Part shown: positions 1 through 64,000 of the stretch, piece by piece
Numbering within the stretch: position 1 is the first letter of the stretch
Layout of the letters: every line of letters starts with the position of its first letter
Assembly (NCBI RefSeq): GCF_022095675.1
Contig: NZ_JAHYSG010000007.1
Span: 1-64,000 of the forward strand
DNA length: 64,000 bases
Reading direction: 5' to 3'
DNA from: Dactylosporangium sp. AC04546
GTDB lineage: Bacteria; Actinomycetota; Actinomycetes; Mycobacteriales; Micromonosporaceae
Made by a program: the position numbers and the translations under genes
Notes under the pieces: model-generated
Told to the model about the DNA's origin: nothing
Databases searched by the model: none
The model's input: only the letters and a program-made list of their open reading frames with translations

Positions 1-1721
1 GGGCTCCTCCCGGGGCCGGGGAGAGTGGCGGGTTGCTGAGGCGCGCGGAGCTCGCCGGGAGCGGCGGGCCGCGGCAGGCGGAGCTCGCCGGGGGCGCCCT
101 CCGGGACGGCCGGGTGGTGGGGCGCGATCGGGGCAAGCCGCTCGTACGACCCACCCAGCGGCGGCCGGGGATCCGGCTCGCCCCGGTTCGGCCACAGCGA
201 CAACGCCCGCTCCGCGAGCGCGCAGATCGTCAGCGACGGGTTCACGCCCAGGTTGGCCGTGATCGCCGAGCCGTCGACGACGTGCAGGCCGGGGTGGCCG
301 AAGACGCGGTGGTACGGGTCGACGACGCCCGACTCGGCGGCGGCGCCGATCGTCGCGCCGCCGATGAAGTGGCCGGTCACCGGGCGGTTGACCAGCTCGG
401 TCACCGCGCCCAGGGGTACGCCGTCGATCTTCGCGGCCACTCGGCGGGCCACCTCGTGGGCGACGGGCACGAAGACCGGGTTGGGCTCGCCCTCGCCCGG
501 GCCGCTGGTGAGCCGCTGCCCGCCGAACGGGCCCCGCCGCGCGCGGACCGTGATCGAGTTGTCCTTCGGCTGCATCGCGAGCAGGACGATCGTCTGCTGC
601 GACCAGCGTCGCACCCAGAACAGCCGGGGCCAGTCCCGCCAGCTTGCCAGCGTCCGGCCCAGGCCGGCCAGCCAGCGCGGGACCCGGCCGGTGTCGTCGA
701 CGAGCACCGCGGCCATCAGGCCGAGCAGGTTGCTGCCCGGGCCGTACCGCACCGGCTCGATGTGCGTGTCGGCGTCCGGGTGGATCGACGACGTGATCGC
801 CACGCCGTGGCTGAAGTCGGCGTCCGGGCGGCGCGAGCGCGGGCCCAGGATCGACTCCGAGTTCGTGCGGCTGAGCCGGCCGAGGCGGTCCGAGAGGTTG
901 GGCAGGCGGCCGCGGCGGCGCATGTGGTGCAGCAGCCGCTGGGTACCGACGGCGCCGGCGGCGAGCACGACCTGGTCGGCGGTGAACGTCCGCTTGCTGG
1001 TGCGCACCGCCCAGCGGCCGTCGGCGAGCGGGGCCAGGTCGGTGACCGTGGTGCGCTCGTGGACCGTCGCGCCGGCCCGTTCGGCGAGGTACAGGTAGTT
1101 CTTCACCGTCGTGTTCTTCGCCCCGACGCGGCAGCCGGTCATGCACGACCCGCAGAACGTGCAGCCGGTGCGCTGCGGGCCGGCGCCGCCGAAGTACGGG
1201 TCCGGGTCCACCGAGCCCGGCCGGTCGGTGATGTAGACGCCCACCGGGGTCGGGCGGTAGGTGTGCCCGACGCCCATGTCGTCGGCGACCGCACGCAGTA
1301 CCTCGTCGGCGCGGGTGGTCACCGGGTTGACGGTCACGCCGAGCATCCGGCTCGCCTGGTCGTAGTGCGGGTCGAGCTCGGCCTTCCAGTCGGTGATGCC
1401 CGCCCACCGCGAGTCCTCGAAGAAGACGTCCGGGGGCCGGTACAGCGTGTTCGCGTACCCGAGGGAGCCCCCGCCGACGCCGGCGCCCGACAGGACCAGG
1501 GCGTGGGGGAGCAGCGTCATCCGCAGGATGCCGTGGCAGCCGAGCGCGGGCGCGTAGAGGTAGTCGCGCAGCCGCCAGGAGGTCTTGGCGAACTCGTCGT
1601 CGGCGAAGCGCCGCCCGGCCTCCAGCACGCCGACGCGGTAGCCCTTCTCGGTGAGGCGCAGCGCCGTGACGCTGCCCCCGAAGCCCGACCCGATGACGAC
1701 GACGTCGTAGTCGCTGGTCAC
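1..1721 (-). CDS. GMC-family FAD oxidoreductase (cholesterol-oxidase-like), 3' end cut by window
   Basis: Probably a flavin-dependent oxidoreductase acting on an alcohol or sterol-like substrate. The GTG start at 1721 is followed at once by the FAD-binding GSGFGG motif (residues 11-16), as expected for a true N-terminus. Residues 187-197 carry four cysteines spaced C-x2-C-x2-C-x3-C, a feature of the ChoD-like GMC subgroup. The C-terminal half has the typical GMC stretch VDGSAITANLGVNPSLT. No stop codon occurs before base 1, so the protein continues past the edge after 573 codons; its Pro-rich tail suggests the end is near. It is divergent from the hydrolase at 1773 with only 51 bp between them. 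The exact substrate cannot be told. Confidence 0.85.
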   Translation of the reverse strand, partial: MTSDYDVVVIGSGFGGSVTALRLTEKGYRVGVLEAGRRFADDEFAKTSWRLRDYLYAPALGCHGILRMTLLPHALVLSGAGVGGGSLGYANTLYRPPDVFFEDSRWAGITDWKAELDPHYDQASRMLGVTVNPVTTRADEVLRAVADDMGVGHTYRPTPVGVYITDRPGSVDPDPYFGGAGPQRTGCTFCGSCMTGCRVGAKNTTVKNYLYLAERAGATVHERTTVTDLAPLADGRWAVRTSKRTFTADQVVLAAGAVGTQRLLHHMRRRGRLPNLSDRLGRLSRTNSESILGPRSRRPDADFSHGVAITSSIHPDADTHIEPVRYGPGSNLLGLMAAVLVDDTGRVPRWLAGLGRTLASWRDWPRLFWVRRWSQQTIVLLAMQPKDNSITVRARRGPFGGQRLTSGPGEGEPNPVFVPVAHEVARRVAAKIDGVPLGAVTELVNRPVTGHFIGGATIGAAAESGVVDPYHRVFGHPGLHVVDGSAITANLGVNPSLTICALAERALSLWPNRGEPDPRPPLGGSYERLAPIAPHHPAVPEGAPGELRLPRPAAPGELRAPQQPATLPGPGRS

Positions 1722-1738
1722 CCCGTCACGGTGCCGGG

Positions 1739-1766
1739 TTGTTGTCGGGCTGTCAACAAGTACGAT
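1739..1766 (+). promoter_or_regulatory. Predicted promoter of the 1773 hydrolase, leaderless
   Basis: TTGTTG (1739-1744) and TACGAT (1761-1766) are separated by 16 bp, and the ATG follows the -10 box by 6 bases. On the other strand TTGACA (1756-1751) could serve the GMC gene, whose GTG at 1721 would then also be near the transcription start. Boxes read by eye only. Confidence 0.4.
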
Positions 1767-1772
1767 GCGGGC

Positions 1773-2513
1773 ATGCGCCTGGTCCTGCTGCACGGCATCG
1801 GCAGTCGCTGGCAGCTGTGGCGCCCTGTGCTGCCCGCTCTCGAGGCGCGCTTCGACGTGATCGCCCTGGACTTCCCCGGCTTCGGGGCGGCGGCCCCCGG
1901 CGGCGGGAGCGACGTGCGGGCCCTCGCGGACTGGGTGCAGGACCGCGTCGGCGGGCCGTGCCATGTCGCCGGCAGCTCGATGGGCGGCGGCGTCGCCCTG
2001 GAACTCGGCCGCCGCGGCTTCGCCCGCTCGGTCACCGCGTTCAGCCCGATCGGCTTCTGGGGCCCGCTGTCCCGGCGCTGGTGCCAGGTGTCGGTGACGG
2101 GCGCGCGGGTCCTGGCCCAGGTGTTTCGCCCGGCTTTGCCGGTGCTGTCAGGGACGAAGGCCGGCCGCGTCGCGCTGTATGGCCTCTTCTTCGGCCATCC
2201 GACCCGCGTCGACCCGGCCGAGGGCGTGGCCGACGCGGCCGCCCTCGCGAAGGCCCCCGGGTTCGCCGCGGCGCGGGCCGCCTTCGCGCACCACCGCTTC
2301 GAAGGAACACTGCCGGACATCCCGGTGACGATCGCCTGGGGCACCCGCGACGCGATCCTCCCGGCGTACCAGTCCCGCCGCGCCCGCCGCCTCCTCCCCT
2401 CCGCCCGCCACGAGAAGCTGCCCGGCTGCGGCCACCTGCCGTTCGCCGACGACCCGGCGCGCTGCGCGGACCTGATCACGGAGACGGCGACCCCGCGCGC
2501 TGCAGGGACCTGA
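1773..2513 (+). CDS. Alpha/beta hydrolase
   Basis: A 246-aa alpha/beta-hydrolase, likely a cytoplasmic esterase or lactonase of unknown substrate. The oxyanion strand LLHG is at residues 4-7, the nucleophile elbow GSSMG at 67-71 (Ser69), and Asp and His candidates lie in TRDAILP and GCGHLPF near the C-terminus. The ATG at 1773 has no Shine-Dalgarno sequence but sits 6 bases after a TACGAT -10 box (1761-1766), so the mRNA is probably leaderless. The last codons lie in the first, partial copy of a repeat that recurs as two full 53-bp copies downstream. The present tail, ending PRAAGT, may therefore be a rearranged C-terminus. Confidence 0.85.
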   Translation: MRLVLLHGIGSRWQLWRPVLPALEARFDVIALDFPGFGAAAPGGGSDVRALADWVQDRVGGPCHVAGSSMGGGVALELGRRGFARSVTAFSPIGFWGPLSRRWCQVSVTGARVLAQVFRPALPVLSGTKAGRVALYGLFFGHPTRVDPAEGVADAAALAKAPGFAAARAAFAHHRFEGTLPDIPVTIAWGTRDAILPAYQSRRARRLLPSARHEKLPGCGHLPFADDPARCADLITETATPRAAGT

Positions 2514-2615
2514 TCACGGAGACGGCGTCCGCCTGAGCGGCAGAGTGCCGCATGTGTCGCCGCTGATCACGGAGACGGCGTCCGCCTGAGCGGCGGAGCG
2601 CCGCATGTGTCGCCG
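2510..2615. repeat. 53-bp tandem repeat, two copies plus a partial third
   Basis: Copies at 2510-2562 and 2563-2615 differ at two positions. A shorter partial copy, about 22 bp, lies inside the hydrolase gene at 2471-2492. Each copy contains sequence that would read LITETASA-stop, so the unit looks like a duplicated 3' end of the hydrolase gene. Confidence 0.85.
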
Positions 2616-2660
2616 CCGTAACGAGGTCGCGGCGAAACCCAACAACGCCTGACCGGACGG

Positions 2661-2689
2661 TTGACAACGTGGCGTCCTGACGCCTTAAT
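2661..2689 (+). promoter_or_regulatory. Predicted promoter of the surface-protein operon
   Basis: TTGACA (2661-2666), 17-bp spacer, CTTAAT (2684-2689). This leaves an untranslated leader of about 85-90 bases before the WxL gene at 2784. The -35 is a perfect consensus; the -10 matches four of six. Confidence 0.45.
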
Positions 2690-2783
2690 GACGTTACCAC
2701 CGAAGAAACGCCGTTCCACTCTGCGAAACAGCCCGGCTGATCGGTGGCCAGCCCGCTGCGGTTCCACCACCAGAGAGGAAGCG

Positions 2784-4436
2784 ATGGGAACCCACTCCAG
2801 ATTGGCCGCGGCCGGAGCCCTAGGGCTCGCCGCTGCCATCGCCTTCGGCGGCGCGACCGCCCAGGCGTACGGGCCGACGGCGAACTCGCTCGGATGTCGC
2901 ATCTACTTCAGCGACGCCGGGACGGGCACCTCGCCGACGACGTGGAACGACACGTTCGCCCTCACCCAGACGCCGGCCACGCCGGCGCCCGGGCAGACCG
3001 TCACGGTCACCTTCACCGCCGTGGCGGGGCCCAACAACGGCCCCGTCCCGCTGAACGCGGGTGACGTGCCGGTCGCGGTCAAGCTTGCGCTGGGCGGCTC
3101 CCAGTCCGGGACCGTCACGCTCAACATGGCCACCTACCCGGCGGCCGCGGCGCCCGCAAGCGCCCCGCTCGGCCCGATCACCGCCACCGGCACGTACGTC
3201 GCCGGTGGGGCGGGCGCCGCCACGCTCACCGTCACGCAGGTCCAGTTCAACAACTCGACCGCCAAGACGTACTGCTCGAACGCCGGCGACCGCGACCACA
3301 AGGCGGCGCCGGAACCGACCACGATCGTCGAGAACTTCAGCGTGTTCGGTGGCGGGTCCACCATCACCTCCATCACCGGCCAGACCGTCACGAACGCGGC
3401 CCGGGCCGGCAACACCATCAACTTCTCGGTGTCGGGGATGGCCAACAGCGCCACCCTCACCGCGACGTTGAAGGACGCCGGCGGCAACGGCACGGGCGAA
3501 GGCAGCGGCACCGGCACCACCGACGCCACCGGCGCCGGCACCGGCACGCTGGCCGTCCCGTCCGGCGCCACGACCGGCGCCCGGACGCTGTCGGTCTCCG
3601 ACGGCACCAACACCGTCACCCGGCCGATCACCATCCTCGGCGCCCCGGCCATCTCCATCACGCCCAGTGGTGGCGGGGCGGGCACCGCGGTGGCGGTCAC
3701 CGGCACCAACTGGAACCCGGGCAGCACGGTCACCGTCCGGGGCTACCAGGCGGGTGCGCCGCCGCCCCCGGCGACGGCTGACGCGGCGGTCACCGCGACC
3801 GCGACCGCGACCGGGGCGATCACCGCCTCGTTCACGGTCAACGACCCGACCACGGCGTACATCGGCGCTTCCTCGGGCGCGGGCCCGAGCACGCTGTTCG
3901 CCGTCGCCACCTGGACGGCCTCGGCCGACTCCTGCGTGGCGAAGGCCGGCGCGGCGACCACCGGCTCCTGCAACCTCACCTACAACCTGTCCCAGACGGT
4001 GACGGCGGGCAACCTCGCGATGTCGCGCACCGCCGGCTCGGGCAACGTGACGCTGAGCGGGGTCACGCTCAACGGCACCGTCCAGAACGGCACCGGCGCG
4101 CTCGCGCCGATCACCGTGACGGACTTCCGCGGCAGCACCTTCGGCTGGAGCCTGGTCGGTAGCGTCTCCGACTTCACCGGTACCCCGGGCGGCACCATCC
4201 CGAAGGCGAACCTCACCTGGACGCCGACGTGCACGGTCACCGCGGGCTTCACCAACGCGGTCACCGCCACGGCCGGCTCCGCCGGTGCGGTCGACGGCTC
4301 GACCCTGTGCTCGGCGCCGGCCAACGCCGCCGGCACGGGCGGCAGCTTCGACGCCGCCGCCGCGCTCAACCTGCAGGTCCCGGCCTTCCAGCTGGCCGGC
4401 AGCTACTCGGCCACGCTCACGATCACGCTGAGCTGA
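2784..4436 (+). CDS. Secreted WxL-domain surface protein
   Basis: A 550-aa exported protein. The ATG at 2784 follows AGAGGAAG, and residues 1-30 form a signal peptide ending ATAQA. The segment after it (about 35-180) is a beta-rich domain starting LGCRIYF and ending near DRDHKAAPEPTTIVENF; it recurs in the LPKTG protein at 12119. Two Ig/IPT-like Gly/Thr-rich domains follow (about 190-380). The C-terminal part (about 415-550) has WxL-domain features: TDFRGSTFGWSL with the W-S-L motif at 455-457, a conserved Cys pair, and a final YSATLTITLS strand. WxL domains attach non-covalently to cell walls in Firmicutes. The next gene encodes a DUF916 protein, the known partner of WxL proteins, which supports the call. 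Confidence 0.75.
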   Translation: MGTHSRLAAAGALGLAAAIAFGGATAQAYGPTANSLGCRIYFSDAGTGTSPTTWNDTFALTQTPATPAPGQTVTVTFTAVAGPNNGPVPLNAGDVPVAVKLALGGSQSGTVTLNMATYPAAAAPASAPLGPITATGTYVAGGAGAATLTVTQVQFNNSTAKTYCSNAGDRDHKAAPEPTTIVENFSVFGGGSTITSITGQTVTNAARAGNTINFSVSGMANSATLTATLKDAGGNGTGEGSGTGTTDATGAGTGTLAVPSGATTGARTLSVSDGTNTVTRPITILGAPAISITPSGGGAGTAVAVTGTNWNPGSTVTVRGYQAGAPPPPATADAAVTATATATGAITASFTVNDPTTAYIGASSGAGPSTLFAVATWTASADSCVAKAGAATTGSCNLTYNLSQTVTAGNLAMSRTAGSGNVTLSGVTLNGTVQNGTGALAPITVTDFRGSTFGWSLVGSVSDFTGTPGGTIPKANLTWTPTCTVTAGFTNAVTATAGSAGAVDGSTLCSAPANAAGTGGSFDAAAALNLQVPAFQLAGSYSATLTITLS

Positions 4437-4494
4437 CCAAGCCGGGGTGGGGGTCCTGCCGGGCCCCCACCCCAACCACGCGGGAGGAGCACGG

Positions 4495-5478
4495 ATGCGC
4501 GCGAAACTGGCCGCGGCGGCAGCGGCACTGGCCATAGCCCTGACGCCGGGCGTCGCTCACGCCGCCGACAACGGCGAGTGGTCGGTCAGCCCGACACCGC
4601 CGGCCAGCCCCGGCCCCGCACCCCGGCAGTACTTCTTCCTGGAGTCCGCCCCCGGCACCTCCGTGCAGGACTCGGTGCGCGTCGCCAACCTCGCCGACCA
4701 GCCGCGGGTGTTCCGCATGTACGGCGCCGACGCCTACAACACCCCGCGCGACGGCGGCTTCGGCCTGCGCACCCAGGACCAGCAACAGACCGACATCGGC
4801 GCCTGGACCCAGGTCGGCGCCGTCACCGTCAACGTCCCGGCCAGGACCCAGGTAGACATCCCGTTCGTCATCACCGTGCCGGCCAACGCGAGCCCCGGCG
4901 ACCACGTCGGCGGCATCGTCGCGATGGAGGAGCAGCCCGGCGCGACGACGAAGCAGGGCGGCGTCGACGTCACCGTGCGGCGCGCCGTCGCGGCCCGCGT
5001 GTACCTGCGGGTCAGCGGCCCCGCCGTGCCCGGCCTCTCGGTCACCGGCGTGCGGCTCAGCCACGCCACGCCCTGGCTGCCGTCCACCGTGGACGGTGGC
5101 TGGGCCTGCGTGGTGACCAACACCGGCAACCTGCACCTGCCGCCGAAGATCACCGTGACGGTGACCGGGCTCTTCGGCCACGCGGTCCGCCAGCGCACCG
5201 CGGTCCCGCAGGTCGACCTGCTGCCGGGCGCGCGGACCGAGCTCAGCGGCACCGTGGACGGCGTCTGGCCGTTCGACATCGTCACCACCCGGGTCACCGC
5301 GGTGGCCGACGGCGGCGTCACGTCGAGCGCCACCGACCGGACCTTCGTGGTGAGCTGGCCCGTCGCCGGCCTGTTGATCGCCGGCGTCATCGTGCTCATC
5401 TGGTACCGCCGGCGCCGCGCGAAGGCCGTCAAGGCCGTCCCGCGCCGCCGCCTGAGCGAACCCGTGGCGGCCGGATGA
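4495..5478 (+). CDS. DUF916 / WxL-interacting protein, membrane-anchored
   Basis: A 327-aa exported membrane protein. The ATG at 4495 has a strong GGGAGGAG site and begins a signal peptide ending VAHA. Residues about 25-160 match the DUF916 pattern (QYFFLESAPG, a DSVRVANL strand, VITVPANASPGDH, GGIVAMEE). A second beta domain follows, with a transmembrane helix near residues 290-310 (WPVAGLLIAGVIVLIWY) and a basic cytosolic tail. In Firmicutes such proteins bind WxL proteins and peptidoglycan. Here it sits directly behind a WxL-domain gene, so a similar surface complex is likely. It overlaps the next gene by ATGA. Confidence 0.75.
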   Translation: MRAKLAAAAAALAIALTPGVAHAADNGEWSVSPTPPASPGPAPRQYFFLESAPGTSVQDSVRVANLADQPRVFRMYGADAYNTPRDGGFGLRTQDQQQTDIGAWTQVGAVTVNVPARTQVDIPFVITVPANASPGDHVGGIVAMEEQPGATTKQGGVDVTVRRAVAARVYLRVSGPAVPGLSVTGVRLSHATPWLPSTVDGGWACVVTNTGNLHLPPKITVTVTGLFGHAVRQRTAVPQVDLLPGARTELSGTVDGVWPFDIVTTRVTAVADGGVTSSATDRTFVVSWPVAGLLIAGVIVLIWYRRRRAKAVKAVPRRRLSEPVAAG

Positions 5479-6659
5479 GGCGCACCCTGACCGTCCTGTG
5501 CGGGCTGGCGATCCTGCTGGCGGCCGCGGCGCGCCCCGCTGCGGCCGACGGCCTGGACGCCACCGTCAGCGTGCCCGAGGCCCGCGCCGGCGACACCGTC
5601 ACCGTGCGCGGCAGCGGCTGGCCCGGCGGCCAGCTGCTCCAGCTCGTCACCTGTGGCGAGCTGGCGCTGACCGGCTCCGGCGCGTGCGACATGCGCATGG
5701 CCCTGGCCACCCCGGTCGGCGCCGACGGCACGTTCAACGTCCAGCTGCGCGTCGGTGACCCGCCCCGCCCGTGCCCGTGCGTCATCCACGTGGCGATGGT
5801 CGGCACCGGTGTCGCCGGGCACGTCGACGTCCCGCTCGCCATCCCCGGCCACGCCACCGGCCCGGTGCCGCAGGCCGGGGCGACCGTGTCCCGGCTCGAG
5901 GTCGTCAGCGTGCGGCTCGACGGCCGCCCGCGCTGGAGCGAGTGGTTCGGCGCCGAGGCCCGGCGGACCCTGGTGTACCAGGTCCGCAACCCCGGCGCCC
6001 AGACCCTGCGCGACCTGCCGTTCAACGTGCGGGTCGGGAAGGGAGGCGGCGAACCGGCCCCGGCCCCGCCGTCCGGCGAGCTGCGCCCGGGCGAGACCCG
6101 CGAGCTGCGCGCGCCGGTGACCATCCCGTTCGCCGCGTTCGGCCGCTACCAGGTCCACGCCGACATCGCCGGCCTCGGCGCGGCCTCGGTCCCGTACGAC
6201 GCCTACCCGTGGGGGCTCGTCGCCCTCAACGTCATCGGCGTGGCGCTCATCGCGTTCGGCGCCTACCGCCGGATCAGGTACTACCGCGCCGGGCGTGCGC
6301 TCGGGCCAAAGCCGCTCCCGGCGAGCGACGACCCGTTCCTGCTGCCGCCCGTCGTGCGGGTCCCGGCGCTCGGCGCGGTCCTCGTCTTCGACGACGCGCC
6401 CGGCGTGCGGCGGCTGCGCCGGCAGGCCGGCGCCCAGGTCAGCGCGGCGACCCTGCGGGAGCTGCTGGCCGACCCCGACACCGGCCCGCACACCGCGGTC
6501 GTCGACCTGGCCGCGCTCGACCGGGTGCTCGGCACGGCCGAGGGGCGCCGAGAGAAGGACACCGCCGTCGTGGACCTGACGGCCCTCGACGACGTACTCA
6601 CCAAAGCGGCCCCAGCGGCCCGCGGTCCACGATGGAGGTTCTGGCGTGCGGATCGCTGA
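5475..6659 (+). CDS. Exported membrane protein with neocarzinostatin-like domain
   Basis: A 394-aa protein starting at the ATGA overlap with the DUF916 gene. It has a signal peptide (1-24). Residues about 25-130 resemble the neocarzinostatin-type beta-sandwich (DTVTVRGSGW, paired Cys in LVTCGEL and GACDM, then CPCVIH). A second Ig-like domain (about 140-235, with LRDLPFNVRVG and RPGETRELRAPV) precedes a transmembrane helix near 245-265. About 120 cytosolic residues follow, including two similar blocks (TAVVDLAALDRVL and TAVVDLTALDDVL). Function is unknown. The operon position suggests it is a further part of the envelope complex, perhaps linking it to the cytoplasm. Confidence 0.65.
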   Translation: MRRTLTVLCGLAILLAAAARPAAADGLDATVSVPEARAGDTVTVRGSGWPGGQLLQLVTCGELALTGSGACDMRMALATPVGADGTFNVQLRVGDPPRPCPCVIHVAMVGTGVAGHVDVPLAIPGHATGPVPQAGATVSRLEVVSVRLDGRPRWSEWFGAEARRTLVYQVRNPGAQTLRDLPFNVRVGKGGGEPAPAPPSGELRPGETRELRAPVTIPFAAFGRYQVHADIAGLGAASVPYDAYPWGLVALNVIGVALIAFGAYRRIRYYRAGRALGPKPLPASDDPFLLPPVVRVPALGAVLVFDDAPGVRRLRRQAGAQVSAATLRELLADPDTGPHTAVVDLAALDRVLGTAEGRREKDTAVVDLTALDDVLTKAAPAARGPRWRFWRADR

Positions 6660-7989
6660 CCCGTCACTGCTCGTCCGAGCGACCGCGGCGGCCGTGCTGG
6701 CCGTCGTCGCGTTCGCCGGCTGCTCGGCCGTGATGCCCGGCGCGCGGGACAAGGCCGGCGCCGGCGACACCACCGGCCCCGGCCCCGGCGTCACCGCCGA
6801 CTCGGTGAAGGTCGTGTTCGTCGGCGTCGACCTGCGCGCGACGTCCGGCATCACCGGCTTCAAGACGGCCGACGCCGGCGACGGCGCCAAGCAGGCCAAG
6901 GCCCTGGAGGCGTGGGTCAACGCGGGCGGCGGCATCGCCGGGCGGAAGATGACCGCGGTCTACCGCAACTACGAGGCCTCCGACGACTCGCCCGCCGCCG
7001 AGGAGCGGCTCTGCAACCAGATCACCCAGGACGACAAGGCGTTCGCGGTGGTCCTGACCGGGCAGTTCCAGGCCAACGCCCGCCCCTGCTACGCGCAGCG
7101 CCGCACGCTGGTGCTCGACGCCACCCTGGTCGCCGACGACCACGACACGTTCACCAAGCTCTCCCCGTACCTCTGGTCCGCCAGCTACCCCGACTACGAC
7201 GAGTTCGTGCGGGCGTTCCTGGCCAGCCTCGACCAGCAGGGCTACTTCGCCGGCGAGAACAGCGCCGGGGTCGTCGCCGCCGACACCCCGCCCAACCGCG
7301 CGGCGTACGAGCGGCTCGCGGTACCGGCGCTGAAGAAGCTCGGCGTGACACCCACCGTCGCCTGGATCGACACCACCGACCTCGGCACCCTCAACGCCGG
7401 GCTCAACCAGGCGGCGGTCGACTTCCGGGCCAAGGGCATCGACCGGGTGTTCTTCCTCGGCGGCGCGCGGATGGCGCCGTTCTTCCTCACCGTCGCCGCC
7501 GCGCAGAGCTTCACCGCGCGCTACGCGCTGTCCAGCTTCGACAACCCGAGCTTCCTGGTGAACAACCCGTCGACGATCCCCCGCGAGGGCCTCGAAGGGG
7601 CGATCGGCATCGGCTTCAACCCGAGCCAGGACGTCCCCGACACCGTCTACGGGTTCCCGGCCACCGACGCCGAGCGCGAGTGCATCGGCATCTTCGCGGC
7701 CGCCGGGGAGCAGTTCGCGACCCGGGAGAATGCCCGCGTCGCCTTCACCTACTGCGACGCGGTCCGGCTGCTCAAGGCGGGGGCGCAGAGCCTCGGGCCG
7801 AACCTCAACGCCGCCGGCTGGTCGGCCGCGGTCCGCGGGCTCGGCACGACCTTCGTGCCCGCCGCCGGGTTCGCCGGCCTGCTCGGCCCGGACCGCTTCT
7901 CCGCGGCCAACGGGTACCGCCCGATGGCCTACGACGGCGGCTGCACGTGTTTCACCTACCAGGGTGCGGAGGTGCCCTTTGCGGGCTGA
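6646..7989 (+). CDS. ABC transporter substrate-binding lipoprotein (type 1 PBP, branched-chain amino acid family)
   Basis: A 447-aa secreted solute-binding protein. GTG at 6646 follows GATGGAGG and overlaps the previous gene by 14 bases. Residues 1-25 form a lipoprotein signal ending FAGC, so Cys is probably lipidated. The rest has the two-lobed LivJ-like arrangement (DSVKVVFVGVDLRA, WVNAGGGIAGRKM, then VVLTGQFQ and GVVAADTPPNRAAYERL). The transporter ATPase and permease genes follow immediately. The ligand is not deducible; this family also binds amides, ureas and aromatic compounds. Confidence 0.8.
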   Translation: MRIADPSLLVRATAAAVLAVVAFAGCSAVMPGARDKAGAGDTTGPGPGVTADSVKVVFVGVDLRATSGITGFKTADAGDGAKQAKALEAWVNAGGGIAGRKMTAVYRNYEASDDSPAAEERLCNQITQDDKAFAVVLTGQFQANARPCYAQRRTLVLDATLVADDHDTFTKLSPYLWSASYPDYDEFVRAFLASLDQQGYFAGENSAGVVAADTPPNRAAYERLAVPALKKLGVTPTVAWIDTTDLGTLNAGLNQAAVDFRAKGIDRVFFLGGARMAPFFLTVAAAQSFTARYALSSFDNPSFLVNNPSTIPREGLEGAIGIGFNPSQDVPDTVYGFPATDAERECIGIFAAAGEQFATRENARVAFTYCDAVRLLKAGAQSLGPNLNAAGWSAAVRGLGTTFVPAAGFAGLLGPDRFSAANGYRPMAYDGGCTCFTYQGAEVPFAG

Positions 7990-8704
7990 CGCGCTGTCCT
8001 GCACCGGCATCGACGCCGGCTACGGCCCGGTGCAGGTCCTCTACGGCGTCGACGTGCGCGTCGGCGAGGGCGAGATGATCGGCGTCTGCGGGCCCAACGG
8101 GGTCGGCAAGACCACGCTGCTGCGGGTGCTGTCCGGCCTGCAGCGCCCGGCCGCCGGTCACGTGCTGCTCGGCGGGCGCGACGTCACGGGCGTGCCGGCC
8201 GCCCGGCGGGTCCGGCTCGGGCTGTCCACCGTGGTCGGCCAGCAGGCGTTCGGCACCCTCACCGTGACCGAGAACCTGCGGATGTACGGCTACCCGCTGC
8301 GCCGGCGCGGCGCCGGCCTGCGCGACGCCATCGACGGCGCGTTCGCCGTGTTCCCGCGCCTGTACGAGCGGCGCGACCAGCTCGCGTCGACCCTCTCCGG
8401 CGGCGAGCGGCAGATGCTGGTGCTGGCCAAGACCCTCATCCAGCGGCCCCGCGTGCTGCTCGTCGACGAGTTCTCGCTCGGCCTGGCGCCGGTCGTCGTG
8501 GGCGGCCTGCTGGAGCTGGTGCGCCGGCTCAACCGGCTCGGCACCGCGCTCGTCGTCGTCGAGCAGTCGGTGAACGTCGCGCTGTCCCTCGTGGACCGCC
8601 TCTACTTCATGGAGAAGGGCGCCGTCGTCGCCGAGCACACCGCCGCCGGCCTGGCCGACCGCCCCGACCTCGTCCGGGCCCTGATGCTGGGCGGTCACGC
8701 ATGA
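7979..8704 (+). CDS. ABC transporter ATP-binding protein, LivF-like
   Basis: A 241-aa ATPase. The likely start is TTG at 7979, six bases after GGAGG (7968-7972), placing the fold's first strand (ALSCTGIDAGYG) right at the N-terminus; it overlaps the binding-protein gene by 11 bases. Walker A GPNGVGKTT is at residues 38-46, the signature LSGGERQM is in the middle, and Walker B is VLLVDEFSLGLAP. LivF-type features fit pairing with the LivG-like domain of the next gene. The stop overlaps the next ATG (ATGA). It should couple ATP hydrolysis to uptake of the ligand of the 6646 lipoprotein. Confidence 0.85.
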   Translation: MRADALSCTGIDAGYGPVQVLYGVDVRVGEGEMIGVCGPNGVGKTTLLRVLSGLQRPAAGHVLLGGRDVTGVPAARRVRLGLSTVVGQQAFGTLTVTENLRMYGYPLRRRGAGLRDAIDGAFAVFPRLYERRDQLASTLSGGERQMLVLAKTLIQRPRVLLVDEFSLGLAPVVVGGLLELVRRLNRLGTALVVVEQSVNVALSLVDRLYFMEKGAVVAEHTAAGLADRPDLVRALMLGGHA

Positions 8705-11511
8705 GCCTCGTCCTCGACCGGGTCGTCCTGGGCCTGTTCACCGGCCTCACCTACGCGCTGCTTGCCGTCGGGCTCGTCCTGGTGTACCGCAGCAGCCGTT
8801 TCGTCAACTTCGCCCACGGCTCGATCGGCGTCTTCGGCGCCGCCGTCCTCGGCCGGCTCGTCACCGGCCAGGGCCTGCCCTACTGGCTGGCGTTCCCGGC
8901 GGCGATGCTCGTCGCGGCGGGCGTCGGCGCCGGCATCGAGGCCGGCGTGGTGCGCCGCCTGCGGCGCCGGCCGCGGGTCGTCGGCATGATCGCCACCCTG
9001 GGCCTGTCCCAGTTCATCCTCGTCGTCGCGCTGCTGGTGAACCGGCAGGGGGTCAGCGGGGCGACCTTCCCGCGGCCGCCCGGCCTGCCGTCGTTCACCA
9101 TCGGCCGCACCCCGGTCGGCCCGGCCTTCACGGCGATGCTGATCCTCACTCCGGTACTGCTGGTGGCGCTCGCCCTGTTCCTCAAACGCACCCGCTACGG
9201 GCTGGCGATCCGGGCCGCGGCCGACCAGCCCGACGCGGCGACGCTCGACGGTGTCCCCGCCGCGCGGATGGCGACCATCGCCTGGGCGATCGCGGGCGGC
9301 GTCGCCGCGTTCTCGGCCATCCTGGTCACCCCGACGCAGGGCGCCCAGTCGATCGACTCGCTCGGCCCCGACCTGCTCCTCAAGGGCCTCGCCGGCGCCG
9401 TCATCGCCCGGCTGTCGTCGATCCCGATCGCGTTCGCCGCGTCGCTCGGCATCGGGGTCCTCGAACAGTTCCTGCTCGCGCACGCCGGCGGCACCGGCCT
9501 GGTGCAGGTCGTCCTCGGCGCCACGATCCTCATCGCCCTGTTGCGCCAGCCGCGGCTGAGCCGCCGCGACGCCGACGAGCGCGGCTGGACCCGCGGCGGC
9601 GCCGCCCCGCTCAGCGGCCCGTGGCCGGTGCGCCACCTCGGGCTGCTCGTCGCCGGGGCCGGGTTCGCGGTGGCCGCCGCCCTGGCGTACGTCGTGGACA
9701 ACGAGACCGCCTCGGCCCTCACCACCATCGCCGGGTTCACCCTCGTCGGCCTGTCGGTGCTCGTCGTCACCGGTGTCGCCGGGGAGCTGTCGCTGGGCCA
9801 GTTCGCCTTCGCCGGCATCGGCGGCGCCGTCTCGGTGCGGGTCGGCGCGGACACCGGCAACTTCTTCCTCGGCGTCGTCTGCGGCGCCGCGGCCGCGGCC
9901 CTCGCCGCCGCGCTCGTCGGCGTCCCCGCGCTGCGGCTGCGCGGCCTCGCGCTCGCCGTGACCACGCTCGCCTTCGCCCTCGCCACCACCTCGTACCTCC
10001 TGCGACGCGACTGGCTGCTCGGCTCGGGCGTGCCGAGCCCCAAGCCGGACTGGGCCGGCTACACGCTCGACGTGGCCGCCGACTACTACCTGTTCGCGCT
10101 CATGATGCTCGGGATCGGGCTGTGGCTGACGGCGAACCTGCGCCGCGGCGGCTTCGGCCGGCTGCTCACCGCGCTGCGCGACAACGAGGAGGCGGCCCGC
10201 GCGCTGACCGTGCCGGCGCCGCTGCGCAAGCTGCAGGCGTACGCGGTCGCCGGCGCCCTCGCCGGCCTCGGCGGCGCGGTCATCGGGCACGGCCAGAGCC
10301 AGCTCACGGTGAACAGCTTCCCGGCCGCGGCGAGCATCGACGTGGTGGCGCTGACCGTCGTCGGCGGCATCGCGCTGCTGGGCGGCCCGCTGCTCGGCGC
10401 CCTCGCCATCGTCGGCATCCCGGCGTTCGTGCCGCTCGGCATCCCCGGGCAGGCGGCGCTGACGCTGGGCTGGCTGCTGGTCGTGATCCTGCTGCCGGGC
10501 GGCCTGGGCGGCCTCCTGGTCAAGGCCCGCGACCTGCTCGCGGCCCGCTTCGTGCGCCCGGCGGCGGCCTCCGCTGCGGCGTCCGGGCCCGCCGTGCCCG
10601 CGCCGGCTGGGGCCGCGCCCGCCGCGGTCAACGGGCGGCATGCGGCACCGGCGATCGCGCTGCCGCCGCGGACCACGCCGGCGCCCGCGCCCGGGACGCC
10701 GCTGCTGTCGGTGCGCGGGGTCGCGCGCTCCTACGGTGGCGTGACCGCTGTCGCGGGCGTGTCGCTCGACGTCGCCGCCGGTGAGGTCGTCGGCATCATC
10801 GGGCCCAACGGCGCCGGCAAGACCACGTTCTTCGAGATCCTGGCGGGGTTCGTGCGGCCCGACGGCGGTACCGTCGGATTCGCCGGACGCGACGTGACCC
10901 GCTCCTCGCCGGAGCGCCGGGCCAGGCTCGGGCTGGTCCGCTCGTTCCAGGACGCCCGGCTGTTCGCGACGATGACCGTCCTGGAGACGGTGATGACCGC
11001 GGGGGAGCGCACCGCGCCGAGCCGGCTCGTCGTCTCCGCGCTCGGCGCCGGCCTGGCCGAGCGGCGCAAGGCCGCGCGGGCCGCCGAGCTGGTCGACCTC
11101 ATGGGCCTGTCCGCCGTGGCCCACACGCAGGTCGGCGCGCTGTCGACGGGCACCCGGCGGATGGTCGAGCTCGCCTGCCTCCTCGCCCTCGAACCGGCCC
11201 TGCTGCTGCTCGACGAGCCGTCCTCCGGCGTCTCGCAGGCCGACGGCGTCGCCCTCGGCGACCTGCTGCTGCGCATCCACCGCGAGCTCGGCACCACGCT
11301 GCTGATCATCGAGCACGACCTGCCGCTGCTGTCCCGGCTCGCCGGGCGGCTCGTCGCGATGGACCGCGGGCGGGTCATCGCCGACGGCGCCCCCGACGCC
11401 GTCCGTGCGCACCCGGACGTGGTGCGGGCCTACCTCGGTACCGATGACGCCGCGGTGCACCGGTCCGGCCCGGTCACCGCCGCCGACCCCCAGATGAGGA
11501 GTTCCCGATGA
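8701..11511 (+). CDS. LivH-LivM-LivG fusion: two permeases plus ATPase in one polypeptide
   Basis: A 936-aa protein joining three normally separate transporter subunits. Residues about 1-290 are a LivH-like permease (YALLAVGLVLVYRSSRFVNF). Residues about 305-620 are a LivM-like permease (GELSLGQFAFAGIGGAVS, then LRGLALAVTTLAFA). A low-complexity Ala/Pro linker spans about 620-660. The rest is a LivG-like ATPase with Walker A GPNGAGKTT at 701-709, a variant signature LSTGTRR, and Walker B LLLLDEPSSG. With the LivF at 7979 and the lipoprotein at 6646 it forms a complete importer of the branched-chain amino acid class. The fusion enforces 1:1:1 stoichiometry. Substrate unknown. Confidence 0.85.
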   Translation: MSLVLDRVVLGLFTGLTYALLAVGLVLVYRSSRFVNFAHGSIGVFGAAVLGRLVTGQGLPYWLAFPAAMLVAAGVGAGIEAGVVRRLRRRPRVVGMIATLGLSQFILVVALLVNRQGVSGATFPRPPGLPSFTIGRTPVGPAFTAMLILTPVLLVALALFLKRTRYGLAIRAAADQPDAATLDGVPAARMATIAWAIAGGVAAFSAILVTPTQGAQSIDSLGPDLLLKGLAGAVIARLSSIPIAFAASLGIGVLEQFLLAHAGGTGLVQVVLGATILIALLRQPRLSRRDADERGWTRGGAAPLSGPWPVRHLGLLVAGAGFAVAAALAYVVDNETASALTTIAGFTLVGLSVLVVTGVAGELSLGQFAFAGIGGAVSVRVGADTGNFFLGVVCGAAAAALAAALVGVPALRLRGLALAVTTLAFALATTSYLLRRDWLLGSGVPSPKPDWAGYTLDVAADYYLFALMMLGIGLWLTANLRRGGFGRLLTALRDNEEAARALTVPAPLRKLQAYAVAGALAGLGGAVIGHGQSQLTVNSFPAAASIDVVALTVVGGIALLGGPLLGALAIVGIPAFVPLGIPGQAALTLGWLLVVILLPGGLGGLLVKARDLLAARFVRPAAASAAASGPAVPAPAGAAPAAVNGRHAAPAIALPPRTTPAPAPGTPLLSVRGVARSYGGVTAVAGVSLDVAAGEVVGIIGPNGAGKTTFFEILAGFVRPDGGTVGFAGRDVTRSSPERRARLGLVRSFQDARLFATMTVLETVMTAGERTAPSRLVVSALGAGLAERRKAARAAELVDLMGLSAVAHTQVGALSTGTRRMVELACLLALEPALLLLDEPSSGVSQADGVALGDLLLRIHRELGTTLLIIEHDLPLLSRLAGRLVAMDRGRVIADGAPDAVRAHPDVVRAYLGTDDAAVHRSGPVTAADPQMRSSR

Positions 11512-12122
11512 GACACCGGCTCGCCCTCTTGGCTGCGTTCGTGGTGGCCGCGCTCGGCACCGTCGTACCGCTGGCCGCATCGCCCGCCTGGGCCGCGCCC
11601 ACGCTCAGCGTCAGCAAGACCACCGGCCTGGCCGACGGCACGTCGGTGACGGTCAACGGCAGCGGCTTCACCCCGAACCTCAAGCAGATCGCCGTCGGTC
11701 AGTGCATCGAGAACATGAAGGGCCCGACCGACTGCAACCTCGCCGGCGGCGCGCAGTTCGTCAACGCCGACGCCTCCGGCAAGCTGCCCACGGTCACGAT
11801 CAAGCTGGCCAAGAAGTTCGGGACCTTCGACTGCACCCAGCGTACGTGCGTCGTCGCCGCACAGATCCTGCCGTCGGGGAACAACGGCGGCGAGGTCGAG
11901 AAGAACAAGGTCGCCGTCAAGCTGTCCTTCGGCGAGGCGGCCGCGCCCACGACCTCGGCCGCCGCGGCCGCCACGGCGGAGGCGACGGCGCTGCCGAAGA
12001 CCGGCCCCGGCGACGAGCCGGTGGTGGTCGTCCTCGCCGGCACCGCCCTGCTGTTCCTGGGCGTCGGCCTGCTCGTCGTCCTCCCGGCCCGCCGCCGCCG
12101 TGCCCGGGCGGTGGCCGGATGA
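11508..12122 (+). CDS. Neocarzinostatin-like cell-wall protein with LPKTG sorting signal
   Basis: A 204-aa exported protein whose ATG at 11508 overlaps the transporter stop; GAGGAG precedes it. A signal peptide (about 1-27, ending PAWA) is followed by one neocarzinostatin-type domain (about 28-140) with LADGTSVTVNGSGFTP and two Cys pairs (QCIENMKGPTDC and DCTQRTC). After an Ala/Thr linker, LPKTG at 162-166, a hydrophobic helix and RRRR form a complete sortase signal. It is therefore probably anchored covalently to peptidoglycan. No sortase gene is in the window, so a sortase elsewhere must act. Antitumour-chromoprotein apoproteins share the fold, but no enediyne genes are nearby. Confidence 0.75.
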   Translation: MRHRLALLAAFVVAALGTVVPLAASPAWAAPTLSVSKTTGLADGTSVTVNGSGFTPNLKQIAVGQCIENMKGPTDCNLAGGAQFVNADASGKLPTVTIKLAKKFGTFDCTQRTCVVAAQILPSGNNGGEVEKNKVAVKLSFGEAAAPTTSAAAAATAEATALPKTGPGDEPVVVVLAGTALLFLGVGLLVVLPARRRRARAVAG

Positions 12123-13435
12123 GCGCCGCCCGCCGCCTCGCGCTCGCCGCGGTCGCGTTGCTGGGTGCCTCGGCCGCCGCGGTGCCCGCGCTCGTCCTGC
12201 CCGCGGCGGCCGCGGCGCCGGTCCAGGCCGCGCTCGGCTGCCGGCTGTACTTCGGCGACACCGGCTCCGGCCAGTCCCCGACCACCTGGAACGACACGTT
12301 CACGCTCACCGCGACGGCGTCGGGCGGCGGCGCGTCGGTGACGTTCAAGGCGGACGCCGGCCCGCTGAACGGCCCGGTCCCGCTCGGCCCGGGCACCGTC
12401 CCCGTCCGGGTCGTCGTCGCGCTGAGCGGCGCGCAGGAGGGCACGGTCACCCTCAACCTGGCGAGCTACCCGGCCGCGGACCGGGCGGCGGAGGTGCCGC
12501 TCGGGCCGATCACCGCCACCGGGACCTTCACCACGACGGCCGTGGGCACGGTGACGCTGACCGTCCGGCAGGTCGTCTTCGCGAACACGACCGCGACGAC
12601 GTACTGCTCGGCCGGCGGCGACCGCGACCACAAGGCGTCCCCGCTGGCCACCACGATCGTCGAGACGCTGACGGTCACGACGCCGGGCACCGCGTCGCCG
12701 TCGCCGTCGCTCTCCCCGTCGCCATCTGCGTCGGCGTCGCCCGCCCCGTCGCCGTCGTCCGCGTCCCCGTCCCCGTCGGCGTCGGTCTCCTCGTCGCCGG
12801 CCGAGGTCGAGACCCCGCCGGAGAACTTCGGCCCGGCCTCGGTCACGATGAAGTGCAAGACCCTGTCGACGATCCGCGACTGGACCGCGACCCACACGCT
12901 GACGATGTCGCCGGCCAACCCCGGCTACGGCGCGACGGTCACCGTGACGTACAAGTTCGACAACGGCGGCAAGAACGGCCCGGCCCCGATCGCGGCCGGC
13001 GACCTGAAACCCACGGCGAAGATCAAGATCGGCGGCGCCCAGACCGGCACGCTCGCGCTGGCCGGCCCCGCGTACGGCGCGGTCGACCCCCAGGCCACCG
13101 TCCCCGGCGCGACCCTGACCGGCCAGTTCACTGCGACGACGCCGGGCCTGGTGACCCTGACGGTGGCCGGCATCGTCTTCGACCACCCCCAGGTCGACAC
13201 CGAGTGCAACGGCGGCGCCGACCCGGTGGAGAGCCCGAAGGACACGACGATCGTCGCGAAGTTCACCGTGAAGTCGTCGTCGGCCCCGCCCGGGCAGCCG
13301 GCGCCGACGCTGCCGAAGACGGGCGGCGACGGCGGCCTGCCGCTGCTGATCCTGTGGGGCTCGGCCCTGCTCCTGCTGGGCGCCGGCGCGGTGCTGGTGG
13401 TCCCGGCGGCCCGCCGCAGGATCGGCGCCTCGTAG
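12119..13435 (+). CDS. Cell-wall-anchored two-domain protein with LPKTG signal, paralogous to the WxL protein's N-terminus
   Basis: A 438-aa exported protein beginning at an ATGA overlap. After the signal peptide (about 1-36), residues about 40-185 repeat the domain found at the start of the 2784 protein: LGCRLYF, SPTTWNDTF, NGPVPLGPG, DRDHKASPLATTIVE. A Ser/Pro linker (about 190-235) leads to a diverged second copy (about 238-385; KCKTLSTIRDW, KNGPAPIAAGDL, ESPKDTTIVAKF). LPKTG at 398-402, a transmembrane helix and a basic tail give sortase anchoring. It likely displays the same ligand-binding module as the WxL protein but is covalently attached. The paralogy ties both ends of the operon together. 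Confidence 0.75.
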   Translation: MSAARRLALAAVALLGASAAAVPALVLPAAAAAPVQAALGCRLYFGDTGSGQSPTTWNDTFTLTATASGGGASVTFKADAGPLNGPVPLGPGTVPVRVVVALSGAQEGTVTLNLASYPAADRAAEVPLGPITATGTFTTTAVGTVTLTVRQVVFANTTATTYCSAGGDRDHKASPLATTIVETLTVTTPGTASPSPSLSPSPSASASPAPSPSSASPSPSASVSSSPAEVETPPENFGPASVTMKCKTLSTIRDWTATHTLTMSPANPGYGATVTVTYKFDNGGKNGPAPIAAGDLKPTAKIKIGGAQTGTLALAGPAYGAVDPQATVPGATLTGQFTATTPGLVTLTVAGIVFDHPQVDTECNGGADPVESPKDTTIVAKFTVKSSSAPPGQPAPTLPKTGGDGGLPLLILWGSALLLLGAGAVLVVPAARRRIGAS

Positions 13436-13438
13436 ACC

Positions 13439-13487
13439 GCGGCGGCGGCCGGCGCTCCAGTTACCCGCCGGTCCCGGCCGCCGCCGC
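13439..13487 (+). terminator. Predicted terminator of the surface-protein operon
   Basis: Perfect 14-bp G+C inverted repeat (13439-13452 with 13474-13487), 21-base loop, starting four bases after the stop of the last surface-protein gene. It has no U-run, as is common in actinomycetes. Confidence 0.5.
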
Positions 13488-13627
13488 CCCGAAGGCCGGG
13501 CCACACCGGGCAGGTGCGCCGGGGCGTGGTGAGGTGGCGGGTGAACGCGGCGGCGCCGCGATGGGACGGCGATGGGAGATTGGGCCGGGGCGGGCGCAAC
13601 GGCCCGGCCCAGGACGTGGGCCGAACC

Positions 13628-13642
13628 TACGCTGATGCCGTG
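13628..13642 (+). promoter_or_regulatory. -10 box TACGCT six bases before GTG: leaderless start
   Basis: TACGCT (13628-13633), six bases, then GTG at 13640. The same arrangement occurs at 48745-48759. No convincing -35 or Shine-Dalgarno sequence is seen. Confidence 0.4.
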
Positions 13643-14194
13643 TCCGTCGTAGTCCCACGGGTCGACAGGGCGACCATCGTCACCGCCGCGGGCGACGACG
13701 CTGGCACGCCCGTGTTCGTCGACACCACCGGCCGTCGTGGCCGGCGAATCCGGCTGCTCTGCAACGTGGTGGGCGCGGCGGTGCTGACCTATGCGGTGCT
13801 CGTGCCGGCCGCCGTGCTGCTCGTCGGCGGCTCGCTGCAGCCGTACCGGCTGCTGCCGGAGCCGGCGAGGTCGGCGTCGGCGGCGCCGGGGCCGGTGCCG
13901 ACGCCGGCCGCGTCCGCGGCCAACCGGCCGGCCGGCACCGGCAAGCGGACCGCCGGCGCCCGGCCGGCCGGCAGCAGCCCGGCGCCCGGCGCGTCCCCCA
14001 CGGTCAGCGCGCAGCCGACCGGGTCGGCGAGCGCGACGCCGTCCCGCTCACCAGAGCCGAGCGGCACGCCACGGCCCAGCGTCACGCCGAGCACAGCGCC
14101 GAGCGCTTCGCCGAGCGCTTCGCCGAGCACCCTGCCGAGCACCCTGCCGAGCGCACCGCCGAGCACACCGGTCGTCGGCGCGAGCCCGGCGTGA
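13640..14194 (+). CDS. Single-pass membrane protein with Pro/Ser-rich extracytoplasmic tail
   Basis: A 184-aa protein of unknown function. The GTG at 13640 is favoured by the -10 box directly upstream; no useful start lies further in. Residues about 1-40 are cytosolic, a hydrophobic helix covers about 43-67 (LLCNVVGAAVLTYAVLVPAAVLLV), and the remaining 115 residues are Ala/Pro/Ser/Thr-rich with tandem PSAS and PSTL units. The tail should lie outside the cell, perhaps spanning the wall. GTGA overlap with the deacetylase-glycosyltransferase gene suggests an accessory role in exopolysaccharide production. It is too low in complexity for a family call. Confidence 0.65.
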   Translation: MSVVVPRVDRATIVTAAGDDAGTPVFVDTTGRRGRRIRLLCNVVGAAVLTYAVLVPAAVLLVGGSLQPYRLLPEPARSASAAPGPVPTPAASAANRPAGTGKRTAGARPAGSSPAPGASPTVSAQPTGSASATPSRSPEPSGTPRPSVTPSTAPSASPSASPSTLPSTLPSAPPSTPVVGASPA

Positions 14195-16413
14195 CCGGAC
14201 CACGGAAGCGCCGCTCGTTCAACCGGTTGGCCCTGGGCATGGTCGTGCTGGTCGTGCTCGTCGGCGCGCTGCTCGTCGACGCCTACGTCAGCGCCGCCTT
14301 CCAGCCCGACCACACCGCGGGCGTGGGCCGGCGGTCCACCGTGCCCGCCGCGGTGACCAACGGCGGCCCGATCATCGACACGCGCAACGGCACGCTCCGC
14401 ACGTACCGGCTGCCGCTCAAGACCATCGCGCTCACCTTCGACGACGGACCGGACCCCTGGTGGACACCACGCGTCATGGAGGTCCTGCGCCGCCACCGCG
14501 TCAACGCCACGTTCTTCGTGCTCGGCACGCAGGTGGCCCGGCACCCGGGCATCGTCGCCGAGCTGGCCCGCGACGGCGACGAGATCGGTGTCCATTCGTT
14601 CACCCACCCGCACCTCGAGCGCCTGCCGCACTGGCAGCGGCAGCTGGAGTACTCGCAGACCCAGCTCGCCGTCGTGCGCGCCACCGGCCGGAAGTCGGCG
14701 TTGCTGCGGCTGCCGTACACCTCCGGCCCCGGTGCGATCGACGACGCCAGGTGGGGGCTGATCCGCGAGGCGGGCGAGCTCGGGTACCTCACCGTCATGG
14801 CCGACACCGACAGCCAGGACTGGCGCGGCGCCGGCGCCGACGCGATCGTGCGCGCCGCGACCCCGCAGGGCGACTGGGGCTCGATCGTCGTCATGCACGA
14901 CGCCGGCGGTGACCGGGCGGAGACCGTCGCGGCCCTGGACCGGTTCATCCCGCTGATGCGCTCGCGCGGCTACACCTTCACGACCGTCTCGGAGGGCCTG
15001 ACCCGTGCGTTCGCCGGGCAGCGGGTCGTCGTCGACGCACCGGCGACCCTCGTCGACCAGCGCCGCGCCCTGGCGCTGGTCACCGCCGTGTCCCTGGCCG
15101 GCTGGGTGGTGGCCGCCATCGGCGTCCTCCTGCTCGTCGTCGGGGTGCTGACGGTCGCCCGTACCGTGGCGCTGTTCCTCCTCGCCGGCCGGCACGCGAG
15201 ACGGCGACGAGCCAGGGACTGGCGGTGGGGCCCGCCGGTCGAGCTGCCGGTGTCGGTGATCGTGCCGGCCTACAACGAGAAGGAGGGCATCGAGGCGGCC
15301 GTACGCTCGCTGGCCGGGGGCGACCACCCGGGCGGGATCGAGGTCGTGGTGGTCGACGACGGGTCGACCGACAACACCGCGGCGCTGGTCGCGGCGCTGC
15401 GGCTGCCGAACGTGCGGGTCGCGCGGATCCCCAACGGCGGCAAGCCCAACGCCCTCAACGTCGGTGTGGAGCTGGCCAGCCACGACATCGTCGTGATGGT
15501 CGACGGCGACACCGTGTTCGAGCCCGACGCGGTGCGGCACCTGGTGCAGCCGTTCGCCGACCCGTTCGTCGGTGCCGTGGCCGGCAACGTGAAGGTCGGC
15601 AACCGGCGCTCGGTCGTGGCCCGGTGGCAGCACATCGAGTACGTGATCGGGTTCAACCTCGATCGCCGGCTCTACGACATCCTGCGCTGCATGCCGACGA
15701 TCCCGGGGGCCATCGGCGCGTTCCGCCGGGAGGCGCTGGAGGGCATCGGGGGGATCAGCCACGGGACCCTGGCCGAGGACACCGACGCGACGATGGCGCT
15801 GTGCCGCTCAGGGTGGCGGGTCGTCTACGAGGAGCGCGCGCGGGCGTGGACGGAGGTGCCGAGCACCCTGCGGCAGCTGTGGTTGCAGCGGTACCGCTGG
15901 AGCTACGGCACGATGCAGGCGATGTGGAAGCACCGGCGGTCCCTGGTGGACCGAGGCCCGTCGGGTCGCTTCGGCCGGCTGGGGCTGCCGTTCGTCGCGC
16001 TGTTCGGCATCGCGCTGCCGCTGTTCGCCCCCGTCGTCGACATCCTGTTCGTCTACGGGCTGTTCCAGCCGAGCCGGCTGGTCACCACCGGCCTGTGGCT
16101 GGCGATGCTCGCGATGCAGTTCCTGACCGCCGTGGTCGCGTTCCGGCTGGACAAGGAGCAGTTGCGGCCGCTGTGGGTGCTGCCGTTGCAGCAGTTCGTG
16201 TACCGCCAGTTGATGTACCTCGTCCTCATCCAGTCGCTCGGCACAGCACTCACCGGCGCCCGGCTGCGCTGGCACAAGCTGCACCGGGCCGGTTCCGCCG
16301 GCACCGGCATGACGGGTGCGCCCACCGCTGCGCCCACCGCTGCGCCCACTGGTGCCGTCCCGGTGCGCTCATCGCCGGGCCGCCACCACCGCGCGGCGGC
16401 GCCGCGGCGCTGA
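14191..16413 (+). CDS. Bifunctional polysaccharide deacetylase / family-2 glycosyltransferase
   Basis: A 740-aa membrane protein. Helix 1 (about 11-32) anchors an external NodB deacetylase domain (about 70-275): TFDDGP at 82-87, metal-binding HSFTH (His135, His139), LRLPYTSGP. Helices near 290-335 lead to a cytosolic GT2 domain (about 350-600) with VIVPAYNEKEG, VVDDGSTDN, MVDGDT, AEDTDA and QRYRW at 566-570, the pattern of processive synthases of hyaluronan, chitin or PNAG type. Several C-terminal helices follow. It probably polymerises, exports and deacetylates an N-acetylhexosamine polymer. Such fusions are known in actinomycetes. The start is GTG in a GTGA overlap; the tail has a short GAPTAAPTAAP repeat. 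Confidence 0.85.
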   Translation: MTGPRKRRSFNRLALGMVVLVVLVGALLVDAYVSAAFQPDHTAGVGRRSTVPAAVTNGGPIIDTRNGTLRTYRLPLKTIALTFDDGPDPWWTPRVMEVLRRHRVNATFFVLGTQVARHPGIVAELARDGDEIGVHSFTHPHLERLPHWQRQLEYSQTQLAVVRATGRKSALLRLPYTSGPGAIDDARWGLIREAGELGYLTVMADTDSQDWRGAGADAIVRAATPQGDWGSIVVMHDAGGDRAETVAALDRFIPLMRSRGYTFTTVSEGLTRAFAGQRVVVDAPATLVDQRRALALVTAVSLAGWVVAAIGVLLLVVGVLTVARTVALFLLAGRHARRRRARDWRWGPPVELPVSVIVPAYNEKEGIEAAVRSLAGGDHPGGIEVVVVDDGSTDNTAALVAALRLPNVRVARIPNGGKPNALNVGVELASHDIVVMVDGDTVFEPDAVRHLVQPFADPFVGAVAGNVKVGNRRSVVARWQHIEYVIGFNLDRRLYDILRCMPTIPGAIGAFRREALEGIGGISHGTLAEDTDATMALCRSGWRVVYEERARAWTEVPSTLRQLWLQRYRWSYGTMQAMWKHRRSLVDRGPSGRFGRLGLPFVALFGIALPLFAPVVDILFVYGLFQPSRLVTTGLWLAMLAMQFLTAVVAFRLDKEQLRPLWVLPLQQFVYRQLMYLVLIQSLGTALTGARLRWHKLHRAGSAGTGMTGAPTAAPTAAPTGAVPVRSSPGRHHRAAAPRR

Positions 16414-16449
16414 CCCCGCCGGCGGCACCGGCTGCGAGGGGCGGGTCGG

Positions 16450-17094
16450 TCAGGGGACGGGGACGCGGGCCGGGGCGTCCCGGGCGACGCGGGCAGCGGT
16501 CCAGGCCAGCGTCGACAGCAGGAACACCTCGCCCAGGTTGCCCAGCCACGGGGTCGAGACGCCGCCCGCGGCCGCGGCGAACATCGCCACCGCGCCCACG
16601 AACAACCAGGGCCACGACGCCCGGCGCCAGATCGACGCGCCCGCCACCACCAGGACGAGCATCGTCACCACGGCCGGGATCGGGGGGCCCGCCGCGGCGG
16701 CGTCGACGTAGCGGAGGGCGCCCGCGTACGTGCGGGGCTCCAGCTCCGCCGCCACCACCTCGGTCCACGTGCCCAGCGCGATGGCCACGATGGTCAGGAC
16801 GGTCGCGGCCTGCTTGGCCCGGGTGCGGGACGCCCAGCGGACGCCGTAGCGGTCGGCCAGCTGTACCGCCACCGGGATCAGCAGCGGCGTGCACAGCGCG
16901 TGGGCGGCGAAGCGGCCCGTGTTCAGCGACCGCAGCAGTGTGCCCTCGCCCAGGGGCGTGCCCAGGGCGATGACCACGTTGTCGTAGACCACGGCCAGGC
17001 AGACCAGGGCCAGCAGCCAGGAGCGGGCCCGGGCCGCGAACACCGAGGCCAGCAGGAGCGCTGCGGCGAAGGCACCGTACAGCGCGGTGACCAT
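16450..17094 (-). CDS. Polytopic membrane protein, function unknown
   Basis: A 214-aa protein with about six predicted helices, for example LYGAFAAALLLASVFAA, LLALVCLAVVYDNVVIALG, AATVLTIVAIALGTW, AVVTMLVLVVAGASIW and WLFVGAVAMFAAAAG. The ATG at 17094 overlaps the stop of the upstream gene, so it is the last gene of the minus-strand operon that begins at 23819. I recognise no family. Being cotranscribed with tetrapyrrole-type enzymes, it might take part in uptake, efflux or membrane anchoring. It ends 36 bp from the convergent glycosyltransferase gene, without a clear terminator hairpin between them. Confidence 0.65.
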   Translation of the reverse strand: MVTALYGAFAAALLLASVFAARARSWLLALVCLAVVYDNVVIALGTPLGEGTLLRSLNTGRFAAHALCTPLLIPVAVQLADRYGVRWASRTRAKQAATVLTIVAIALGTWTEVVAAELEPRTYAGALRYVDAAAAGPPIPAVVTMLVLVVAGASIWRRASWPWLFVGAVAMFAAAAGGVSTPWLGNLGEVFLLSTLAWTAARVARDAPARVPVP

Positions 17095-17837
17095 CAGTGC
17101 TCCCGGAGCAGGCGGCCGGCGCCGTACACCTTGTCCTCGATGCCGTTCGAGCGCAGGGCCATCCACCACGTCGCGGCGTTGATGGCGATCACCGGCTTGC
17201 CCAGCCAGCGCTCGGCCTCGTCGGCCAGGCGGACCATCGACAGGTTCGTTCCACATTGGACCAGGGCGTCGACGTCCGGGCCGTTGACCTCGAGCAGGGC
17301 GTTGCGCAGCTCGTCCTCGGTGACGTGGGCGATCGAGACGGCGGTGGGGCACTTCAGGCCCTTGATCTTCACCACCTCGAAGCCGATCTCGGAGAAGAAG
17401 CGGACCACGTTCTCGTCGCCGACCGGCTGGTACGGGGTGACGACGCCGATGCGCTTGGCGCCGAACAGGTTCAGGGCCCGCTCGCACGCCTCGGCGCCGG
17501 TCGCCACCGACAGGCCGGTGATGGCGTTGATCTGGGCGACGAACTGCCGGTTGCCCTCGACGCCGCCCCAGAACGTCTCGGCCGACATGCCCATCACCAT
17601 GGCGTCGGGCTCGCAGGTGAGCACCCGCTCGCAGGCGAAGCCGATCTCGTCGCGGATCTGGGTGAGCAGGCCCTCGAAGTTCTCGTCGCTGGACAGGTCC
17701 TGGTTGCGGATGTGGATGCGGGAGAAGTGGGAGGTCACGCCGGGCACCGCGAGGGCGGCGAAGTCCGGCTCGACGATGGTGTTGGTGGACGGCGCGATCA
17801 CGCCGAACTTGCGCCGCCAGCCGAGCGCATCAGTCAT
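17094..17837 (-). CDS. Maleate isomerase / arylmalonate decarboxylase-like Asp/Glu racemase superfamily protein
   Basis: A 247-aa cytoplasmic enzyme with superfamily landmarks: FGVIAPSTNTIVEPDF near the N-terminus, GAKRIGVVTPYQ in the middle, and the second-lobe cysteine in LVQCGTNLSM. Maleate isomerases use two cysteines. The first-lobe position here reads VMGMSAE and has no Cys, which is the arylmalonate decarboxylase arrangement. It may thus decarboxylate or isomerise a substituted malonate or maleate rather than maleate itself. ATGA overlaps join it to both neighbours. The operon context suggests a substrate derived from ring cleavage. The superfamily is sure; the reaction is open. Confidence 0.75.
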   Translation of the reverse strand: MTDALGWRRKFGVIAPSTNTIVEPDFAALAVPGVTSHFSRIHIRNQDLSSDENFEGLLTQIRDEIGFACERVLTCEPDAMVMGMSAETFWGGVEGNRQFVAQINAITGLSVATGAEACERALNLFGAKRIGVVTPYQPVGDENVVRFFSEIGFEVVKIKGLKCPTAVSIAHVTEDELRNALLEVNGPDVDALVQCGTNLSMVRLADEAERWLGKPVIAINAATWWMALRSNGIEDKVYGAGRLLREH

Positions 17838-18463
17838 GGTGATTCCTTCGACGAAGTGGCGCGGACCGTCAGCCAGGCCGCGGCCAGCAGCGCCAGCTGC
17901 GCGGCCGTGTTCGTCGACTGCTCGATCCACTGGACGGTGAGGGTCTCGTGCTCGGGGTGGTTGCGCAGCGGCACCAGCGCCGTCACGAGGGCGAAGCTGA
18001 CGGCGAACAGCGCGATCGCGCCCCAGGCCCGCCGCCGGCCGGCGAGGATCGCGCCGAGCACGCTGATCGCGGTCACGCCGGTGGTGGCCAGGAAGAACAT
18101 CGGCCGCAGGCTGCCCACGGCCACGCAGCCGGCGATGGCCGCGACGTAGGCGAGGGCGAACGGCCACCAGGGCACCGGGCGGCCGCCGCGCAGGGCGCCC
18201 GCCAGGGTCCACACGAGCAGCGCGGCGCCGGCCGCCATGAGCGGGAACAGCGACGCCTCCAGCCACGGCAGGTCGGTGTCGAAGCCGGCGACGAGCAGCT
18301 TCCACACCGACTTCGCGACGCCGCCGGCGCCGATGAGGACCGCGCCGGCCCGGCCCCACGCGACGTGCGGGCCGAGGCCGGCGAGCAGCCAGAAGCCGGC
18401 CAGGGCGAGGAACGTCGGGACGAAGTCCTCGAGGGCCAGCGAGAGGGGGTAGTCGTGCGTCAC
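17834..18463 (-). CDS. Polytopic membrane protein, function unknown
   Basis: A 209-aa protein with about six hydrophobic segments (FLALAGFWLLAGLGP, PLMAAGAALLVWTLAGAL, FALAYVAAIAGCVAVG, GVTAISVLGAILAG, AIALFAVSFALVTALVP, LALLAAAWLTV). The GTG at 18463 lies in a GTGA overlap with the SDR stop, and its own stop overlaps the next ATG. It has no ATPase partner and no family I recognise. It could be a transporter component or a membrane anchor for the Rieske or reductase proteins. Size and layout are similar to the 16450 protein, but I see no clear sequence match. Confidence 0.65.
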   Translation of the reverse strand: MTHDYPLSLALEDFVPTFLALAGFWLLAGLGPHVAWGRAGAVLIGAGGVAKSVWKLLVAGFDTDLPWLEASLFPLMAAGAALLVWTLAGALRGGRPVPWWPFALAYVAAIAGCVAVGSLRPMFFLATTGVTAISVLGAILAGRRRAWGAIALFAVSFALVTALVPLRNHPEHETLTVQWIEQSTNTAAQLALLAAAWLTVRATSSKESP

Positions 18464-19212
18464 GCGAAGAGGTCCCGCTTGCGGAACGGCGCCGTGGCGA
18501 ACCGGCCGAACGCCTTGGGGGTGGTGAGCCAGGCGACCCGGCCGCCGTTGGGCACGCCGGCGAGGACCCGCTCGGCCAGCCACGGCGTGACCGTCTCGAC
18601 CTTGTCGGCCAGGATGTTGAAGATCTTCTTGACCCGGGCCAGCTCGTCCGGCGAGTAGTCGTGCGAGAGCAGGTCGGTGACGACCATGCCGGGGGAGAGG
18701 TGCGCGACGGTCACCGGGGAGTCCTTGCCGAGCTCCTTGGCGAGCGCGTCGGTGAGGTACGTGACGGCCCGCTTCGTCATGCCGTAGCCGGCGAGGCCGG
18801 GCGCCTTCTGGTTGCCCGAGCCGAAGCCCTCCATGTTCCACAGCGCGCCGTGGCCCTGGGCGCGCATCGCGCCGAGGACGACGGCGCATGCGTGGGCGAG
18901 GCCGCGGAGGTTGACGTCGATGACCGTGTCGAGCTGGTCCGGCGGCAGGTCCCACAGCGGCTTCCGGGCGGTGGTGACGCCGGCGTTGTTGATCCAGATG
19001 TCGACCTTCCCGAAGGCGTTCACCGCCTCGTCCCACACCCGGCGGACGTCGTCGCGATCGGTGACGTCGGCCTGGACGGCCAGCAGCCGCTCCTGCGACA
19101 CCGCGGCGGCCGACCGTCCGCAGTAGACGACGGCGCAGCCGCGGTCGGTGAACGCGCGCACCAGGCCGGCCCCGATGCCGCGGGTACCGCCCGTGACCAC
19201 GACGACGGTCAC
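18460..19212 (-). CDS. Short-chain dehydrogenase resembling chlorophyll b reductase (NOL/NYC1 type)
   Basis: A 250-aa NAD(P)-dependent reductase. The cofactor motif TGGTRGIG is at residues 7-14, NNAG is present, and the catalytic YGMTK has Tyr143 and Lys147. It shares unusual segments with what I recall of plant NOL: DIWINNAG, a NMEGFGSG block where NOL has NIDGAGSD, YGMTKRAV against YGATKRSV, HLSPGMVVTDLL against NLSPGMVTTDLL, and a C-terminal extension with a KAF-containing block before the end. NOL reduces the 7-formyl group of chlorophyll b. The neighbours resemble chlorophyllase, PaO and RCCR, so a tetrapyrrole carbonyl is a reasonable substrate. GTG 19212 is chosen for its GTGA overlap; GTG at 19224 is possible. 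Confidence 0.75.
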   Translation of the reverse strand: MTVVVVTGGTRGIGAGLVRAFTDRGCAVVYCGRSAAAVSQERLLAVQADVTDRDDVRRVWDEAVNAFGKVDIWINNAGVTTARKPLWDLPPDQLDTVIDVNLRGLAHACAVVLGAMRAQGHGALWNMEGFGSGNQKAPGLAGYGMTKRAVTYLTDALAKELGKDSPVTVAHLSPGMVVTDLLSHDYSPDELARVKKIFNILADKVETVTPWLAERVLAGVPNGGRVAWLTTPKAFGRFATAPFRKRDLFA

Positions 19213-20138
19213 GACGGGCTCCACCGCAGCACGCCGTGGACGACCCCGGAGAGCGTCATGCCGGCGTGGACCCGGTAGGCGACGGCGAGCGTCGAGCCCG
19301 CGTTCATGCCGGGCGTCGCGTCGATCATGAACTCGCGGCCGGTCAGCCGTACGGCGGACCCGGCGACGTGCAGCGAGGCGTAGTTGGCGCGACCGTAGGC
19401 GACGGCGTTGCCCCACGCGCCCGGCCCCTCGTAGAAGGAGCGGAACCCGTCGCGGCGCCAGTCCACCTCATACGAAAGCTCCGTCGCACCCGACCAGGTG
19501 ACCGTCAGGCGGGTGCGGAGCAGGTCCACGGGCGTGAGGGCGACCGAGACGTCGACCGGGCCGACCAGCTTCTGGTCGGCGCCCCAATACGAGCACTCGC
19601 CGCGGTAGGCACCCGCCTGCTTGGTCGGCAGGATGAACGGCACCGGGCCGTTGCGGGTCTCCGCCGCCAGGTGCTCGGCCAGCGCTTCCGAGGCGAGGCC
19701 CCGGTGGTACACGCCGTTGAAGCAGCCGACCACCGACGGCCCCTGGTACAGCATCGACGAGTACACCTGCGTGTCGCCGTCGCCGATGACCTGGTTCCAG
19801 GTGTTGAGCCCGACCTGCCAGCCCGGCCCGTAGTAGGCGGCGTCGACGAACGAGCCGTAGGGCTGCCCGGAGCCGTGGAAGTCGGGCCCGGTGTAGATCC
19901 GGTCCGCGTCCGAGTCGACGACGCCGAACGCGAACGGCGCCCCGAGCCGGAACCGGCCGGCGAGCGGGCCGCCGCCGTCGAGGCCGCCGTCCATGTAGTA
20001 CGTCGTGACGCCGTCCTCGAACACCGACGAGCGCCGGATGTCCTCGTAGCCGCGCCAGGTGCCGTCGGCGTCGAAGAGGCTCGGCCGGCCCACCCACTCG
20101 CCCGCGATGCGCTGCTGCCAGCCGGAGGGCTCGCTCAT
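19209..20138 (-). CDS. Unrecognised 309-aa protein, beta-rich, in the tetrapyrrole-type operon
   Basis: Cytoplasmic, without signal peptide or membrane helix. The start GEWVGRPSLFDADGTWRGYE and many short alternating strands rich in Trp, Tyr and Gly suggest a beta-barrel of the calycin/lipocalin sort, like small proteins that hold bilins or fatty acids in other organisms; this is a weak resemblance only. Possible two-fold symmetry: WRGYEDIRRS with YYMDGG early, and YRGECSYWG with SYEVDWRRDG later. ATG 20138 overlaps the upstream RCCR-like stop (ATGA) and its stop overlaps the SDR start (GTGA), so it is translated together with them. It might bind or deliver a chromophore. Confidence 0.6.
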   Translation of the reverse strand: MSEPSGWQQRIAGEWVGRPSLFDADGTWRGYEDIRRSSVFEDGVTTYYMDGGLDGGGPLAGRFRLGAPFAFGVVDSDADRIYTGPDFHGSGQPYGSFVDAAYYGPGWQVGLNTWNQVIGDGDTQVYSSMLYQGPSVVGCFNGVYHRGLASEALAEHLAAETRNGPVPFILPTKQAGAYRGECSYWGADQKLVGPVDVSVALTPVDLLRTRLTVTWSGATELSYEVDWRRDGFRSFYEGPGAWGNAVAYGRANYASLHVAGSAVRLTGREFMIDATPGMNAGSTLAVAYRVHAGMTLSGVVHGVLRWSPS

Positions 20139-20866
20139 GCGACGGGCTCGCCGATGAGCAGCGCGCGGATCTCGTCGCTCGCGTCCTGGCCGAGCAGCCT
20201 GGAGACCTGCAGCCACACCGGGTCGACGTCGGGGCTGAACAGGTTGCCCCGCACGGCCGCGTCGCGCGCCGCGAGGTCGGTGTCGGCCAGCGACTCCAGG
20301 ACCTCCGGCGAGAAGCCTTCCAGGAGACCGAGCCAGTGGTCCAGATAGGACGTGACGATCGGGGTCATCCCCGTGAACGCCTCCTCGGACGCCCGGTGCA
20401 CGAGCATCCACGGCGACATGAGCGCGTGCTGCCGGGGGCTGATGTGCGCCCGGGTGAGCCCGTCGCGCTCCGACGCCGACTCATAGAGCGGGGTGAGCGG
20501 GTGGTAGGCCGCGTCCATGTAGGACAGGTGCGGCGAGAGCTCGGCCCGGGGGATGAGGTCCAGGTGGTAGGCGTAGTACTCGCCGCCGTACACCGAGTCG
20601 AGGGTGAAGTGCGGTACCGCCGAATCCGCCCGGCTGAAGGCGAACACCATGTGGCTGTCCAGGTGGATCATCGGCACGACCAGGCTGACGGTGACCACGC
20701 GTTCGACCACGCCGTCGCCCTGGAACACCCGCACCACGCCGACCGGGTCGGGTGTCATGGGCGAGCGCAGGGTCCGGTGCGGCGCGCCCACTTCCTTGAG
20801 GGGCACGCGGTCGAGCAGCTGCTGCAGGGTGTGCTCCGCCAGCGCGGCGGGCAGCGACGGGCTCAC
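20135..20866 (-). CDS. RCCR / ferredoxin-dependent bilin reductase superfamily-like protein (second copy)
   Basis: A 243-aa protein. The central part has the bilin-reductase layout: a strand with VVPMIHLDSHMVFAF, then VPHFTLDSVYGGEYYAYHLDLIPRAEL, corresponding to the PHFGxDxx...xxxDLxPR pattern of the FDBR/RCCR fold. A helical half follows, ending in AARDAAVRGNLFS and a leucine-rich tail, which parallels the end of the 23019 protein. Family members reduce bilins or red chlorophyll catabolite with electrons from ferredoxin. The GTG at 20866 has GGAGAG upstream and overlaps the Rieske stop by GTGA. It is more diverged than the 23019 copy and could be a partner subunit or act on a different bond. 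No ferredoxin gene is in the window. Confidence 0.6.
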   Translation of the reverse strand: MSPSLPAALAEHTLQQLLDRVPLKEVGAPHRTLRSPMTPDPVGVVRVFQGDGVVERVVTVSLVVPMIHLDSHMVFAFSRADSAVPHFTLDSVYGGEYYAYHLDLIPRAELSPHLSYMDAAYHPLTPLYESASERDGLTRAHISPRQHALMSPWMLVHRASEEAFTGMTPIVTSYLDHWLGLLEGFSPEVLESLADTDLAARDAAVRGNLFSPDVDPVWLQVSRLLGQDASDEIRALLIGEPVA

Positions 20867-22065
20867 GACGACTCTCCTTCTTCTTCGGCGCGCTCCGCGC
20901 CGATGCGCTCGGCCTCGGCCACCGTGGGGTGCAGGCCCTTCGCCTTGTGCACCCAGGCGCGGGCCAGCTCGGGGTTCTCGCGACGGGCGGGCGACGGGAT
21001 GACGGTCGCCTCGCGGCGCGGCACGTCGCCCATGATCCGGTCCTCCTCGCCGAGCAGCCAGCCCTGCTCCGACAGCTCCTGCCGGCGGCGGCGGTAGTGC
21101 ACGGCGATGAGGTCGCTCTTGACGTGCAGTTCCGCGCCCAGGTCGAAGGGCAGCAGCTCGGGCCGGACCCGGTCGACGACCGGCGCGTCCTGGCCGAAGA
21201 TGCGGTGCACGCGCTGGATCGTGTTCTTGTCGGCCCAGTTGCCGGTGAAGAAGTCGCGCAGCGCGACCCACTTGACCAGCGTGGTCGTCTCGTCGATCGG
21301 GATGTTGGTGTCGTAGATGATCAGGTTGCCCATCGGCAGCCGGACGTGCAGCTTGATCATGTTCGGCAGCATCCAGCCGGCGGTGGTCGCCACCGGCGGG
21401 CGCTCCTTGAGGTCCTTGCCCCTGCGCCCGATCCGGGCCCACAGGCCCTTCGGCGCCGGCGGGTGCAGCCGCACCGTGGCGAAGGCCGACCACTCGTCGG
21501 GGATCTCGAGCTCGTACTCCTCGACGTCGGGGCGCTCAGGGTTGCCGAACGCGCCGGCGTGGACGAACGGCGTGTGCGCGATGTCGCAGCCGTTCTCAAG
21601 GATCCGCTCGTAGTTGGACTTCCAGAGGTACTCGCCGGTGACCGCCTTGAACGAGCCGCCGTTCGCGACCAGGTCGTCGAACTCGGGCCACACCGGGATG
21701 GGCGGGCGCTCCGCCTCCGGGAGGTCGCCGAGGAAGACCCAGACGAAGCCGTACCGCTCGGTCACCGGGTACGAGTCGACGCGGGCCTTCTTCGGGATGC
21801 CCCGGCCGGGCTGGTTCGCCGGGATCTTCGAGCAGGCGCCGTCGGGCTGGTACTCCCAGCCGTGGTACGGGCAGACGAGGGTGTCGCCGTTCGTCCAGCC
21901 GCCGGACAGCGCGGCGCCGCGGTGCACGCACAGGTCGGAGAGTGCGACCGGGCGGCCCTTCGGCGTGCGGTACAGGGCGAGCTCCTGGCCGAGGCAGGTG
22001 ACCCGCACCGGCTTGGTGGTGACGCGCTCGGAGAACTCGACCGCGTACCAGAAGTTCTTCAACAT
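20863..22065 (-). CDS. Rieske non-heme iron oxygenase, alpha subunit, pheophorbide a oxygenase-like type
   Basis: A 400-aa soluble oxygenase. The Rieske [2Fe-2S] site is C46-V-H48 with C65-P-Y-H68. The mononuclear iron site is NGCDIAHTPFVH, with Asp161, His164 and His169. Length and the single-subunit form fit class IA oxygenases such as PaO, VanA and carbazole or steroid oxygenases. Plant PaO opens the chlorin ring of pheophorbide a. The C-terminal CxxC typical of plant PaO/TIC55 is absent. ATG 22065 follows TAGGAGCACGCC. It lies between a chlorophyllase-like hydrolase and an RCCR-like gene. The oxygenase call is certain, the substrate is inferred. No reductase component is encoded next to it. 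Confidence 0.85.
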   Translation of the reverse strand: MLKNFWYAVEFSERVTTKPVRVTCLGQELALYRTPKGRPVALSDLCVHRGAALSGGWTNGDTLVCPYHGWEYQPDGACSKIPANQPGRGIPKKARVDSYPVTERYGFVWVFLGDLPEAERPPIPVWPEFDDLVANGGSFKAVTGEYLWKSNYERILENGCDIAHTPFVHAGAFGNPERPDVEEYELEIPDEWSAFATVRLHPPAPKGLWARIGRRGKDLKERPPVATTAGWMLPNMIKLHVRLPMGNLIIYDTNIPIDETTTLVKWVALRDFFTGNWADKNTIQRVHRIFGQDAPVVDRVRPELLPFDLGAELHVKSDLIAVHYRRRRQELSEQGWLLGEEDRIMGDVPRREATVIPSPARRENPELARAWVHKAKGLHPTVAEAERIGAERAEEEGESS

Positions 22066-22074
22066 GGCGTGCTC

Positions 22075-23022
22075 CTAGCGGCGCCGGATCTTGAGCAGGG
22101 ACTCGTCGGCTTCCGCGGCGGGTTCGCCGCGCAGGTGGGTGCCGAGGAAGGTGGCGAGCAGGCCGGCGATCGCGGCCCGGGCACTGGCTCCGTCCACGGT
22201 GGACGGACGGTCGAGGAACGCGCGGGCCGACGTCGGGTCGACCGGGTCCGCGATACTGAAGTGGTTGCCGCCCTGCAGCCAGGCGAGCACGTGCTCGCCG
22301 CCACGGTCCTGCAGCGCCTCGTCGAACGTGCGGCTGACCGGGTCGTGGTCGCCGGTTGCCTGGTACCGGTCCGCGGAGTCGGCGATGACGCCGTCCTCGG
22401 TGCCGGCCAGCAGCAGCACCGGCGACTCGACGTGCGCCGGCGCGATCGTGCCGGCGGGCCAGCCGAGCATGGTGGAGACCATGGTGTGCGCGCCGTAGGT
22501 GGCAACCGCCCGGACACCGCTGAAGAACCGGCCGGACTGCAGCGCGACGGTACCGCCGGCCGAGTGGCCGACCAGCGCAAGGCGCGTGGTGTCCAGCGCG
22601 CCGTCGAGCAGCCCCGACAACGCGGAGATGATCGGCGCGATCGCCTGGCACGTCGGGCCCTGGCCGTAGGTGTCGGGTTTGGCGAGCGCCAGGTCGACGC
22701 CCGGGGTCAGGCCGACCTGGCCGGCGAACAGCGGGCCGACCCAGTCGTAGGTCACCGCGGCGAAGCCCCGCGACGCCAGGTCGGTCGCCAGCCAGCGGTA
22801 CGCGTCCTGGCCGACGTTGATGCCGCTCAGGATCAGCACGACCGGGTACGGCGCGTTCGCCGGGTCGGCGCGGAAGTTGCCCGACAGGCGCTCCTCGTCC
22901 GACCCGGTGACCAGCGCGGGGTAGTGCACCTTCAGCACGGCCGTGTCGAACGGCTCCGGCGCGTCCGGGATGCGCACCGCGTGCCAGAGGGAGCGCACGG
23001 TGGCGGTTCTGGGCGTTGTCAC
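22075..23022 (-). CDS. Chlorophyllase / PETase-like alpha/beta hydrolase
   Basis: A 315-aa serine hydrolase. The oxyanion-side strand PYPVVLILSGINVGQDAY (about 58-75) is followed by LASRGFAAVTYDW, the arrangement of the chlorophyllase / dienelactone-hydrolase-like group. The nucleophile motif GHSAGG is at 152-157 (Ser154), with later Asp (AGTEDG) and His (GGNHFSI) candidates. Plant chlorophyllases have GHSRGG at this place and cut the phytyl ester of chlorophyll. The GTG at 23022 lies in a GTGA overlap with the RCCR-like gene; the Rieske gene follows after 9 bp. Other esters or polyesters are possible substrates, since the same group holds cutinases. It has no signal peptide, so it works inside the cell. 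Confidence 0.75.
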   Translation of the reverse strand: MTTPRTATVRSLWHAVRIPDAPEPFDTAVLKVHYPALVTGSDEERLSGNFRADPANAPYPVVLILSGINVGQDAYRWLATDLASRGFAAVTYDWVGPLFAGQVGLTPGVDLALAKPDTYGQGPTCQAIAPIISALSGLLDGALDTTRLALVGHSAGGTVALQSGRFFSGVRAVATYGAHTMVSTMLGWPAGTIAPAHVESPVLLLAGTEDGVIADSADRYQATGDHDPVSRTFDEALQDRGGEHVLAWLQGGNHFSIADPVDPTSARAFLDRPSTVDGASARAAIAGLLATFLGTHLRGEPAAEADESLLKIRRR

Positions 23023-23819
23023 GGGCGGGGGAGCTGGCGGTCGGCGCCCCACAGCGCGCCGACGAGCCGGTCGGTGGTCTCCTGCCCGAAGTACCGCACG
23101 CCCATCACGTTCGCCGGGTCGCGGTCGGCGATGTTGCGCCGGATCGCGAGGTCGCGCTGGCGCAGGGCCTCGCGCTCCTCGTCCGGCACCGGCTCGGCCT
23201 CGTCGATCCAGCCGAGCCAGCGGTCGACCTGCGCGTGCAGGATGCCGCTGACGACCTCGATGTTGCGGGCCTTGCGCTCGAACGAGTACACGTACGCGTT
23301 CGGCGACAGCGACGCGCGGATGAACGGGGCCCGGCTGGTGAACCAGACGAACTCCGGGTCGTCGCGGTGGGCCAGCCAGGCGTCGTTCGTCGGCGCGTAG
23401 TAGCGGTCGAAGTACTCCCCGTCGACCATGATCTCGGTGCGGGGGATGTAGTCGGTGTAGAACCAGCCGCCGGGCCAGCACAGCAGCGCGATGCCGAGGT
23501 GCGGCACGCGGACCTGGGGGCCGAGCCAGCAGGTGAGGTGCAGGTTGACGAAGCTCTGCGCCGGGTTGCCGAGCCACGAGTGCACCATCCAGTCGACCTC
23601 GGGGCCGCTGTAGGCGGCGACGCGGCCGCCCGGGCCCTCCGGGTATGTCCCGTATGCCTCGAGGTCCTCGGTCGACGGGTCGCGCGTGGTGGCGAACCGG
23701 GCGTCGATCTTGGCCTTCAGGTCGATGAGGAGCTGCTGGAACTGTGCGAATGTGTCGTGGACGTCGATCACCGGCGACGCGTCGAGCATCTCCTCGACGT
23801 GCTGGACCGTCTCTGCCAT
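23019..23819 (-). CDS. Red chlorophyll catabolite reductase (RCCR)-like protein
   Basis: A 266-aa protein and the clearest RCCR resemblance. Reading against RCCR from memory, the order agrees over the C-terminal two thirds: a strand with VPHLGIALLCWPG (RCCR APNFVVELIQSS), YTDYIPRTEIMVDGEYFDRYY (RCCR LDLPHRKDLVLNPDYLKEYY), FIRASLSPNAY (RCCR FVRSAFSPTAS), a helix ending VDRWLGWID, then REALRQRDLAIRRNIADRD (RCCR MELERRDKSFRRKSIEDD) and VRYFGQETTDRLVGAL (RCCR PRMFGEEVSSRVVHAI). RCCR reduces a linear chlorophyll catabolite with ferredoxin electrons. This is the first gene of the operon, downstream of an operator and a TTGACA box; ATG 23819 has GGGAGAG. Confidence 0.7.
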   Translation of the reverse strand: MAETVQHVEEMLDASPVIDVHDTFAQFQQLLIDLKAKIDARFATTRDPSTEDLEAYGTYPEGPGGRVAAYSGPEVDWMVHSWLGNPAQSFVNLHLTCWLGPQVRVPHLGIALLCWPGGWFYTDYIPRTEIMVDGEYFDRYYAPTNDAWLAHRDDPEFVWFTSRAPFIRASLSPNAYVYSFERKARNIEVVSGILHAQVDRWLGWIDEAEPVPDEEREALRQRDLAIRRNIADRDPANVMGVRYFGQETTDRLVGALWGADRQLPRP

Positions 23820-23849
23820 CGCGGTCTCTCCCGGGTTCGTATCGTTGAT

Positions 23850-23875
23850 GGAAACAGTGTTTCGCTCGGCGGAAC
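23850..23875. promoter_or_regulatory. IclR-type operator 1, upstream of the RCCR-like operon
   Basis: GGAAAC (23850-23855), three bases, GTTTCGC (23859-23865), three bases, GCGGAAC (23869-23875). Half-sites repeat every 10 bp. The site lies downstream of a TTGACA box on the minus strand (23884-23879), where the -10 region should be, consistent with repression. Confidence 0.65.
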
Positions 23876-23880
23876 AGTTG

Positions 23881-25482
23881 TCAACGAATCAGTGCCTCGA
23901 CGAGCTGCCAGGGGCGCCCGTCGACGAGGTCCGTGCCGCGCGAGACGAGCCGGTTGCGGCTCTGTGCCGGGGTGAGCTCGGCCGTCGCGACCTCCTGGTC
24001 CGGCTCGACCAGCGTGGTCACCGGGTGCGAGATCCGGCCGGTGAACGGCCCCTCCCACTGGGTCCACAGGGTGAAGTCGGGGCTCAGCGCGTAGAACGCC
24101 GACGCCTTGCCGAGCGGCGCCGCCGCGACGATGTTGAGCCGGTTCTCGGCCGCGCGCTCGGGCAGGCCCAGGCGCACCTCCCAGTCCTCGGCCGGGGTGA
24201 ACGGCACGGCCACCACGTCGGCGTCGAGGATCGTCGCCACGCGGAACACCTCGGGGTACACCGCGTCGTCGCCGACGACGACCACGAGCCGCCCCCACGG
24301 CAGGTCGAACGTCTCCAGCCGGTCGCCCAGCCGTGACGTGGCGATCCGCTGGACGGCGTGCAGCTGCGGCTGGCGGCCGACGATGCCGGCCGCGGTGACC
24401 ACCAGGCCGACGTGCGCGTCGCCGTCGAGCACGCTCGTCACGGCGACCGCCTCGGTGCCGGCCAGCAGCTCGCTGAGGATGCCGGGCGTCGCCGCGTCCT
24501 GGAGCTCGGGCAGGACCAGCAGCTGCGCCCCGGCCGCCAGGGCCCGCCGCACTCCGGCCGTCAGGTCCCCCGCTCGTACCACGGCCGCCGTGATCTTCTC
24601 TTCGCCGGCCGGTCGGCGGCCGTTGGTCGCCGGTTGCTGACCGATCGGCGCGTAGAGCGCCGGGCGGCGGGCCGCGAAGACGTCCGTGCCGTCGGGGCGC
24701 CGCTTGTCGCGGGCCGTCGTCACGTCGATGTCGGCGACGACGACCGCCTCGCCGGTGCGCGGCCCTTTGGCGACGACCGTGCCGTCGGGGGCGACGATCT
24801 GGCTCTCGCCGGCGCCGTGCAGCCACTCCGCCGGTACCTTGAGGCCCGCGCTGATGGTGCCGAGGTGCTCGGCCGGCAGCAGCGGGCCGACCTTGTTGGC
24901 CGCGACGACCCAGACCTTGTTCTCGGCGGCCCGCACCGGGATGTGCAGGCTCGCCTCGTCGGTGGCGAACGAGTTCAGGCTGTTGAGCAGCAGCTCCGCG
25001 CCGCGGACGGCGAGCCCGCGGGTGACCTCGGGCGCCACGCCCTCCATGCAGGCGTACATCCCCAGTGCGCCGAACGGCGTCCGCACGATCGGCCCGGTCT
25101 CGCTGCCCCGGTGGAGGTGGTCGTTCTCGCTGCCCATGAGCGTCTGCTTGTCGCTCTGCCCGATGAGGTCGCCGGCCGGGTCGAACAGCAGGTTGGTGCC
25201 GGTCGTGCGGCCGTCGCCCCGGGCGAGGGTAACGTTGATCTTGACGTAGACGCTGTGCTCGCGCGCCTTCGCGGCGATCGCGGTGAGAAAGTCGTCGCCT
25301 TCGCGGCACGCCATCCGCCGGGCGTGCTCGCGGTCGTCGTACCACGACAGGTGATTGCAGAACTCCGGTAACACGACGAGCTCGGCGCCTTCAGCGGCGG
25401 CCGCGTCGATCATCCGCAGGCAGGTCGCAAGGTTCGCGGCCACATCCTGGCCGGCTTCAAACTGGACAGCGGCAACCCGCAC
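23881..25482 (-). CDS. Tandem carbon-nitrogen hydrolase (nitrilase superfamily), second domain catalytically degenerate
   Basis: A 533-aa protein of two nitrilase-fold domains; usual members have one (about 270 aa). Domain 1 (1-265) has the full triad Glu40 (VLPEF), Lys112 (SDKQT) and Cys145 (MYACMEG), so it should hydrolyse an amide or nitrile. Domain 2 (about 300-525) keeps LPELQD and the VPFTPAEDWEVRLGLPERAAEN dimer region but has VGDDAVYPE where the nucleophilic Cys belongs and no clear Lys, so it is probably structural. GTG 25482 follows AGGAGG. Operator 2 and the divergent Dabb gene lie upstream; the 60-bp gap to the RCCR-like operon has its own operator. It may open or deamidate a nitrogen-containing breakdown product. 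Confidence 0.8.
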   Translation of the reverse strand: MRVAAVQFEAGQDVAANLATCLRMIDAAAAEGAELVVLPEFCNHLSWYDDREHARRMACREGDDFLTAIAAKAREHSVYVKINVTLARGDGRTTGTNLLFDPAGDLIGQSDKQTLMGSENDHLHRGSETGPIVRTPFGALGMYACMEGVAPEVTRGLAVRGAELLLNSLNSFATDEASLHIPVRAAENKVWVVAANKVGPLLPAEHLGTISAGLKVPAEWLHGAGESQIVAPDGTVVAKGPRTGEAVVVADIDVTTARDKRRPDGTDVFAARRPALYAPIGQQPATNGRRPAGEEKITAAVVRAGDLTAGVRRALAAGAQLLVLPELQDAATPGILSELLAGTEAVAVTSVLDGDAHVGLVVTAAGIVGRQPQLHAVQRIATSRLGDRLETFDLPWGRLVVVVGDDAVYPEVFRVATILDADVVAVPFTPAEDWEVRLGLPERAAENRLNIVAAAPLGKASAFYALSPDFTLWTQWEGPFTGRISHPVTTLVEPDQEVATAELTPAQSRNRLVSRGTDLVDGRPWQLVEALIR

Positions 25483-25494
25483 CGGGGCCTCCTG

Positions 25495-25519
25495 GTTCCT
25501 CTAGCGGAACAGTGTTTCC
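25495..25519. promoter_or_regulatory. IclR-type operator 2, between nitrilase and Dabb genes
   Basis: On the minus strand: GGAAAC, three bases, GTTCCGC, three bases, AGGAAC, the same composite as operator 6 at 44838. It lies 13 bases upstream of the nitrilase start and 50 upstream of the divergent Dabb start, so it may control both. Confidence 0.65.
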
Positions 25520-25570
25520 CGAACATACACTCAGCGCGCGTTCCTCAACAGTGCTCGGGAGGCCAGGACC

Positions 25571-25846
25571 GTGCTCACCCACGTCGTCGTCATGAAGTTC
25601 ACGGACCCCGCGGACGCTCCGGAAGCCAAGGCCAGACTGGCAGCCCTGCTGGGCGTGGTGCCGCAGATCCGCACAATCCAGGTGGAGCTGGACACGCTGC
25701 GCACAGAGGTCTCGTACGACCTGCTGGTCATCACGACGCACGACAACGCGGACGGCCTGCGCGGCTACCAGCAGCACGAGGCCCACCTGGAACTGGCGGG
25801 CTGGCTGCGCCCCCGCCTGGCAACGCGCGCGGTGGTCGACTACTGA
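25571..25846 (+). CDS. Dabb-domain (stress-responsive alpha/beta barrel) protein
   Basis: A 91-aa protein covering one Dabb domain: LTHVVVMKFTDPAD at the start, a central helix LAALLGVVPQIRTIQV, YDLLVITTHDNADGL and a terminal H-x-L-x4-WLRP strand. Dabb proteins are small dimeric barrels; some act as enzymes on polyketide or aromatic rings, others have no known role. The GTG at 25571 lies 88 bp from the divergent nitrilase gene, and the two share operator 2. It is the only plus-strand gene in this part of the cluster. It is short but has good coding character and family match. Confidence 0.75.
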   Translation: MLTHVVVMKFTDPADAPEAKARLAALLGVVPQIRTIQVELDTLRTEVSYDLLVITTHDNADGLRGYQQHEAHLELAGWLRPRLATRAVVDY

Positions 25847-25973
25847 CGAAGGCGGTTCGGGGTCGGCCTCCATCCGGTCGGCTGTCGCGGTCATCGAGCG
25901 ACCCTCTCGGAGCAGCGACACGGCCCGCAGTGACGGCCCAGCACGGGCGCGCGGCGCCCCTTGCCGGCGCGCC

Positions 25974-26029
25974 CATGATCAAGGGAAGGATCTGGTCGCT
26001 ATGACAGCCAGATCCTTCCCTTGATCATG
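25974..26029. repeat. 22-bp perfect inverted repeat with 12-base loop
   Basis: Arms 25974-25995 and 26008-26029 are perfectly complementary; the arm contains GATCAAGGGAAGGATCT. It would form a very stable hairpin in RNA. It lacks a U-run. It may be a bidirectional terminator for the convergent genes or the end of a small mobile element. Confidence 0.8.
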
Positions 26030-26080
26030 GAAGGTCGGTTGCGCTTGCGTATTCCGCGCAACCACTGATAACCGAAATGT

Positions 26081-26115
26081 CGGATATGTCAGGCACGAAG
26101 TGCCGGACATATCCG
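26081..26115. repeat. 16-bp inverted repeat with 3-base loop
   Basis: Arms 26081-26096 and 26100-26115 pair with one mismatch around GAA. The core GGATATGTC / GACATATCC recurs in part within the next hairpin's loop. Such a tight palindrome could be a regulator site or an RNA hairpin. Confidence 0.7.
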
Positions 26116-26157
26116 GAAAGGGTTCGGTACCCCGCCGCTGACCCGCTCCACTGCGTC

Positions 26158-26226
26158 GATCTTGGAGTTGTGGTCCCGTGTTTATCCGCATATGTCCGGC
26201 ATATTCGGGACCACAATTCCAAGATC
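26158..26226. repeat. 21-bp inverted repeat with 27-base loop
   Basis: Arms 26158-26178 and 26206-26226 pair with one mismatch; the arm contains TTGTGGTCCCG. The loop contains CATATGTCCGGCATA, related to the neighbouring palindrome. It ends about 46 bp before the aldehyde dehydrogenase stop. Confidence 0.75.
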
Positions 26227-26272
26227 GCGACGCTTGGGGTGACGCGGCGGCGCGGCGGGGTGGGGTGGGGCG

Positions 26273-27709
26273 TCAGGACGGGTAGGCGCCTGGCGGGAGG
26301 CCGGCGCCGCCCGGGCGGAACGGGCCCGGGGCGTGGATCACGCAGGGCTGGACGTACTCGGCCAGGCCCTCCTCGGCGTACTCGCGGCCCCAGCCCGAGC
26401 GTTTCACGCCGCCGAACGGGGCGCGCAGCGACATGCCCGTGCGGTTGTGGGTGTTGACGAAGACGAAGCCCGCCTCCAGCTCGCGGGCGAAGGCGAACGC
26501 CCGCTCCTCGTCGGCGCTCCAGACCGATGCTCCCAGGCCCAGGTCGTCGTCGTTGGCCCAGGACAGGACCTCGGCCTCGGTGTCGTACGGGACCAGGGGG
26601 ACCAGTGGGGCGAACTGCTCCTCGCGCAGCAGGGCCGCGTCCGGGGCGGGGGAGACGGCCAGGAACGGTGCGACGAAGTGGCCGGCCGTGAGGTCGGTGT
26701 CCGGGGCCGTGCTGCCCAGGGGGACCAGGTCGGCGGCCCGGGCCGTCGCCAGCAGGTCAGCCGCCCGGGACCGGGCCTCGGCTGAGATCATCGGGCCCAC
26801 CGTGACGCCCGGGGCCAGCGGGTCGCCCAGCACGGCCACCCGCCGCGCCGCCGCCTCGTACGCGGAGACGAACGGGGCCAGCAGCGCGCGGGGGACGTAC
26901 AGGCGCTTCGCCGCCATGCAGACCTGGCCGCTCGTGGCCAGGCTCGCCAGTACCAGACGATCCATCGCGGCGTCGTCCGGCACGACGTCGTCGAGGAACA
27001 CCGCCGGGTCGTTGCCGCCCAGTTCCATCACCGTCGGGATCAGCTGGTCGGCCGCCGCGGTGGCGATCGCGCGGCCGGCCGTCTCGCCGCCCGTGAACGC
27101 CACCTTGCGGACCAGGCGGTGGGTGGTCAGGGCGGCGACCAGCGGGGCGTGGCCGTGCAGGGCGCGCAGAACGCCGTCCGGCAGGTACTCGCGCATGATG
27201 CGGACGACGCGGTCGATCGTCAGCGGGCCGAGTGGTGACGGCTTCACGATGATGGTGTTGCCGGCCGCCAGCGCGGGGGCGATCTTCAGCATGGCCAGGA
27301 TCACCGGAGCGTTCCACGGGGTGACCGCCACGACCACGCCGTACGGCTTGTACCGCACGACCAGGCGGCCGTCGGCGTCGTCCACGACGCGGTCGGGGAG
27401 CGGGGCGTGGGCGAGGACCCAGCGCAGGTACTTCACCGCGAAGCCGATCTCGCCGCGGCAGTCCGCCAGGGGCTTGCCGATCTCGCGGGCCATCAGCGTG
27501 GCCAGCTCGTCCAGCTCCGACTCGACGGCGTCGGCCGCGCGGGACAGGGCGGCCAGGCGTACGTCGGGCGGCGTCGAGGACCAGGCGCGATACGCACGGT
27601 GCGCGTCGCGGACCGCGTCGTCCACCCGGTCCGGGATGTTGCGGACCACGGCGTCGACGTGGCCGACGATCTCCGTGCAGCGGGCGGGGTTCGCGCGGGC
27701 GATGGTCAT
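26273..27709 (-). CDS. NAD(P)-dependent aldehyde dehydrogenase
   Basis: A 478-aa enzyme that oxidises an aldehyde to the acid. Catalytic glutamate is in MELGGNDP and the nucleophilic Cys in SGQVCMAAKR; PWNAPV and AFTGGETAGR are cofactor-binding landmarks, and PFGGVKRSGWGRE closes the fold. Length matches the succinate-semialdehyde / betaine aldehyde dehydrogenase branch. ATG 27709 overlaps the stop of the FAD-monooxygenase gene. It is the last gene of the operon starting at 33520. It could act on a fatty or phytyl-type aldehyde or on an aldehyde acid from ring cleavage; the sequence does not decide. Confidence 0.85.
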   Translation of the reverse strand: MTIARANPARCTEIVGHVDAVVRNIPDRVDDAVRDAHRAYRAWSSTPPDVRLAALSRAADAVESELDELATLMAREIGKPLADCRGEIGFAVKYLRWVLAHAPLPDRVVDDADGRLVVRYKPYGVVVAVTPWNAPVILAMLKIAPALAAGNTIIVKPSPLGPLTIDRVVRIMREYLPDGVLRALHGHAPLVAALTTHRLVRKVAFTGGETAGRAIATAAADQLIPTVMELGGNDPAVFLDDVVPDDAAMDRLVLASLATSGQVCMAAKRLYVPRALLAPFVSAYEAAARRVAVLGDPLAPGVTVGPMISAEARSRAADLLATARAADLVPLGSTAPDTDLTAGHFVAPFLAVSPAPDAALLREEQFAPLVPLVPYDTEAEVLSWANDDDLGLGASVWSADEERAFAFARELEAGFVFVNTHNRTGMSLRAPFGGVKRSGWGREYAEEGLAEYVQPCVIHAPGPFRPGGAGLPPGAYPS

Positions 27710-28848
27710 GCCGCGGTCTCCCGCAGCGCGGCGATCATCGACGACTTCAGCAGGTACGTGCGGGCCGCGACCGGGTCCGCGGCGAGGGCGCGCAGCTCGT
27801 CGGCGTACGCCGAGGCGCCGCCCGAGCGCAGCTTCTCCCAGTTGCGGTGCGTGCTCGCCTGGACGTGGTCGCGGGCCACGATCCGCCGCGCGTCGGCGAC
27901 CGCCGAGAGCCGCGCGTCGTCGCCGTCAGCGACCGCCCGGGCGAGCAGGACCGCGTCGTGGATGCCGGAGTTCATGCCCATGCCGCCGAGGGGGTTGTTG
28001 ATGTGCGCGGCGTCCCCGGCGAGCAGCACGCGGCCCTGCCGGAAGGAGGCGGCGATGCGCTGGTGGACGCGGTACAGCGTGGTGTGCGCGACCCGCCACG
28101 GACGCCCAGGGTCGGCCACGCCCAGCAGCCGCGGGGGGAGCCGTTCCAGCTCGGCGGCGTCGGGGGTGTCCGGCGGCGTCGGCAGCAGGACCCGCCAGTG
28201 GTCCGGCGTCTGGAGCAGCACCAGCCACTCGGCCGGGTCGAACAGGTAGTTCACGGCGGCGATCCCGGGCAGCAGCGCCGTCAGGTCCTCGGCGGTCGAG
28301 CCGACCAGGAACCGCTCGGGGTACGTGATGCCCTCGAAGGAGGTGCCGTGCAGCGTGCGGCGCACGGCCGAGTTGGCGCCGTCGGCGCCGATGAGCCAGT
28401 CGCCGCGGAACTCCTCGCCCGCCTCGGTGCGCACGGTGACGCCGGTCGCGTCCTGGGTGACGCCGCCGAGCGCCACCGCCTGGCCGAACCGGACCGTGCC
28501 CTCGGGCAGGTGCGGCAGGGCGATGCGGGTGAACTTGCTCTGTTCGAGCTGGAGGCGGAAGGGGTACCGCGTGTCGCCCGCCAGCAGCCCGAGGTCCAGC
28601 TCGGCGATGATGCCGCCGCCGCGCTCGCGGTACTGGAACGTGGGGGACACGAGTCCCTGGGCGAGCATCGGCTCGATGACGCCCAGGTCGGCCAGCATCT
28701 CCAGCGACGGCGGGTGGAAGGTCGAGGCGCGCGACTCGGTGGCCAGGTCCGCCCCGGCCTCCAGCACGGTCACGGGCACGCCGGCCCGGCGCAGCGTGAG
28801 CGCGGCGGTCAGCCCGACCGGGCCGGCCCCGGCGACGATGACGGTCAT
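27706..28848 (-). CDS. FAD-dependent monooxygenase (PHBH / aromatic hydroxylase family)
   Basis: A 380-aa class A flavoprotein monooxygenase. The FAD motif VIVAGAGPVGLTAAL is at residues 3-17, the DG motif appears as GADGANSAVRR, and the GD motif as LLAGDAAHINNPLGGMGMN. It lacks the C-terminal thioredoxin-like domain of phenol hydroxylases, so its size is near PHBH. It would hydroxylate an aromatic or pyrrolic ring using NAD(P)H and oxygen. Starts and stops overlap those of both neighbours (ATGA). In this operon it lies between a lyase and an aldehyde dehydrogenase. Substrate unknown. Confidence 0.85.
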   Translation of the reverse strand: MTVIVAGAGPVGLTAALTLRRAGVPVTVLEAGADLATESRASTFHPPSLEMLADLGVIEPMLAQGLVSPTFQYRERGGGIIAELDLGLLAGDTRYPFRLQLEQSKFTRIALPHLPEGTVRFGQAVALGGVTQDATGVTVRTEAGEEFRGDWLIGADGANSAVRRTLHGTSFEGITYPERFLVGSTAEDLTALLPGIAAVNYLFDPAEWLVLLQTPDHWRVLLPTPPDTPDAAELERLPPRLLGVADPGRPWRVAHTTLYRVHQRIAASFRQGRVLLAGDAAHINNPLGGMGMNSGIHDAVLLARAVADGDDARLSAVADARRIVARDHVQASTHRNWEKLRSGGASAYADELRALAADPVAARTYLLKSSMIAALRETAA

Positions 28849-29696
28849 GACGGCCCTCCGTAGCGGGAGTCGAGTGCCAGGGCGTCCGGCTGGCCGACGA
28901 GGGCGGTGAACGCCTGCCACGACAGTCGCGGCACCGCCCCGGCGTGGCCGGCGTGAGCGATGGCGGCGTAGGCCGCCCGGGCCGCTTCGAGCGCGGCGAG
29001 CAGCGGGGCGACCGGGTGCAGCACCAGGCGTACCCCCAGATCGGACAGCTCCTCGTCCGGCAGGCCGTCGCCGGTCGGCCCGCCCGCCTCCGAGCGGTTG
29101 ACCACGAGCGGGACGCCGGGCAGCGCGTCGTGCACGGCGGCGAGGCCGTCGCGGTCGCTGACGCCCTCGACGAAGACCGCGTCGGCCCCGGCCGCCACGT
29201 AGCGGGCGGAGCGTTCGATCGCGTCGGACAGGCCGGTGACCGAGTAGGCGTCGGTCCGGGCGACGAGCACCAGGCCGGTGCCGGCCTCGGCGACCGCCTG
29301 GATCTTCCCCGCGGCGGTGGCGGCGTCGACGACCTCCTTGCCGGCGAGGTGGCCGCAGCGCTTCGGGCTGACCTGGTCCTCGATGTGCAGGCCGGCGACC
29401 CCGGCGGCAGCGTACCGGCGGGCCGTCCACACGGCGTGGATCGCGGTGCCGTAGCCGGTGTCGGCGTCGGCGAGCAGCGGCACGCCGTCGAGGGCGGGGG
29501 CGATCGTGGCGGCGCGGTCGGCGATGTGGGTGCCGTGGACGTAGCCGAGGTCGGGCAGGCCCAGGGCGAGCGCGGCGACCGCGGCCCCGGACAGGTGCGC
29601 GGCCCGGAACCCGGCCGCGCGGGCGAGGGCCGCGGTCACCGGGTCGTAGACGCCCGCGAGGTGGGTGACGCCGGGACCGGCGAGGAGCGACCTCAC
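28845..29696 (-). CDS. Isocitrate lyase / PEP mutase superfamily enzyme
   Basis: A 283-aa TIM-barrel lyase. It has LADADTGYG (metal-binding aspartates) and KRCGH, the loop with the catalytic Cys of lyases such as methylisocitrate and 2,3-dimethylmalate lyase; IEDQV lies in between. The KRCGH loop argues for a C-C lyase rather than PEP mutase. Such an enzyme cuts a substituted malate or isocitrate into pyruvate or glyoxylate plus an acid, and would fit the end of a pathway through alkylmaleates. GTG 29696 is in a GTGA overlap with the upstream aldehyde dehydrogenase. Confidence 0.8.
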   Translation of the reverse strand: MRSLLAGPGVTHLAGVYDPVTAALARAAGFRAAHLSGAAVAALALGLPDLGYVHGTHIADRAATIAPALDGVPLLADADTGYGTAIHAVWTARRYAAAGVAGLHIEDQVSPKRCGHLAGKEVVDAATAAGKIQAVAEAGTGLVLVARTDAYSVTGLSDAIERSARYVAAGADAVFVEGVSDRDGLAAVHDALPGVPLVVNRSEAGGPTGDGLPDEELSDLGVRLVLHPVAPLLAALEAARAAYAAIAHAGHAGAVPRLSWQAFTALVGQPDALALDSRYGGPS

Positions 29697-31006
29697 CGGC
29701 CCTCCACGCCGGTGACGCGCGGGTTGGTGAAGAAGCGCAGCGTCTCCGCCGTACCCTCCTCGCCCAGGCCGGACACGCCCCACGCGGGCCGCGGCGTGAA
29801 CAGGTGCAGGCTCATCACCGACGACCCGTTCACCTTCACCTCGCCGGCCCGGACCCGCCGGGCGACCGCGAGCGCGGCGTCCTCGTCGGCGCCGAACACG
29901 TACCCCTCCAGGCCGTACTCGGTGTCGTTGGCGAGGGCCACCGCCTCCTCGACGGTGTCGTAGCCGTGGACGGTCGCGACCGGCCCGAAGATCTCGTGCC
30001 GGGCCGCTTCCGGGTCGGCCCCGGTGACCAGTGCGGGCGCGAAGTAGTCGCCCTCGGCGGGGACCGTGGTCCAGCGGTGCGCGGTGCCGCCGAGCGCGTC
30101 GAGCTGGTGGGCGACGAGCGAGCGGTGCCCGGCGTGGATGAGTGGGCCGAGGTCGGTGGCCGGGTCGGCCGGGTCGCCGACCCGCAACGCGGCCAGGCGC
30201 TCGCCGATCGCCGGCAGCAGCTCGGGCACCATCGAGTGGGGCGCGACGAGCCGGCCCAGGGCCCGGCACCACTGACCGTTGAGCGTGGTGAGCAGCTCGA
30301 CCGCGGCCCGGGCGGCGTCCTGCACCGAAGCGTCGGGCAGGACCACGAGCGGGTTGTTGCCGCCGAGCTCCAGCTGGGCCGGCTTGAGCTGGGCCGCGCA
30401 CTGGGCGGCGACGGCCCGGCCGCCGGGGACGCCGCCGGTGAACGACACCGCGCGGATGCGGGGGTCGCCGACGATCGCGGCGCCGACCGCCGGGCCGCCG
30501 TGCAGGATCTGCAGCACGCCCGGCGGCAGCAGCCCGGCGATCGTGCGCACGAGCAGGTCGGTGCCGTCGGCGGCGTGCTCGCTCGGCTTGACGACGGCCG
30601 GGCAGCCCGCGGCGAGGGCGTTGGCCGCCTTGTGCGCGGCCATCGGGGCGGGCGCGTTCCACGGGACCAGGCAGGCGGCCGGGCCCCACGGCAGCAGCTC
30701 GACGGTGACCTCGCGGCCGTCGTCGCGGGTGACCGTGCGGGTCAGCCAGCCCTCGCGCAGCTGGGCCGCGGCGAGCCGGAACGAGCCGGTGACGATGAAC
30801 CCGAGGGGCGTGGTCTGCCGGATCGGCACGCCGGTCGTGGCGCTCTCCAGCGCGACGAGCTCGCCGACGACCGGTTCCAGGGCGTCGGCGCAGGCGTCGA
30901 GCCGGTCGGCCCGCTCGTCCGGCGGCACGGCCGCCCACGCGGGCGCGGCCCTGTCGGCCGCGGCGAGCACCGCCTCGACCACGTCCGGCGCGCTGTCCGG
31001 CCGCAC
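29693..31006 (-). CDS. Aldehyde dehydrogenase family protein, second copy
   Basis: A 437-aa enzyme, somewhat shorter than the usual 470-500. The GTG start at 31006 skips part of the usual N-terminal strands. The catalytic glutamate (QLELGGNNP) and Cys (NGQWCRALGR) are present, as are PWNAPAP and SFTGGVPGGR. The C-terminal stretch SLHLFTPRPAWGVSGLGEEG differs from the usual PFGGxKxSG loop, which may change the aldehyde pocket. It begins one base after the acyl-CoA dehydrogenase stop, clearly in the same operon. Substrate unknown; it is only distantly similar to the 26273 enzyme. Confidence 0.8.
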   Translation of the reverse strand: MRPDSAPDVVEAVLAAADRAAPAWAAVPPDERADRLDACADALEPVVGELVALESATTGVPIRQTTPLGFIVTGSFRLAAAQLREGWLTRTVTRDDGREVTVELLPWGPAACLVPWNAPAPMAAHKAANALAAGCPAVVKPSEHAADGTDLLVRTIAGLLPPGVLQILHGGPAVGAAIVGDPRIRAVSFTGGVPGGRAVAAQCAAQLKPAQLELGGNNPLVVLPDASVQDAARAAVELLTTLNGQWCRALGRLVAPHSMVPELLPAIGERLAALRVGDPADPATDLGPLIHAGHRSLVAHQLDALGGTAHRWTTVPAEGDYFAPALVTGADPEAARHEIFGPVATVHGYDTVEEAVALANDTEYGLEGYVFGADEDAALAVARRVRAGEVKVNGSSVMSLHLFTPRPAWGVSGLGEEGTAETLRFFTNPRVTGVEGR

Positions 31007-31007
31007 G

Positions 31008-32267
31008 TCAGGCGCCCTTCGTGACGTTGGCGAAGAGGGCGTTCTCGGCGCCCGTCGTGACGATGTTGGCCGCCTCGAGGCGCCCGCGCTCCGCCGGGAA
31101 CGTCATGACCAGGGACATCGCGATGTCCCGCACGGCCCGCGCGATGACGCCCGAATTGGCGGTACCGCTGGTGCCGGTGCACTTCAGCGCGCCCACCGCG
31201 ACCTCGAAGCAGGCCTCGGTGATCGACCCCTTCGCCATGCGCCACTGCCGGAACACCTCGTCCTTGCCGCGCAGCGGCGGCTCCGAGGTCTCCAGCTCCA
31301 GCTGCCGGCGGATCCACAGGTACGCGGTCTCCAGACGTTCCGTCATGTCGCCGAAAAGTACCTGGTGCATCGGGCTGCTGGCGATGGGGCGGCCGGTGTC
31401 GGCGAACGCCTTGCCGGTCGTGGCGGCCAGCGCCGCGTCGTAGGCGGACTGGGCGGCGCCGAGGTACACCGCGGAGATCGCCAGCTGGTTGCCGACGAAC
31501 GAGCCGCGGCTCACCTGGAGCATCCGCACGAACGCGCCGGGCACGGTGAGCGCCTCGTCGGCCGGGATGAACACGTCCTTGAGCGTGATGCCCTGGTTCG
31601 CGGTGGCCCGCATGCCCAGCGCGTCCCAGGTCGGGCGCTCGCCGACGCCCTCGGCGTCGCGGGGCACGAAGAACGTGGCCAGCCCGGCGGCGGTGTCGGT
31701 GCCGTCGAGCCGGGCGGTGGTGAGGTAGTAGTCGGCGACGCCGGTGGCGCAGCCGAACGACTTCTCGCCGTTGAGCAGCCAGCCGCCGTCGACCTGGGTC
31801 GCCGTGGTGGTGATCGAGATGTTGGCGGCGGCGCTCTTCACCGACTCGCTGGCGAAGTTGGCCAGCCAGACGCCGCCGGCCATCCGGGTCAGCACCTTCT
31901 CGGCGAACGCCTGCACGGCGGGGATCTCGTCGGCCTCGAACAGGCCGGCCTTGATGGCCTCGAGCGGCAGCAGGCCGCGGGAGGCGCTGGTGTTGTGGAA
32001 GAAGTAGGCGAGGCCGGTCGACGCGCAGGCGCCGCCCATCGAGTACGTCGCCGCGGCCAGGTCGCGCAGCGTGCCGCCGAGGCCGCCGTACTCCTCCGGC
32101 ACGACCAGGCCGAGCAGGCCCGCGTCGCGCAGCCGGGCCACGTGCTCGACCGGGAACCGGCTCTCCGCGTCGGCCGACGCGGCCTGGTCGCGCAGGGCCG
32201 GCAGGACCGAGTCGACCCGCGCGGCGCGGTCCTGCTCGGCGTCGGTCATCGAATCGAGGAGTGCCAT
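31008..32267 (-). CDS. Acyl-CoA dehydrogenase-like flavoprotein
   Basis: A 419-aa ACAD-fold flavoprotein: VPEEYGGLGG near residue 56, central beta domain with GWLLNGEKSFGCATGVADYY, and a C-terminal helical domain. The usual base-bearing YEGT motif is not apparent at the end (TTGAENALFANVTKGA), so it could be an oxidase or monooxygenase relative such as the flavin-dependent hydroxylases of this fold, which use reduced flavin from a partner. The flavin reductase gene directly upstream supports that reading. ATG 32267 has AAAGGG at proper distance; ATG 32282, in an ATGA overlap with the upstream stop, would add MKGKP. Confidence 0.75.
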   Translation of the reverse strand: MALLDSMTDAEQDRAARVDSVLPALRDQAASADAESRFPVEHVARLRDAGLLGLVVPEEYGGLGGTLRDLAAATYSMGGACASTGLAYFFHNTSASRGLLPLEAIKAGLFEADEIPAVQAFAEKVLTRMAGGVWLANFASESVKSAAANISITTTATQVDGGWLLNGEKSFGCATGVADYYLTTARLDGTDTAAGLATFFVPRDAEGVGERPTWDALGMRATANQGITLKDVFIPADEALTVPGAFVRMLQVSRGSFVGNQLAISAVYLGAAQSAYDAALAATTGKAFADTGRPIASSPMHQVLFGDMTERLETAYLWIRRQLELETSEPPLRGKDEVFRQWRMAKGSITEACFEVAVGALKCTGTSGTANSGVIARAVRDIAMSLVMTFPAERGRLEAANIVTTGAENALFANVTKGA

Positions 32268-32278
32268 GGGTTTCCCTT

Positions 32279-33520
32279 TCATGGAAGAACGCGGTAGGTG
32301 CGGCCGGGGAGCGCGCCGCCCAGGTGCTGTTCGAGCGAGACGGCGGCGCCGACGAGCGCCGCGCGGGGCGAACCGCAGGCGACCCCGAGCCGGTCGGCCA
32401 GGAAGAGCACGTCCTCGCAGGCGAGGGCGCCGTCGAGACCGCCCAGGGTGGCGTCGAAGTGGCGCACGCCGCTCTTCATCGCGGTGAGCGCGTTGACGAG
32501 GCCGAGGCCGTGCCGGTCGCGCAGGCGCACCCGCAGCGGCACCGGCCGGGCCCGGACGGTCGCGTCCTGCAGCAGCGCGCGGACCTGGCGCGGCGAGGCG
32601 GCGTGGACGCCCTCGTCGAGGCCGATCTCGTCGCAGCCGAGGCCGGCGAGCGCGTCGACGGCCTCCAGGACCGCGCTCGCGCGGTCCGGCACGAACGCGT
32701 CGGGCAGCCAGGCGGTGACCCGCATGTCGTAGCGGCGGGCCTCGTCGAGGATCCGCTTGGTGACCAGCGGGTCGCCCACCGCCACCTCGAGCACGCCGGC
32801 GCCGCCGAGGGCCGCGTCGGCGACCTCGTCGGGGGAGTCGACGAGCGCGGCGGCGGTCGCCGGGTCGCCGGTGGTGACCAGCCCGCCGTGCGGGTCGCGG
32901 ACCCGCACGCGCACGCCGGCGGCGCGCAGCGCGGTCGCCAGCTCGACGGCGGCGTCCTCGGCGACGACGTGCGAGCGCAGCGCGGGCAGCAGGCCGCTGT
33001 CGGCGACCGTGACCTCCTCCGGCAGGACGTCGGCGAGCTGGCCCCAGGCGCGCGAGTGGAACAGCAGCGGGGCGACGACGCGCTCGGTCGAGGCGGCCAT
33101 CACGTGGCCGACGAAGATGGTGTGGTCGCCGCCCTCGTGGGCGTGCACGACCCGGCAGTCCATCCAGCCGACCGCGTCGGTGAGCACCGGCGCCCCGGTG
33201 ACCCGGGTCTGCCAGGGGCTGCCGGCGAAGCGGTCGGTGACGCCCGCCTCCTGCCCGGCGAACCGGCGGCCGATCATCGTCTGGTCCTTGGCCAGGATGC
33301 TCACCGCGAACACGCCGCTCGTCTCGATGAGGCGGTGGGTGTGGATGCGGCGGTTGAGGCACACGAGGATCAGCGGCGGGTCGATGCTCACGCTGGAGAA
33401 GGAGCTGGCGGTCATCCCGTGCCAGCCGTCGGGGACCACCGTGGTGACCACGCTGACCCCGCTCGGCCACTGCGCGAGCACCGAGCGGAACGTGTCGTGA
33501 TCGATCGTCACTCGGGCCAC
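32279..33520 (-). CDS. Flavin reductase fused to a degenerate HMG-CoA lyase-like barrel
   Basis: A 413-aa protein. Residues 1-160 are a flavin reductase of the HpaC type (QWPSGVSVVTT, GMTASSFSSVSIDPPL, FAVSILAKDQ, GDHTIFVGHV). Residues about 180-400 resemble the HMGL / isopropylmalate synthase barrel (GCDEIGLDEGVHAASPRQVRALL, GLGLVNALTAMKSGVRHFDATLGGLDG, EDVLFLADRLGV), but the metal-binding HxH strand reads RVRLRDRH, so lyase activity is doubtful. It probably supplies reduced flavin to the ACAD-like protein, and possibly to the luciferase-like enzyme at 35887. The first gene of its operon, its GTG lies 3 bp from operator 3. Confidence 0.75.
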   Translation of the reverse strand: MARVTIDHDTFRSVLAQWPSGVSVVTTVVPDGWHGMTASSFSSVSIDPPLILVCLNRRIHTHRLIETSGVFAVSILAKDQTMIGRRFAGQEAGVTDRFAGSPWQTRVTGAPVLTDAVGWMDCRVVHAHEGGDHTIFVGHVMAASTERVVAPLLFHSRAWGQLADVLPEEVTVADSGLLPALRSHVVAEDAAVELATALRAAGVRVRVRDPHGGLVTTGDPATAAALVDSPDEVADAALGGAGVLEVAVGDPLVTKRILDEARRYDMRVTAWLPDAFVPDRASAVLEAVDALAGLGCDEIGLDEGVHAASPRQVRALLQDATVRARPVPLRVRLRDRHGLGLVNALTAMKSGVRHFDATLGGLDGALACEDVLFLADRLGVACGSPRAALVGAAVSLEQHLGGALPGRTYRVLP

Positions 33521-33523
33521 CCT

Positions 33524-33549
33524 GTTTCACTAAGCGAAACGCCGTACCG
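33524..33549. promoter_or_regulatory. IclR-type operator 3, upstream of the flavin reductase operon
   Basis: GTTTCAC (33524-33530), TAA, GCGAAAC (33534-33540), then a weaker GTACCG (33544-33549). The inner 17 bp form a near-perfect palindrome. The site lies between the likely transcription start and the GTG at 33520. Confidence 0.7.
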
Positions 33550-33552
33550 CCT

Positions 33553-33582
33553 ACGGTAACGACGGTGCTGATCGGCTGTCAA
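33553..33582 (-). promoter_or_regulatory. Predicted promoter of the 33520 operon
   Basis: On the minus strand TTGACA (33582-33577), 18-bp spacer, TACCGT (33558-33553). Transcription would begin near 33546, inside operator 3, so a bound repressor would block it. Confidence 0.5.
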
Positions 33583-33598
33583 CGAAAGTCGCGACAGC

Positions 33599-33629
33599 GT
33601 TTCCCATGGGGAAATCGACGGCCTAGACT
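33599..33629 (+). promoter_or_regulatory. IclR promoter with autoregulatory operator 4
   Basis: The palindrome GTTTCCC, ATG, GGGAAAT (33599-33615) contains the -35 box TTCCCA (33601-33606); 17 bp further is TAGACT (33624-33629), and six bases after that the GTG start. Binding of the regulator here would cover its own -35. Confidence 0.6.
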
Positions 33630-33635
33630 TCTGGG

Positions 33636-34460
33636 GTGCCAACCACTACGTCAGCCGCCGCGACGCCCGCCAGCGACAGCGCCGACGGCTCGGCCAGCCG
33701 CTCCATCGCGGCCGTCGAGCGGGCCATGGACGTGTTGCTGCTCTTCGGCCGGGTCGGCCGGCCCGACCTCGGGGTGACCGAGATCGCGGCCGAGCTCGGG
33801 CTCACCAAGGCCGCCGTCCACCGCATCCTCACCGCGCTGCGCAACCGCGACCTGGTCGCGGTCGACCCGACCACCCGGCGCTATGCGCTCGGGCACGCGG
33901 CGGTCGCGCTCGGCCGCGCCTACCTGGCCCGCACCGACCTGCGCGCGATCGCGGCGCCGGAGCTGCGCCGGCTGTCCGCCGAGACCGGCGAGACGGCGAC
34001 GCTGTCCATCCGGCGCGGCGACATGCGGCTCTACGCCGACCAGGTGGTGCCGGAGCAGGAGCTGCGGCTGGAGGTGCAGCTCGGCACGCCCTACCCGCTG
34101 CACGCCGGCGCGTCCTCGAAGGCGTTCCTGGCCTTCCTGAGCGCCGACGAGATCGAGTACTACCTGCACCAGCACGCCGCGCTGGAGTCGGTCACCGACA
34201 AGACCATCGTCGACGTCAAGGCCCTGCGGCTGGAGCTGGCGGCGATCCAGCGCCGCGGCTACGCGACGTCGCTGGGGGAGCGGCAGATCGGCGCGGCGTC
34301 GATCGCGGCGCCGGTGTTCGACCACGACGGCCACGTCATCGCCGTGCTGTCGCTGGCCGGGCCGCTGTCGCGGTTCAAGTCCCGGATGTCGGAGTGCGCC
34401 GACACCCTGCTCGCCGCCGCGGCCCGCGTCTCCGCCCACCTCGGCTACGCCCCGAGCTAG
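33636..34460 (+). CDS. IclR-family transcriptional regulator, probable regulator of the catabolic cluster
   Basis: A 274-aa regulator. Residues about 22-85 form the winged helix-turn-helix (SIAAVERAMDVLLLFG, GVTEIAAELGLTKAAVHRILTAL, YALG). Residues about 90-270 form the IclR effector domain (TGETATLSIRRG, LHAGASSKAFLAFL, GYATSLGERQIGAASIAAPVFD). Members bind small organic acids and act as repressor or activator. The GTG at 33636 is six bases after a -10 box, so the message is likely leaderless. It sits in the middle of the cluster, with a palindromic operator at its own promoter and related sites at nearly all flanking transcription units. Confidence 0.85.
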   Translation: MPTTTSAAATPASDSADGSASRSIAAVERAMDVLLLFGRVGRPDLGVTEIAAELGLTKAAVHRILTALRNRDLVAVDPTTRRYALGHAAVALGRAYLARTDLRAIAAPELRRLSAETGETATLSIRRGDMRLYADQVVPEQELRLEVQLGTPYPLHAGASSKAFLAFLSADEIEYYLHQHAALESVTDKTIVDVKALRLELAAIQRRGYATSLGERQIGAASIAAPVFDHDGHVIAVLSLAGPLSRFKSRMSECADTLLAAAARVSAHLGYAPS

Positions 34461-34538
34461 CGCCGCGACCGGGGCGGTCACCGCGGTCGCGGCAACCGTG
34501 TCGGCGGTCGCCGGGGGAGGGGTATCCGCGCGCAGGAC

Positions 34539-34572
34539 ATTCCCCTGGGGAATAAATATTCCTGAGGAGAAT
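34539..34572. repeat. Paired palindrome element A (ATTCC-N5-GGAAT type)
   Basis: ATTCC-CCTGG-GGAAT (34539-34553) and ATTCC-TGAGG-AGAAT (34558-34572), starting 19 bp apart, in the otherwise empty gap between the convergent IclR and membrane-protein genes. A matching pair with the same 19-bp offset lies at 52194-52227. Confidence 0.65.
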
Positions 34573-34616
34573 ATCGCGGTGGCGACACCCATACCCGTCG
34601 AGCCCGATCCGCGGCG

Positions 34617-35309
34617 CTAGCCGATCATGCCGGGCTTGAGGACGCCGAGGGCGGCCGCGGCGAGCACCGAGAGCCAGATGCCCCACACGTACGGCAGGCA
34701 GCCGTCGACGGCGCGCCGCAGCGCCCGCTCGACCTCCGGGGTCGAGCCGGTCGTCAGCAGCGCGCCGTAGGGCGCCCCGAAGCCGCGCAGGGTGAGCCGG
34801 ATGCCGAGGCCGCACGCGATCGCCGTGGCGTAGAGGGCGACCTTGGCGCCCAGCCAGTCCGGGTTGCTCGTCACCCCGAACGGGCGCTCCGCGGCGATCG
34901 TGTAGCCGGCCATGCCGTACAGCGCGAGGATCAGCCCGATCCGGATCGTCCAGTCCGCCTTGCGCACCAGCGGGTGTTTCCCGGGCGCGTGGTGGTCGGC
35001 GATCGTGAGGGCGAGCCAGCCGAACGCGAACAGCCACACCGGCAGCACGGTCCACCAGTGGAACACCTGCACACCGAACAGCTCCGCGCCGTGCGGGTCG
35101 AGTGACATCAGCGTCACGCCGCTCGGCAGGAACAGCACCAGGCAGATCTTCGGGCCCAGGTCCAGGCCGCCCATGATCTTCAGCGCGGTACTGCGGGCGA
35201 CCGCCGGCAGGTCCGGCCGCAGCACGAACCGGCTGGAGTAGAAGACCCCCAGGTCGCCGCCCAGCCAGAATACGAACAGCACGATGTGCAGCAGGATCCA
35301 CCAGCCCAT
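34617..35309 (-). CDS. Six-helix membrane protein with conserved histidines, function unknown
   Basis: A 230-aa polytopic protein: helices near MGWWILLHIVLFVFWLGG, DLGPKICLVLFLPSGVTL, HWWTVLPVWLFAFGWLAL, WTIRIGLILALYGMAGYT, AKVALYATAIACGLGIRL and YVWGIWLSVLAAAALGVL. His in helix 1, His at the third helix start and the following HHAPGKH loop could bind heme or metal, as in small b-type cytochromes or CopD/DUF2269-like proteins, but I cannot assign a family. The ATG at 35309 is chosen because hydrophobic sequence starts there; 35345 would add 12 residues. It is divergent from the MaoC operon, with operator 5 between them, so it belongs to the regulon. Confidence 0.65.
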   Translation of the reverse strand: MGWWILLHIVLFVFWLGGDLGVFYSSRFVLRPDLPAVARSTALKIMGGLDLGPKICLVLFLPSGVTLMSLDPHGAELFGVQVFHWWTVLPVWLFAFGWLALTIADHHAPGKHPLVRKADWTIRIGLILALYGMAGYTIAAERPFGVTSNPDWLGAKVALYATAIACGLGIRLTLRGFGAPYGALLTTGSTPEVERALRRAVDGCLPYVWGIWLSVLAAAALGVLKPGMIG

Positions 35310-35317
35310 GGAAGTAT

Positions 35318-35343
35318 GGAAACACCGATCCGCTGTGCGAAAC
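35318..35343. promoter_or_regulatory. IclR-type operator 5, between membrane-protein and MaoC operons
   Basis: GGAAAC (35318-35323), three bases, GATCCGC (weaker centre), three bases, GCGAAAC (35337-35343). It ends 6 bp before the -35 box of the plus-strand operon and starts 9 bp before the minus-strand ATG. Confidence 0.65.
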
Positions 35344-35349
35344 AAGTTC

Positions 35350-35379
35350 TTGACGCCGGTGTCGCGCGCTGCCTAGCGT
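35350..35379 (+). promoter_or_regulatory. Predicted promoter of the 35387-44823 operon, leaderless
   Basis: TTGACG (35350-35355), 18-bp spacer, TAGCGT (35374-35379), then ATG at 35387 seven bases later. Operator 5 lies just upstream of the -35, a position that would also suit activation. Confidence 0.5.
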
Positions 35380-35386
35380 CAGTGCC

Positions 35387-35890
35387 ATGACGCTGGGCAA
35401 CTACTACGAGGACTTCGCGGTCGGCACGGTGTACCAGCACCCGCTCGGGCGCACGATCAGCGAGGCCGACAACACGTGGTTCACGTTGCTCACGATGAAC
35501 ACCAACCAGAACCACTTCAACGCCCACTTCGCGGCGAACGCGCCGTACGGGCGGCTCATCGTCAACTCCGGCCTGTCGGTCGCGGTCGTGCTCGGCATCT
35601 CGGTGTCCGACATGAGCCAGCACGCGATCATGAACCTCGGCTGGGAGGAGATCAAGCTCACCGCGCCCGTCTTCGTCGGTGACACGCTCTACGCCGAGTC
35701 GGTCGTGCTGGCGACCCGGGAGTCGGCGTCGCGCCCCTACGCCGGCATCGTCACCTGCAAGACCCGCGGCCTCAACCAGGACGGCGACGAGGTGATGTCG
35801 TGGCGGCGGACGGTGATGGTGTACCGCCGGGACGCCCCCCACGACAAGAACCTCTTCCCGGTGGCGAAGACGGGGCCGCTGACCGCATGA
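35387..35890 (+). CDS. MaoC-family acyl-CoA hydratase/dehydratase
   Basis: A 167-aa single-hotdog protein. N-terminal YYEDFAVGTVYQHPLGRTISEAD, FNAHFAANAPYGRLIVNSG (hydratase dyad region, Asn/His variant of the usual D-x4-H) and VGDTLYAESVVL are typical of MaoC / mesaconyl-CoA hydratase-like enzymes. These add water to a branched or dicarboxylic enoyl-CoA. The gene starts a ten-gene plus-strand operon at a leaderless promoter and overlaps the next gene by ATGA. A methylfumaryl- or alkylfumaryl-CoA substrate would fit the CoA transferase and CitE-like lyase in the same operon, but this is inference. Confidence 0.8.
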   Translation: MTLGNYYEDFAVGTVYQHPLGRTISEADNTWFTLLTMNTNQNHFNAHFAANAPYGRLIVNSGLSVAVVLGISVSDMSQHAIMNLGWEEIKLTAPVFVGDTLYAESVVLATRESASRPYAGIVTCKTRGLNQDGDEVMSWRRTVMVYRRDAPHDKNLFPVAKTGPLTA

Positions 35891-36897
35891 CGCTGCCCGT
35901 GCTGCACTACCAGCCGTGGGGCGAGACGCTCCAGGAGCAGCTGGCCGCCGCCCGCGCCGCCGAGGAGGCCGGCGCCGCCGTCGTCTGGGCACCCGAGCTG
36001 CACCGCAGCGCCGTGGTGACCGCCGCGGCGCTCGCCGAGAGCACGGTCACCGCCGGGGTCGGCACCGGGATCGCGCTCGCGTTCGCCCGCAGCCCGTTGC
36101 TCACCGCGCTGTCCGCCCTCGACCTGGACGAGCTGTCCGGCGGCCGGCTGCGCCTCGGCCTCGGCACCGGCGTGCGGCGGCTCAACGAGGACTGGCACGG
36201 GGTCGCCTGGGACAAGCCGGTGCGCCGGCTGCGCGAGACGGTCGCCGCGATCCGGCTGCTGGTGGCCGGCGCGCACACCGGCGAGCGGTTGACGTTCGAC
36301 GGCGCCGACGTGCGCCTCGACGTGCGCGGCTACCGCCGGCCCTACCCGCCGGTCCGCGACCACATCCCGATCTACCTGGCCGGCGTGGGCCCGGCGATGA
36401 CGGCCCTGGCCGGTGAGGTCGGCGACGGATGGCTCTCGCATGAGCTGTGCCCGCCGCGGTACCTCGACGCCACGGTCCTGCCGCGGCTGCGCGCCTCGGG
36501 CCGCCCGCTGGAGGTCGTCGTCTCCGCCTGCTGCGCCGTCGACGACGACCCGGCCGCCGCCCGCGCCGCCGCCGCCAACGTCGTCGGCTTCTACGCCAGC
36601 GTCCGCACCTACGCCGATCTGTTCGCCTTCTTCGACCTCGCGGCCGCGCAGGACCGCGTGGTGGAGGCGTTCCGCGCCGGCCGCCCGGCCGACGCCCTGG
36701 CCGACGCCGTCGACCCCGTCATGGTCGACCGGCTCACCCTGGCCGGGACGCCGTCGGACGTCGCCGCGCGGCTGGCGGAGTACGCCGGGCTGGCCGACGC
36801 CGTGAAGCTCGGCCCGCCGACGTACGGGCTGCCGCCGGCCCGCATCCGCGCGCTGCAGGAGAACCTCCTGCGCCTCATCCGGGAGCTCGCCTCGTGA
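35887..36897 (+). CDS. LLM-class (luciferase-like) flavin-dependent oxidoreductase
   Basis: A 336-aa barrel protein: LHYQPWGETLQEQLAAARAAEEAG at the start, GVGTGIALAFARSPLLTA, then LSGGRLRLGLGTG and IPIYLAGVGPAMTALAGEVGDGWLSH. Members use F420H2 or FMNH2; the GxGT and DGWLxH features are common in actinomycete F420 enzymes. It could be a monooxygenase fed by the flavin reductase domain at 33520, or an F420-dependent reductase or dehydrogenase. It is linked by ATGA and GTGA overlaps with both neighbours. The substrate is unknown; an oxidation before or after CoA activation is plausible. Confidence 0.8.
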   Translation: MTLPVLHYQPWGETLQEQLAAARAAEEAGAAVVWAPELHRSAVVTAAALAESTVTAGVGTGIALAFARSPLLTALSALDLDELSGGRLRLGLGTGVRRLNEDWHGVAWDKPVRRLRETVAAIRLLVAGAHTGERLTFDGADVRLDVRGYRRPYPPVRDHIPIYLAGVGPAMTALAGEVGDGWLSHELCPPRYLDATVLPRLRASGRPLEVVVSACCAVDDDPAAARAAAANVVGFYASVRTYADLFAFFDLAAAQDRVVEAFRAGRPADALADAVDPVMVDRLTLAGTPSDVAARLAEYAGLADAVKLGPPTYGLPPARIRALQENLLRLIRELAS

Positions 36898-38105
36898 GAC
36901 CGCTCGACGACGTGCGCGTCATCAGCCTGGAGCAGTACGGCGCCGGCCCGTTCGGCTCCCTGCACCTCGCCGACCTCGGCGCCGACGTGATCAAGATCGA
37001 GGACCCGCGCACCGGCGGCGACGTCGGCCGCTACGTCCCGCCCTACGCCGAGGGCGAGGACTCGCTGTTCTTCGAGACGTTCAACCGCAACAAGCGCTCG
37101 ATCTCCCTCGACCTCACCGCGCCCGCCGGCCGGCAGGTGTTCGAGGACCTGGTCCGCCACGGCGACGCCGTCTACTCGAACCTGCGCGGCGACGTGCCGG
37201 CCAAGATGCGCATCCGCTACGCCGACCTCGCCCCGGTCAACCCGGCCGTCGTCTGCTGCTCGCTCACCGGCTTCGGCATGACCGGCCCGCGCGCGGCCCA
37301 GCCCGGCTACGACTACGTCCTGCAGGGCCTGGCCGGCTGGATGGCCCTCACCGGCGAGCCCGACGGCCCGCCCGCCAAGAGCGGCCTCTCGCTGGTCGAC
37401 TACGCCGGCGGCCTGGTCGCCGCGATCGCACTGCTGGCCGGCGTCCACGCCGCCCGCCGCGACGGCCGGGGCATGGACTGCGACCTGAGCCTCTACGACA
37501 CCGCCGTCACCATGCTCACGTACCCCGGCACCTGGCACCTGACGGCCGGCTTCACCCCGGTCCGCACCCGCCACTCGGCCCACCCGTCCCTGGTCCCGTT
37601 CCAGGCGTTCCGGGCCGCCGACGGCTGGCTGGTCGTCGGCTGCGCGAAGGAGAAGTTCTGGCAGCGGCTGGCCGCGCTGCTCGACGCCGTCGCCGGGACG
37701 GCCCTGGCGGCCGACGCCCGGTTCGCCACCTTCGACGCCCGCCGCCGCCACGCCGCCGAGCTGCTCGACATCCTGGAGCCCGCGTTCCTGACCCGGCCGG
37801 TCGACGAGTGGCTGGCCGCGCTCACCCCGGCCGGCGTCCCCTGCGGCCCGGTCAACGACGTGGCGGCCGCGCTGAGCGACCCGCACACCGCCGCCCGCGA
37901 GCTGGTCGTCGAGACCGAGCACCCCGCGTTCGGGACGGTCCGCCAGCTCGCCTCACCGGTGCGGGTCGGGGACGATCCCGTGCGGTACCGCCGGGCACCG
38001 CGGCGCAACGAGGACGCCTCGGACGTGCTGGGGGAGCTGCTCGGCTACGACTCGGCCCGGATCGCCGCGCTGAGCGGCGACGGCGCCTTCGGACCGCCGC
38101 GATGA
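36894..38105 (+). CDS. CaiB/BaiF CoA-transferase (family III), copy 1
   Basis: A 403-aa enzyme that moves CoA from a donor thioester to a carboxylic acid. Landmarks: VRVISLEQYGAGPFGSLHLADLGADVIKIEDP at the N-terminus, FNRNKRSISLDL, GFGMTGPRAAQPGYDYVLQGLAGWM, and DGWLVVGCAKEKFW. The catalytic Asp lies in the GYDYVLQ helix. Members act on carnitine, formate/oxalate, succinate/mesaconate and bile or aromatic acids. It sits between a luciferase-like oxidoreductase and an MmgE/PrpD protein, so activation of a branched or dicarboxylic acid is likely. GTG 36894 overlaps the previous stop. Confidence 0.85.
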   Translation: MRPLDDVRVISLEQYGAGPFGSLHLADLGADVIKIEDPRTGGDVGRYVPPYAEGEDSLFFETFNRNKRSISLDLTAPAGRQVFEDLVRHGDAVYSNLRGDVPAKMRIRYADLAPVNPAVVCCSLTGFGMTGPRAAQPGYDYVLQGLAGWMALTGEPDGPPAKSGLSLVDYAGGLVAAIALLAGVHAARRDGRGMDCDLSLYDTAVTMLTYPGTWHLTAGFTPVRTRHSAHPSLVPFQAFRAADGWLVVGCAKEKFWQRLAALLDAVAGTALAADARFATFDARRRHAAELLDILEPAFLTRPVDEWLAALTPAGVPCGPVNDVAAALSDPHTAARELVVETEHPAFGTVRQLASPVRVGDDPVRYRRAPRRNEDASDVLGELLGYDSARIAALSGDGAFGPPR

Positions 38106-39493
38106 CGGTCGCGCGGCGGCTCGCCGAGTGGGGCCTTTCCGAGACGTTGGTCGATCTACCCCCAGCGGTGGCCGACGCCACCCGCCGGCACGTCCTCGAC
38201 GGGCTCGGCACGCTCACCGCCGCGCTGCGCCGCGACGCCGCCACGCCCGCGATCACCGTCGCGCTCGGCCTCGGCGGCCCGCCGGAGGCCCGGCTGTTCG
38301 GGACCGGCCGGCGGGTCGGCGCGGCCGCTGCCGCGCTCGCCGGCGGGGCGCTCGTGCACGCCCTCGACTTCGACGACACCCACGCCGGCGGCCTGGTCCA
38401 CGCCACCGCGCCCGTCCTGCCCGTGGTCCTCGCGCTCAGCGACCCCGGAGGCGAGCACGAAGGCGAGCCCGGAGGCGAGCCCGGACGCGAGAACAGACGC
38501 GAGAACGGGCGGGTCACCGGCGCCGAGGCGCTCGCCGCGACCGCCGTGGGCCTGGAGACGGTCTGCCGCCTGGGCGCCGCCGCACCGCACGCGTTCCACG
38601 CCCGCGGCCTGCACGCGACCGCCGCCTGCGGCGTGATCGCGGCCGCGCTCACCGCCGCCCGCCTGCTCCGCCTCGACCCCGCGGCGACCACCGACGCGCT
38701 CGGCATCGCGGCCAGCCAGGCCGGTGGCCTGCTGGAGTTCCTGCACACCGGCTCGTCGACCAAGCAGCTGCACCCCGGCCTGGCCGCCCACCACGGTATC
38801 CTCGCCGCCCGCCTCGCCGCTGCCGGCGCGAGCGGCCCGGCCAGCGCGATCGAGGGCGCGTACGGCCTCTTCGCCGCCCTCGCCGACCGCCGCGTCACCC
38901 CTGACGCCGTGCTGGACGGCCTGGGCGAGCGGTGGGAGCTGACCCGCATCACGATCAAGCCGTACCCGGCCTGCCAGCTCCTGCACGCCCCCTTGGACGC
39001 CGCGGCCCGCATCGCGGTCGGCCCGGACGCGGTCGAGCTGGTCGAGGTGGAGGTCCACCCGGACGCCGAGGCGATCGTGTGCGGCCCCGACCAGGCCGCG
39101 CCGCGCACGGCGTATCAGGCGAAGTTCGCGCTGGCGTGGTGCGTGGCCGCGATGCTGTACGACGGCGCGGTCACCCTGGACACGTTCGACGACGTGGACC
39201 GCCCGGAGGTGCGGGCGCTCGCGGCGCGCGTCCGGCACCGGGTCGTGGCGTTCCCCGGTCCGGCCGCCGAGCAGCCGGGCCGGGTCACGGTGACCACCCG
39301 CGACGGACGCCGCCGGACCGGCGAGGTGCCCCGCAGCGGCGGCGGCCCCGACGACCCGGCCATCGCGGACCTGGTGCGGGCCAAGGCCCTGGCCAACCTG
39401 GGCGCCGCCGGGCCCGGGGTGGTGGCCGCCGTCGACCGTCTCGCCGGGGCGCCCGACCTCACCGAGCTGCTGGAATCGCTGGAGGCATCGTGA
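38102..39493 (+). CDS. MmgE/PrpD family protein, copy 1
   Basis: A 463-aa protein of the 2-methylcitrate dehydratase / iminodisuccinate epimerase / cis-aconitate decarboxylase family. It has ALVHALDFDDTHAGGLVHATAPVLP, GLHATAACGVIAAALTAARLL, KQLHPGLAAHHGILAA and IKPYPACQLLHAPLDAA. A Glu/Gly/Arg-rich insertion (about residues 119-138, with EGEPGGEPGREN) is unusual. The family (de)hydrates or decarboxylates substituted tricarboxylates and related acids, so it could act on an alkylated malate or citrate. ATGA and GTGA overlaps join it to its neighbours; a second member lies at 50735. Confidence 0.8.
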   Translation: MTVARRLAEWGLSETLVDLPPAVADATRRHVLDGLGTLTAALRRDAATPAITVALGLGGPPEARLFGTGRRVGAAAAALAGGALVHALDFDDTHAGGLVHATAPVLPVVLALSDPGGEHEGEPGGEPGRENRRENGRVTGAEALAATAVGLETVCRLGAAAPHAFHARGLHATAACGVIAAALTAARLLRLDPAATTDALGIAASQAGGLLEFLHTGSSTKQLHPGLAAHHGILAARLAAAGASGPASAIEGAYGLFAALADRRVTPDAVLDGLGERWELTRITIKPYPACQLLHAPLDAAARIAVGPDAVELVEVEVHPDAEAIVCGPDQAAPRTAYQAKFALAWCVAAMLYDGAVTLDTFDDVDRPEVRALAARVRHRVVAFPGPAAEQPGRVTVTTRDGRRRTGEVPRSGGGPDDPAIADLVRAKALANLGAAGPGVVAAVDRLAGAPDLTELLESLEAS

Positions 39494-40437
39494 CCGTCCA
39501 CCTGCCCGCCGTGCCGTACCCCGACGCGGAACGGCTCCTGAGCGAGGCCGGGCTGAGCCCCGGCGACGTCGTCCACGTGACCGAGTACGTCACCGCCGCC
39601 TCCAGCCCCGAGGCAAGAGCCGCCGCCCGCAAGGGCTACGACGCCCCGGTGTCGACGATCCCCGTCGCCGGGCTGCTCACGGACGCGGCCGAGCTGGTCG
39701 AGCTCACCGCCTGGCCCGGCGGGGGAACCCGGGCCGGGGAGCTGGTCGTCGCCGGCGACCTGGTGTACCTCCCGAGCGTCCACACCACCGAGGGCGGCTT
39801 CCGCGAGCAGTACCGCGCCTGCCTCGACAAGCTCGATGAGCTCCTCGCCGCCGCGGGACTGGGCCTCGACGCCCTCGTCCGCACGACCGACTACACGGCG
39901 ACGGCCACCAGATCGGAGTACCCCCGCTGCGGCCGGCCCCGCAAGGACCTGCTCGGCACCGCGGGCGTGTTCCCCGGCGCGGCCGGCATCCTGGTCGACA
40001 CGCCGGTCGAGCCGGGTGCCCACGTCGCGCTCGACGCGCTCGCGTCCAGCAAGCCGCTGCGGGCGGTCAACCCCGGCTGGTCCCGCTACGACACCCTGAC
40101 CTACGGGCCGGGGGTGGTCGCCGGCGACACGCTCGTCATGTCCGGCTTCGGCGCCCTCGACCCGGCCACCCAGCTCGCGCTGCACGAGGGGGACCTGCTG
40201 CGCCAGGCGGTGTACCTGTACGACAGCGTCGACCTGGTCGTGCAGGCGGCCGGCGGCGGCACGGTGACCCGGATCCTCGACTACATCACGCCGGCCGCGG
40301 TGCCGGACTATCCAGCGCTCGCCGCGCTGCGCGCCGAGCGCTACCCGGACGCCGTGGTGACCACCGTCGTGTGCAGCGCGCTGCTGCGGCCCGAGTTCCT
40401 CCTCGAGACCGTCCCGACGGCGGTGCTCGGCCGATGA
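39490..40437 (+). CDS. RidA/YjgF-like protein with two and a half repeated domains
   Basis: A 315-aa protein instead of the usual 130. Residues about 1-65 resemble the second half of a RidA domain (SPGDVVHVTEYVT). Residues about 75-200 form a full domain (GELVVAGDLVYLPSVHTTEGGFREQYRACLDKLDELLAAAGLGLDALVRTTDYTA, GVFPGAAGILVDTPVEPGAHVALDALA). A third, diverged one follows (about 205-310; VVAGDTLVMSGFG, HEGDLLRQAVYLYDSVDLVVQAAGG). The arginine that binds carboxylates in RidA is not obvious, so it may act on another enamine or as a hydrolase-like relative. In a nitrogen-ring pathway, deamination of enamine or imine intermediates would be fitting. Confidence 0.7.
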   Translation: MTVHLPAVPYPDAERLLSEAGLSPGDVVHVTEYVTAASSPEARAAARKGYDAPVSTIPVAGLLTDAAELVELTAWPGGGTRAGELVVAGDLVYLPSVHTTEGGFREQYRACLDKLDELLAAAGLGLDALVRTTDYTATATRSEYPRCGRPRKDLLGTAGVFPGAAGILVDTPVEPGAHVALDALASSKPLRAVNPGWSRYDTLTYGPGVVAGDTLVMSGFGALDPATQLALHEGDLLRQAVYLYDSVDLVVQAAGGGTVTRILDYITPAAVPDYPALAALRAERYPDAVVTTVVCSALLRPEFLLETVPTAVLGR

Positions 40438-40928
40438 GCCTGCTCACCCCCGAGCTTCGTGCCCTCGTCGGGACGTCCGTCGTGTACACCGCGCCGGAGC
40501 CCCTCGGGCGGGCCGCCATCCGCTACTTCGCGCTCGCGGTCGGCGACGACAACCCCGTCTACACCGACGACGCCGCCGCCCGGGAGGCCGGCTACGACGG
40601 GGTCGTCGCGCCGCCGACGCTCGTCTGCGAGACCAACCAGTACGCCGGCCTGCCCCGCGACGGCGACGGGTACGCCGGCCACGGCTGGGGTATCGAGCTG
40701 CCCGGCACCCGCCAGGTCCGCGGCGGCAACTCGTACGTGTTCCACCGGCCGGTCCGGCCGGACGACGTGATCACCGCGACCTGGACGCTCGCCGCCGCCG
40801 ACGAGCGGACCACGTCCGCCGGGCAGGACATGCTGATCCTCACGTCGCGGGCCGAGTACACCAACCAGGACGGCGAGCCGCTGGTGAGCAACGAGGAGAC
40901 GATCATCTACGTGGCGGTGACGCCGTGA
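40434..40928 (+). CDS. MaoC-like FAS1-type dehydratase domain protein (N-terminal hotdog)
   Basis: A 164-aa hotdog protein: LVGTSVVYTAPEPLGRAAIRYFALAVGDDNPVYTDDAAAREAGYDGVVAPPTL, then QVRGGNSYVFHRPVRPDDVITATWTL. This is the FAS1-like dehydratase pattern (MaoC_dehydrat_N), usually non-catalytic by itself. The following gene encodes the partner hotdog with the hydratase dyad. Together they resemble the ChsH1-ChsH2 type heteromeric hydratases of steroid side-chain degradation. It is linked by ATGA to the RidA-like gene and GTGA to its partner. Confidence 0.8.
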   Translation: MSLLTPELRALVGTSVVYTAPEPLGRAAIRYFALAVGDDNPVYTDDAAAREAGYDGVVAPPTLVCETNQYAGLPRDGDGYAGHGWGIELPGTRQVRGGNSYVFHRPVRPDDVITATWTLAAADERTTSAGQDMLILTSRAEYTNQDGEPLVSNEETIIYVAVTP

Positions 40929-41314
40929 GGCCCGGGTTCGAGCTGCCCCGCCTGGAGCGGCGCATCGAGCTGCCCGACATGGTCGCCTACGCCGGCGCCA
41001 CCTGGGACTGGCACCGCCTGCACTACGACCCGGCGTACCTGGCGCCGCGCGGGCTGGACCGGCCGGTCGTCGACGGCCAGGTCTTCGGCGCGCTGCTCGC
41101 CGAGCAGGTCCAGGACTGGCTCGGCCCCGCGGCGCGGCTGCGGTCGCTGAGCTTCCGGTTCAAGAACCTGGTCTTCGCCGGCGAGACCGTCCGCTGCGTC
41201 GGCACGGTGTCCGCGGTGGAGGACGGGATCGTCACCGTCGTGCACCGCATCGACGTGGTCGACGACGGGCGGGTCGCGGTCGCGCCCGCCACGTCGACGG
41301 CCCGGGTGCCGTGA
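40925..41314 (+). CDS. MaoC-like enoyl-CoA hydratase (catalytic hotdog partner)
   Basis: A 129-aa hotdog protein with MVAYAGATWDWHRLHYDPAYL, which carries the D-x4-H hydratase dyad, then RPVVDGQVFGALLAEQV and RFKNLVFAGETVRCVGTV. It should form a heteromer with the 40434 product and hydrate a 2-enoyl-CoA. The next gene encodes a thiolase-like aldolase candidate, which would cut the beta-hydroxyacyl-CoA produced here. Same order and sizes as in steroid side-chain modules. GTG 40925 is in a GTGA overlap. Confidence 0.8.
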   Translation: MRPGFELPRLERRIELPDMVAYAGATWDWHRLHYDPAYLAPRGLDRPVVDGQVFGALLAEQVQDWLGPAARLRSLSFRFKNLVFAGETVRCVGTVSAVEDGIVTVVHRIDVVDDGRVAVAPATSTARVP

Positions 41315-42423
41315 CGACCGGGGTCAGCATCGCCGGCGCCGCCGAGTCCGACCTCGGCGTCACCGGCAAGACCGCGCTGCACCTCCAGGCGCAGGCGGTC
41401 ACCCGGGCCCTCGCCGACGCCGGACTGCGCCTGTCCGATGTGGACGGCCTGGCCACCAACGGCGTGTCGCGCTTCGCCGCCGCGCAGGTCGCCGAGTACC
41501 TCGGCCTGCGCCCGCGCTGGACCGACTCGACGTTCGCCGGCGGTTCGGCGTTCCAGTTGTACGTCGGGCACGCCGCACAGGCGATCCGGGCCGGCCAGGC
41601 GTCGGTGGTCGTCATCTCCTACGGCTCGAACCAGCGCACGGCCCGCAGCCGCACCCACGACCCCTACGAGCCGCAGACGCCCGAGGCGCAGTTCGAGCGC
41701 CCCTACGGCCCGCTCTACCCGGTCTCCGCCTACGCCCTCGCGGCGCAGCGGTACCTGCACGTCTACGGGGCCGCGCGGGGGCGGGCAGCGCTGAGCGCCG
41801 TCGCCGTCAACGCCCGCGAGTGGGCGCTGGAGAACCCGCGCGCCTACCGGTACGGCGCCGGCCCGCTCACCGCGGCCGACGTCGAGGGCAGCCCGCTGGT
41901 GAGCGACCCGCTGACGACCGCCGACTGCTGCCTCGTCACCGACGGCGGCGGCGCGGTCGTGCTCGTCTCCGCCGAGCGGGCCCGCGACCTGCCCGGCGCG
42001 GCCGTCCCGGTGCTCGGCTACGGCGAGGCGACCACCGGTACCTCGATCGCCGGCCTCGGCGACCTGCTGCACACCGGCGCGGCCGAGTCCGGCCGGCGCG
42101 CGTTCGCGATGGCCGGGCTGACCCCGGCGGACGTCGACGCCGCCCAGGTCTACGACTCGTTCACGATCACCGTGCTGTTGTCGCTGGAGGCGCTCGGCTT
42201 CTGCGCGCCGGGCGAGGCGCCCGACTTCCTCGCCACCGGCGGCCTGCCGCTGAACACGTCCGGCGGGGGTCTGTCGTACTGCCACCCCGGCCAGCTCGGC
42301 GTGCTGCTGCTCGTCGAGGCCGTAAGGCGGCTGCGCGCGACGGCCGACCGGGTCGCGCTCGTCCACGGTACCGGCGGCATCCTCTCCACCCACGGCACGG
42401 TCCTGCTGGGAGCGCCGTCGTGA
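41311..42423 (+). CDS. Thiolase-fold protein lacking the nucleophilic cysteine, Ltp2-like retro-aldolase candidate
   Basis: A 370-aa SCP-x thiolase-like protein. The position that carries the acyl-accepting Cys in thiolases reads DSTFAGGSAFQ, without Cys. GLPLNTSGGGLSYCHPGQLG and the C-terminal GTGGILSTHGT are retained. This combination is known from Ltp2-type aldolases, which work with a DUF35 partner to release propionyl- or acetyl-CoA-type fragments from steroid side chains. The DUF35 gene follows by GTGA overlap. Retro-aldol cleavage is therefore more likely than thiolysis. Confidence 0.75.
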   Translation: MTTGVSIAGAAESDLGVTGKTALHLQAQAVTRALADAGLRLSDVDGLATNGVSRFAAAQVAEYLGLRPRWTDSTFAGGSAFQLYVGHAAQAIRAGQASVVVISYGSNQRTARSRTHDPYEPQTPEAQFERPYGPLYPVSAYALAAQRYLHVYGAARGRAALSAVAVNAREWALENPRAYRYGAGPLTAADVEGSPLVSDPLTTADCCLVTDGGGAVVLVSAERARDLPGAAVPVLGYGEATTGTSIAGLGDLLHTGAAESGRRAFAMAGLTPADVDAAQVYDSFTITVLLSLEALGFCAPGEAPDFLATGGLPLNTSGGGLSYCHPGQLGVLLLVEAVRRLRATADRVALVHGTGGILSTHGTVLLGAPS

Positions 42424-42809
42424 ACGTGCCCGAGGACGAGACCACCCGGCAGTGGTGGGACGAGACCCGCGCCCGGCGCCTCACCGTCCAGCGCTGCGGG
42501 TCGTGCGGGCACCTCCAGCACTACCCGCGCCCGGTGTGCCTGTCGTGCGGCGGGCAGGCGCTGTCGCTGGTGCCCGTCGCCGGCACGGGTGTCGTGGAGA
42601 CGTTCACCGTCGTGCGCCGCACCGCCTACGAGGACCTGCCCGCGCCCTACGTCGTGGCCGTCGTGGCGCTCACCGAGGGGCCCCGGCTGCTGACCAACGT
42701 CACGCCGCTCGACGCCGTCGCGATCGGCCGGGCGGTCCGCGTCGACTGGCGGCCGCTGGACGACGGCCGCAACCTGCCCGTGTTCGTCATTGTCGCCATG
42801 GAGGAGTGA
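42420..42809 (+). CDS. DUF35 zinc-ribbon / OB-fold protein, partner of the thiolase-like protein
   Basis: A 129-aa protein. A rubredoxin-like zinc ribbon (CGSCGHLQHYPRPVCLSCG, residues about 25-43) precedes an OB-fold (VVETFTVVRRTAYEDLPAPYVVAVVAL). DUF35 proteins bind thiolase-fold partners and complete their active site; in steroid degradation the DUF35 part of ChsH2 is required for Ltp2 aldolase. Here it is a separate gene next to its presumed partner. GTG 42420 is in a GTGA overlap. Confidence 0.85.
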   Translation: MNVPEDETTRQWWDETRARRLTVQRCGSCGHLQHYPRPVCLSCGGQALSLVPVAGTGVVETFTVVRRTAYEDLPAPYVVAVVALTEGPRLLTNVTPLDAVAIGRAVRVDWRPLDDGRNLPVFVIVAMEE

Positions 42810-42814
42810 CCACA

Positions 42815-43978
42815 GTGGACTTCGAGCTCAGCGACGAGCAGCGGCAGTTCCGCGACGTGCTGCGTGAGTTCGTCGACCGGGAGATCCGGCCGGTCGCGCA
42901 GGAGTGGGAGGCCACCGACCGGTACCCCACCGAGATCGTCGAGTCGATGCGCCGGATGGGCCTGTTCGGGCTGACCGTCCCCGAGGAGTACGGCGGGCTC
43001 GGCGCCGACATGGTCTCCTTCGCCCTCGTCTTCGAGGAGATCGCGAAGGGCTGGATGGGCATCGCCGGCATCCTCGGCAGCCACTCCCTCGCCTGCTGGC
43101 TCATCGCCCGGCACGGCACCGAGGAGCAGAAGCGCCGCTACCTGCCGGACCTGGCCACCGGCGCCCGGCGCAGCGGGATCGGCCTCACCGAGCCCGACGC
43201 CGGCACCGACCTGCAGGGCATCCGCACCGTCGCCCGCCGCGACGGCGACCACTACGTCGTCACCGGCCGCAAGACCTGGATCACCAACGCCCGGCACGCC
43301 GACCCGCTGCCGGTGCTCGTCAAGACCGACCCCACCGCGTCGCCGGCCCACCGCGGCATGTCGGTGCTGCTGGTCGAGGCCGGGACGCCCGGCTTCGAGG
43401 TGCTGCGCGACCTGCCGAAGCTCGGCTACAAGGGCACCGAGTCGTGCGAGGTGCTCCTCGACGACGTCCGCGTCCCCGTCTCCGGCCTGCTCGGTGGTGT
43501 CGAGGGGCGGGGCATGCAGCAGGTGCTGTCCGGCCTGGAGACCGGCCGGATCAACGTCGCCGCCCGCGCCCTCGGGATCGCGCAGGCCGCCTACGACGAG
43601 GCGCTGCGCTACAGCGCCTCCCGGACGGCCTTCGGCTCGCAGATCTCGCAGTTCCAGGCCGTCCAGCTGCGCCTGGCCGACATGGCCATGCAGGTCCAGG
43701 CGGCGCGCCTGATGGTCTACTGGGCGGCCGCGCGCGCCGACGCCGGCCAGCGCGTCGACCTGGAGGCCGGGATGGCGAAGGCGTTCGCGTCCGAGGCCGC
43801 GGCGGCCTGCGCCCTGTCGGCCATGCAGGTCCACGGCGGCTACGGCTACTCCAAGGAGTTCGTCGTCGAGCGCCTGTACCGCGACGCGCCGCTCATGATG
43901 ATCGGCGAGGGCACGAACGACATCCAGCGCATCGTGATCGCCCGCGCGCTGACCAGCGGAAAGGGCCGCATCGGATGA
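42815..43978 (+). CDS. Acyl-CoA dehydrogenase
   Basis: A 387-aa enzyme, standard length. It starts DFELSDEQRQFRD; VPEEYGGLG, GIGLTEPDAGTDLQGIRT and WITNAR are FAD/substrate motifs. The C-terminal YGYSKEFVVERLYRDA and GEGTNDIQR contain the usual catalytic-base Glu (EGT). It introduces a 2,3-double bond in an acyl-CoA, giving the substrate for the adjacent MaoC pair. GTG 42815 is preferred over GTG 42806, because GGAGGAG (42800-42806) sits at the right distance from the former and overlaps the latter. Confidence 0.85.
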   Translation: MDFELSDEQRQFRDVLREFVDREIRPVAQEWEATDRYPTEIVESMRRMGLFGLTVPEEYGGLGADMVSFALVFEEIAKGWMGIAGILGSHSLACWLIARHGTEEQKRRYLPDLATGARRSGIGLTEPDAGTDLQGIRTVARRDGDHYVVTGRKTWITNARHADPLPVLVKTDPTASPAHRGMSVLLVEAGTPGFEVLRDLPKLGYKGTESCEVLLDDVRVPVSGLLGGVEGRGMQQVLSGLETGRINVAARALGIAQAAYDEALRYSASRTAFGSQISQFQAVQLRLADMAMQVQAARLMVYWAAARADAGQRVDLEAGMAKAFASEAAAACALSAMQVHGGYGYSKEFVVERLYRDAPLMMIGEGTNDIQRIVIARALTSGKGRIG

Positions 43979-44823
43979 GGTCGTACCTGTACGTGCCGGG
44001 CGACGCGCCGGACAAGCTCGCCAAGTCGCTCGCCCGCGGCGCCGACGCGGTCATCGCCGACCTCGAGGACGCTGTGCCGGCCGCGGGCAGGTCCGCGGCC
44101 CGGGCCTCGGTCCGGTCGTGGCTGTCGGCGCTGCCCGCCACGGACCGCCCGGCGGTGTGGGTCCGGATCAACCCGGGCGAGGCGGGCCTGGAGGACGCCC
44201 GGGCGGTGGCGGTGCCCGGCCTGGCCGGCGTCTGCGTCGCCAAGGCCGAGACCGCCGGCGAGCTGACCGCCCTGGCCGCCGTGCTCGCGACGGCCGAGGA
44301 GGCCTCGGGGCTGCCAGTCGGCGGGATCGCCGTGGTGCCGCTGCTGGAGTCCGCGGCGGCCGTGCTCAACGCCGTCGAGCTGGCCCGCGCCCCGCGGGTG
44401 GCCCGGCTGCAGCTGGGCGAGGCCGACCTGCGGGCCGACCTGGGCGTGACGCTCGGCCCGGACGAGCGCGAGCTGCTGCCGATCCGCTCCCACGTCGTCG
44501 TGGCGAGCGCCGCGGCCGGGATCGGCCCGCCGGTCGCCCCCGTGAGCACCGACTACCGTGACCTCGACGCGCTCCGCTCGTCGACGGAGGCCCTGCGCCG
44601 CCTCGGTTTCGTCGGGCGGGCCTGCATCCACCCCGCCCAGCTCCCGGTCGTCAACGAGGTCTTCACGCCGTCGCCGGAGCGCCTGGCCGAGGCGGCCGAC
44701 CTGGTCCGCCGCTACGACGCGGCGGTGGCGTCGGGCGCCGGCGTCCTGGTCGGCGCCGACGGCCGCATGGTCGACGCGGCGGTGGTCCGCGCCGCCCGCC
44801 GCCTGCTGTCCCTGGCCGGCTGA
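43975..44823 (+). CDS. CitE-like / HpcH-HpaI family CoA-ester lyase
   Basis: A 282-aa barrel enzyme: SYLYVPGDAPDKLAKSLARGADAVIADLEDAVP, WVRINPGEAGLEDA, VVPLLESAAAVLNAVELA, LQLGEADLRADLG and FVGRACIHPAQLPVVNEVF. The metal-binding Glu/Asp pair is present. Free-standing CitE homologues split malyl-CoA, beta-methylmalyl-CoA or citramalyl-CoA into glyoxylate or pyruvate and an acyl-CoA. As the last gene of the operon with a CoA-transferase and a mesaconyl-CoA-hydratase-like MaoC, cleavage of an alkyl-malyl-CoA or citramalyl-CoA is a good guess. ATGA overlap with the dehydrogenase. Confidence 0.8.
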   Translation: MRSYLYVPGDAPDKLAKSLARGADAVIADLEDAVPAAGRSAARASVRSWLSALPATDRPAVWVRINPGEAGLEDARAVAVPGLAGVCVAKAETAGELTALAAVLATAEEASGLPVGGIAVVPLLESAAAVLNAVELARAPRVARLQLGEADLRADLGVTLGPDERELLPIRSHVVVASAAAGIGPPVAPVSTDYRDLDALRSSTEALRRLGFVGRACIHPAQLPVVNEVFTPSPERLAEAADLVRRYDAAVASGAGVLVGADGRMVDAAVVRAARRLLSLAG

Positions 44824-44837
44824 CCGGCGCGCGATAT

Positions 44838-44862
44838 GGAAACGCTGTTTCGCTGGAGGAAC
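44838..44862. promoter_or_regulatory. IclR-type operator 6, upstream of the acyl-CoA ligase
   Basis: GGAAAC (44838-44843), three bases, GTTTCGC (44847-44853), three bases, AGGAAC (44857-44862). It lies directly upstream of the ligase promoter region and 14 bp after the previous operon. Confidence 0.7.
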
Positions 44863-44878
44863 CAGGCAGCCCATTGCC

Positions 44879-44907
44879 TCGACAGGGAAACGGTGTTTCC
44901 ATTGCAT
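44879..44907 (+). promoter_or_regulatory. Acyl-CoA ligase promoter with operator 7
   Basis: TCGACA (44879-44884), 17-bp spacer, TTGCAT (44902-44907), then GTG at 44909. The spacer holds a second operator, the perfect palindrome GGAAAC, GGT, GTTTCC (44886-44900). Binding there would block RNA polymerase directly. Confidence 0.55.
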
Positions 44908-44908
44908 C

Positions 44909-46384
44909 GTGACTGGTGCGCAGTTGAACATCGCCAACGGGGTCCGCGAGTTCGCCCGCGCGACCCCGGACGCCATCGCCGTCATCGACGGTGACCGGCG
45001 GCTCGACTATGCCGCGCTCGACGACCGCTCCAGCCGCCTCGCGCAGGCGCTGCTCGCCGCCGGCCTCGCCCCCGGTGACCCGGTCGCGGTGCTGAGCGGC
45101 AACCGGCTCGAGTACTGCGAGATCGCCGCCGGGCTGGCCAAGGCGGGGATGCCGATGGTCCCGCTGAACCCGCGCCAGACGCTCGCCGACACGGCGTACA
45201 TCGCCGGGCACTGCGACCCGAAGGCCATCATCCTCGACCCGGCCCTGGAGGACCGCGCCGTCGACCCGGGCTTCACTCTGCGGCTCGGCGCCGAGTACGA
45301 GGCCGCCATCGAGAACGCCGCCGCGACGGACCCGGCGGTCCGCGTCGACGAGCACGACCCCTTCTGCATCGCCTACACGTCGGGCACGACCGGCGCGCCC
45401 AAGGGCGTGCTCATCAGCCACCGCTCGCGGGTGCTCACGTTCTACTGCACCGCGCTGGAGTGGGGGCTCGGGCCCGGGCGGCGCACGATCGCGGTCGCGC
45501 CGATGTACCACGGCGCCGGCTTCGCCTTCGCCTACGCGGCGGTCTTCACCGGCGGTACCGTCTCGATGCTCAGGGCCTGGGACCCGCAGACCCTGCTGCG
45601 GATGGTCGAGCGGGACCGCCCGCAGTCCGTCTTCCTCGTGCCGACCCATGCGGTCGGGCTCCGCGAGGTGGGTCTCCAGGGCAAACTCGACAGCCTGGAG
45701 ACGCTGTACTTCAACGCCGCCGCCCTGCCGGTCGCGCTGAAGGAGTGGGTGCTCGACAGCTTCCCCGGCGTGGGCGTGCACGAGCTGTACGGCTCGACCG
45801 AGGCCGGCGTCGTCACCGACCTGCGGCCGGTCGACGCGCGGCGCAAGGCCGGCTCGGTCGGGCACCCGTGGTTCATGACGGAGATCCGGGTCGTCGACGA
45901 CGAGGGCCACCCGGTGCCGCCCGGCACGCCCGGCGAGCTGTACAGCCGCTCCCCGTTCCTCATGAACGGCTACCTCGGCAACCCGGCCGCCACCGCCGGG
46001 TGCACGACCCCCGACGGCTTCCTGACCAGCGGGGACGTCGTCGTGGTGGACGACGAGGGGTTCGTGACGATCGTCGACCGCAAGAAGGACATGATCATCA
46101 CGGGCGGGGTGAACGTGTACCCGCGCGACGTCGAGGAGGCGCTCGCCGCGCACCCGGCGGTGGTCGAGGCGGCGGTCGTGGGGGAGCGCGACGACCGCTG
46201 GGGCGAGCGGATCGTTGCCTACGTCGTGGCGCGCGAGGAGGGCCTCGAGCCCGGCGCGCTGCTCGAGCACCTGCGGCCCCGGCTCGCCGGGCACAAGGTG
46301 CCGAAGGAGTTCCGGATGATCGCCGCGCTGCCCCGCAACGCGGCCGGCAAGGTGCTGAAACGAGAGCTGAGGAGCACGGGTTGA
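44909..46384 (+). CDS. Acyl-CoA synthetase / AMP-dependent ligase
   Basis: A 491-aa ATP-dependent acid:CoA ligase. The AMP-binding motif is YTSGTTGAPKG; further landmarks are YGSTEAG, DGFLTSGDVVVVDDEGFVTIVDRKKDMIITGGVNVYPRDVEE, and the catalytic lysine in PRNAAGKVLKREL. Length is near the lower end for fatty or aromatic acyl-CoA ligases. The start GTG 44909 has no Shine-Dalgarno sequence but follows a -10 box, so it is likely leaderless. Two operators precede it. It could activate a long-chain, phytenic-type or aromatic acid. It overlaps the bicupin gene by TTGA. Confidence 0.85.
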   Translation: MTGAQLNIANGVREFARATPDAIAVIDGDRRLDYAALDDRSSRLAQALLAAGLAPGDPVAVLSGNRLEYCEIAAGLAKAGMPMVPLNPRQTLADTAYIAGHCDPKAIILDPALEDRAVDPGFTLRLGAEYEAAIENAAATDPAVRVDEHDPFCIAYTSGTTGAPKGVLISHRSRVLTFYCTALEWGLGPGRRTIAVAPMYHGAGFAFAYAAVFTGGTVSMLRAWDPQTLLRMVERDRPQSVFLVPTHAVGLREVGLQGKLDSLETLYFNAAALPVALKEWVLDSFPGVGVHELYGSTEAGVVTDLRPVDARRKAGSVGHPWFMTEIRVVDDEGHPVPPGTPGELYSRSPFLMNGYLGNPAATAGCTTPDGFLTSGDVVVVDDEGFVTIVDRKKDMIITGGVNVYPRDVEEALAAHPAVVEAAVVGERDDRWGERIVAYVVAREEGLEPGALLEHLRPRLAGHKVPKEFRMIAALPRNAAGKVLKRELRSTG

Positions 46385-47217
46385 GGGCGCACGTCGAGCT
46401 GATCCACGAGGACGACTACATCTGGCACGCCGCCGAGCTGCCCTTCGGCGAGGGCAAGGCGCTCGAGCGCCGGCTGTCCACCGACGAGGAGGACGGCTCG
46501 TCGTCGCTGTCGCTGAGCTTCCCGGCCGACTGGGGCCGCGGGCCGGGCGTCGCGCACGCCGACACGGAGTTCTACGTCGTGTCGGGGTCCCTGCTGTACG
46601 GCGGGAAGGAGCTCGGCCCCGGCGGTTACCTGCAGGTGCCGAAGGGCGTGCCCATGGACTGGATCAAGGTCCGTGAGGGCAGCCACGTCCTGCACTGGCG
46701 CGAGTACGGCGACGCCGGGTTCGACCCCGACGCCCAGGCCCGCGAGGAGGGCACGGTCACGGTCGTCGACCCGGACGCGATGCCGTGGGTGGCGGCGCCG
46801 ACCGTCGGCCCGCTCACACCGCTGTACATCAAGCTGCTGCACCGCGACCCGAAGACCGGCTTCTACACCCGGCTGATCCGCGCGCCGAAGGGCTGGACCG
46901 ACCACCGCCTCGCGCACCACCCGTGCTACGAGGAGTTCTACACGCTGAGCGGCAAGATGGCGTACAACTTCGGCGACATCGACGAGGGCACCTACTGCTT
47001 CCGCCCGGCCGGCGTGAAGCACGGCCACTTCGTCGCCGAGACGGAGATCGACTGGATCATCCGCTCCGACGGTGAGCTCATCAACTGGTACACCACCGAA
47101 GAGTGGATCAAGTGGGGCGGGCACGCCGAGAACTACCACGAGCACGAGGCGCCGGTCATCTCGACGCTGCCGGTGCGGTCGCGGTCGCGGGGACCCTGGT
47201 CCGGCGACGGAATGTGA
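46381..47217 (+). CDS. Bicupin protein
   Basis: A 278-aa protein with two cupin barrels. The first (about 35-120) has HADTEFYVVSGSLLYGG and LGPGGYLQVPKGVPMDW; the second (about 165-250) has HHPCYEEFYTLSGKMAYNF and YCFRPAGVKHGHFVAE, with likely metal-binding His. Related to ChrR-like / DUF4437 cupins. Members may be dioxygenases, isomerases or sensors. Cotranscription with the acyl-CoA ligase suggests a role in the same pathway, perhaps on a small acid. The start is TTG 46381 in an overlap with the ligase stop, with GAGGAG 7 bases upstream. Confidence 0.7.
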   Translation: MRAHVELIHEDDYIWHAAELPFGEGKALERRLSTDEEDGSSSLSLSFPADWGRGPGVAHADTEFYVVSGSLLYGGKELGPGGYLQVPKGVPMDWIKVREGSHVLHWREYGDAGFDPDAQAREEGTVTVVDPDAMPWVAAPTVGPLTPLYIKLLHRDPKTGFYTRLIRAPKGWTDHRLAHHPCYEEFYTLSGKMAYNFGDIDEGTYCFRPAGVKHGHFVAETEIDWIIRSDGELINWYTTEEWIKWGGHAENYHEHEAPVISTLPVRSRSRGPWSGDGM

Positions 47218-47224
47218 TCGACGA

Positions 47225-47256
47225 AAAGGGGGGAGGCCCGGCGGCCTCCCCCCTTT
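47225..47256. terminator. Bidirectional terminator between convergent genes
   Basis: A perfect 14-bp hairpin (47225-47238 with 47243-47256), loop CGGC, flanked by A-run on the left arm and T-run on the right arm, so it works in both directions. It sits between the bicupin stop and the hydantoinase stop. Confidence 0.85.
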
Positions 47257-47262
47257 GCCGTG

Positions 47263-48678
47263 TCAGCGCTTCACGAACTCACCGCGCGGGTCGCCGACCA
47301 GGGCGCCGTCGCGGTACGCGACGCGGCCGCGCAGGATCGTGGCGACCGGCCAGCCGCGGACCTTGCGGCCGGCGAACGGGCAGTGGTCCTGGCCCGACAG
47401 CAGCAGCTCGGTGGTGACCTCCTGCTCCAGGTCGGGGTCGACGACCGTGATGTCCGCGTCGTGCCCGACCAGCAGCGAGCCCTTGCGCGGCCAGAGCCCG
47501 TAGGCCCGAGCCGGGTTGGCCGACACCAGTTCGGCGACGCGGTGCGGGGCCAGGCCGCGGCGGTGCATGCCCTCGCTGACGAGCACCGGGTACAGCAGGC
47601 CGGTGCCGCCGAACCCCGGCAGCGCCGGCCACAGCTCGTCGCCCTTGTGCTCCTCCAGGCAGCAGGCGTGGTCGGAGGCGACCCAGTCGACCGCGCCCGA
47701 CAGCACCCCGGCCCACAGCGCCTCGGTGTCGGCCGCGCTGCGGATCGGCGGGTTGACCTTCGCGCCGAGCCCGGACAGCTCCTCGTAGTTGAGGCACAGG
47801 TGGTGCAGGGTGACCTCGGTGCGCAGGTCGAGGCCGGCCCGGGCCGCGGTCGCTGCGGCGAGCGCCTCGGCGCTGGACAGGTGCAGCAGGTTGACCGGGC
47901 AGCCGGTCGCGCCGGCGAGCGTGGTCGCCTCGCCGATGGCGACCCGCTCGGTGAGCGGCGGGCGGGCGTCGGAGTACGCCTTGAGCGTCTGCGGGTCGCC
48001 GGCCGCCCGCACCCGGTCGATGAACAGCCGCATCAGCTCGGCCTGCTCGCAGTGCAGCGACAGCGAGACCCGCTTGCCGCTGTCGCGCCCGGCGGCGGCC
48101 ACCGCCTCCATGATCTGGTACAGGTGGCCCAGGTCGTACTCGTCGCTCATCGTGAACGCCTTGGCGTCGCGCGAGTCGGCCGAGAGGTTGAAGCCCTTGT
48201 AGAACATGTAGTACTTGAACGAGGCGATGCCGTGCTCGTCCACCAGCGACGGCACCTCGCCGACCTGGCGGGTGTCCATCGGGGCCAGGTGGAAGCCGAA
48301 GTCGGTCCACGCGTGGCCGGACACCGCGGCGAGCACCTCGGGCAGGATCTCGGCGTAGGGGCCGGTCTTGTTGAGGTAGTGCTGGCCGGTGCGGAAGTAC
48401 GACAGCACCGTGGTCGCGCCGCCGACCAGCGACGAGCGGGTCTCCTCGGCCGCGTCGACCGCCAGGGGCCGGTAGATGCCGAGGTGGTAGTGCGCGTCGA
48501 CGGCGCCGGGGAAGACCAGCAGCTCGTTCGCGTCGAGCACCTCCTCGGCCTCGCTCGCGGCCAGGTCGGTGCCGATCGCCGCGATCGTCCCGTCGCGGGT
48601 GGCGAGGTCGGCGCGCACCTCCCCGACGTACGGCAGCACCAGGGTTCCGTTCTTGATCAGCAGGTCGTACCGCGACAT
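47263..48678 (-). CDS. Dihydropyrimidinase / hydantoinase / cyclic imidase-like amidohydrolase
   Basis: A 471-aa amidohydrolase with the binuclear metal site of the cyclic amidase group: DAHYHLG (HxH), the lysine to be carbamylated in SFKYYMFYK, His in LHCEQ, His in LLHLSSAE and Asp in ASDHACC. It hydrolyses a ring amide or imide such as a dihydropyrimidine, hydantoin or allantoin; several relatives open succinimide or maleimide. The usual DHP ending PRKGSLLVGHDADITVVDP is present. It is monocistronic, divergent from the CoA-transferase at 48757, with operator 8 between them. As part of the regulon, opening of an alkylmaleimide or lactam from a pyrrole ring would fit. Confidence 0.85.
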   Translation of the reverse strand: MSRYDLLIKNGTLVLPYVGEVRADLATRDGTIAAIGTDLAASEAEEVLDANELLVFPGAVDAHYHLGIYRPLAVDAAEETRSSLVGGATTVLSYFRTGQHYLNKTGPYAEILPEVLAAVSGHAWTDFGFHLAPMDTRQVGEVPSLVDEHGIASFKYYMFYKGFNLSADSRDAKAFTMSDEYDLGHLYQIMEAVAAAGRDSGKRVSLSLHCEQAELMRLFIDRVRAAGDPQTLKAYSDARPPLTERVAIGEATTLAGATGCPVNLLHLSSAEALAAATAARAGLDLRTEVTLHHLCLNYEELSGLGAKVNPPIRSAADTEALWAGVLSGAVDWVASDHACCLEEHKGDELWPALPGFGGTGLLYPVLVSEGMHRRGLAPHRVAELVSANPARAYGLWPRKGSLLVGHDADITVVDPDLEQEVTTELLLSGQDHCPFAGRKVRGWPVATILRGRVAYRDGALVGDPRGEFVKR

Positions 48679-48699
48679 CGGGCGACCACCCCTTTCCGT

Positions 48700-48725
48700 G
48701 TTTCGCTCAATGTAACGGGGTTTCC
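48700..48725. promoter_or_regulatory. IclR-type operator 8, between hydantoinase and CoA-transferase genes
   Basis: GTTTCGC (48700-48706), three bases, ATGTAAC (48710-48716, weak), three bases, GTTTCC (48720-48725). On the minus strand this reads GGAAAC, GTTACAT, GCGAAAC at the same 10-bp spacing as operator 5. Confidence 0.65.
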
Positions 48726-48750
48726 ATTTTGGCGGTAGGGTCGCTACGCT
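48721..48750 (+). promoter_or_regulatory. Predicted leaderless promoter of the 48757 operon
   Basis: TTTCCA (48721-48726), 18-bp spacer, TACGCT (48745-48750), six bases, GTG at 48757. The -35 lies inside operator 8, as in the IclR promoter. Confidence 0.5.
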
Positions 48751-48756
48751 CTGGCC

Positions 48757-49953
48757 GTGGAAGCGCAGCCCGCCCTCGCCGGGATCACCGTGGTGGACGT
48801 CTCGACCCTGTTCGCCGGCCCCCTCGCCGCCACCATCCTCGGGGACTTCGGCGCCGACGTGATCAAGGTCGAGCATCCCAGAGCCGGCGACCCGGCGCGC
48901 GGACACGGCCCGTCGAAGGACGGCGTGCCGCTGTGGTGGACGCTGCTGGGGCGCAACAAGCGCTGCGTCACCCTCAACCTGTCCCGCCCGGCCGGCGCCG
49001 AGCTGCTGCGCCGCCTGATCGCCGAGGCGGACGTCCTGGTGGAGAACTTCCGCCCGGGCACCCTGGAGCGCTGGGGCCTGTCCCCGTCCATCCTGCACGA
49101 GGTGAACCCGCGCCTCGTGATCGCCCGGGTGACCGCGTTCGGCCAGTTCGGGCCGTACTCGGCGCGCCCCGGCTTCGGCACCCTCGCCGAGGCGATGAGC
49201 GGCTTCGCGGCGATCACCGGCGAGCCCGACGGCCCGCCCACCCTGCCGCCGTTCGGCCTCGCCGACGGCATCGCCGCCCTTGCCACCGCGCAGGCGGTCA
49301 CCACCGCGCTGCTGGCCCGGCACGGCACCGGCGCCGGGCAGGTCATCGACATGGCGATCATCGAGCCGATCCTCACCGTGCTGGGCATGCAGCCGATGGT
49401 GTACGACCAGCTCGGCGTGGTGCAGCGGCGCACCGGCAACCGCAGCGTCAACAACGCGCCGCGCAACACGTACCGCACCCGTGACGGCCGCTGGCTCGCC
49501 GTGTCGACCTCGGCCCAGGCCGTCGCCGAGCGGGTGCTCAAGCTGGTCGGGCATCCCGAGGTGGTCGACGAGCCGTGGTTCGCCTCCGGCGCCACCCGCG
49601 CCGGGCACGCCGACGAGCTCGACGCCATGGTCGGCGGGTGGATCGCCGAGCGCGACGCCGCCGAGGTGGTCGCCGCGTTCGAGGCGGCCGAGGCGGCGGT
49701 CGCGCCGATCCAGGACATCGCCGACGTGTTCGAGGACCCGCAGTACGCCGCCCTCGGCACCCTCCAGCCGGTCGACGACCCGGTGCTCGGGCCGGTGCGG
49801 ATGCAGAACGTGCTGTACCGCCTGTCCGCCACGCCGGGCCGGATCCGCTGGACGGGCCCGCCGCTCGGCGCGCACAACGACGAGATCTACCGGGGCCGCC
49901 TCGGCCTCACCGGCGACGAGCTCGCCGCCCTACGCGCCGACGGGGTGATCTGA
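48757..49953 (+). CDS. CaiB/BaiF CoA-transferase (family III), copy 2
   Basis: A 398-aa enzyme: LAGITVVDVSTLFAGPLAATILGDFGADVIKVEHP, GRNKRCVTLNLSRPAG, VLVENFRPGTLERWGL, FGQFGPYSARPGFGTLAEAMSGFAAITG. The catalytic Asp helix reads PGFGTLAEAM, where the usual Asp (GFD) is replaced by G-T, so the active site may differ or the base may lie elsewhere; the 36894 copy keeps GYDYVLQ. Activity as a true CoA transferase needs testing. GTG 48757 follows a leaderless promoter; the stop overlaps the cyclase ATG by one base. Confidence 0.8.
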   Translation: MEAQPALAGITVVDVSTLFAGPLAATILGDFGADVIKVEHPRAGDPARGHGPSKDGVPLWWTLLGRNKRCVTLNLSRPAGAELLRRLIAEADVLVENFRPGTLERWGLSPSILHEVNPRLVIARVTAFGQFGPYSARPGFGTLAEAMSGFAAITGEPDGPPTLPPFGLADGIAALATAQAVTTALLARHGTGAGQVIDMAIIEPILTVLGMQPMVYDQLGVVQRRTGNRSVNNAPRNTYRTRDGRWLAVSTSAQAVAERVLKLVGHPEVVDEPWFASGATRAGHADELDAMVGGWIAERDAAEVVAAFEAAEAAVAPIQDIADVFEDPQYAALGTLQPVDDPVLGPVRMQNVLYRLSATPGRIRWTGPPLGAHNDEIYRGRLGLTGDELAALRADGVI

Positions 49954-50738
49954 TGGTGTGGGACCCGCTCGCCGGGACGCGGGTGCTGGACCTGGCCCAG
50001 CCGATGCGCCGCGGCATGCCGCAGTCGCCGAACCACCCGCCGTTCCGGATGGCGATCGAGCGCCGCCACGGCGACGTCATGCGCCCCGACGGCGGCTCCG
50101 CCGCCAACGAGCTCATCGTCACCGGCGGCCACGTCGGCACCCATGTCGACGCGCTCGCCCACGTGTCGCAGGACGGCTACCTCCACGGCGGCGTCGAGGC
50201 CGGCTCCGTGCAGGGGCACCTCGGCTTCACCGCCCTCGGCATCGAGACGTTCGGCGTCTATGTCGGGCGGGCGGCGATCTTCGACGTCGCCCGGCTGCAC
50301 GGCGTGCCGTCGCTGCCGCCGGGGTACGAGATCACCGCGGCGGACCTGGTCGCCTGCGACGTGTCCGTCCGGCCCGGCGACGCGGTGCTCATCGGCACCG
50401 GCTGGTCGCGCCGCTGGGACGAGCACGACGCGTTCGTCGGCCACCGCGACGGCGTGCCCGGCCCCGGCGTCGAGGCCGCCGAGTGGCTCCTCGATCGGGG
50501 CACGGCGATCGCCGGCGGCGAGACGATCGCGTTCGAGCGCATCCCGGCCGGCGCCGGCCATGCGGTACTGCCGGTGCATCGCCTGCTGCTCGTCGAGCGC
50601 GGCGTCCACATCGTCGAGACCATGCGGCTCGCCCCGCTGCTGGAGACCGGCGCGACCGAGTGCCTGCTGGTCCTCAACCCGCTCCCGATCGTCGGCGCGA
50701 CCGGCGCCCCGGTCCGTCCCCTGGCGGTGCTGCCGTGA
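49953..50738 (+). CDS. Cyclase-family metal hydrolase (kynurenine formamidase / isatin hydrolase-like)
   Basis: A 261-aa enzyme. The metal motif GGHVGTHVDALAH (HxGTHxDxxxH) is at about residues 57-69, preceded by LDLAQPMRRGMPQSP and followed by GDAVLIGTGWSRRW and VETMRLAPLL. These Mn/Zn hydrolases open lactams or N-formyl amides (isatin, N-formylkynurenine) or act on polyketides. Together with the hydantoinase and the nitrilase it gives the cluster three different amide- or imide-opening activities. ATG 49953 shares one base with the previous stop (TGATG), and its stop overlaps the MmgE/PrpD start. Confidence 0.8.
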   Translation: MVWDPLAGTRVLDLAQPMRRGMPQSPNHPPFRMAIERRHGDVMRPDGGSAANELIVTGGHVGTHVDALAHVSQDGYLHGGVEAGSVQGHLGFTALGIETFGVYVGRAAIFDVARLHGVPSLPPGYEITAADLVACDVSVRPGDAVLIGTGWSRRWDEHDAFVGHRDGVPGPGVEAAEWLLDRGTAIAGGETIAFERIPAGAGHAVLPVHRLLLVERGVHIVETMRLAPLLETGATECLLVLNPLPIVGATGAPVRPLAVLP

Positions 50739-52138
50739 ACGCCGCATCGACGAATGCCGTCTCGACGCTGGCGGCGTTCGCGGTCGCCTGCCGCGACGCC
50801 GAACTGCCCGCCGCCGTCCGGGCCGATGTGCCGGCCCGCGTGCTCGACATCCTCGGCCTGGCCCTCGCCGCCGGCGGCGGCCCGGGCCCGGACGCTGTGC
50901 TGCGCTCGGTGCGCCGCTGGGGCGGCGTCGCCGAGAGCACCGTCGTCGGCGCCGGCGACCGCCTGCCGGCCCCGGCCGCCGCACTCGTCAACGGCACCCT
51001 CGCACACGCGCTCGACTTCGACGACACCCACCTGCCGTCGGTGCTGCACCCGTCGGCGTCCGTGGTACCGGCCGGCCTGGCCACCGCCGAGGCCGCCGGC
51101 GCGTCCGGGGCCGCGCTGCTGGCCGCCGTCGCCGCCGGGATCGAGATCACCAACCGGCTCGGCATGGCCGCCTACGACCCGCAGCTGGCGAACTCGATCT
51201 TCTTCGAGCGCGGCCTGCACGCCACCTCGATCTGCGGCGCGATCGGCTCCGCGGCCGCCGCGGGCCTGCTGCTCGGCCTCGACGCCGACGGCGTCGCGTC
51301 CGCCATGGGCGTGGCCGCGAGCATGGGCGCCGGCCTGCTGGAGGCCAACCGGGCCGGCGGTACCGTCAAGCAGGCGCACTGCGGCTGGGCCGCCCACGCC
51401 GGGGTCAGCGCCGCCTACCTGGCACTCGACGGCCTCACCGGCCCGCCGACCGTGCTGGAGGGCCGGTTCGGCTTCTTCGCCGCCTACGCCGACGGCCGCT
51501 TCTCCAAGCCGGCCCTGCTCGACGACCTGGGCACCCGCTGGGAGCTGCTGCGCACCGCCTACAAGCCGTACCCGTCGAACCACTTCACCCACCCCGGCAT
51601 CGACTGCGCGCTCGCCCTGCGCGCGGCCGGCCTGGATCCGTCCACAGTGGACTGGATGGAGCTGGGCGTGGCCGCGGCCCCGCTGCGCACGATCGGCGAG
51701 CCCCGGGCCGAGAAAACCAGACCGCGCAGCACGTACCACGCGAAGTTCTCCGGCCCCTACACGGTCGCGGCGGCCCTGCTGGGCGGCGGCGGCCTCGGTG
51801 TGGGCCTGGCCGACTTCGAGGGCGATCTGGTACCGGAGCGCCTCGCGCTGGCGGCCAGGGTCCGCGTGGTGCCGGACGACCGGGCGACGTCGCTCTTCCC
51901 GCACGCCTTCGCGGCAGTCCTGCGGGCCGGCGTGGGCGGCACCGTCCACGAACACCGTGTCGACGCCTCGAAGGGCAGCGCCGAGGCGCCGCTGACCCCG
52001 GCCGAGCTGGACCTGAAGTTCCGCCTGAACGCGACCCGCGCCCTGCCGGGGGACCGCGCGACGGCCCTGTCCACCGCCGTCCGCGACCTGGAGCGGGCCG
52101 CGTCGCTGGCCCCGATCCTGTCCCTGACGACGTCCTGA
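50735..52138 (+). CDS. MmgE/PrpD family protein, copy 2
   Basis: A 467-aa paralogue of the 38102 protein, sharing GTLAHALDFDDTHLPSVLHPSASVVPAGLA, FERGLHATSICGAIGSAAAAGLLLG, KQAHCGWAAHAGVSAAYLAL and YKPYPSNHFTHPGIDCALAL. It lacks the charged insertion of copy 1. Family chemistry is (de)hydration, epimerisation or decarboxylation of branched di- and tricarboxylates. Copy 1 is in the MaoC/aldolase operon while this one ends the CoA-transferase/cyclase operon, so they probably serve different alkyl-substituted acids. GTG 50735 is in a GTGA overlap. Confidence 0.8.
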   Translation: MNAASTNAVSTLAAFAVACRDAELPAAVRADVPARVLDILGLALAAGGGPGPDAVLRSVRRWGGVAESTVVGAGDRLPAPAAALVNGTLAHALDFDDTHLPSVLHPSASVVPAGLATAEAAGASGAALLAAVAAGIEITNRLGMAAYDPQLANSIFFERGLHATSICGAIGSAAAAGLLLGLDADGVASAMGVAASMGAGLLEANRAGGTVKQAHCGWAAHAGVSAAYLALDGLTGPPTVLEGRFGFFAAYADGRFSKPALLDDLGTRWELLRTAYKPYPSNHFTHPGIDCALALRAAGLDPSTVDWMELGVAAAPLRTIGEPRAEKTRPRSTYHAKFSGPYTVAAALLGGGGLGVGLADFEGDLVPERLALAARVRVVPDDRATSLFPHAFAAVLRAGVGGTVHEHRVDASKGSAEAPLTPAELDLKFRLNATRALPGDRATALSTAVRDLERAASLAPILSLTTS

Positions 52139-52193
52139 CGATCTCCGACGCCCGGTGCCGACCGTCGGCGGGCAGGGGGTCGCTTGAACAAGT

Positions 52194-52227
52194 ATTCCTG
52201 TGAGGAATGTTCATTCCCCACAGGAAT
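52194..52227. repeat. Paired palindrome element B (ATTCC-N5-GGAAT type)
   Basis: ATTCC-TGTGA-GGAAT (52194-52208) and ATTCC-CCACA-GGAAT (52213-52227), offset 19 bp, both perfect. It mirrors element A at 34539-34572 and, like it, lies between convergent genes, at the right end of the catabolic region. Confidence 0.65.
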
Positions 52228-52330
52228 ATCGTCTGGCCGCACACCGTCGCCGCCGGCGTGCTGGACAGGAGCGGCCCACGGCGCCGGTGTCTGTCGCCCG
52301 GAGCGGGGAGTGCGGGCCGGGGCCGACGAC

Positions 52331-52366
52331 AGCGGCGCCCGGGAGACCTCGCTCCCGGGCGCCGCT
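52331..52366. terminator. Predicted terminator between the catabolic region and the secretion locus
   Basis: A perfect 15-bp G+C hairpin (52331-52345 with 52352-52366), six-base loop, between convergent stops at 52138 and 52389. Confidence 0.7.
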
Positions 52367-52388
52367 CTTCGTGCAGGTCAGGTCGCGG

Positions 52389-53579
52389 TCAGCGGGCCGC
52401 AGGCGGGGGCTCGGACCGGCCGCCGAGGACCGGGGGCGGGGCGTCCTCGTCGTCGCTCCACACCATGTCGTCCTCGGTGAGCCAGGTGTCGTAGCGCTCC
52501 TCGTCGTCGTCCTCGCCCGTGCCGTTACGGCCCATCGGGCCGCCCGCGCCGCGCTGGCCGTTGTTGCCGAACAGGCCGTCGCGGCCGCCGCGGGCGCCCA
52601 TCGGGCCGCGCTCGGCGCCGGAGCCCGCCGCGCCGGGGCGGCCGGCGTTGCTCTGCAGGCTCGTCTCCGAGCCGGGGCGGGCGCCACCGCCCGGGCCGCC
52701 GAGCAGGCCGGTCGGCGCGCCGCCGGCGAGCGCCGTCGTCGGGCCGACGCCGGCGCCGCCCGGGCCGGTGAGCGAGACGAGCTGGCCGGCGAGCGCGCCG
52801 CCCGCGGCGACCACGCCCGCGCCGATGACGGCGCCGTCGGTGCCGAGCAGCTGCGTGCCGGGCTGGTCGTCGCCGGTGCCGGTGGTCGGGGCGGTCCTCA
52901 CAGGCACGAACGTGCCGGTGTCGTGGGTCTGGCCGGTGCCCGGGTCGTTCGTGCCCGAGACGCTGCGCGGCACGCTGCCGCCGGGGCCCTTCTTCGGGTC
53001 GGATTCGGCGCCGACCTCGTCGCCGGGCAGTTCGGTCGGGGGCGTGGTCGGGATGTTGACGCCGGTCTCGTTGACGCCGTAGTCGGCCGCGAGGTCCGAC
53101 ATCAGTTGGACCATGCGCGCCTGAGCTTCCTTCTTCTGCTGCTCGTCGCGCTCGTGGCCGAGGAAGCCGCCGACGACGGCGCCCGGCAGGCCGCCCGTAG
53201 CGCCGCCGATGAGGATGCCGCCGACCATGCTGTCGTTGTCGTCGGTCTCTTCCGGGTTGTCGGCCGTCTTCTGCGCCGAGCGCAGCGCGGTGCTCATGCC
53301 GTCGAGCGCCGAGCGGACCGTGGCGTGGTCGTCGGCGAGCTTCGTCGAGTAGCCGCTCACAAGGCCCAGGCGGTACTGGTACTCGTGGCCCGCGTCGCCC
53401 TTCCAGTCGAGCTTGGCGAGGTCCTTGGTGATCTCGCCGGCGAGGTGCCGCGCGTCGGACTCCAGCTTCGACCAGTCGTCGGAGACCAGGTCGACCTGGT
53501 CCGGGTCGCCGGCCATGAGCTCGTTCCACAGCTGCTGGTGGCTCTTGCCCTGGTAATGCGGCGTGTACTCATTGCCCAT
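52389..53579 (-). CDS. WXG100-type / type VII secretion substrate-like protein with long Gly/Pro-rich tail
   Basis: A 396-aa protein. Residues about 30-115 are helical with the W-K-G turn (LDWKGDAGHEYQYRL), the hallmark of WXG100/PPE-like partners. A short hydrophobic glycine-rich stretch (SMVGGILIGGATGGLPGAVVGGFLG, about 117-141) follows, then a disordered Pro/Gly/Thr-rich region with GGPGGGARPG and GAGGPMGRNG runs and an acidic end with WLTEDDMVW. It is probably exported through, or associated with, the adjacent ESX apparatus. It overlaps the upstream small helical protein by 11 bases, so the two may form the usual heterodimer. Confidence 0.75.
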   Translation of the reverse strand: MGNEYTPHYQGKSHQQLWNELMAGDPDQVDLVSDDWSKLESDARHLAGEITKDLAKLDWKGDAGHEYQYRLGLVSGYSTKLADDHATVRSALDGMSTALRSAQKTADNPEETDDNDSMVGGILIGGATGGLPGAVVGGFLGHERDEQQKKEAQARMVQLMSDLAADYGVNETGVNIPTTPPTELPGDEVGAESDPKKGPGGSVPRSVSGTNDPGTGQTHDTGTFVPVRTAPTTGTGDDQPGTQLLGTDGAVIGAGVVAAGGALAGQLVSLTGPGGAGVGPTTALAGGAPTGLLGGPGGGARPGSETSLQSNAGRPGAAGSGAERGPMGARGGRDGLFGNNGQRGAGGPMGRNGTGEDDDEERYDTWLTEDDMVWSDDEDAPPPVLGGRSEPPPAAR

Positions 53580-53925
53580 CGGAGCCCCCCAGCTTCACCG
53601 TGACGTCACCGAGCAGGTTGCGGATGTCGGCCTGGTTCGCCGCGTTGCGGCTCTCGGTCGTGTGGTAGTTCCGCATGATGTCGTCGGTGGCCTTCTGCGC
53701 CGCCTCGATCGCCGAGACCAGCCGCTTCGCCCGGGTCACGTGCTGGCCGTGCACCCGGTCGTAGTTGTTGCCGATCGTCTGCGCGTCGGTGAAGGTGCCC
53801 AGCTTGGGCTTGCTCATGCCGTTGAGCTTGGTCACCAGCGCCTTGGCGTCGGTGAGGCGGCTGTCCAGCCGCGTGCGGAACTCCTCCAGCGTGAGGAGAT
53901 CGACTCTGCTGTTGCCGTCGCCCAT
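53569..53925 (-). CDS. Small helical ESX-associated protein (WXG100-like partner)
   Basis: A 118-aa, almost entirely alpha-helical protein (LLTLEEFRTRLDSRLTDAKALVTKLNGM, YDRVHGQHVTRAKRLVSAIEAAQKATDDIMRNY). Size and layout resemble WXG100 proteins although no W-x-G is seen. Its end overlaps the start of the 53579 gene, so a helix-hairpin heterodimer is likely. ATG 53925 is taken as start because GGGGA precedes it; ATG 53946 would add seven polar residues. It sits between the presumed substrate gene and eccB. Confidence 0.65.
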   Translation of the reverse strand: MGDGNSRVDLLTLEEFRTRLDSRLTDAKALVTKLNGMSKPKLGTFTDAQTIGNNYDRVHGQHVTRAKRLVSAIEAAQKATDDIMRNYHTTESRNAANQADIRNLLGDVTVKLGGSDGQ

Positions 53926-53976
53926 CAGATCCCCGTCTCGATCCAAACCATCGATGCCGCTCTGTGTGCCGTCCTG

Positions 53977-55581
53977 TCAGGGTACTTGGTCTGCGCCAGT
54001 TCGATCGACCCTACCCGATCGGCGGCGGCCCGGCGCGGCCCGGCGGCGCGACGCGGACGGGTTCCCGCTCGCCGGCGGCCTGCTCGACGGCGGCTTCGAC
54101 GGCGTCGGGCTCTGCGTCTGCGTCGGCTTCGGCGAGCTGCTCTGGCTCGCCTTCGGGGTCGGCGTCGAGGCGGAGCCGGTCGACCGCGTGGTCACGAACG
54201 AGCGGGCCGCGGCCGGGTCGAGCGCCGGGCCCTGCGGGATCAGCGCGAGCAGGGAGGCCGGCACGCCGGTCGCGGCGACCCCCTCGTAGCCCAGCGCGAC
54301 CATGGCCTTGACGTTCTCGCTGTCCTGCAGCGCGTACCGCACACCCTGGTCGCTGACCAGGTAGACGGTCCCGGCGGCGCTGCTCGCGTCGGCGTCGGGC
54401 GCCGGCAGGGCGTGCACCAGCGCGCCGCGGCCCTGCGGCACCGACACCTGCTGGGCGACCGACGACTGGGTGGTCGTGCGGTCCGGGTCCAGGGTCAGCT
54501 GCTCGGCCGTGGCGCCGTAGAGGGCCAGCGTCACCTGCGGGCGGCCGCCCTGCGGTGCGGCGGTGTAGTGCGCGCAGAGGGTCGCCTCGGCGACGTCGGC
54601 GCGCGCCTGCGGCCGGGCCTGCGGGAAGCCCTCCGGCTCGACCGCGGCGCCTGTGCTCAGCGCCTGGGCGGCCTGCGCGGCGGTGATCTCCACCGGCGAC
54701 GCGCCGTTGGCCAGCAGCAGCGCGGCGCTGACCGCGCCGATGGTGGCCAGGCCGCTGTTGGTGAGCACGTAGTACTGCTGGCCGGAGCGGTACACCGAGC
54801 CGACGTCGGCGCTCTGCCCGGCGACCTTCCGCGAGCTCGGCTGGCCGGCGCCCGGCAGCTTCAGGGGGGCCAGGTCGGGCCCGGCGGTGATGCTGTTGAG
54901 CAGCGCGGTGTTGACCCGCAGCGGGGTCGCCGAGGCCAGCTCCAGCGCGGTCAGCACGGTGCGCTCGGTGATCCGCAGGCGGCGGTCGTGCCACAGCAGG
55001 TACAGCGGGAGATCCCCCGACGACGAGGTCGAGACGAGCACCGCCTGCTCGCCCAGGGCGACGCCGCCCGCCGGGACGCGCCCGATCTCCAGCCGGGTCG
55101 CGGCCGGCGCGGCCCCCGTCACGCGCACCCCGCACACGCTCCACGGCAGGCCGACGAGGGCGTTGCTGGGCGGCGGCGGGTCGGGCGCGTTCTGGATGCC
55201 GACCGGGAGGCCGACCGGCAGCTTCGACAGCGACTTGTGCGACATCGTGCGGACCTTCGGCGCGGCGCTGCCGACGATGAGGCGGGCCGAGGTGAAGTTG
55301 AGCACCGGATGCAGCGTGCCCTCGATGAAGACGAACCGCGCGCCGCTCTCGCGCTCGATCACGATGTCGTTCTCGTCGGGCGAGCCGCCGGACGGGTTGA
55401 TGAACCCGTAGACGCCCGCCACCGCGAGCACGATCGCGCCGACGATGACGCTGCCGAAGATGGACATCGCGAGGCGGCGCACCGGCAGCTCGTTGCTCTC
55501 CGGCTCGCCGGACAGCATTGCCGAGACGATGCGCCGGGTGACGAACCGGTACGCGCGGACCTGTTCGTACCGAGCGACCAT
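53977..55581 (-). CDS. eccB: Type VII secretion protein EccB
   Basis: A 534-aa membrane protein. The N-terminus RYEQVRAYRFVTRRIVSAMLSGEPESNELPVRRLAMSIFGSVIVG is typical of EccB: a short cytosolic segment, then one helix (about 40-63). The external part holds the repeated hexagonal fold (VVDG-like strands, LPWSVCGV, LWHDRRLRITERTVLTALEL, YVLTNSGLATIG, YLVSDQGVRYAL). The end is Pro/Ser/Thr- and Arg-rich (TPKASQSSSPKP, SRRRAAPGRRR), perhaps for peptidoglycan contact. ATG 55581 follows GGGGAGG. EccB forms the periplasmic face of the ESX channel. Confidence 0.9.
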   Translation of the reverse strand: MVARYEQVRAYRFVTRRIVSAMLSGEPESNELPVRRLAMSIFGSVIVGAIVLAVAGVYGFINPSGGSPDENDIVIERESGARFVFIEGTLHPVLNFTSARLIVGSAAPKVRTMSHKSLSKLPVGLPVGIQNAPDPPPPSNALVGLPWSVCGVRVTGAAPAATRLEIGRVPAGGVALGEQAVLVSTSSSGDLPLYLLWHDRRLRITERTVLTALELASATPLRVNTALLNSITAGPDLAPLKLPGAGQPSSRKVAGQSADVGSVYRSGQQYYVLTNSGLATIGAVSAALLLANGASPVEITAAQAAQALSTGAAVEPEGFPQARPQARADVAEATLCAHYTAAPQGGRPQVTLALYGATAEQLTLDPDRTTTQSSVAQQVSVPQGRGALVHALPAPDADASSAAGTVYLVSDQGVRYALQDSENVKAMVALGYEGVAATGVPASLLALIPQGPALDPAAARSFVTTRSTGSASTPTPKASQSSSPKPTQTQSPTPSKPPSSRPPASGNPSASRRRAAPGRRRSGRVDRTGADQVP

Positions 55582-55756
55582 CGTATTGCCTCCCCGTCGA
55601 CGCCCGTCGTGGTCCGAGTGGGGATCGTAGCGGGTTCCGGCCGGTGGTGAGCACCGCGGACCGCGCGAGCGCCGCTTCGCCCGTACACTGTGGGGCGCCT
55701 CGGCCCGGCCGGAACCCCCACCGGGCGTGACGCGGCGGAGGGAGCGCGGGGAACAG

Positions 55757-56983
55757 GTGGCATCGGCAACGACGCGGGGCCGCGTCCCGGTGACGGCCGG
55801 CAGGCCGCCCGCTCCGGCGCCCGCCCGCAACCGCGCGGCCGTCTCCCGGCGGCTGCGCCTGGCCGCCGGTGGGCCCGGCGAGTTCGGCACCGCGCAGCTC
55901 GTGGCGATCGAGATCGCGCTCGTCGCCGGTGGTGCCGCCGCGTTCGCCGGCACGCCGGTCGCGATCGGGGCCGGTGCCGTGGTCGCCGCCGGTTCGCTCG
56001 CCGCCGGCCTCAGCCGCTCCGGCGGCCGCTGGGCGTACCAGTCGTTCGGCCTGCGCTCGGCGATGCGCCGCCGGCGCCGGGCGGTCGCGGGCGGGCTGCT
56101 CGCGCCGGGCTTCCAGGTCTACGGCTACGACGACCGGGGCAGCCAGATCGGCATCGGCCAGGACCACGCGGGCTGGTTCATCGCCGTCGCGGTCGGCGGC
56201 GCCGGCGACGCGATCGGCCACCAGCGGCACAGCCTGCGCCTCGACCGGCTGCTGCGGCTGCTCGACGAGGGCACCGCCCGCCCGTCGGCGGTCCAGCTGG
56301 TGAGCTTCCGCACCCTGGCCCCGGCCGCCGGCCCGCTGCCGAACAGCCCCGCCGCCCACTCCTACCGCGAGCTGCTCGGCATGGTCACCGGCCGGCAGAC
56401 CGGCCCGGCAACCCAGCAGACCTGGGTCGCGCTGCGGCTCACCGCCTCCGACGCGCTCGAGGCGGCCGCCGACCGGGGCGGCGGCATGGACGGGGTCAAC
56501 CGGACGCTCGCGGCGATGGCAGGCCGGCTCGGCAAGGCGCTCAACACCGCCGGGGTGCCCCACGAGGTGCTCGACGCGCACGCGCTCAACCAGGCCGTGC
56601 ACGCCGCCTGCGGCATCGACGGCGCGCGGCCCGGCACGCCGGTGAACGCGCGGGAGCGGTGGCGCGGCTGGCTCGCCGCCGGCCGCCAGCACATCGCGTA
56701 CGAGGTCGAGCACTGGCCCGACACCTTCGACCCGGCCGCCCTGCAGGCGCTCGCCGGCATTCCGGCCGAGCAGCTCGTGGTCTCCGTCGTCGCCGCCCGG
56801 CAGGGCGCCGACCTGCGGCTGCGCACGATCGTGCGGGTCATGGCGGCGCCCGACCGGCTCGCCGCCGCGGTGCAGACGGTCCGCGAGTCGACCCGCACGC
56901 TCGGGGTGCGGCTGCGGCCGCTGCACGGGCAGCACCAGCCGGGCGTGTACGGTTCGGCGCCGACGGGCGGGGGGACCCTGTGA
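55757..56983 (+). CDS. eccE: Type VII secretion protein EccE
   Basis: A 408-aa protein. Two hydrophobic segments (LVAIEIALVAGGAAAFAG and AIGAGAVVAAGSLAAGL, about 50-85) precede a cytosolic domain with the EccE pattern (QVYGYDDRGSQIGIGQDHAGWFIAVAV, AVQLVSFRTLAP, QTWVALRLTASDALEAAADRGGG, RTLGVRLRPLHGQHQPGVYGSAP). EccE is a peripheral part of the ESX membrane complex. GTG 55757 is selected because GGGGA ends four bases upstream; GTG 55727 would add ten residues. It is divergent from eccB; a TACACT -10 box is at 55684-55689. GTGA overlap with the next gene. Confidence 0.8.
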   Translation: MASATTRGRVPVTAGRPPAPAPARNRAAVSRRLRLAAGGPGEFGTAQLVAIEIALVAGGAAAFAGTPVAIGAGAVVAAGSLAAGLSRSGGRWAYQSFGLRSAMRRRRRAVAGGLLAPGFQVYGYDDRGSQIGIGQDHAGWFIAVAVGGAGDAIGHQRHSLRLDRLLRLLDEGTARPSAVQLVSFRTLAPAAGPLPNSPAAHSYRELLGMVTGRQTGPATQQTWVALRLTASDALEAAADRGGGMDGVNRTLAAMAGRLGKALNTAGVPHEVLDAHALNQAVHAACGIDGARPGTPVNARERWRGWLAAGRQHIAYEVEHWPDTFDPAALQALAGIPAEQLVVSVVAARQGADLRLRTIVRVMAAPDRLAAAVQTVRESTRTLGVRLRPLHGQHQPGVYGSAPTGGGTL

Positions 56984-57642
56984 GACGACGCACGGCGCTG
57001 GAGTTCACCGGCTCCCAGCAGTCCATCGGCGGGATCACGCTGGGCGTCGAGCCCTCGGGCGTGCTCCTCGGCTTCGACCAGCACCAGAGCCCGGTCACGC
57101 TCCAGCTCTTCCGGCCCCGGCCGACCCGCGTGCTGCTCATCGACCGCGGCTGGGTCGAGCGGCTGCTCATGCTGCGGGCCATGGCCGTCGGCGCCCGCGT
57201 CGTGGTCAACACGCCCGACCCGGCGATGTGGGCCGGCTTCGGCGAGTCGGTGACCGGCCGGCCCGACCTGTTCCACGTCGCGCCCGCCTACCAGCCGGTC
57301 GAGCTGCCCAGCTCGGTGGCCGCGCCGGTGCTCTTCGTCGCCGAGCGGCACCCGCTCAGCATCCCGGCCCTCGGCCCCTGGCAGGCGCTCGTGACCGTGG
57401 CCGGCTGGCTGGGCGAGTACGTCCAGCAGTCGCTGCTCGAAGCCGACGTCGTGATCCTGCGCCGGCTCACCGAGCGCCAGCTCGCCGCGGCGGCGGCCCT
57501 CATGCGGCTCGACGCGCTGCAGGCCGCGACGCTGCAGGCCACGCCGCCCGACGGCCTCGTGGTCTACCAGGAGGGCGAGTGGCGCTACCTCCGCATGGCG
57601 ATCACCCAGATCGAGCACGGGCTCTTCGGCGCACCCCAGTAA
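56980..57642 (+). CDS. Type VII-associated soluble protein of unknown function
   Basis: A 220-aa protein between eccE and mycP. It lacks signal and membrane segments; strands such as TGSQQSIGGITLGVEPSGVLLGFDQH and PTRVLLIDRGWVERLLMLRAMAVGARVVVNTPDPAMWAGF suggest an alpha/beta fold with a nucleotide-style LLIDRGWVERLL element but no Walker motif. Its position inside the ecc cluster, with GTGA overlap to eccE and 18 bp to mycP, argues for a cytosolic accessory role in this subclass of ESX systems. I recognise no named family. Confidence 0.65.
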   Translation: MRRRTALEFTGSQQSIGGITLGVEPSGVLLGFDQHQSPVTLQLFRPRPTRVLLIDRGWVERLLMLRAMAVGARVVVNTPDPAMWAGFGESVTGRPDLFHVAPAYQPVELPSSVAAPVLFVAERHPLSIPALGPWQALVTVAGWLGEYVQQSLLEADVVILRRLTERQLAAAAALMRLDALQAATLQATPPDGLVVYQEGEWRYLRMAITQIEHGLFGAPQ

Positions 57643-57660
57643 GTTTCACGGAGGAACGGG

Positions 57661-58806
57661 ATGAGATCGCTTCGGCTGGCCACCACGTTCGCTGCGGTCG
57701 TGCTCGCCGGGGTCGTCCCGGTCGTGGCCGCGCCGTCCGCCTCGGCGGAGACGCGCCGGGACCGGCAGTGGTACCTCAAGACCCTCGACGTCGCCGCCGC
57801 CCACAAGATCACGCAGGGGAGCGGCGTGGTCGTGGCGGTGCTCGACACCGGCGTCGGCAAACACCCCGACCTCGACGGCCAGGTCGTCGACGGGGTGTCG
57901 CTCGCCGCCGGCGAGGGCACCAGCCTCACCGACAACGACGGGCACGGCTCCAGCATGGCCGGCCTCATCGTCGCCAAGGGCGGCAACGCCGACCACCTGC
58001 TGGGCATCGCCCCCAAGGCGAAGGTCCTGTCGGTCCGCACGGGCGCGGGCCGCACCGGCATGGGCAAGACGAACATCCCCGAGGGCATCCGCTGGGCGGT
58101 CGACCACGGCGCGAAGGTGATCAATATCTCAGCCGGCGGCAAGCTGGAGGACGGCGGCCCCGAGGCGGTCAAGTACGCGCTCGACCACGACGTCGTGGTC
58201 ATCGCCGGCTCCGGCAACGTCGAGCAGTTCCCGGCCGGCAGCGGCGTCATCCAGCCGGCCAGCATCCCCGGCGTCGTGGCGGTCAGCGCCCACGACCGCG
58301 ACGGCAACGTGTGGAGCGGCGCGATCGGCGGCCCGGAGGTGGTGCTCTCGGCACCGGGCGTCGCGATCCCGGCGGTGTCCGCCGCGGGCGGCGGCCGCGT
58401 CGTCGGCTACTACGAGTCGACCAACGGCACCAGCAACTCCACGGCGATCGTGTCCGGCGCGGCCGCGCTGATCCGCGCGAAGTACCCGGACCTGCCCGCC
58501 AAGGACGTCATCCAGCGCCTGATCAGCACGGCCGACGAGGCCGGCGCGCCGGGCCGCGACCCGCAGTACGGCTACGGCCGGCTCAACCTGGTCAAGGCCC
58601 TGACGGCGGACGTGGCCCCGGTGGCGGCGAACCCGCTGCTGCAGTCGGCCCGCTCGTCGGGTCAGGCCGCCTCGGCCGCCCCGGAGGCGGGCGAGGACAG
58701 CCTGGGCCCGGCGCTGCGCCTGGCCGCGATCGCCGGCGGCGCGGTGTGTCTGCTCCTGGTCGTGGTCCTGGTGCTGGTCCTGGCGCTGCGCCGCCGCCGC
58801 GCCTGA
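57661..58806 (+). CDS. mycP: Mycosin (S8 subtilisin-like protease) MycP
   Basis: A 381-aa membrane-bound serine protease. The signal peptide ends near residue 29 (PSASA). The triad is Asp62 (VLDTGVG), His95 (DNDGHGSSMAG) and Ser258 (NGTSNSTAIVSG). A C-terminal helix (about 356-376, LAAIAGGAVCLLLVVVLVLVLAL) and RRRR tail anchor it outside the membrane. Mycosins are required for and stabilise ESX secretion and cut some substrates. ATG 57661 has GGAGG at good distance. It converges on eccD at 58810. Confidence 0.9.
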   Translation: MRSLRLATTFAAVVLAGVVPVVAAPSASAETRRDRQWYLKTLDVAAAHKITQGSGVVVAVLDTGVGKHPDLDGQVVDGVSLAAGEGTSLTDNDGHGSSMAGLIVAKGGNADHLLGIAPKAKVLSVRTGAGRTGMGKTNIPEGIRWAVDHGAKVINISAGGKLEDGGPEAVKYALDHDVVVIAGSGNVEQFPAGSGVIQPASIPGVVAVSAHDRDGNVWSGAIGGPEVVLSAPGVAIPAVSAAGGGRVVGYYESTNGTSNSTAIVSGAAALIRAKYPDLPAKDVIQRLISTADEAGAPGRDPQYGYGRLNLVKALTADVAPVAANPLLQSARSSGQAASAAPEAGEDSLGPALRLAAIAGGAVCLLLVVVLVLVLALRRRRA

Positions 58807-58809
58807 CCC

Positions 58810-60204
58810 TCAGCCCTCCCGGATCGTGCGGATCCAGCTGTACAGGCCGGCGACCCAGAACGCGAGCGGGATGATCGCGAGGATCAGGATCGTCTCGAAG
58901 ATGTCCAGGGTGCGGCCCCACATCGGCGACGGTCGCTTCTGGGAGCCGACCATCGCGTAGGCGATCACGGCCGCGGCGACGGCCAGGGTCGCCGGCACGC
59001 CCACGGCCAGGCGGATGATCTGCTCGGCGCTCGCGTAGGCGCCCACGCCCACCACGGCCAGCGCGAGCAGGCCCGACACCAGCAGCGGGATGCGCTGGCG
59101 GCGGCTGATGAACCAGCGGGCGCGGGCGACCATCACCAGGCCGAAGACCGCGGCCAGGCAGGCGCCGGGCACGCCGCCGTCGATCGCGGCGACGATCGAG
59201 CCGAGGCCGCCGATGACGGCCAGGGCGCCGAGCATGCCGGCCAGGAACTCGTCGGCGCGCTCGCTCAGGGCGAGCACCTGGCGGCCGGCGACCATCTCGG
59301 TGTCGGTCTTCAGGTCGGCGGCGTCCGTGGGGACCGACGGGATCGGCAGGCCGGCCATGCGGTACGACAGCATCGGCATCGCGGGCAGCGCGGCGAAGGC
59401 CAGCGCGGTGACGATCGCCGCGGCCGAGGCCGGGCTCGCGTCCCAGATCATGCAGATCAGCGCGCCGACGCACAGCGCGACCGCGGCCAGGCTGGTGCCG
59501 AGGAACACGGCGACCGCGCTGGCCACGCCGGCCGTCGCGACCGCCGAGGCGAGCAGCAGGGCGGCGCCGCCGACGAGGGCGTCGGAGGGCTCGAGGTCGG
59601 CCAGCCCACGATCGCCGGCCAGCAGCAGCAGGCCGCCGACCCCGGCGTAACCGAGCGCGACGACGCCGAAGACCACGCCGGTGCGGCTGTTGCGGAAGGC
59701 GCGGGAGAGCACGGCGGAGACGGCGAGGAGCAGGACCGCGAGGCCCAGGCCGATGAGCGCCGAGGGCAGCTGCGGCGGGCCGGAGAAGAGCACCATCAGC
59801 ACGCCGAGGGCCAGCGCGATCACGCCGACCGTGAGCCCGAAGCGGCGGGTCGAGGCGGGCCGCCAGCGCCCGGCGCGGTCCTGGGTCGCGGTGGCGACGG
59901 CGTCGACGACGTCGTCGAAGATCGGCTCGGTGAACTCGTTGCCGCGGGGCCGCAGGTACAGCATCTCGCCGTCCTGGACGTCGAGCTGCAGCGGCGAGCG
60001 GTCGACGGCCAGCGGCGGCCCGCCGAGGCGGGACAGCACCCAGCCGTCGCGCCCGACCGGGTCGTCGGCCAGACCGTCCCCGGCGTACCGCAGGACGGTG
60101 GGCAGCAGGTCCGCCAGCGGCACGTCGGAGGGCAGCGCGAGATCGACCCGCGTCTTCGGCGCGACGATCGTCACCCGGCTCATCCCGCCGGTCGTAGTGG
60201 CCAC
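58810..60204 (-). CDS. eccD: Type VII secretion integral membrane protein EccD
   Basis: A 464-aa protein with an N-terminal ubiquitin-like domain (residues about 8-90; [44 protein letters not shown]) and about eleven hydrophobic helices, as in EccD family members. EccD dimers line the membrane part of the ESX pore. GTG 60204 with GGAGGG upstream is preferred; ATG 60183 would shorten it by seven residues. The gene is divergent from eccC, and the 141 bp between them hold TACGAT (60291-60296) and, on the other strand, TAGTCT as possible -10 boxes. Confidence 0.85.
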
Positions 60205-60345
60205 GTCCTGATCCCTCCGTTGGTCGTGCCGATCGGCCCCGCGGGACCCGTCCGGCCGGATGCGGGGCACCGCGTCCTGCGCAGACTACATACGATGGCC
60301 GGACAACGCGGTGCCCCCGGCACCGCGGCGCACAGGAGGAGACCC

Positions 60346-63300
60346 GTGAGCACCGTCGTCTTCCGCAGGCCACCGCGCCGCCCGGGGCCGCAGCTGCCCC
60401 GCGGTGAGCTGCTGCTGGAGTCGCCCCCGGAGCTTCCGGAGCGGCTGCCGAAGGGCTTCGGCCAGTTGCTGATGATCCTGCCGATGATCTGCGGTGTGGG
60501 CGCGATGGCCCTGCTGTACACGGGCGGTGGCCGCGGCGCCGGGCCGATGATGTGGGTCGTCGGCGGCCTCTTCGGCGTGTCGATGATCGGCATGGCCGTC
60601 GGGACGATGGGCAACAACAGCGGCGACTCGAAGGCCGAGCTCGACGCGGAGCGGCGCGACTACATGCGCTACCTCGCCCAGGTCCGCCGCCAGGCCCGGC
60701 GCGCCGCGACGCAGCAGCGGGCCGCGCTGCTGTGGCAGCACCCGGCGCCCGACGTGCTGTGGTCGGTCGCCGCGTCCCGGCGGCGCTGGGAGCGGCGGAT
60801 CACCGACGACGACTTCGGCCAGACCCGCGTCGCGCTCGGCGCGCAGCGGCTCGCCGTGTCGATCATCCCGCCGGAGACGAAGCCGGTCGAGGACCTGGAG
60901 CCGATGACCTCGATCGCGCTGCGGCGGTTCATCCGGGCCCGGCAGACCGTGCCTGACCTGCCGATCGCCGTGTCGGTGCGCTCGTTCAGCCGGATCGTGC
61001 CCGGCGGCGACCGGGCCGCGGTCACCGACCTGGTCCGCTCGATGCTCTGCCAGCTCGCCACGCTCCACTCGCCCGACGACGTGAAGATCGCCGTCGTCGC
61101 CGCCCCCGAGCGGCGGGGAGAGTGGGAGTGGGTCAAGTGGCTGCCGCACGCCCAGCACGACCGGCAGACCGACGCCGCGGGCGCGGTCCGCCTGATGTTC
61201 GACTCGATGTCCGATCTCGAGGAGGTCATCGAGGAGCAGCTGCACAGCCGGTCGCGCTTCGCGCCCGAGCAGCGGCCGCTGACCACCGCGCCGCACATCG
61301 TCGTGGTCGTCGACGGCGGCGAGGTCGCGCCGACCAGCCAGCTCATCGGCGTCGGCCTGCAGGGCACGACGGTCGTCGACCTCTCCGGCGCGGTGCCCCG
61401 CGACTCGGGGCGGTGGCTGCTCGCGCTCCAGGTGACCCGCGACTCCATCGCTGCCGACCAGGGCAAGCGGGTCACGCCGCTGGGCCACCCCGACGCCATG
61501 AGCGTGGTCGCGGCCGAGGGCCTGGCCCGGCAGCTCGCCCCCTTCCGCCTGTCGCAGCAGACGACGTCGGAGGAGCCGCTCGCCCGCAGCATCGAGCTGC
61601 CCGACCTGCTCGGCGTCGGCGACGCCGGGGCCGTCGACCCGGTGCTCACCTGGCGGCCCCGGCCCAACCGGGAGAAGCTGCGGGTGCCGATCGGCGTCGG
61701 CCCCGACGGCAACCCGGTCGACCTCGACTTCAAGGAGGCGGCGCAGGAGGGCATGGGCCCGCACGGGCTCATCATCGGCGCCACCGGCTCCGGCAAGTCC
61801 GAGCTGCTGCGCACGATCGTCGTCTCGCTGGCCATCACGCACTCGTCCGAAGAGCTCAACTTCGTGCTCGTCGACTTCAAGGGCGGCGCGACGTTCGCGT
61901 CGCTCGACGTGCTGCCGCACACCAGCGCCGTGATCACGAACCTCTCCGACGAGCTGCCGCTCGTCGACCGCATGCAGGCCGCCCTCAACGGCGAGATGGT
62001 GCGCCGGCAGGAGCTGCTGCGCGCGGCCGGCAACTACGTGTCACGCTACGAGTACGACAAGGCCCGCCTCGCCGGCGAGCCGCTGCAGCCGCTGCCCAGC
62101 CTGCTCATCATCTGTGACGAGTTCAGCGAGCTGCTCGCCGCGAAGTCGGAGTTCATCGACCTGTTCGTGATGATCGGCCGGCTCGGCCGCTCGCTGGGCG
62201 TGCACCTGCTGCTCGCCTCGCAGCGGCTGGAGGAGGGCCGGCTGCGCGGCCTCGACACCCACCTGTCGTACCGGGTCGGCCTGCGCACCTTCTCGGCCGT
62301 GGAGAGCCGGGTCGTGCTCGGTGTCCCCGACGCGTACGAGCTGCCCAACGCGCCCGGCCACGGCTACCTGAAGACCGACACGACGACGATGAACCGGTTC
62401 CGGGCCGCCTACGTCTCCGGGCCGTACCGGGAGAGCGGCATCGTGCCGCGCTCGCAGGCCACGGTCCGGATGCAGATCGTGCCCTACGGCACGCACCACA
62501 TCCCGGTGCCGGAGCTGCCGGTGGAGCCGGAGCCCGAGCCGGACGCGGAGGACACCAGCCGCGCGATCAGCATGCTCGACGTCATCGTCGGCAAGCTGCG
62601 CGGCCGCGGCGCCCCGGCCCACCAGGTCTGGCTGCCGCCGCTCGGCGAGCCGCCGACCCTCGGCGAACTGCTCGGCCCGCTGAGCCCCGACGAGCACCGC
62701 GGCCTCATCGCCACCGGCTGGTCGGGCGCCGGCCGGCTCACCGTGCCGATCGGCATCGTCGACCGGCCGTTCGAGCAGCGCCGCGACCCGCTCGTGGCCG
62801 AGCTCGACGGCGCGGCCGGCAACGTGGTCATGGTCGGCGGTCCGCAGTCCGGCAAGAGCACCGCGGTCCGCTCGCTCATCAGCTCGCTGGCGCTGACCCA
62901 CAGCCCGTGGCAGGTGCAGTTCTTCTGCCTCGACTTCGGCGGCGGGTCGCTGCGCTCGCTGGCCGGCCTGCCGCACGTCAGCGGCGTCGCCGGCCGGCGC
63001 GAGGGCGAGGCCGTGCGGCGCACGGTCGCCGAGGTGGCGGCGCTCATCGACGAGCGTGAGGCCAGGTTCACCGAGCTCGGGGTCGAGTCGATGCAGGCGT
63101 ACCGCCGGTCCCGCAACGCCGGCGACGTCGCCGACGACCCGTTCGGCGACGTGTTCCTCGTCGTCGACGGCTGGGGCACGGTGCGCGAGCACTACGAGGA
63201 GCTCGAGCCGCGGATCACCTCGCTCGCCGCGCGCGGGCTCGGCTTCGGCATCCACGTCGTCATCGCCGCGAACCGCTGGGCCGAGCTGCGCAGCAACCTG

Positions 63301-64000
63301 CGCGACCTGATGGGCACCCGCATCGAGCTGCGCCTCGGCGACCCGGCCGAGTCCGAGATCGACCGCCGGGCCGCGCAGAACGTGCCGGCCGGCACCCCGG
63401 GCCGCGGCCTCACGGGCGACAAGCTGCACTTCCTCACCGCGCTGCCGCGCATCGAGGGCGGTGAAGGGGTCGAGGACCTCGCGGCCGGCGCCGCCGACCT
63501 GGTCCGCCAGGTGCGCGAGGCGTGGCCGTTCCAGCCGGCCCCGCCGGTGCGCCTGCTGCCGAAGGTGCTCCAGGTGACCGAGCTGGCGAAGCTCGTCGCG
63601 CAGCGGCCGCAGGCGGGCGTGCCGATCGGCATCAACGAGACGCACCTCGCGCCGGTGCACCTCGACTTCTCGACCGAGCCGCACCTGATCGTGCTCGGCG
63701 ACGCCGAGTCGGGCAAGACGGCGCTGCTGCGGCTCATCGCCCGCAGCATCATCGAGACCAAGACGCGCGACGAGGCGCGGCTGTTCGTCGCCGACTTCCG
63801 CCGCAGCCTGCTCGGCGTGGTCGACCAGGACCACCTCCTGGACTACGCGCCGTCGCACTCGGCGCTCGGCGGGATGATCGGCGACCTGCGCGGCGCGATC
63901 CAGGCCCGCCTGCCCGGGCCCGACGTCACCGCCGAGCAGCTGCGCAACCGCAGCTGGTGGCGGGGCCCGGACCTGTACATCCTCATCGACGACTACGACC
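60346..64000 (+). CDS. eccC: Type VII secretion ATPase EccC (FtsK/SpoIIIE family), 3' end cut by window
   Basis: At least 1218 residues, continuing past the right edge; usual length is about 1300. GTG 60346 follows AGGAGG. Two N-terminal helices (about 40-85) precede a domain of unknown function and three FtsK/SpoIIIE ATPase domains with Walker A motifs GATGSGKS (478-485), GGPQSGKS (831-838) and GDAESGKT (1118-1125). Domain 1 has the canonical Walker [13 protein letters not shown], domain 2 [10 protein letters not shown]. It is a single-chain EccC, not split into EccCa and EccCb. It recognises substrate heterodimers and powers export. Confidence 0.9.

Follow-up and report, generated by a model that had tools for sequence, protein, structure and literature searches.

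A conserved actinobacterial gene island around two RCCR/FDBR-superfamily proteins, with a predicted role in tetrapyrrole pigment catabolism

Few pigments are turned over on Earth in larger amounts than chlorophyll, whose breakdown in plants ends with colourless phyllobilins. A locus of Dactylosporangium sp. AC04546, lying in the 64,000-nucleotide stretch of DNA analysed here (the window), raises the question whether an actinomycete also degrades such pigments, as an initial annotation had read its genes as successive steps of the plant PaO/phyllobilin pathway. Our searches of openly licensed PMC papers brought up no comparable set of bacterial genes, nor any for the microbial completion of chlorophyll breakdown.

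The core of the locus consists of six minus-strand genes encoding, in 5' to 3' order, RCCR1, an alpha/beta hydrolase, a Rieske oxygenase, RCCR2, a 309-aa protein and a short-chain dehydrogenase (SDR) (Table 1). With start codons as predicted, neighbouring genes overlap by 4 bases at four of the five junctions, in agreement with the coupled operon proposed earlier, whereas the hydrolase and Rieske genes are separated by a gap of 9 bases. The coupling continues past the SDR into a 209-aa membrane protein and then an AMDase-like gene, and a nitrilase-family gene sits 61 bases upstream of RCCR1. The operon first delimited at 18460..23819 is only the middle of a larger island. Of 80 named loci, 76 show one and the same succession of the genes for RCCR1, the Rieske oxygenase, RCCR2 and the 309-aa protein, which form the most conserved four-gene core of the island, and 75 contain the full set of six core genes. 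Since this order is kept so widely, the grouping exceeds chance; the co-occurrence of RCCR-family and Rieske genes, suggested earlier as a check, is found in other genomes too. Gene order is conserved over many genera, and the cluster is also present in genomes of 1.0-1.7 Mb.

Table 1. Features of the island in the window, with the matches or residues on which each label rests and the number of genomes in which a feature was found.
Feature	Position	Strand	Basis	Genomes
Lipoprotein, judged solute-binding-like by eye (without Pfam match), with ABC importer of branched-chain-amino-acid type	6646..11511	+	PF02653, PF00005, PF12399	
Neocarzinostatin-fold surface protein, LPKTG-type C-terminal anchor	11508..12122	+	PF00960 E 2.4e-21; anchor from sequence	
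Membrane-type protein, 212-214 aa, weakly conserved	16450..17094	-	no Pfam match above cut-off	5/20
AMDase/EutA/maleate-isomerase superfamily protein	17094..17837	-	PF17645 E 1.7e-21; 2xed E 6.1e-15	
Membrane-type protein, 209 aa	17834..18463	-	no Pfam match	
Classical SDR	18460..19212	-	PF00106 E 1.9e-37; Y143/K147 conserved	
309-aa protein, predicted double calycin beta-barrel	19209..20138	-	predicted fold	
RCCR2, bilin-reductase-superfamily protein, 243 aa	20135..20866	-	4-base overlap with Rieske stop	
Rieske oxygenase, VanA_C type, 400 aa	20863..22065	-	PF00355 + PF19112	
Alpha/beta serine hydrolase, start codon uncertain	22075..23022	-	DLH family above cut-off	
RCCR1, red chlorophyll catabolite reductase family, 266 aa	23019..23819	-	PF06405, profile matches	
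Nitrilase-superfamily amidohydrolase, 533 aa	23881..25482	-	PF00795 E 1.5e-39; E40, K112, C145 conserved	
Dabb-domain protein, antisense	25571..25846	+	PF07876 E 7.6e-15	18/20
Aldehyde dehydrogenase 1	26273..27709	-	PF00171; 4-base overlap with monooxygenase stop	20/20
Class A FAD monooxygenase, PnpA/HspB-like	27706..28848	-	PF01494	20/20
PEP mutase/isocitrate lyase family C-C lyase	28845..29696	-	PF13714 E 1e-41	6/20
Aldehyde dehydrogenase 2	29693..31006	-	PF00171	20/20
Acyl-CoA-dehydrogenase-fold flavoenzyme	31008..32267	-	profile matches	
Flavin reductase fused to HMGL-like lyase domain	32279..33511	-	PF01613 E 6.5e-45, PF00682 E 5.9e-8	15/20
IclR-family regulator, divergent	33726..34460	+	PF01614 E 2e-43	20/20
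Membrane protein, 230 aa	34617..35309	-	no Pfam match above cut-off	20/20
CoA module (ten genes, see text)	35387..44823	+		
Acyl-CoA synthetase, DUF4437/cupin, cyclase (PF04199), second MmgE/PrpD	44909..52138	+	plus-strand genes of the stretch	

The earlier RCCR-like label of RCCR1 is confirmed at the level of the family: by sequence the protein belongs to PF06405, with 50.1 bits (E 2.9e-13) against a curated cut-off of 24.9, and its profile matches plant RCCR (3agb, E 1.6e-17) and GtPEBB (6qwq, E 2.7e-9). Ferredoxin-dependent RCC reduction is its putative function. The acid pair of plant RCCR is, we assume, Glu154/Asp291. In our alignment, which uses a numbering offset of 43 deduced from chain length, plant Asp291 falls on Asp234, conserved in all 22 members of the RCCR1 alignment, and Glu154 falls on Ala111 (Val in distant copies), so that the plant-type pair is incomplete in RCCR1.

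RCCR2 is a member of the RCCR/FDBR superfamily by profile-profile comparison and predicted structure, and to this extent its earlier RCCR/bilin-reductase label holds; however, at 18.4 bits it stays below the curated cut-off of 31 for PF05996 (FDBR). At E<=1, five of the 21 members of the RCCR2 alignment hit PF05996 and 13 hit PF06405. Asp91 and Asp216 are present in 21/21 members and occupy the same columns as the acid positions of RCCR1 and plant RCCR; we take them to be a pair of the PebS Asp105/Asp206 type, the catalytic pair of bilin reductases. The fold of RCCR2 is also matched by two chloroplast Ycf2-FtsHi structures. Since both RCCR-like proteins lie in the RCCR/FDBR superfamily by profile or predicted structure, the placement outside this fold that the initial annotation had named as speaking against its proposal was not found.

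The 309-aa protein is predicted to fold as DUF3598/nitrobindin/CpeS-like calycins, a fold with tetrapyrrole-binding relatives. FABPs and NanoLuc also match this fold, and barrel folds bind many ligands. The model suggests that the protein is a putative tetrapyrrole binder, which strengthens the tetrapyrrole idea. The Rieske protein is, from its domains, an oxygenase of the demethylase/hydroxylase-like VanA_C type and not the PaO type proposed earlier, as no PaO domain (PF08417) was detected in it at E<=1. None was found in the whole genome either, by a search that was positive in 2 of 14 control genomes and above cut-off in one. Its closest solved structures are SxtDIOX, SxtT and NdmA, with DdmC matching too, and the residues C46, H48, C65 and H68 as well as D161, H164, H169 and D308, presumably the metal ligands as in the rest of the family, are conserved. 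The hydrolase, formerly called chlorophyllase-like, reaches 20.5 bits against PF07224 (cut-off 26; best stretch 35 residues) and passes the cut-off for dienelactone hydrolase instead. It resembles PET hydrolases (E 2e-5) and has a GHSAGG motif with conserved H153 and S154. The SDR is a classical one, and its profile matches are generic, with nothing specific to NOL/NYC1 among them.

Among the genes directly flanking the core, that for the 209-aa membrane-type protein has homologues of at least 35% identity close to the cluster in 15 of the 20 genomes. Its neighbour belongs to the arylmalonate decarboxylase superfamily, as judged by a PF17645 match of 77.4 bits (cut-off 25.9) and a conserved Cys195 at the AMDase position. 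Maleate isomerase has, we presume, two catalytic cysteines; here the first is replaced by Met and Cys195 aligns with the AMDase cysteine rather than with the second, and this identity was rejected. The NCBIfam equivalog cut-offs for EutA (85.8 vs 318 bits) and arylmalonate decarboxylase proper (66.5 vs 225 bits) were likewise missed.

Further upstream lies a series of oxidation genes. Among solved structures, the FAD monooxygenase is closest to PnpA (6ain, E 3.9e-57) and HspB (7da9, E 4.7e-50). The acyl-CoA-dehydrogenase-fold flavoenzyme is probably a flavin monooxygenase: its closest solved structures are the FAD-dependent oxidoreductases 3m9v/4kcf, then DnmZ and nitrososynthase, and DszC ranks lower amid many acyl-CoA dehydrogenases. 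The CoA module encodes MaoC (PF19315), a luciferase-like monooxygenase, CoA-transferase III, MmgE/PrpD and a RidA-like protein, then MaoC, thiolase, a zinc-ribbon/OB protein, acyl-CoA dehydrogenase and an HpcH/HpaI (CitE) lyase. Some of the other genomes also have the module linked to the cluster, but differently arranged; near the cluster, at an identity of at least 50%, CoA-transferase and MmgE each occur in 7 and CitE in 11 of 20 genomes. D. sucinum is, with 94% in RCCR1, the nearest of the named relatives, and the stretches examined around its cluster yielded no CoA-module gene. By the same measure the acyl-CoA synthetase and DUF4437/cupin genes each occur in 7, the cyclase in 12 and the second MmgE/PrpD in 14 of 20. 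The ABC importer, of a broad-specificity type, comprises LivF and a fused LivH-LivM-LivG permease; the latter is found near the cluster at no less than 50% identity in 5 of 20 genomes, and homologues of the neocarzinostatin-fold protein in 15 of 20, five of them at this identity (both as raw counts). The fused permease is also present in loci L154 (47%) and L158 (57%). Monooxygenases and aldehyde dehydrogenases accompany the island, joined in some of the genomes by CoA-linked lyases, an importer and surface proteins, and with this set catabolism for growth appears to fit better than plant-style detoxification.

We predict, with moderate confidence, that this conserved actinobacterial island serves the uptake and breakdown of tetrapyrrole pigments. 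The likeliest of these are linear pigments of the bilin type that arise from chlorophyll. With gene content, conservation and the placement of RCCR1 (family) and RCCR2 (superfamily, by profile and predicted fold) established, we infer the following mechanism. The pigment would be captured and imported by LPKTG-anchored neocarzinostatin-fold proteins and the Liv-type importer. It would then be oxidised by the Rieske enzyme, while RCCR1 and RCCR2, the latter with its Asp pair of the bilin-reductase kind, would deliver electrons and protons to its methine bridges and the double-barrel protein would be its carrier. The electron source is probably ferredoxin, for which, as remarked earlier, no gene was found among the window genes scanned. 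The terminal ring, a lactam (hydroxypyrrole), may be hydroxylated at the bridge carbon by the PnpA/HspB-like flavoenzyme, whereupon the ring would leave as a maleimide and an aldehyde would remain for the coupled aldehyde dehydrogenase. Further cuts could be made by the flavin-reductase/acyl-CoA-dehydrogenase-fold pair. Ring opening of the maleimides by nitrilase- and cyclase-type amidohydrolases may yield branched diacids, and the conversion of these to central metabolites would fall to CoA-transferase, MaoC, MmgE/PrpD and CitE/PEP-mutase lyases. Several of the above findings count against this reading: the VanA_C type of the Rieske enzyme, the Ala at the Glu154 position of RCCR1, the lack of both maleate isomerase cysteines in the AMDase-like protein, the partial linkage of CoA module and importer to the cluster, the wide ligand range of barrel folds, the Ycf2-FtsHi matches of RCCR2, and the failure to find ferredoxin among the window genes scanned.

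It is also conceivable, though unlikely, that the island degrades a non-tetrapyrrole aromatic compound or N-heterocycle, RCCR/FDBR-fold and barrel proteins having been recruited for a new substrate. PnpA and HspB are enzymes of nitrophenol and nicotine degradation, and AMDase-like and nitrilase-like genes, both present here, are frequent in pathways for aromatics and N-heterocycles; the SxtDIOX/SxtT/NdmA affinity of the Rieske enzyme and the missing Glu154 equivalent of RCCR1 point the same way. It is harder to reconcile with three tetrapyrrole-linked folds (two RCCR/FDBR, one DUF3598/nitrobindin/CpeS-like) in the most conserved four-gene core with a Rieske enzyme, and with both bilin-reductase Asp positions kept in RCCR2. 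If the substrate is a bilin, it might be biliverdin or bilirubin, derived from heme through heme oxygenase and not from chlorophyll, as RCCR2 is similar to bilin reductases whose substrates are of the biliverdin type. Heme oxygenase is encoded elsewhere in this genome and in 15 of 20 named relatives; however, it lies on another contig or distant from RCCR1, and PF01126 was found in none of six family f19 genomes, one of them rated 100% complete, and not in 5 of 20 named cluster carriers (control positive in 3 of 14 genomes). Even allowing that bilins could possibly be imported or other heme-opening enzymes serve, we consider a heme origin improbable.

If the operon corresponded directly to the plant PaO/phyllobilin pathway, each step having its ortholog, this would account for RCCR family membership and for a Rieske gene beside RCCR-family genes in one operon. 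The step-by-step equivalence drawn earlier is nevertheless not borne out by the search for a PaO domain, the chlorophyllase score, the generic SDR or the Ala at the Glu154 position of RCCR1. The SGR Mg-dechelatase (PF12638) was found neither in this genome nor in 32 others, all with RCCR1-type genes, by a search in which no positive control matched. We know of no plant counterpart of several island modules, and an orthologous pathway is very improbable. Many actinomycetes are rich in specialised-metabolite gene clusters, and the occurrence of the island in this group could suggest the production of a modified bilin or other pigment. But C-C lyases, CoA-transferase, importer and IclR regulator suit catabolism, the order is conserved across many genera, genomes of 1.0-1.7 Mb carry the cluster too, and no polyketide or peptide assembly-line protein was present among the window genes scanned; such a product can hardly be expected.

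Pigment catabolism is the reading that we favour, and the core idea of tetrapyrrole chemistry in an actinomycete operon has gained strength from the RCCR/FDBR membership of both RCCR-like proteins and the predicted fold of the 309-aa protein. More tentatively, the island may represent the first bacterial pathway to import, open, reduce and mineralise chlorophyll-derived tetrapyrroles for growth, with an RCCR1-Rieske-RCCR2-calycin core in large- and tiny-genome actinobacteria, and plant RCCR may be related to bacterial catabolic enzymes. If true, RCCR and the bilin reductases would gain a catabolic context in bacteria, and a function would be suggested for the conserved RCCR2 and double-barrel families, mostly 'hypothetical' in databases. 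Conservation in dozens of named actinomycetes makes the island directly testable.

Plant RCCR (AtRCCR; PDB 2zxk, 2zxl, 3aga-3agc) shares Pfam family and sequence with RCCR1 and fold with RCCR2, and both retain the residue that we equate with Asp291; in contrast, Glu154 is replaced by Ala/Val in RCCR1 and by Asp in RCCR2, and the bacterial genes belong to a larger island that includes genes of catabolic type. The ferredoxin-dependent bilin reductases (HY2, GtPEBB, PebA, PebS, PcyA) share the RCCR2 fold and Asp pair, but RCCR2 is under the PF05996 cut-off and the scanned window genes include no ferredoxin. Among solved proteins the catabolic monooxygenases HspB and PnpA come nearest to the FAD monooxygenase, and to our knowledge no HspB or PnpA pathway contains RCCR-family proteins. 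As for PaO of plants and cyanobacteria, a Rieske gene stands beside RCCR-family genes here too, but it is of VanA_C type without PF08417; PaO-like sequences of bacteria are noted to have, in general, no PaO motif (PMC2716323). Prokaryotic RCCR-related genes were known earlier from Nostoc, where Npun_R3277 and Npun_R3279 adjoin each other, and from Ca. Schekmanbacteria; in the portions available to us they are described without a catabolic island, Rieske or barrel partner (PMC2716323, PMC10151467), and the words 'actino' and 'rieske' are absent from PMC10151467. Homologues of SGR/Mg-dechelatase, a chlorophyll-breakdown enzyme family, are reported from non-photosynthetic bacteria, Anaerolineae (PMC8531759, PMC11006732), whereas SGR was found in none of our 33 genomes with RCCR1-type genes (0/33, no positive control matched). 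Relatives of RCCR2 also occur in Anaerolineae (P0166, P0192).

The six genes (core genes RCCR1, Rieske, RCCR2 and barrel, with the hydrolase and SDR genes) lie on the minus strand where the initial annotation had placed them, with 4-base overlaps at four of the five junctions as judged from predicted start codons. The gene run extends past these six: upstream lies a nitrilase-family gene (NIT), and downstream come a membrane protein, an AMDase-like gene (AMD) and then another membrane protein. The genome assembly carrying the window is 13.0 Mb in size with a contamination estimate of 11.5%; among named organisms, Dactylosporangium sucinum has the closest relative of RCCR1 (94% identity). No tRNAs, and no RNA families above the gathering score, were found in the window. 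Pfam matches at its far end correspond to type VII secretion (ESX-type) genes: EccB, a subtilase, EccD and an FtsK/SpoIIIE-family (EccC-like) ATPase.

Features of the window and their positions
Feature	Positions	Strand	Remark
Solute-binding-like lipoprotein and fused Liv-type ABC importer	6646-11511	+	
Neocarzinostatin-fold surface protein	11508-12122	+	
Polysaccharide deacetylase fused to family 2 glycosyltransferase	14191-16413		just outside operon
AMD	17094-17837	-	AMDase-like
SDR	18460-19212	-	
Barrel	19209-20138	-	309 aa
RCCR2	20135-20866	-	
Rieske	20863-22065	-	
Alpha/beta hydrolase	22075-23022	-	
RCCR1	23019-23819	-	
NIT	23881-25482	-	533 aa
Flavin reductase + HMGL-like lyase domain	32279-33511		single chain
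Membrane protein	34617-35309		230 aa
CoA module	35387-44823	+	
Type VII secretion (ESX-type) genes	53977-63999		

Scanning of species genomes with an RCCR1 profile yielded 155 confirmed relatives, and core counts were taken from the best 80 of these loci, so that distant relatives are under-represented in them. RCCR1, Rieske, RCCR2 and barrel are all present in 77 of these best 80 loci and colinear in 76. The six genes are complete in 75 of the 80, NIT is present in 78 and AMD in 77. Among the exceptions, one locus (L035) has RCCR1 with the rest of the core genes missing, another (L072) is without hydrolase, RCCR2, barrel, SDR and AMD, and L055 is without barrel. The hydrolase is missing from L029 and L030, NIT and AMD from L053, which lies on a short contig, and the Rieske and barrel genes are inverted in L043. 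In two more distant lineages (L165 and L166) the four core genes are grouped, and neither the hydrolase nor the SDR was detected there. A plasmid-borne relative of established function was also sought, and RCCR1 had no match in 72,556 plasmid records (E 1e-5).

Gene content around the core was compared in 20 genomes chosen from the best 80 loci for genus spread, with up to about 28 kb fetched per side where the contig allowed. All of them carry the core, and a count of 20/20 for core genes is therefore not an independent one. Counts for the flanking genes do carry information; because those at any identity (at least 35% in one mapping, no limit in another) take in paralogues, genes were recounted at 50% identity or more. 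At this threshold all 20 genomes have, close to the core, the FAD monooxygenase, both aldehyde dehydrogenases, the acyl-CoA-dehydrogenase-fold enzyme, the IclR regulator and the 230-aa membrane protein. The last of these has no Pfam family, and Pfam gives no support to its being a HemJ/CopD-like heme protein. Dabb follows with 16/20 (18 at any identity), then the second MmgE/PrpD with 14 (15 at any identity), the cyclase with 12, and CitE and the flavin reductase with 11 each (15 at any identity for the latter). Thiolase, the second MaoC and a third MaoC-type gene were found in 8/20 each; CoA-transferase, luciferase-like, MmgE/PrpD, RidA, acyl-CoA synthetase and cupin genes in 7/20 each; and PEP-mutase in 6/20. 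The first MaoC, the importer permease, the solute-binding protein and the neocarzinostatin-fold protein are near the core in 5/20 each, the last rising to 15/20 at any identity. The built-in control, the deacetylase-glycosyltransferase fusion gene, is near the cluster in just one genome of the 20. The case for the CoA and uptake modules is weaker after the recount, and that for the core is unaffected. In D. sucinum, the closest named relative, the core, importer, surface genes and cyclase gene are present, and no CoA-module genes were found in the fetched stretches. In three or four of the Micromonosporaceae examined, the CoA module is oriented divergently from the core; its position is downstream in Nocardia transvalensis, Streptosporangium canum and two Nonomuraea; in Actinomadura CNU-125 its first three genes directly follow AMD.

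Matches to PF06405 were found in 6/61 genomes of relatives, 11/296 genomes drawn from the class and 3/396 drawn from the phylum, own genome included in each case. Six of the 11 class-sample genomes belong to one actinobacterial family (f19), whose genomes measure 1.0-1.7 Mb (completeness 60-100%), and all six f19 genomes available carry one to four matches each. In the fetched stretches of the one f19 genome rated 100% complete (G110), two RCCR1-like genes are present on cluster contigs and one distant copy elsewhere, together with four RCCR2-like, two Rieske, two barrel and two AMD genes. Also in these stretches are a nitrilase, an FAD monooxygenase, a PEP-mutase, a CoA-transferase-like gene, a hydrolase of the isochorismatase family, a lyase of HMGL type and a Liv-type importer. 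The keeping of several copies in so small a genome suggests that the substrate is an important one. The flavin reductase and HMGL-like lyase of the window form an odd fusion; in f19 an HMGL-like lyase is encoded by a gene of its own (L152:9277-10185).

Alignment places plant Glu154 opposite RCCR1 Ala111 and plant Asp291 opposite RCCR1 Asp234, a mapping which depends on a numbering offset of 43 inferred from chain length (Glu154 being chain position 111 + 43). Assumed numbers are used here for the catalytic residues of plant RCCR, PebS, AMDase and maleate isomerase. In the joint alignment, Ala111 and Asp234 of RCCR1 share columns with Asp91 and Asp216 of RCCR2 (numbered on its 244-residue reading). 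Among 21 sequences of this alignment, the first acid column holds Asp in 10/10 RCCR2-type sequences; of the 11 RCCR1-type sequences, seven have Ala there and four have Val. The second column holds Asp in 19 of the 21, with one Asn and one gap at a truncated end. As aligned, RCCR2 has both acids that a bilin reductase should have and RCCR1 just one of them, which counts against a plant-type RCCR mechanism for RCCR1. The relationship of RCCR2 rests on profile-profile and fold comparison, a sequence-only PDB search with its profile having matched nothing meaningful. Four loci (L153, L157, L161 and L158) have a distant paralogue resembling RCCR1 (about 25-35% identity) in which Val replaces Ala111; in f19 it is located away from the cluster. 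RCCR2-like proteins with 52-54% identity (P0166 and P0192) come from Anaerolineales/Anaerolineae, the group in which, according to PMC8531759 and PMC11006732, bacterial Mg-dechelatase homologues were studied.

The AMDase-like protein was considered as a maleate isomerase, for which its cysteines are unfit; judged from its residues, it is no canonical member of that family. In other genomes a second AMDase-like paralogue (50-56% identity) is located near the cluster, at L063, L103, L106, L120, L124 and L127; it has Val for Cys195, and its first position, too, is Met. It is possible that the AMDase-like protein is a decarboxylase of the ring-E beta-keto acid. Carboxy-NCCs are described in PMC5861670 as shedding CO2 remarkably slowly, and a decarboxylation catalyst would therefore be useful. 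In the nitrilase-family protein, the PF00795 match is confined to residues 2-261; the second half, which has conserved residues too, may represent a repeat copy that has degenerated.

Among solved structures, PnpA and HspB are nearest to the FAD monooxygenase. Both add a hydroxyl group to a hydroxy-aromatic ring at a carbon bearing a substituent, which is then expelled. The terminal lactam of a bilin is the tautomer of a hydroxypyrrole whose equivalent carbon bears the bridge, so that chemistry of the PnpA/HspB type on a bilin would free a dialkylmaleimide; the aldehyde left behind would go to the coupled dehydrogenase. For the ensuing branched diacids, suitable enzymes would be the amidohydrolases, CoA-transferase, MaoC, MmgE/PrpD and the CitE/PEP-mutase/HMGL lyases; MaoC matches the mesaconyl-CoA hydratase model PF19315. 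We infer this whole scheme from family chemistry. Candidate uptake genes of the window encode the fused importer, a lipoprotein resembling solute-binding proteins, and secreted proteins, of which one has an LPKTG anchor and a neocarzinostatin fold scoring above cut-off. This fold binds chromophores.

A chlorophyll-type substrate is preferred because RCCR is the closest characterised family of RCCR1. The substrate may instead be a heme-derived or phycobilin-derived bilin, or a non-tetrapyrrole compound. Heme oxygenase (PF01126) was considered as a source enzyme and judged less likely, as it was not found in 11 of the 27 cluster-bearing genomes searched (6/6 of f19 and 5/20 named holders) and, where found, located elsewhere than at the cluster; this distribution likewise favours a chlorophyll-type substrate. 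A search of 33 genomes for SGR, which had no positive control, found none, and Mg-free or already linear products therefore look likelier than intact chlorophyll.

Orthology with the plant pathway at every step, as implied by the initial annotation, is not supported, since the Rieske protein and the hydrolase fall short of the specific families. The Rieske protein had been read as having the PaO cofactor pattern; the Pfam scan gives Rieske and VanA_C domains and no PaO domain, and PF08417 was not found in the whole genome (two of 14 control genomes matched, one above cut-off). Its nearest solved structures are SxtDIOX, SxtT and NdmA, and the PaO motif is, according to PMC2716323, generally missing from bacterial PaO-like sequences. 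The hydrolase scores below the chlorophyllase cut-off. The SDR matches generic SDR families in profile searches. In what openly licensed PMC literature offered, no description of an actinobacterial RCCR/Rieske cluster or island was found. Some actinomycete homologues are already named RCC reductase in databases, and RCCR-related prokaryotic genes are on record from Nostoc (PMC2716323) and Ca. Schekmanbacteria (PMC10151467).
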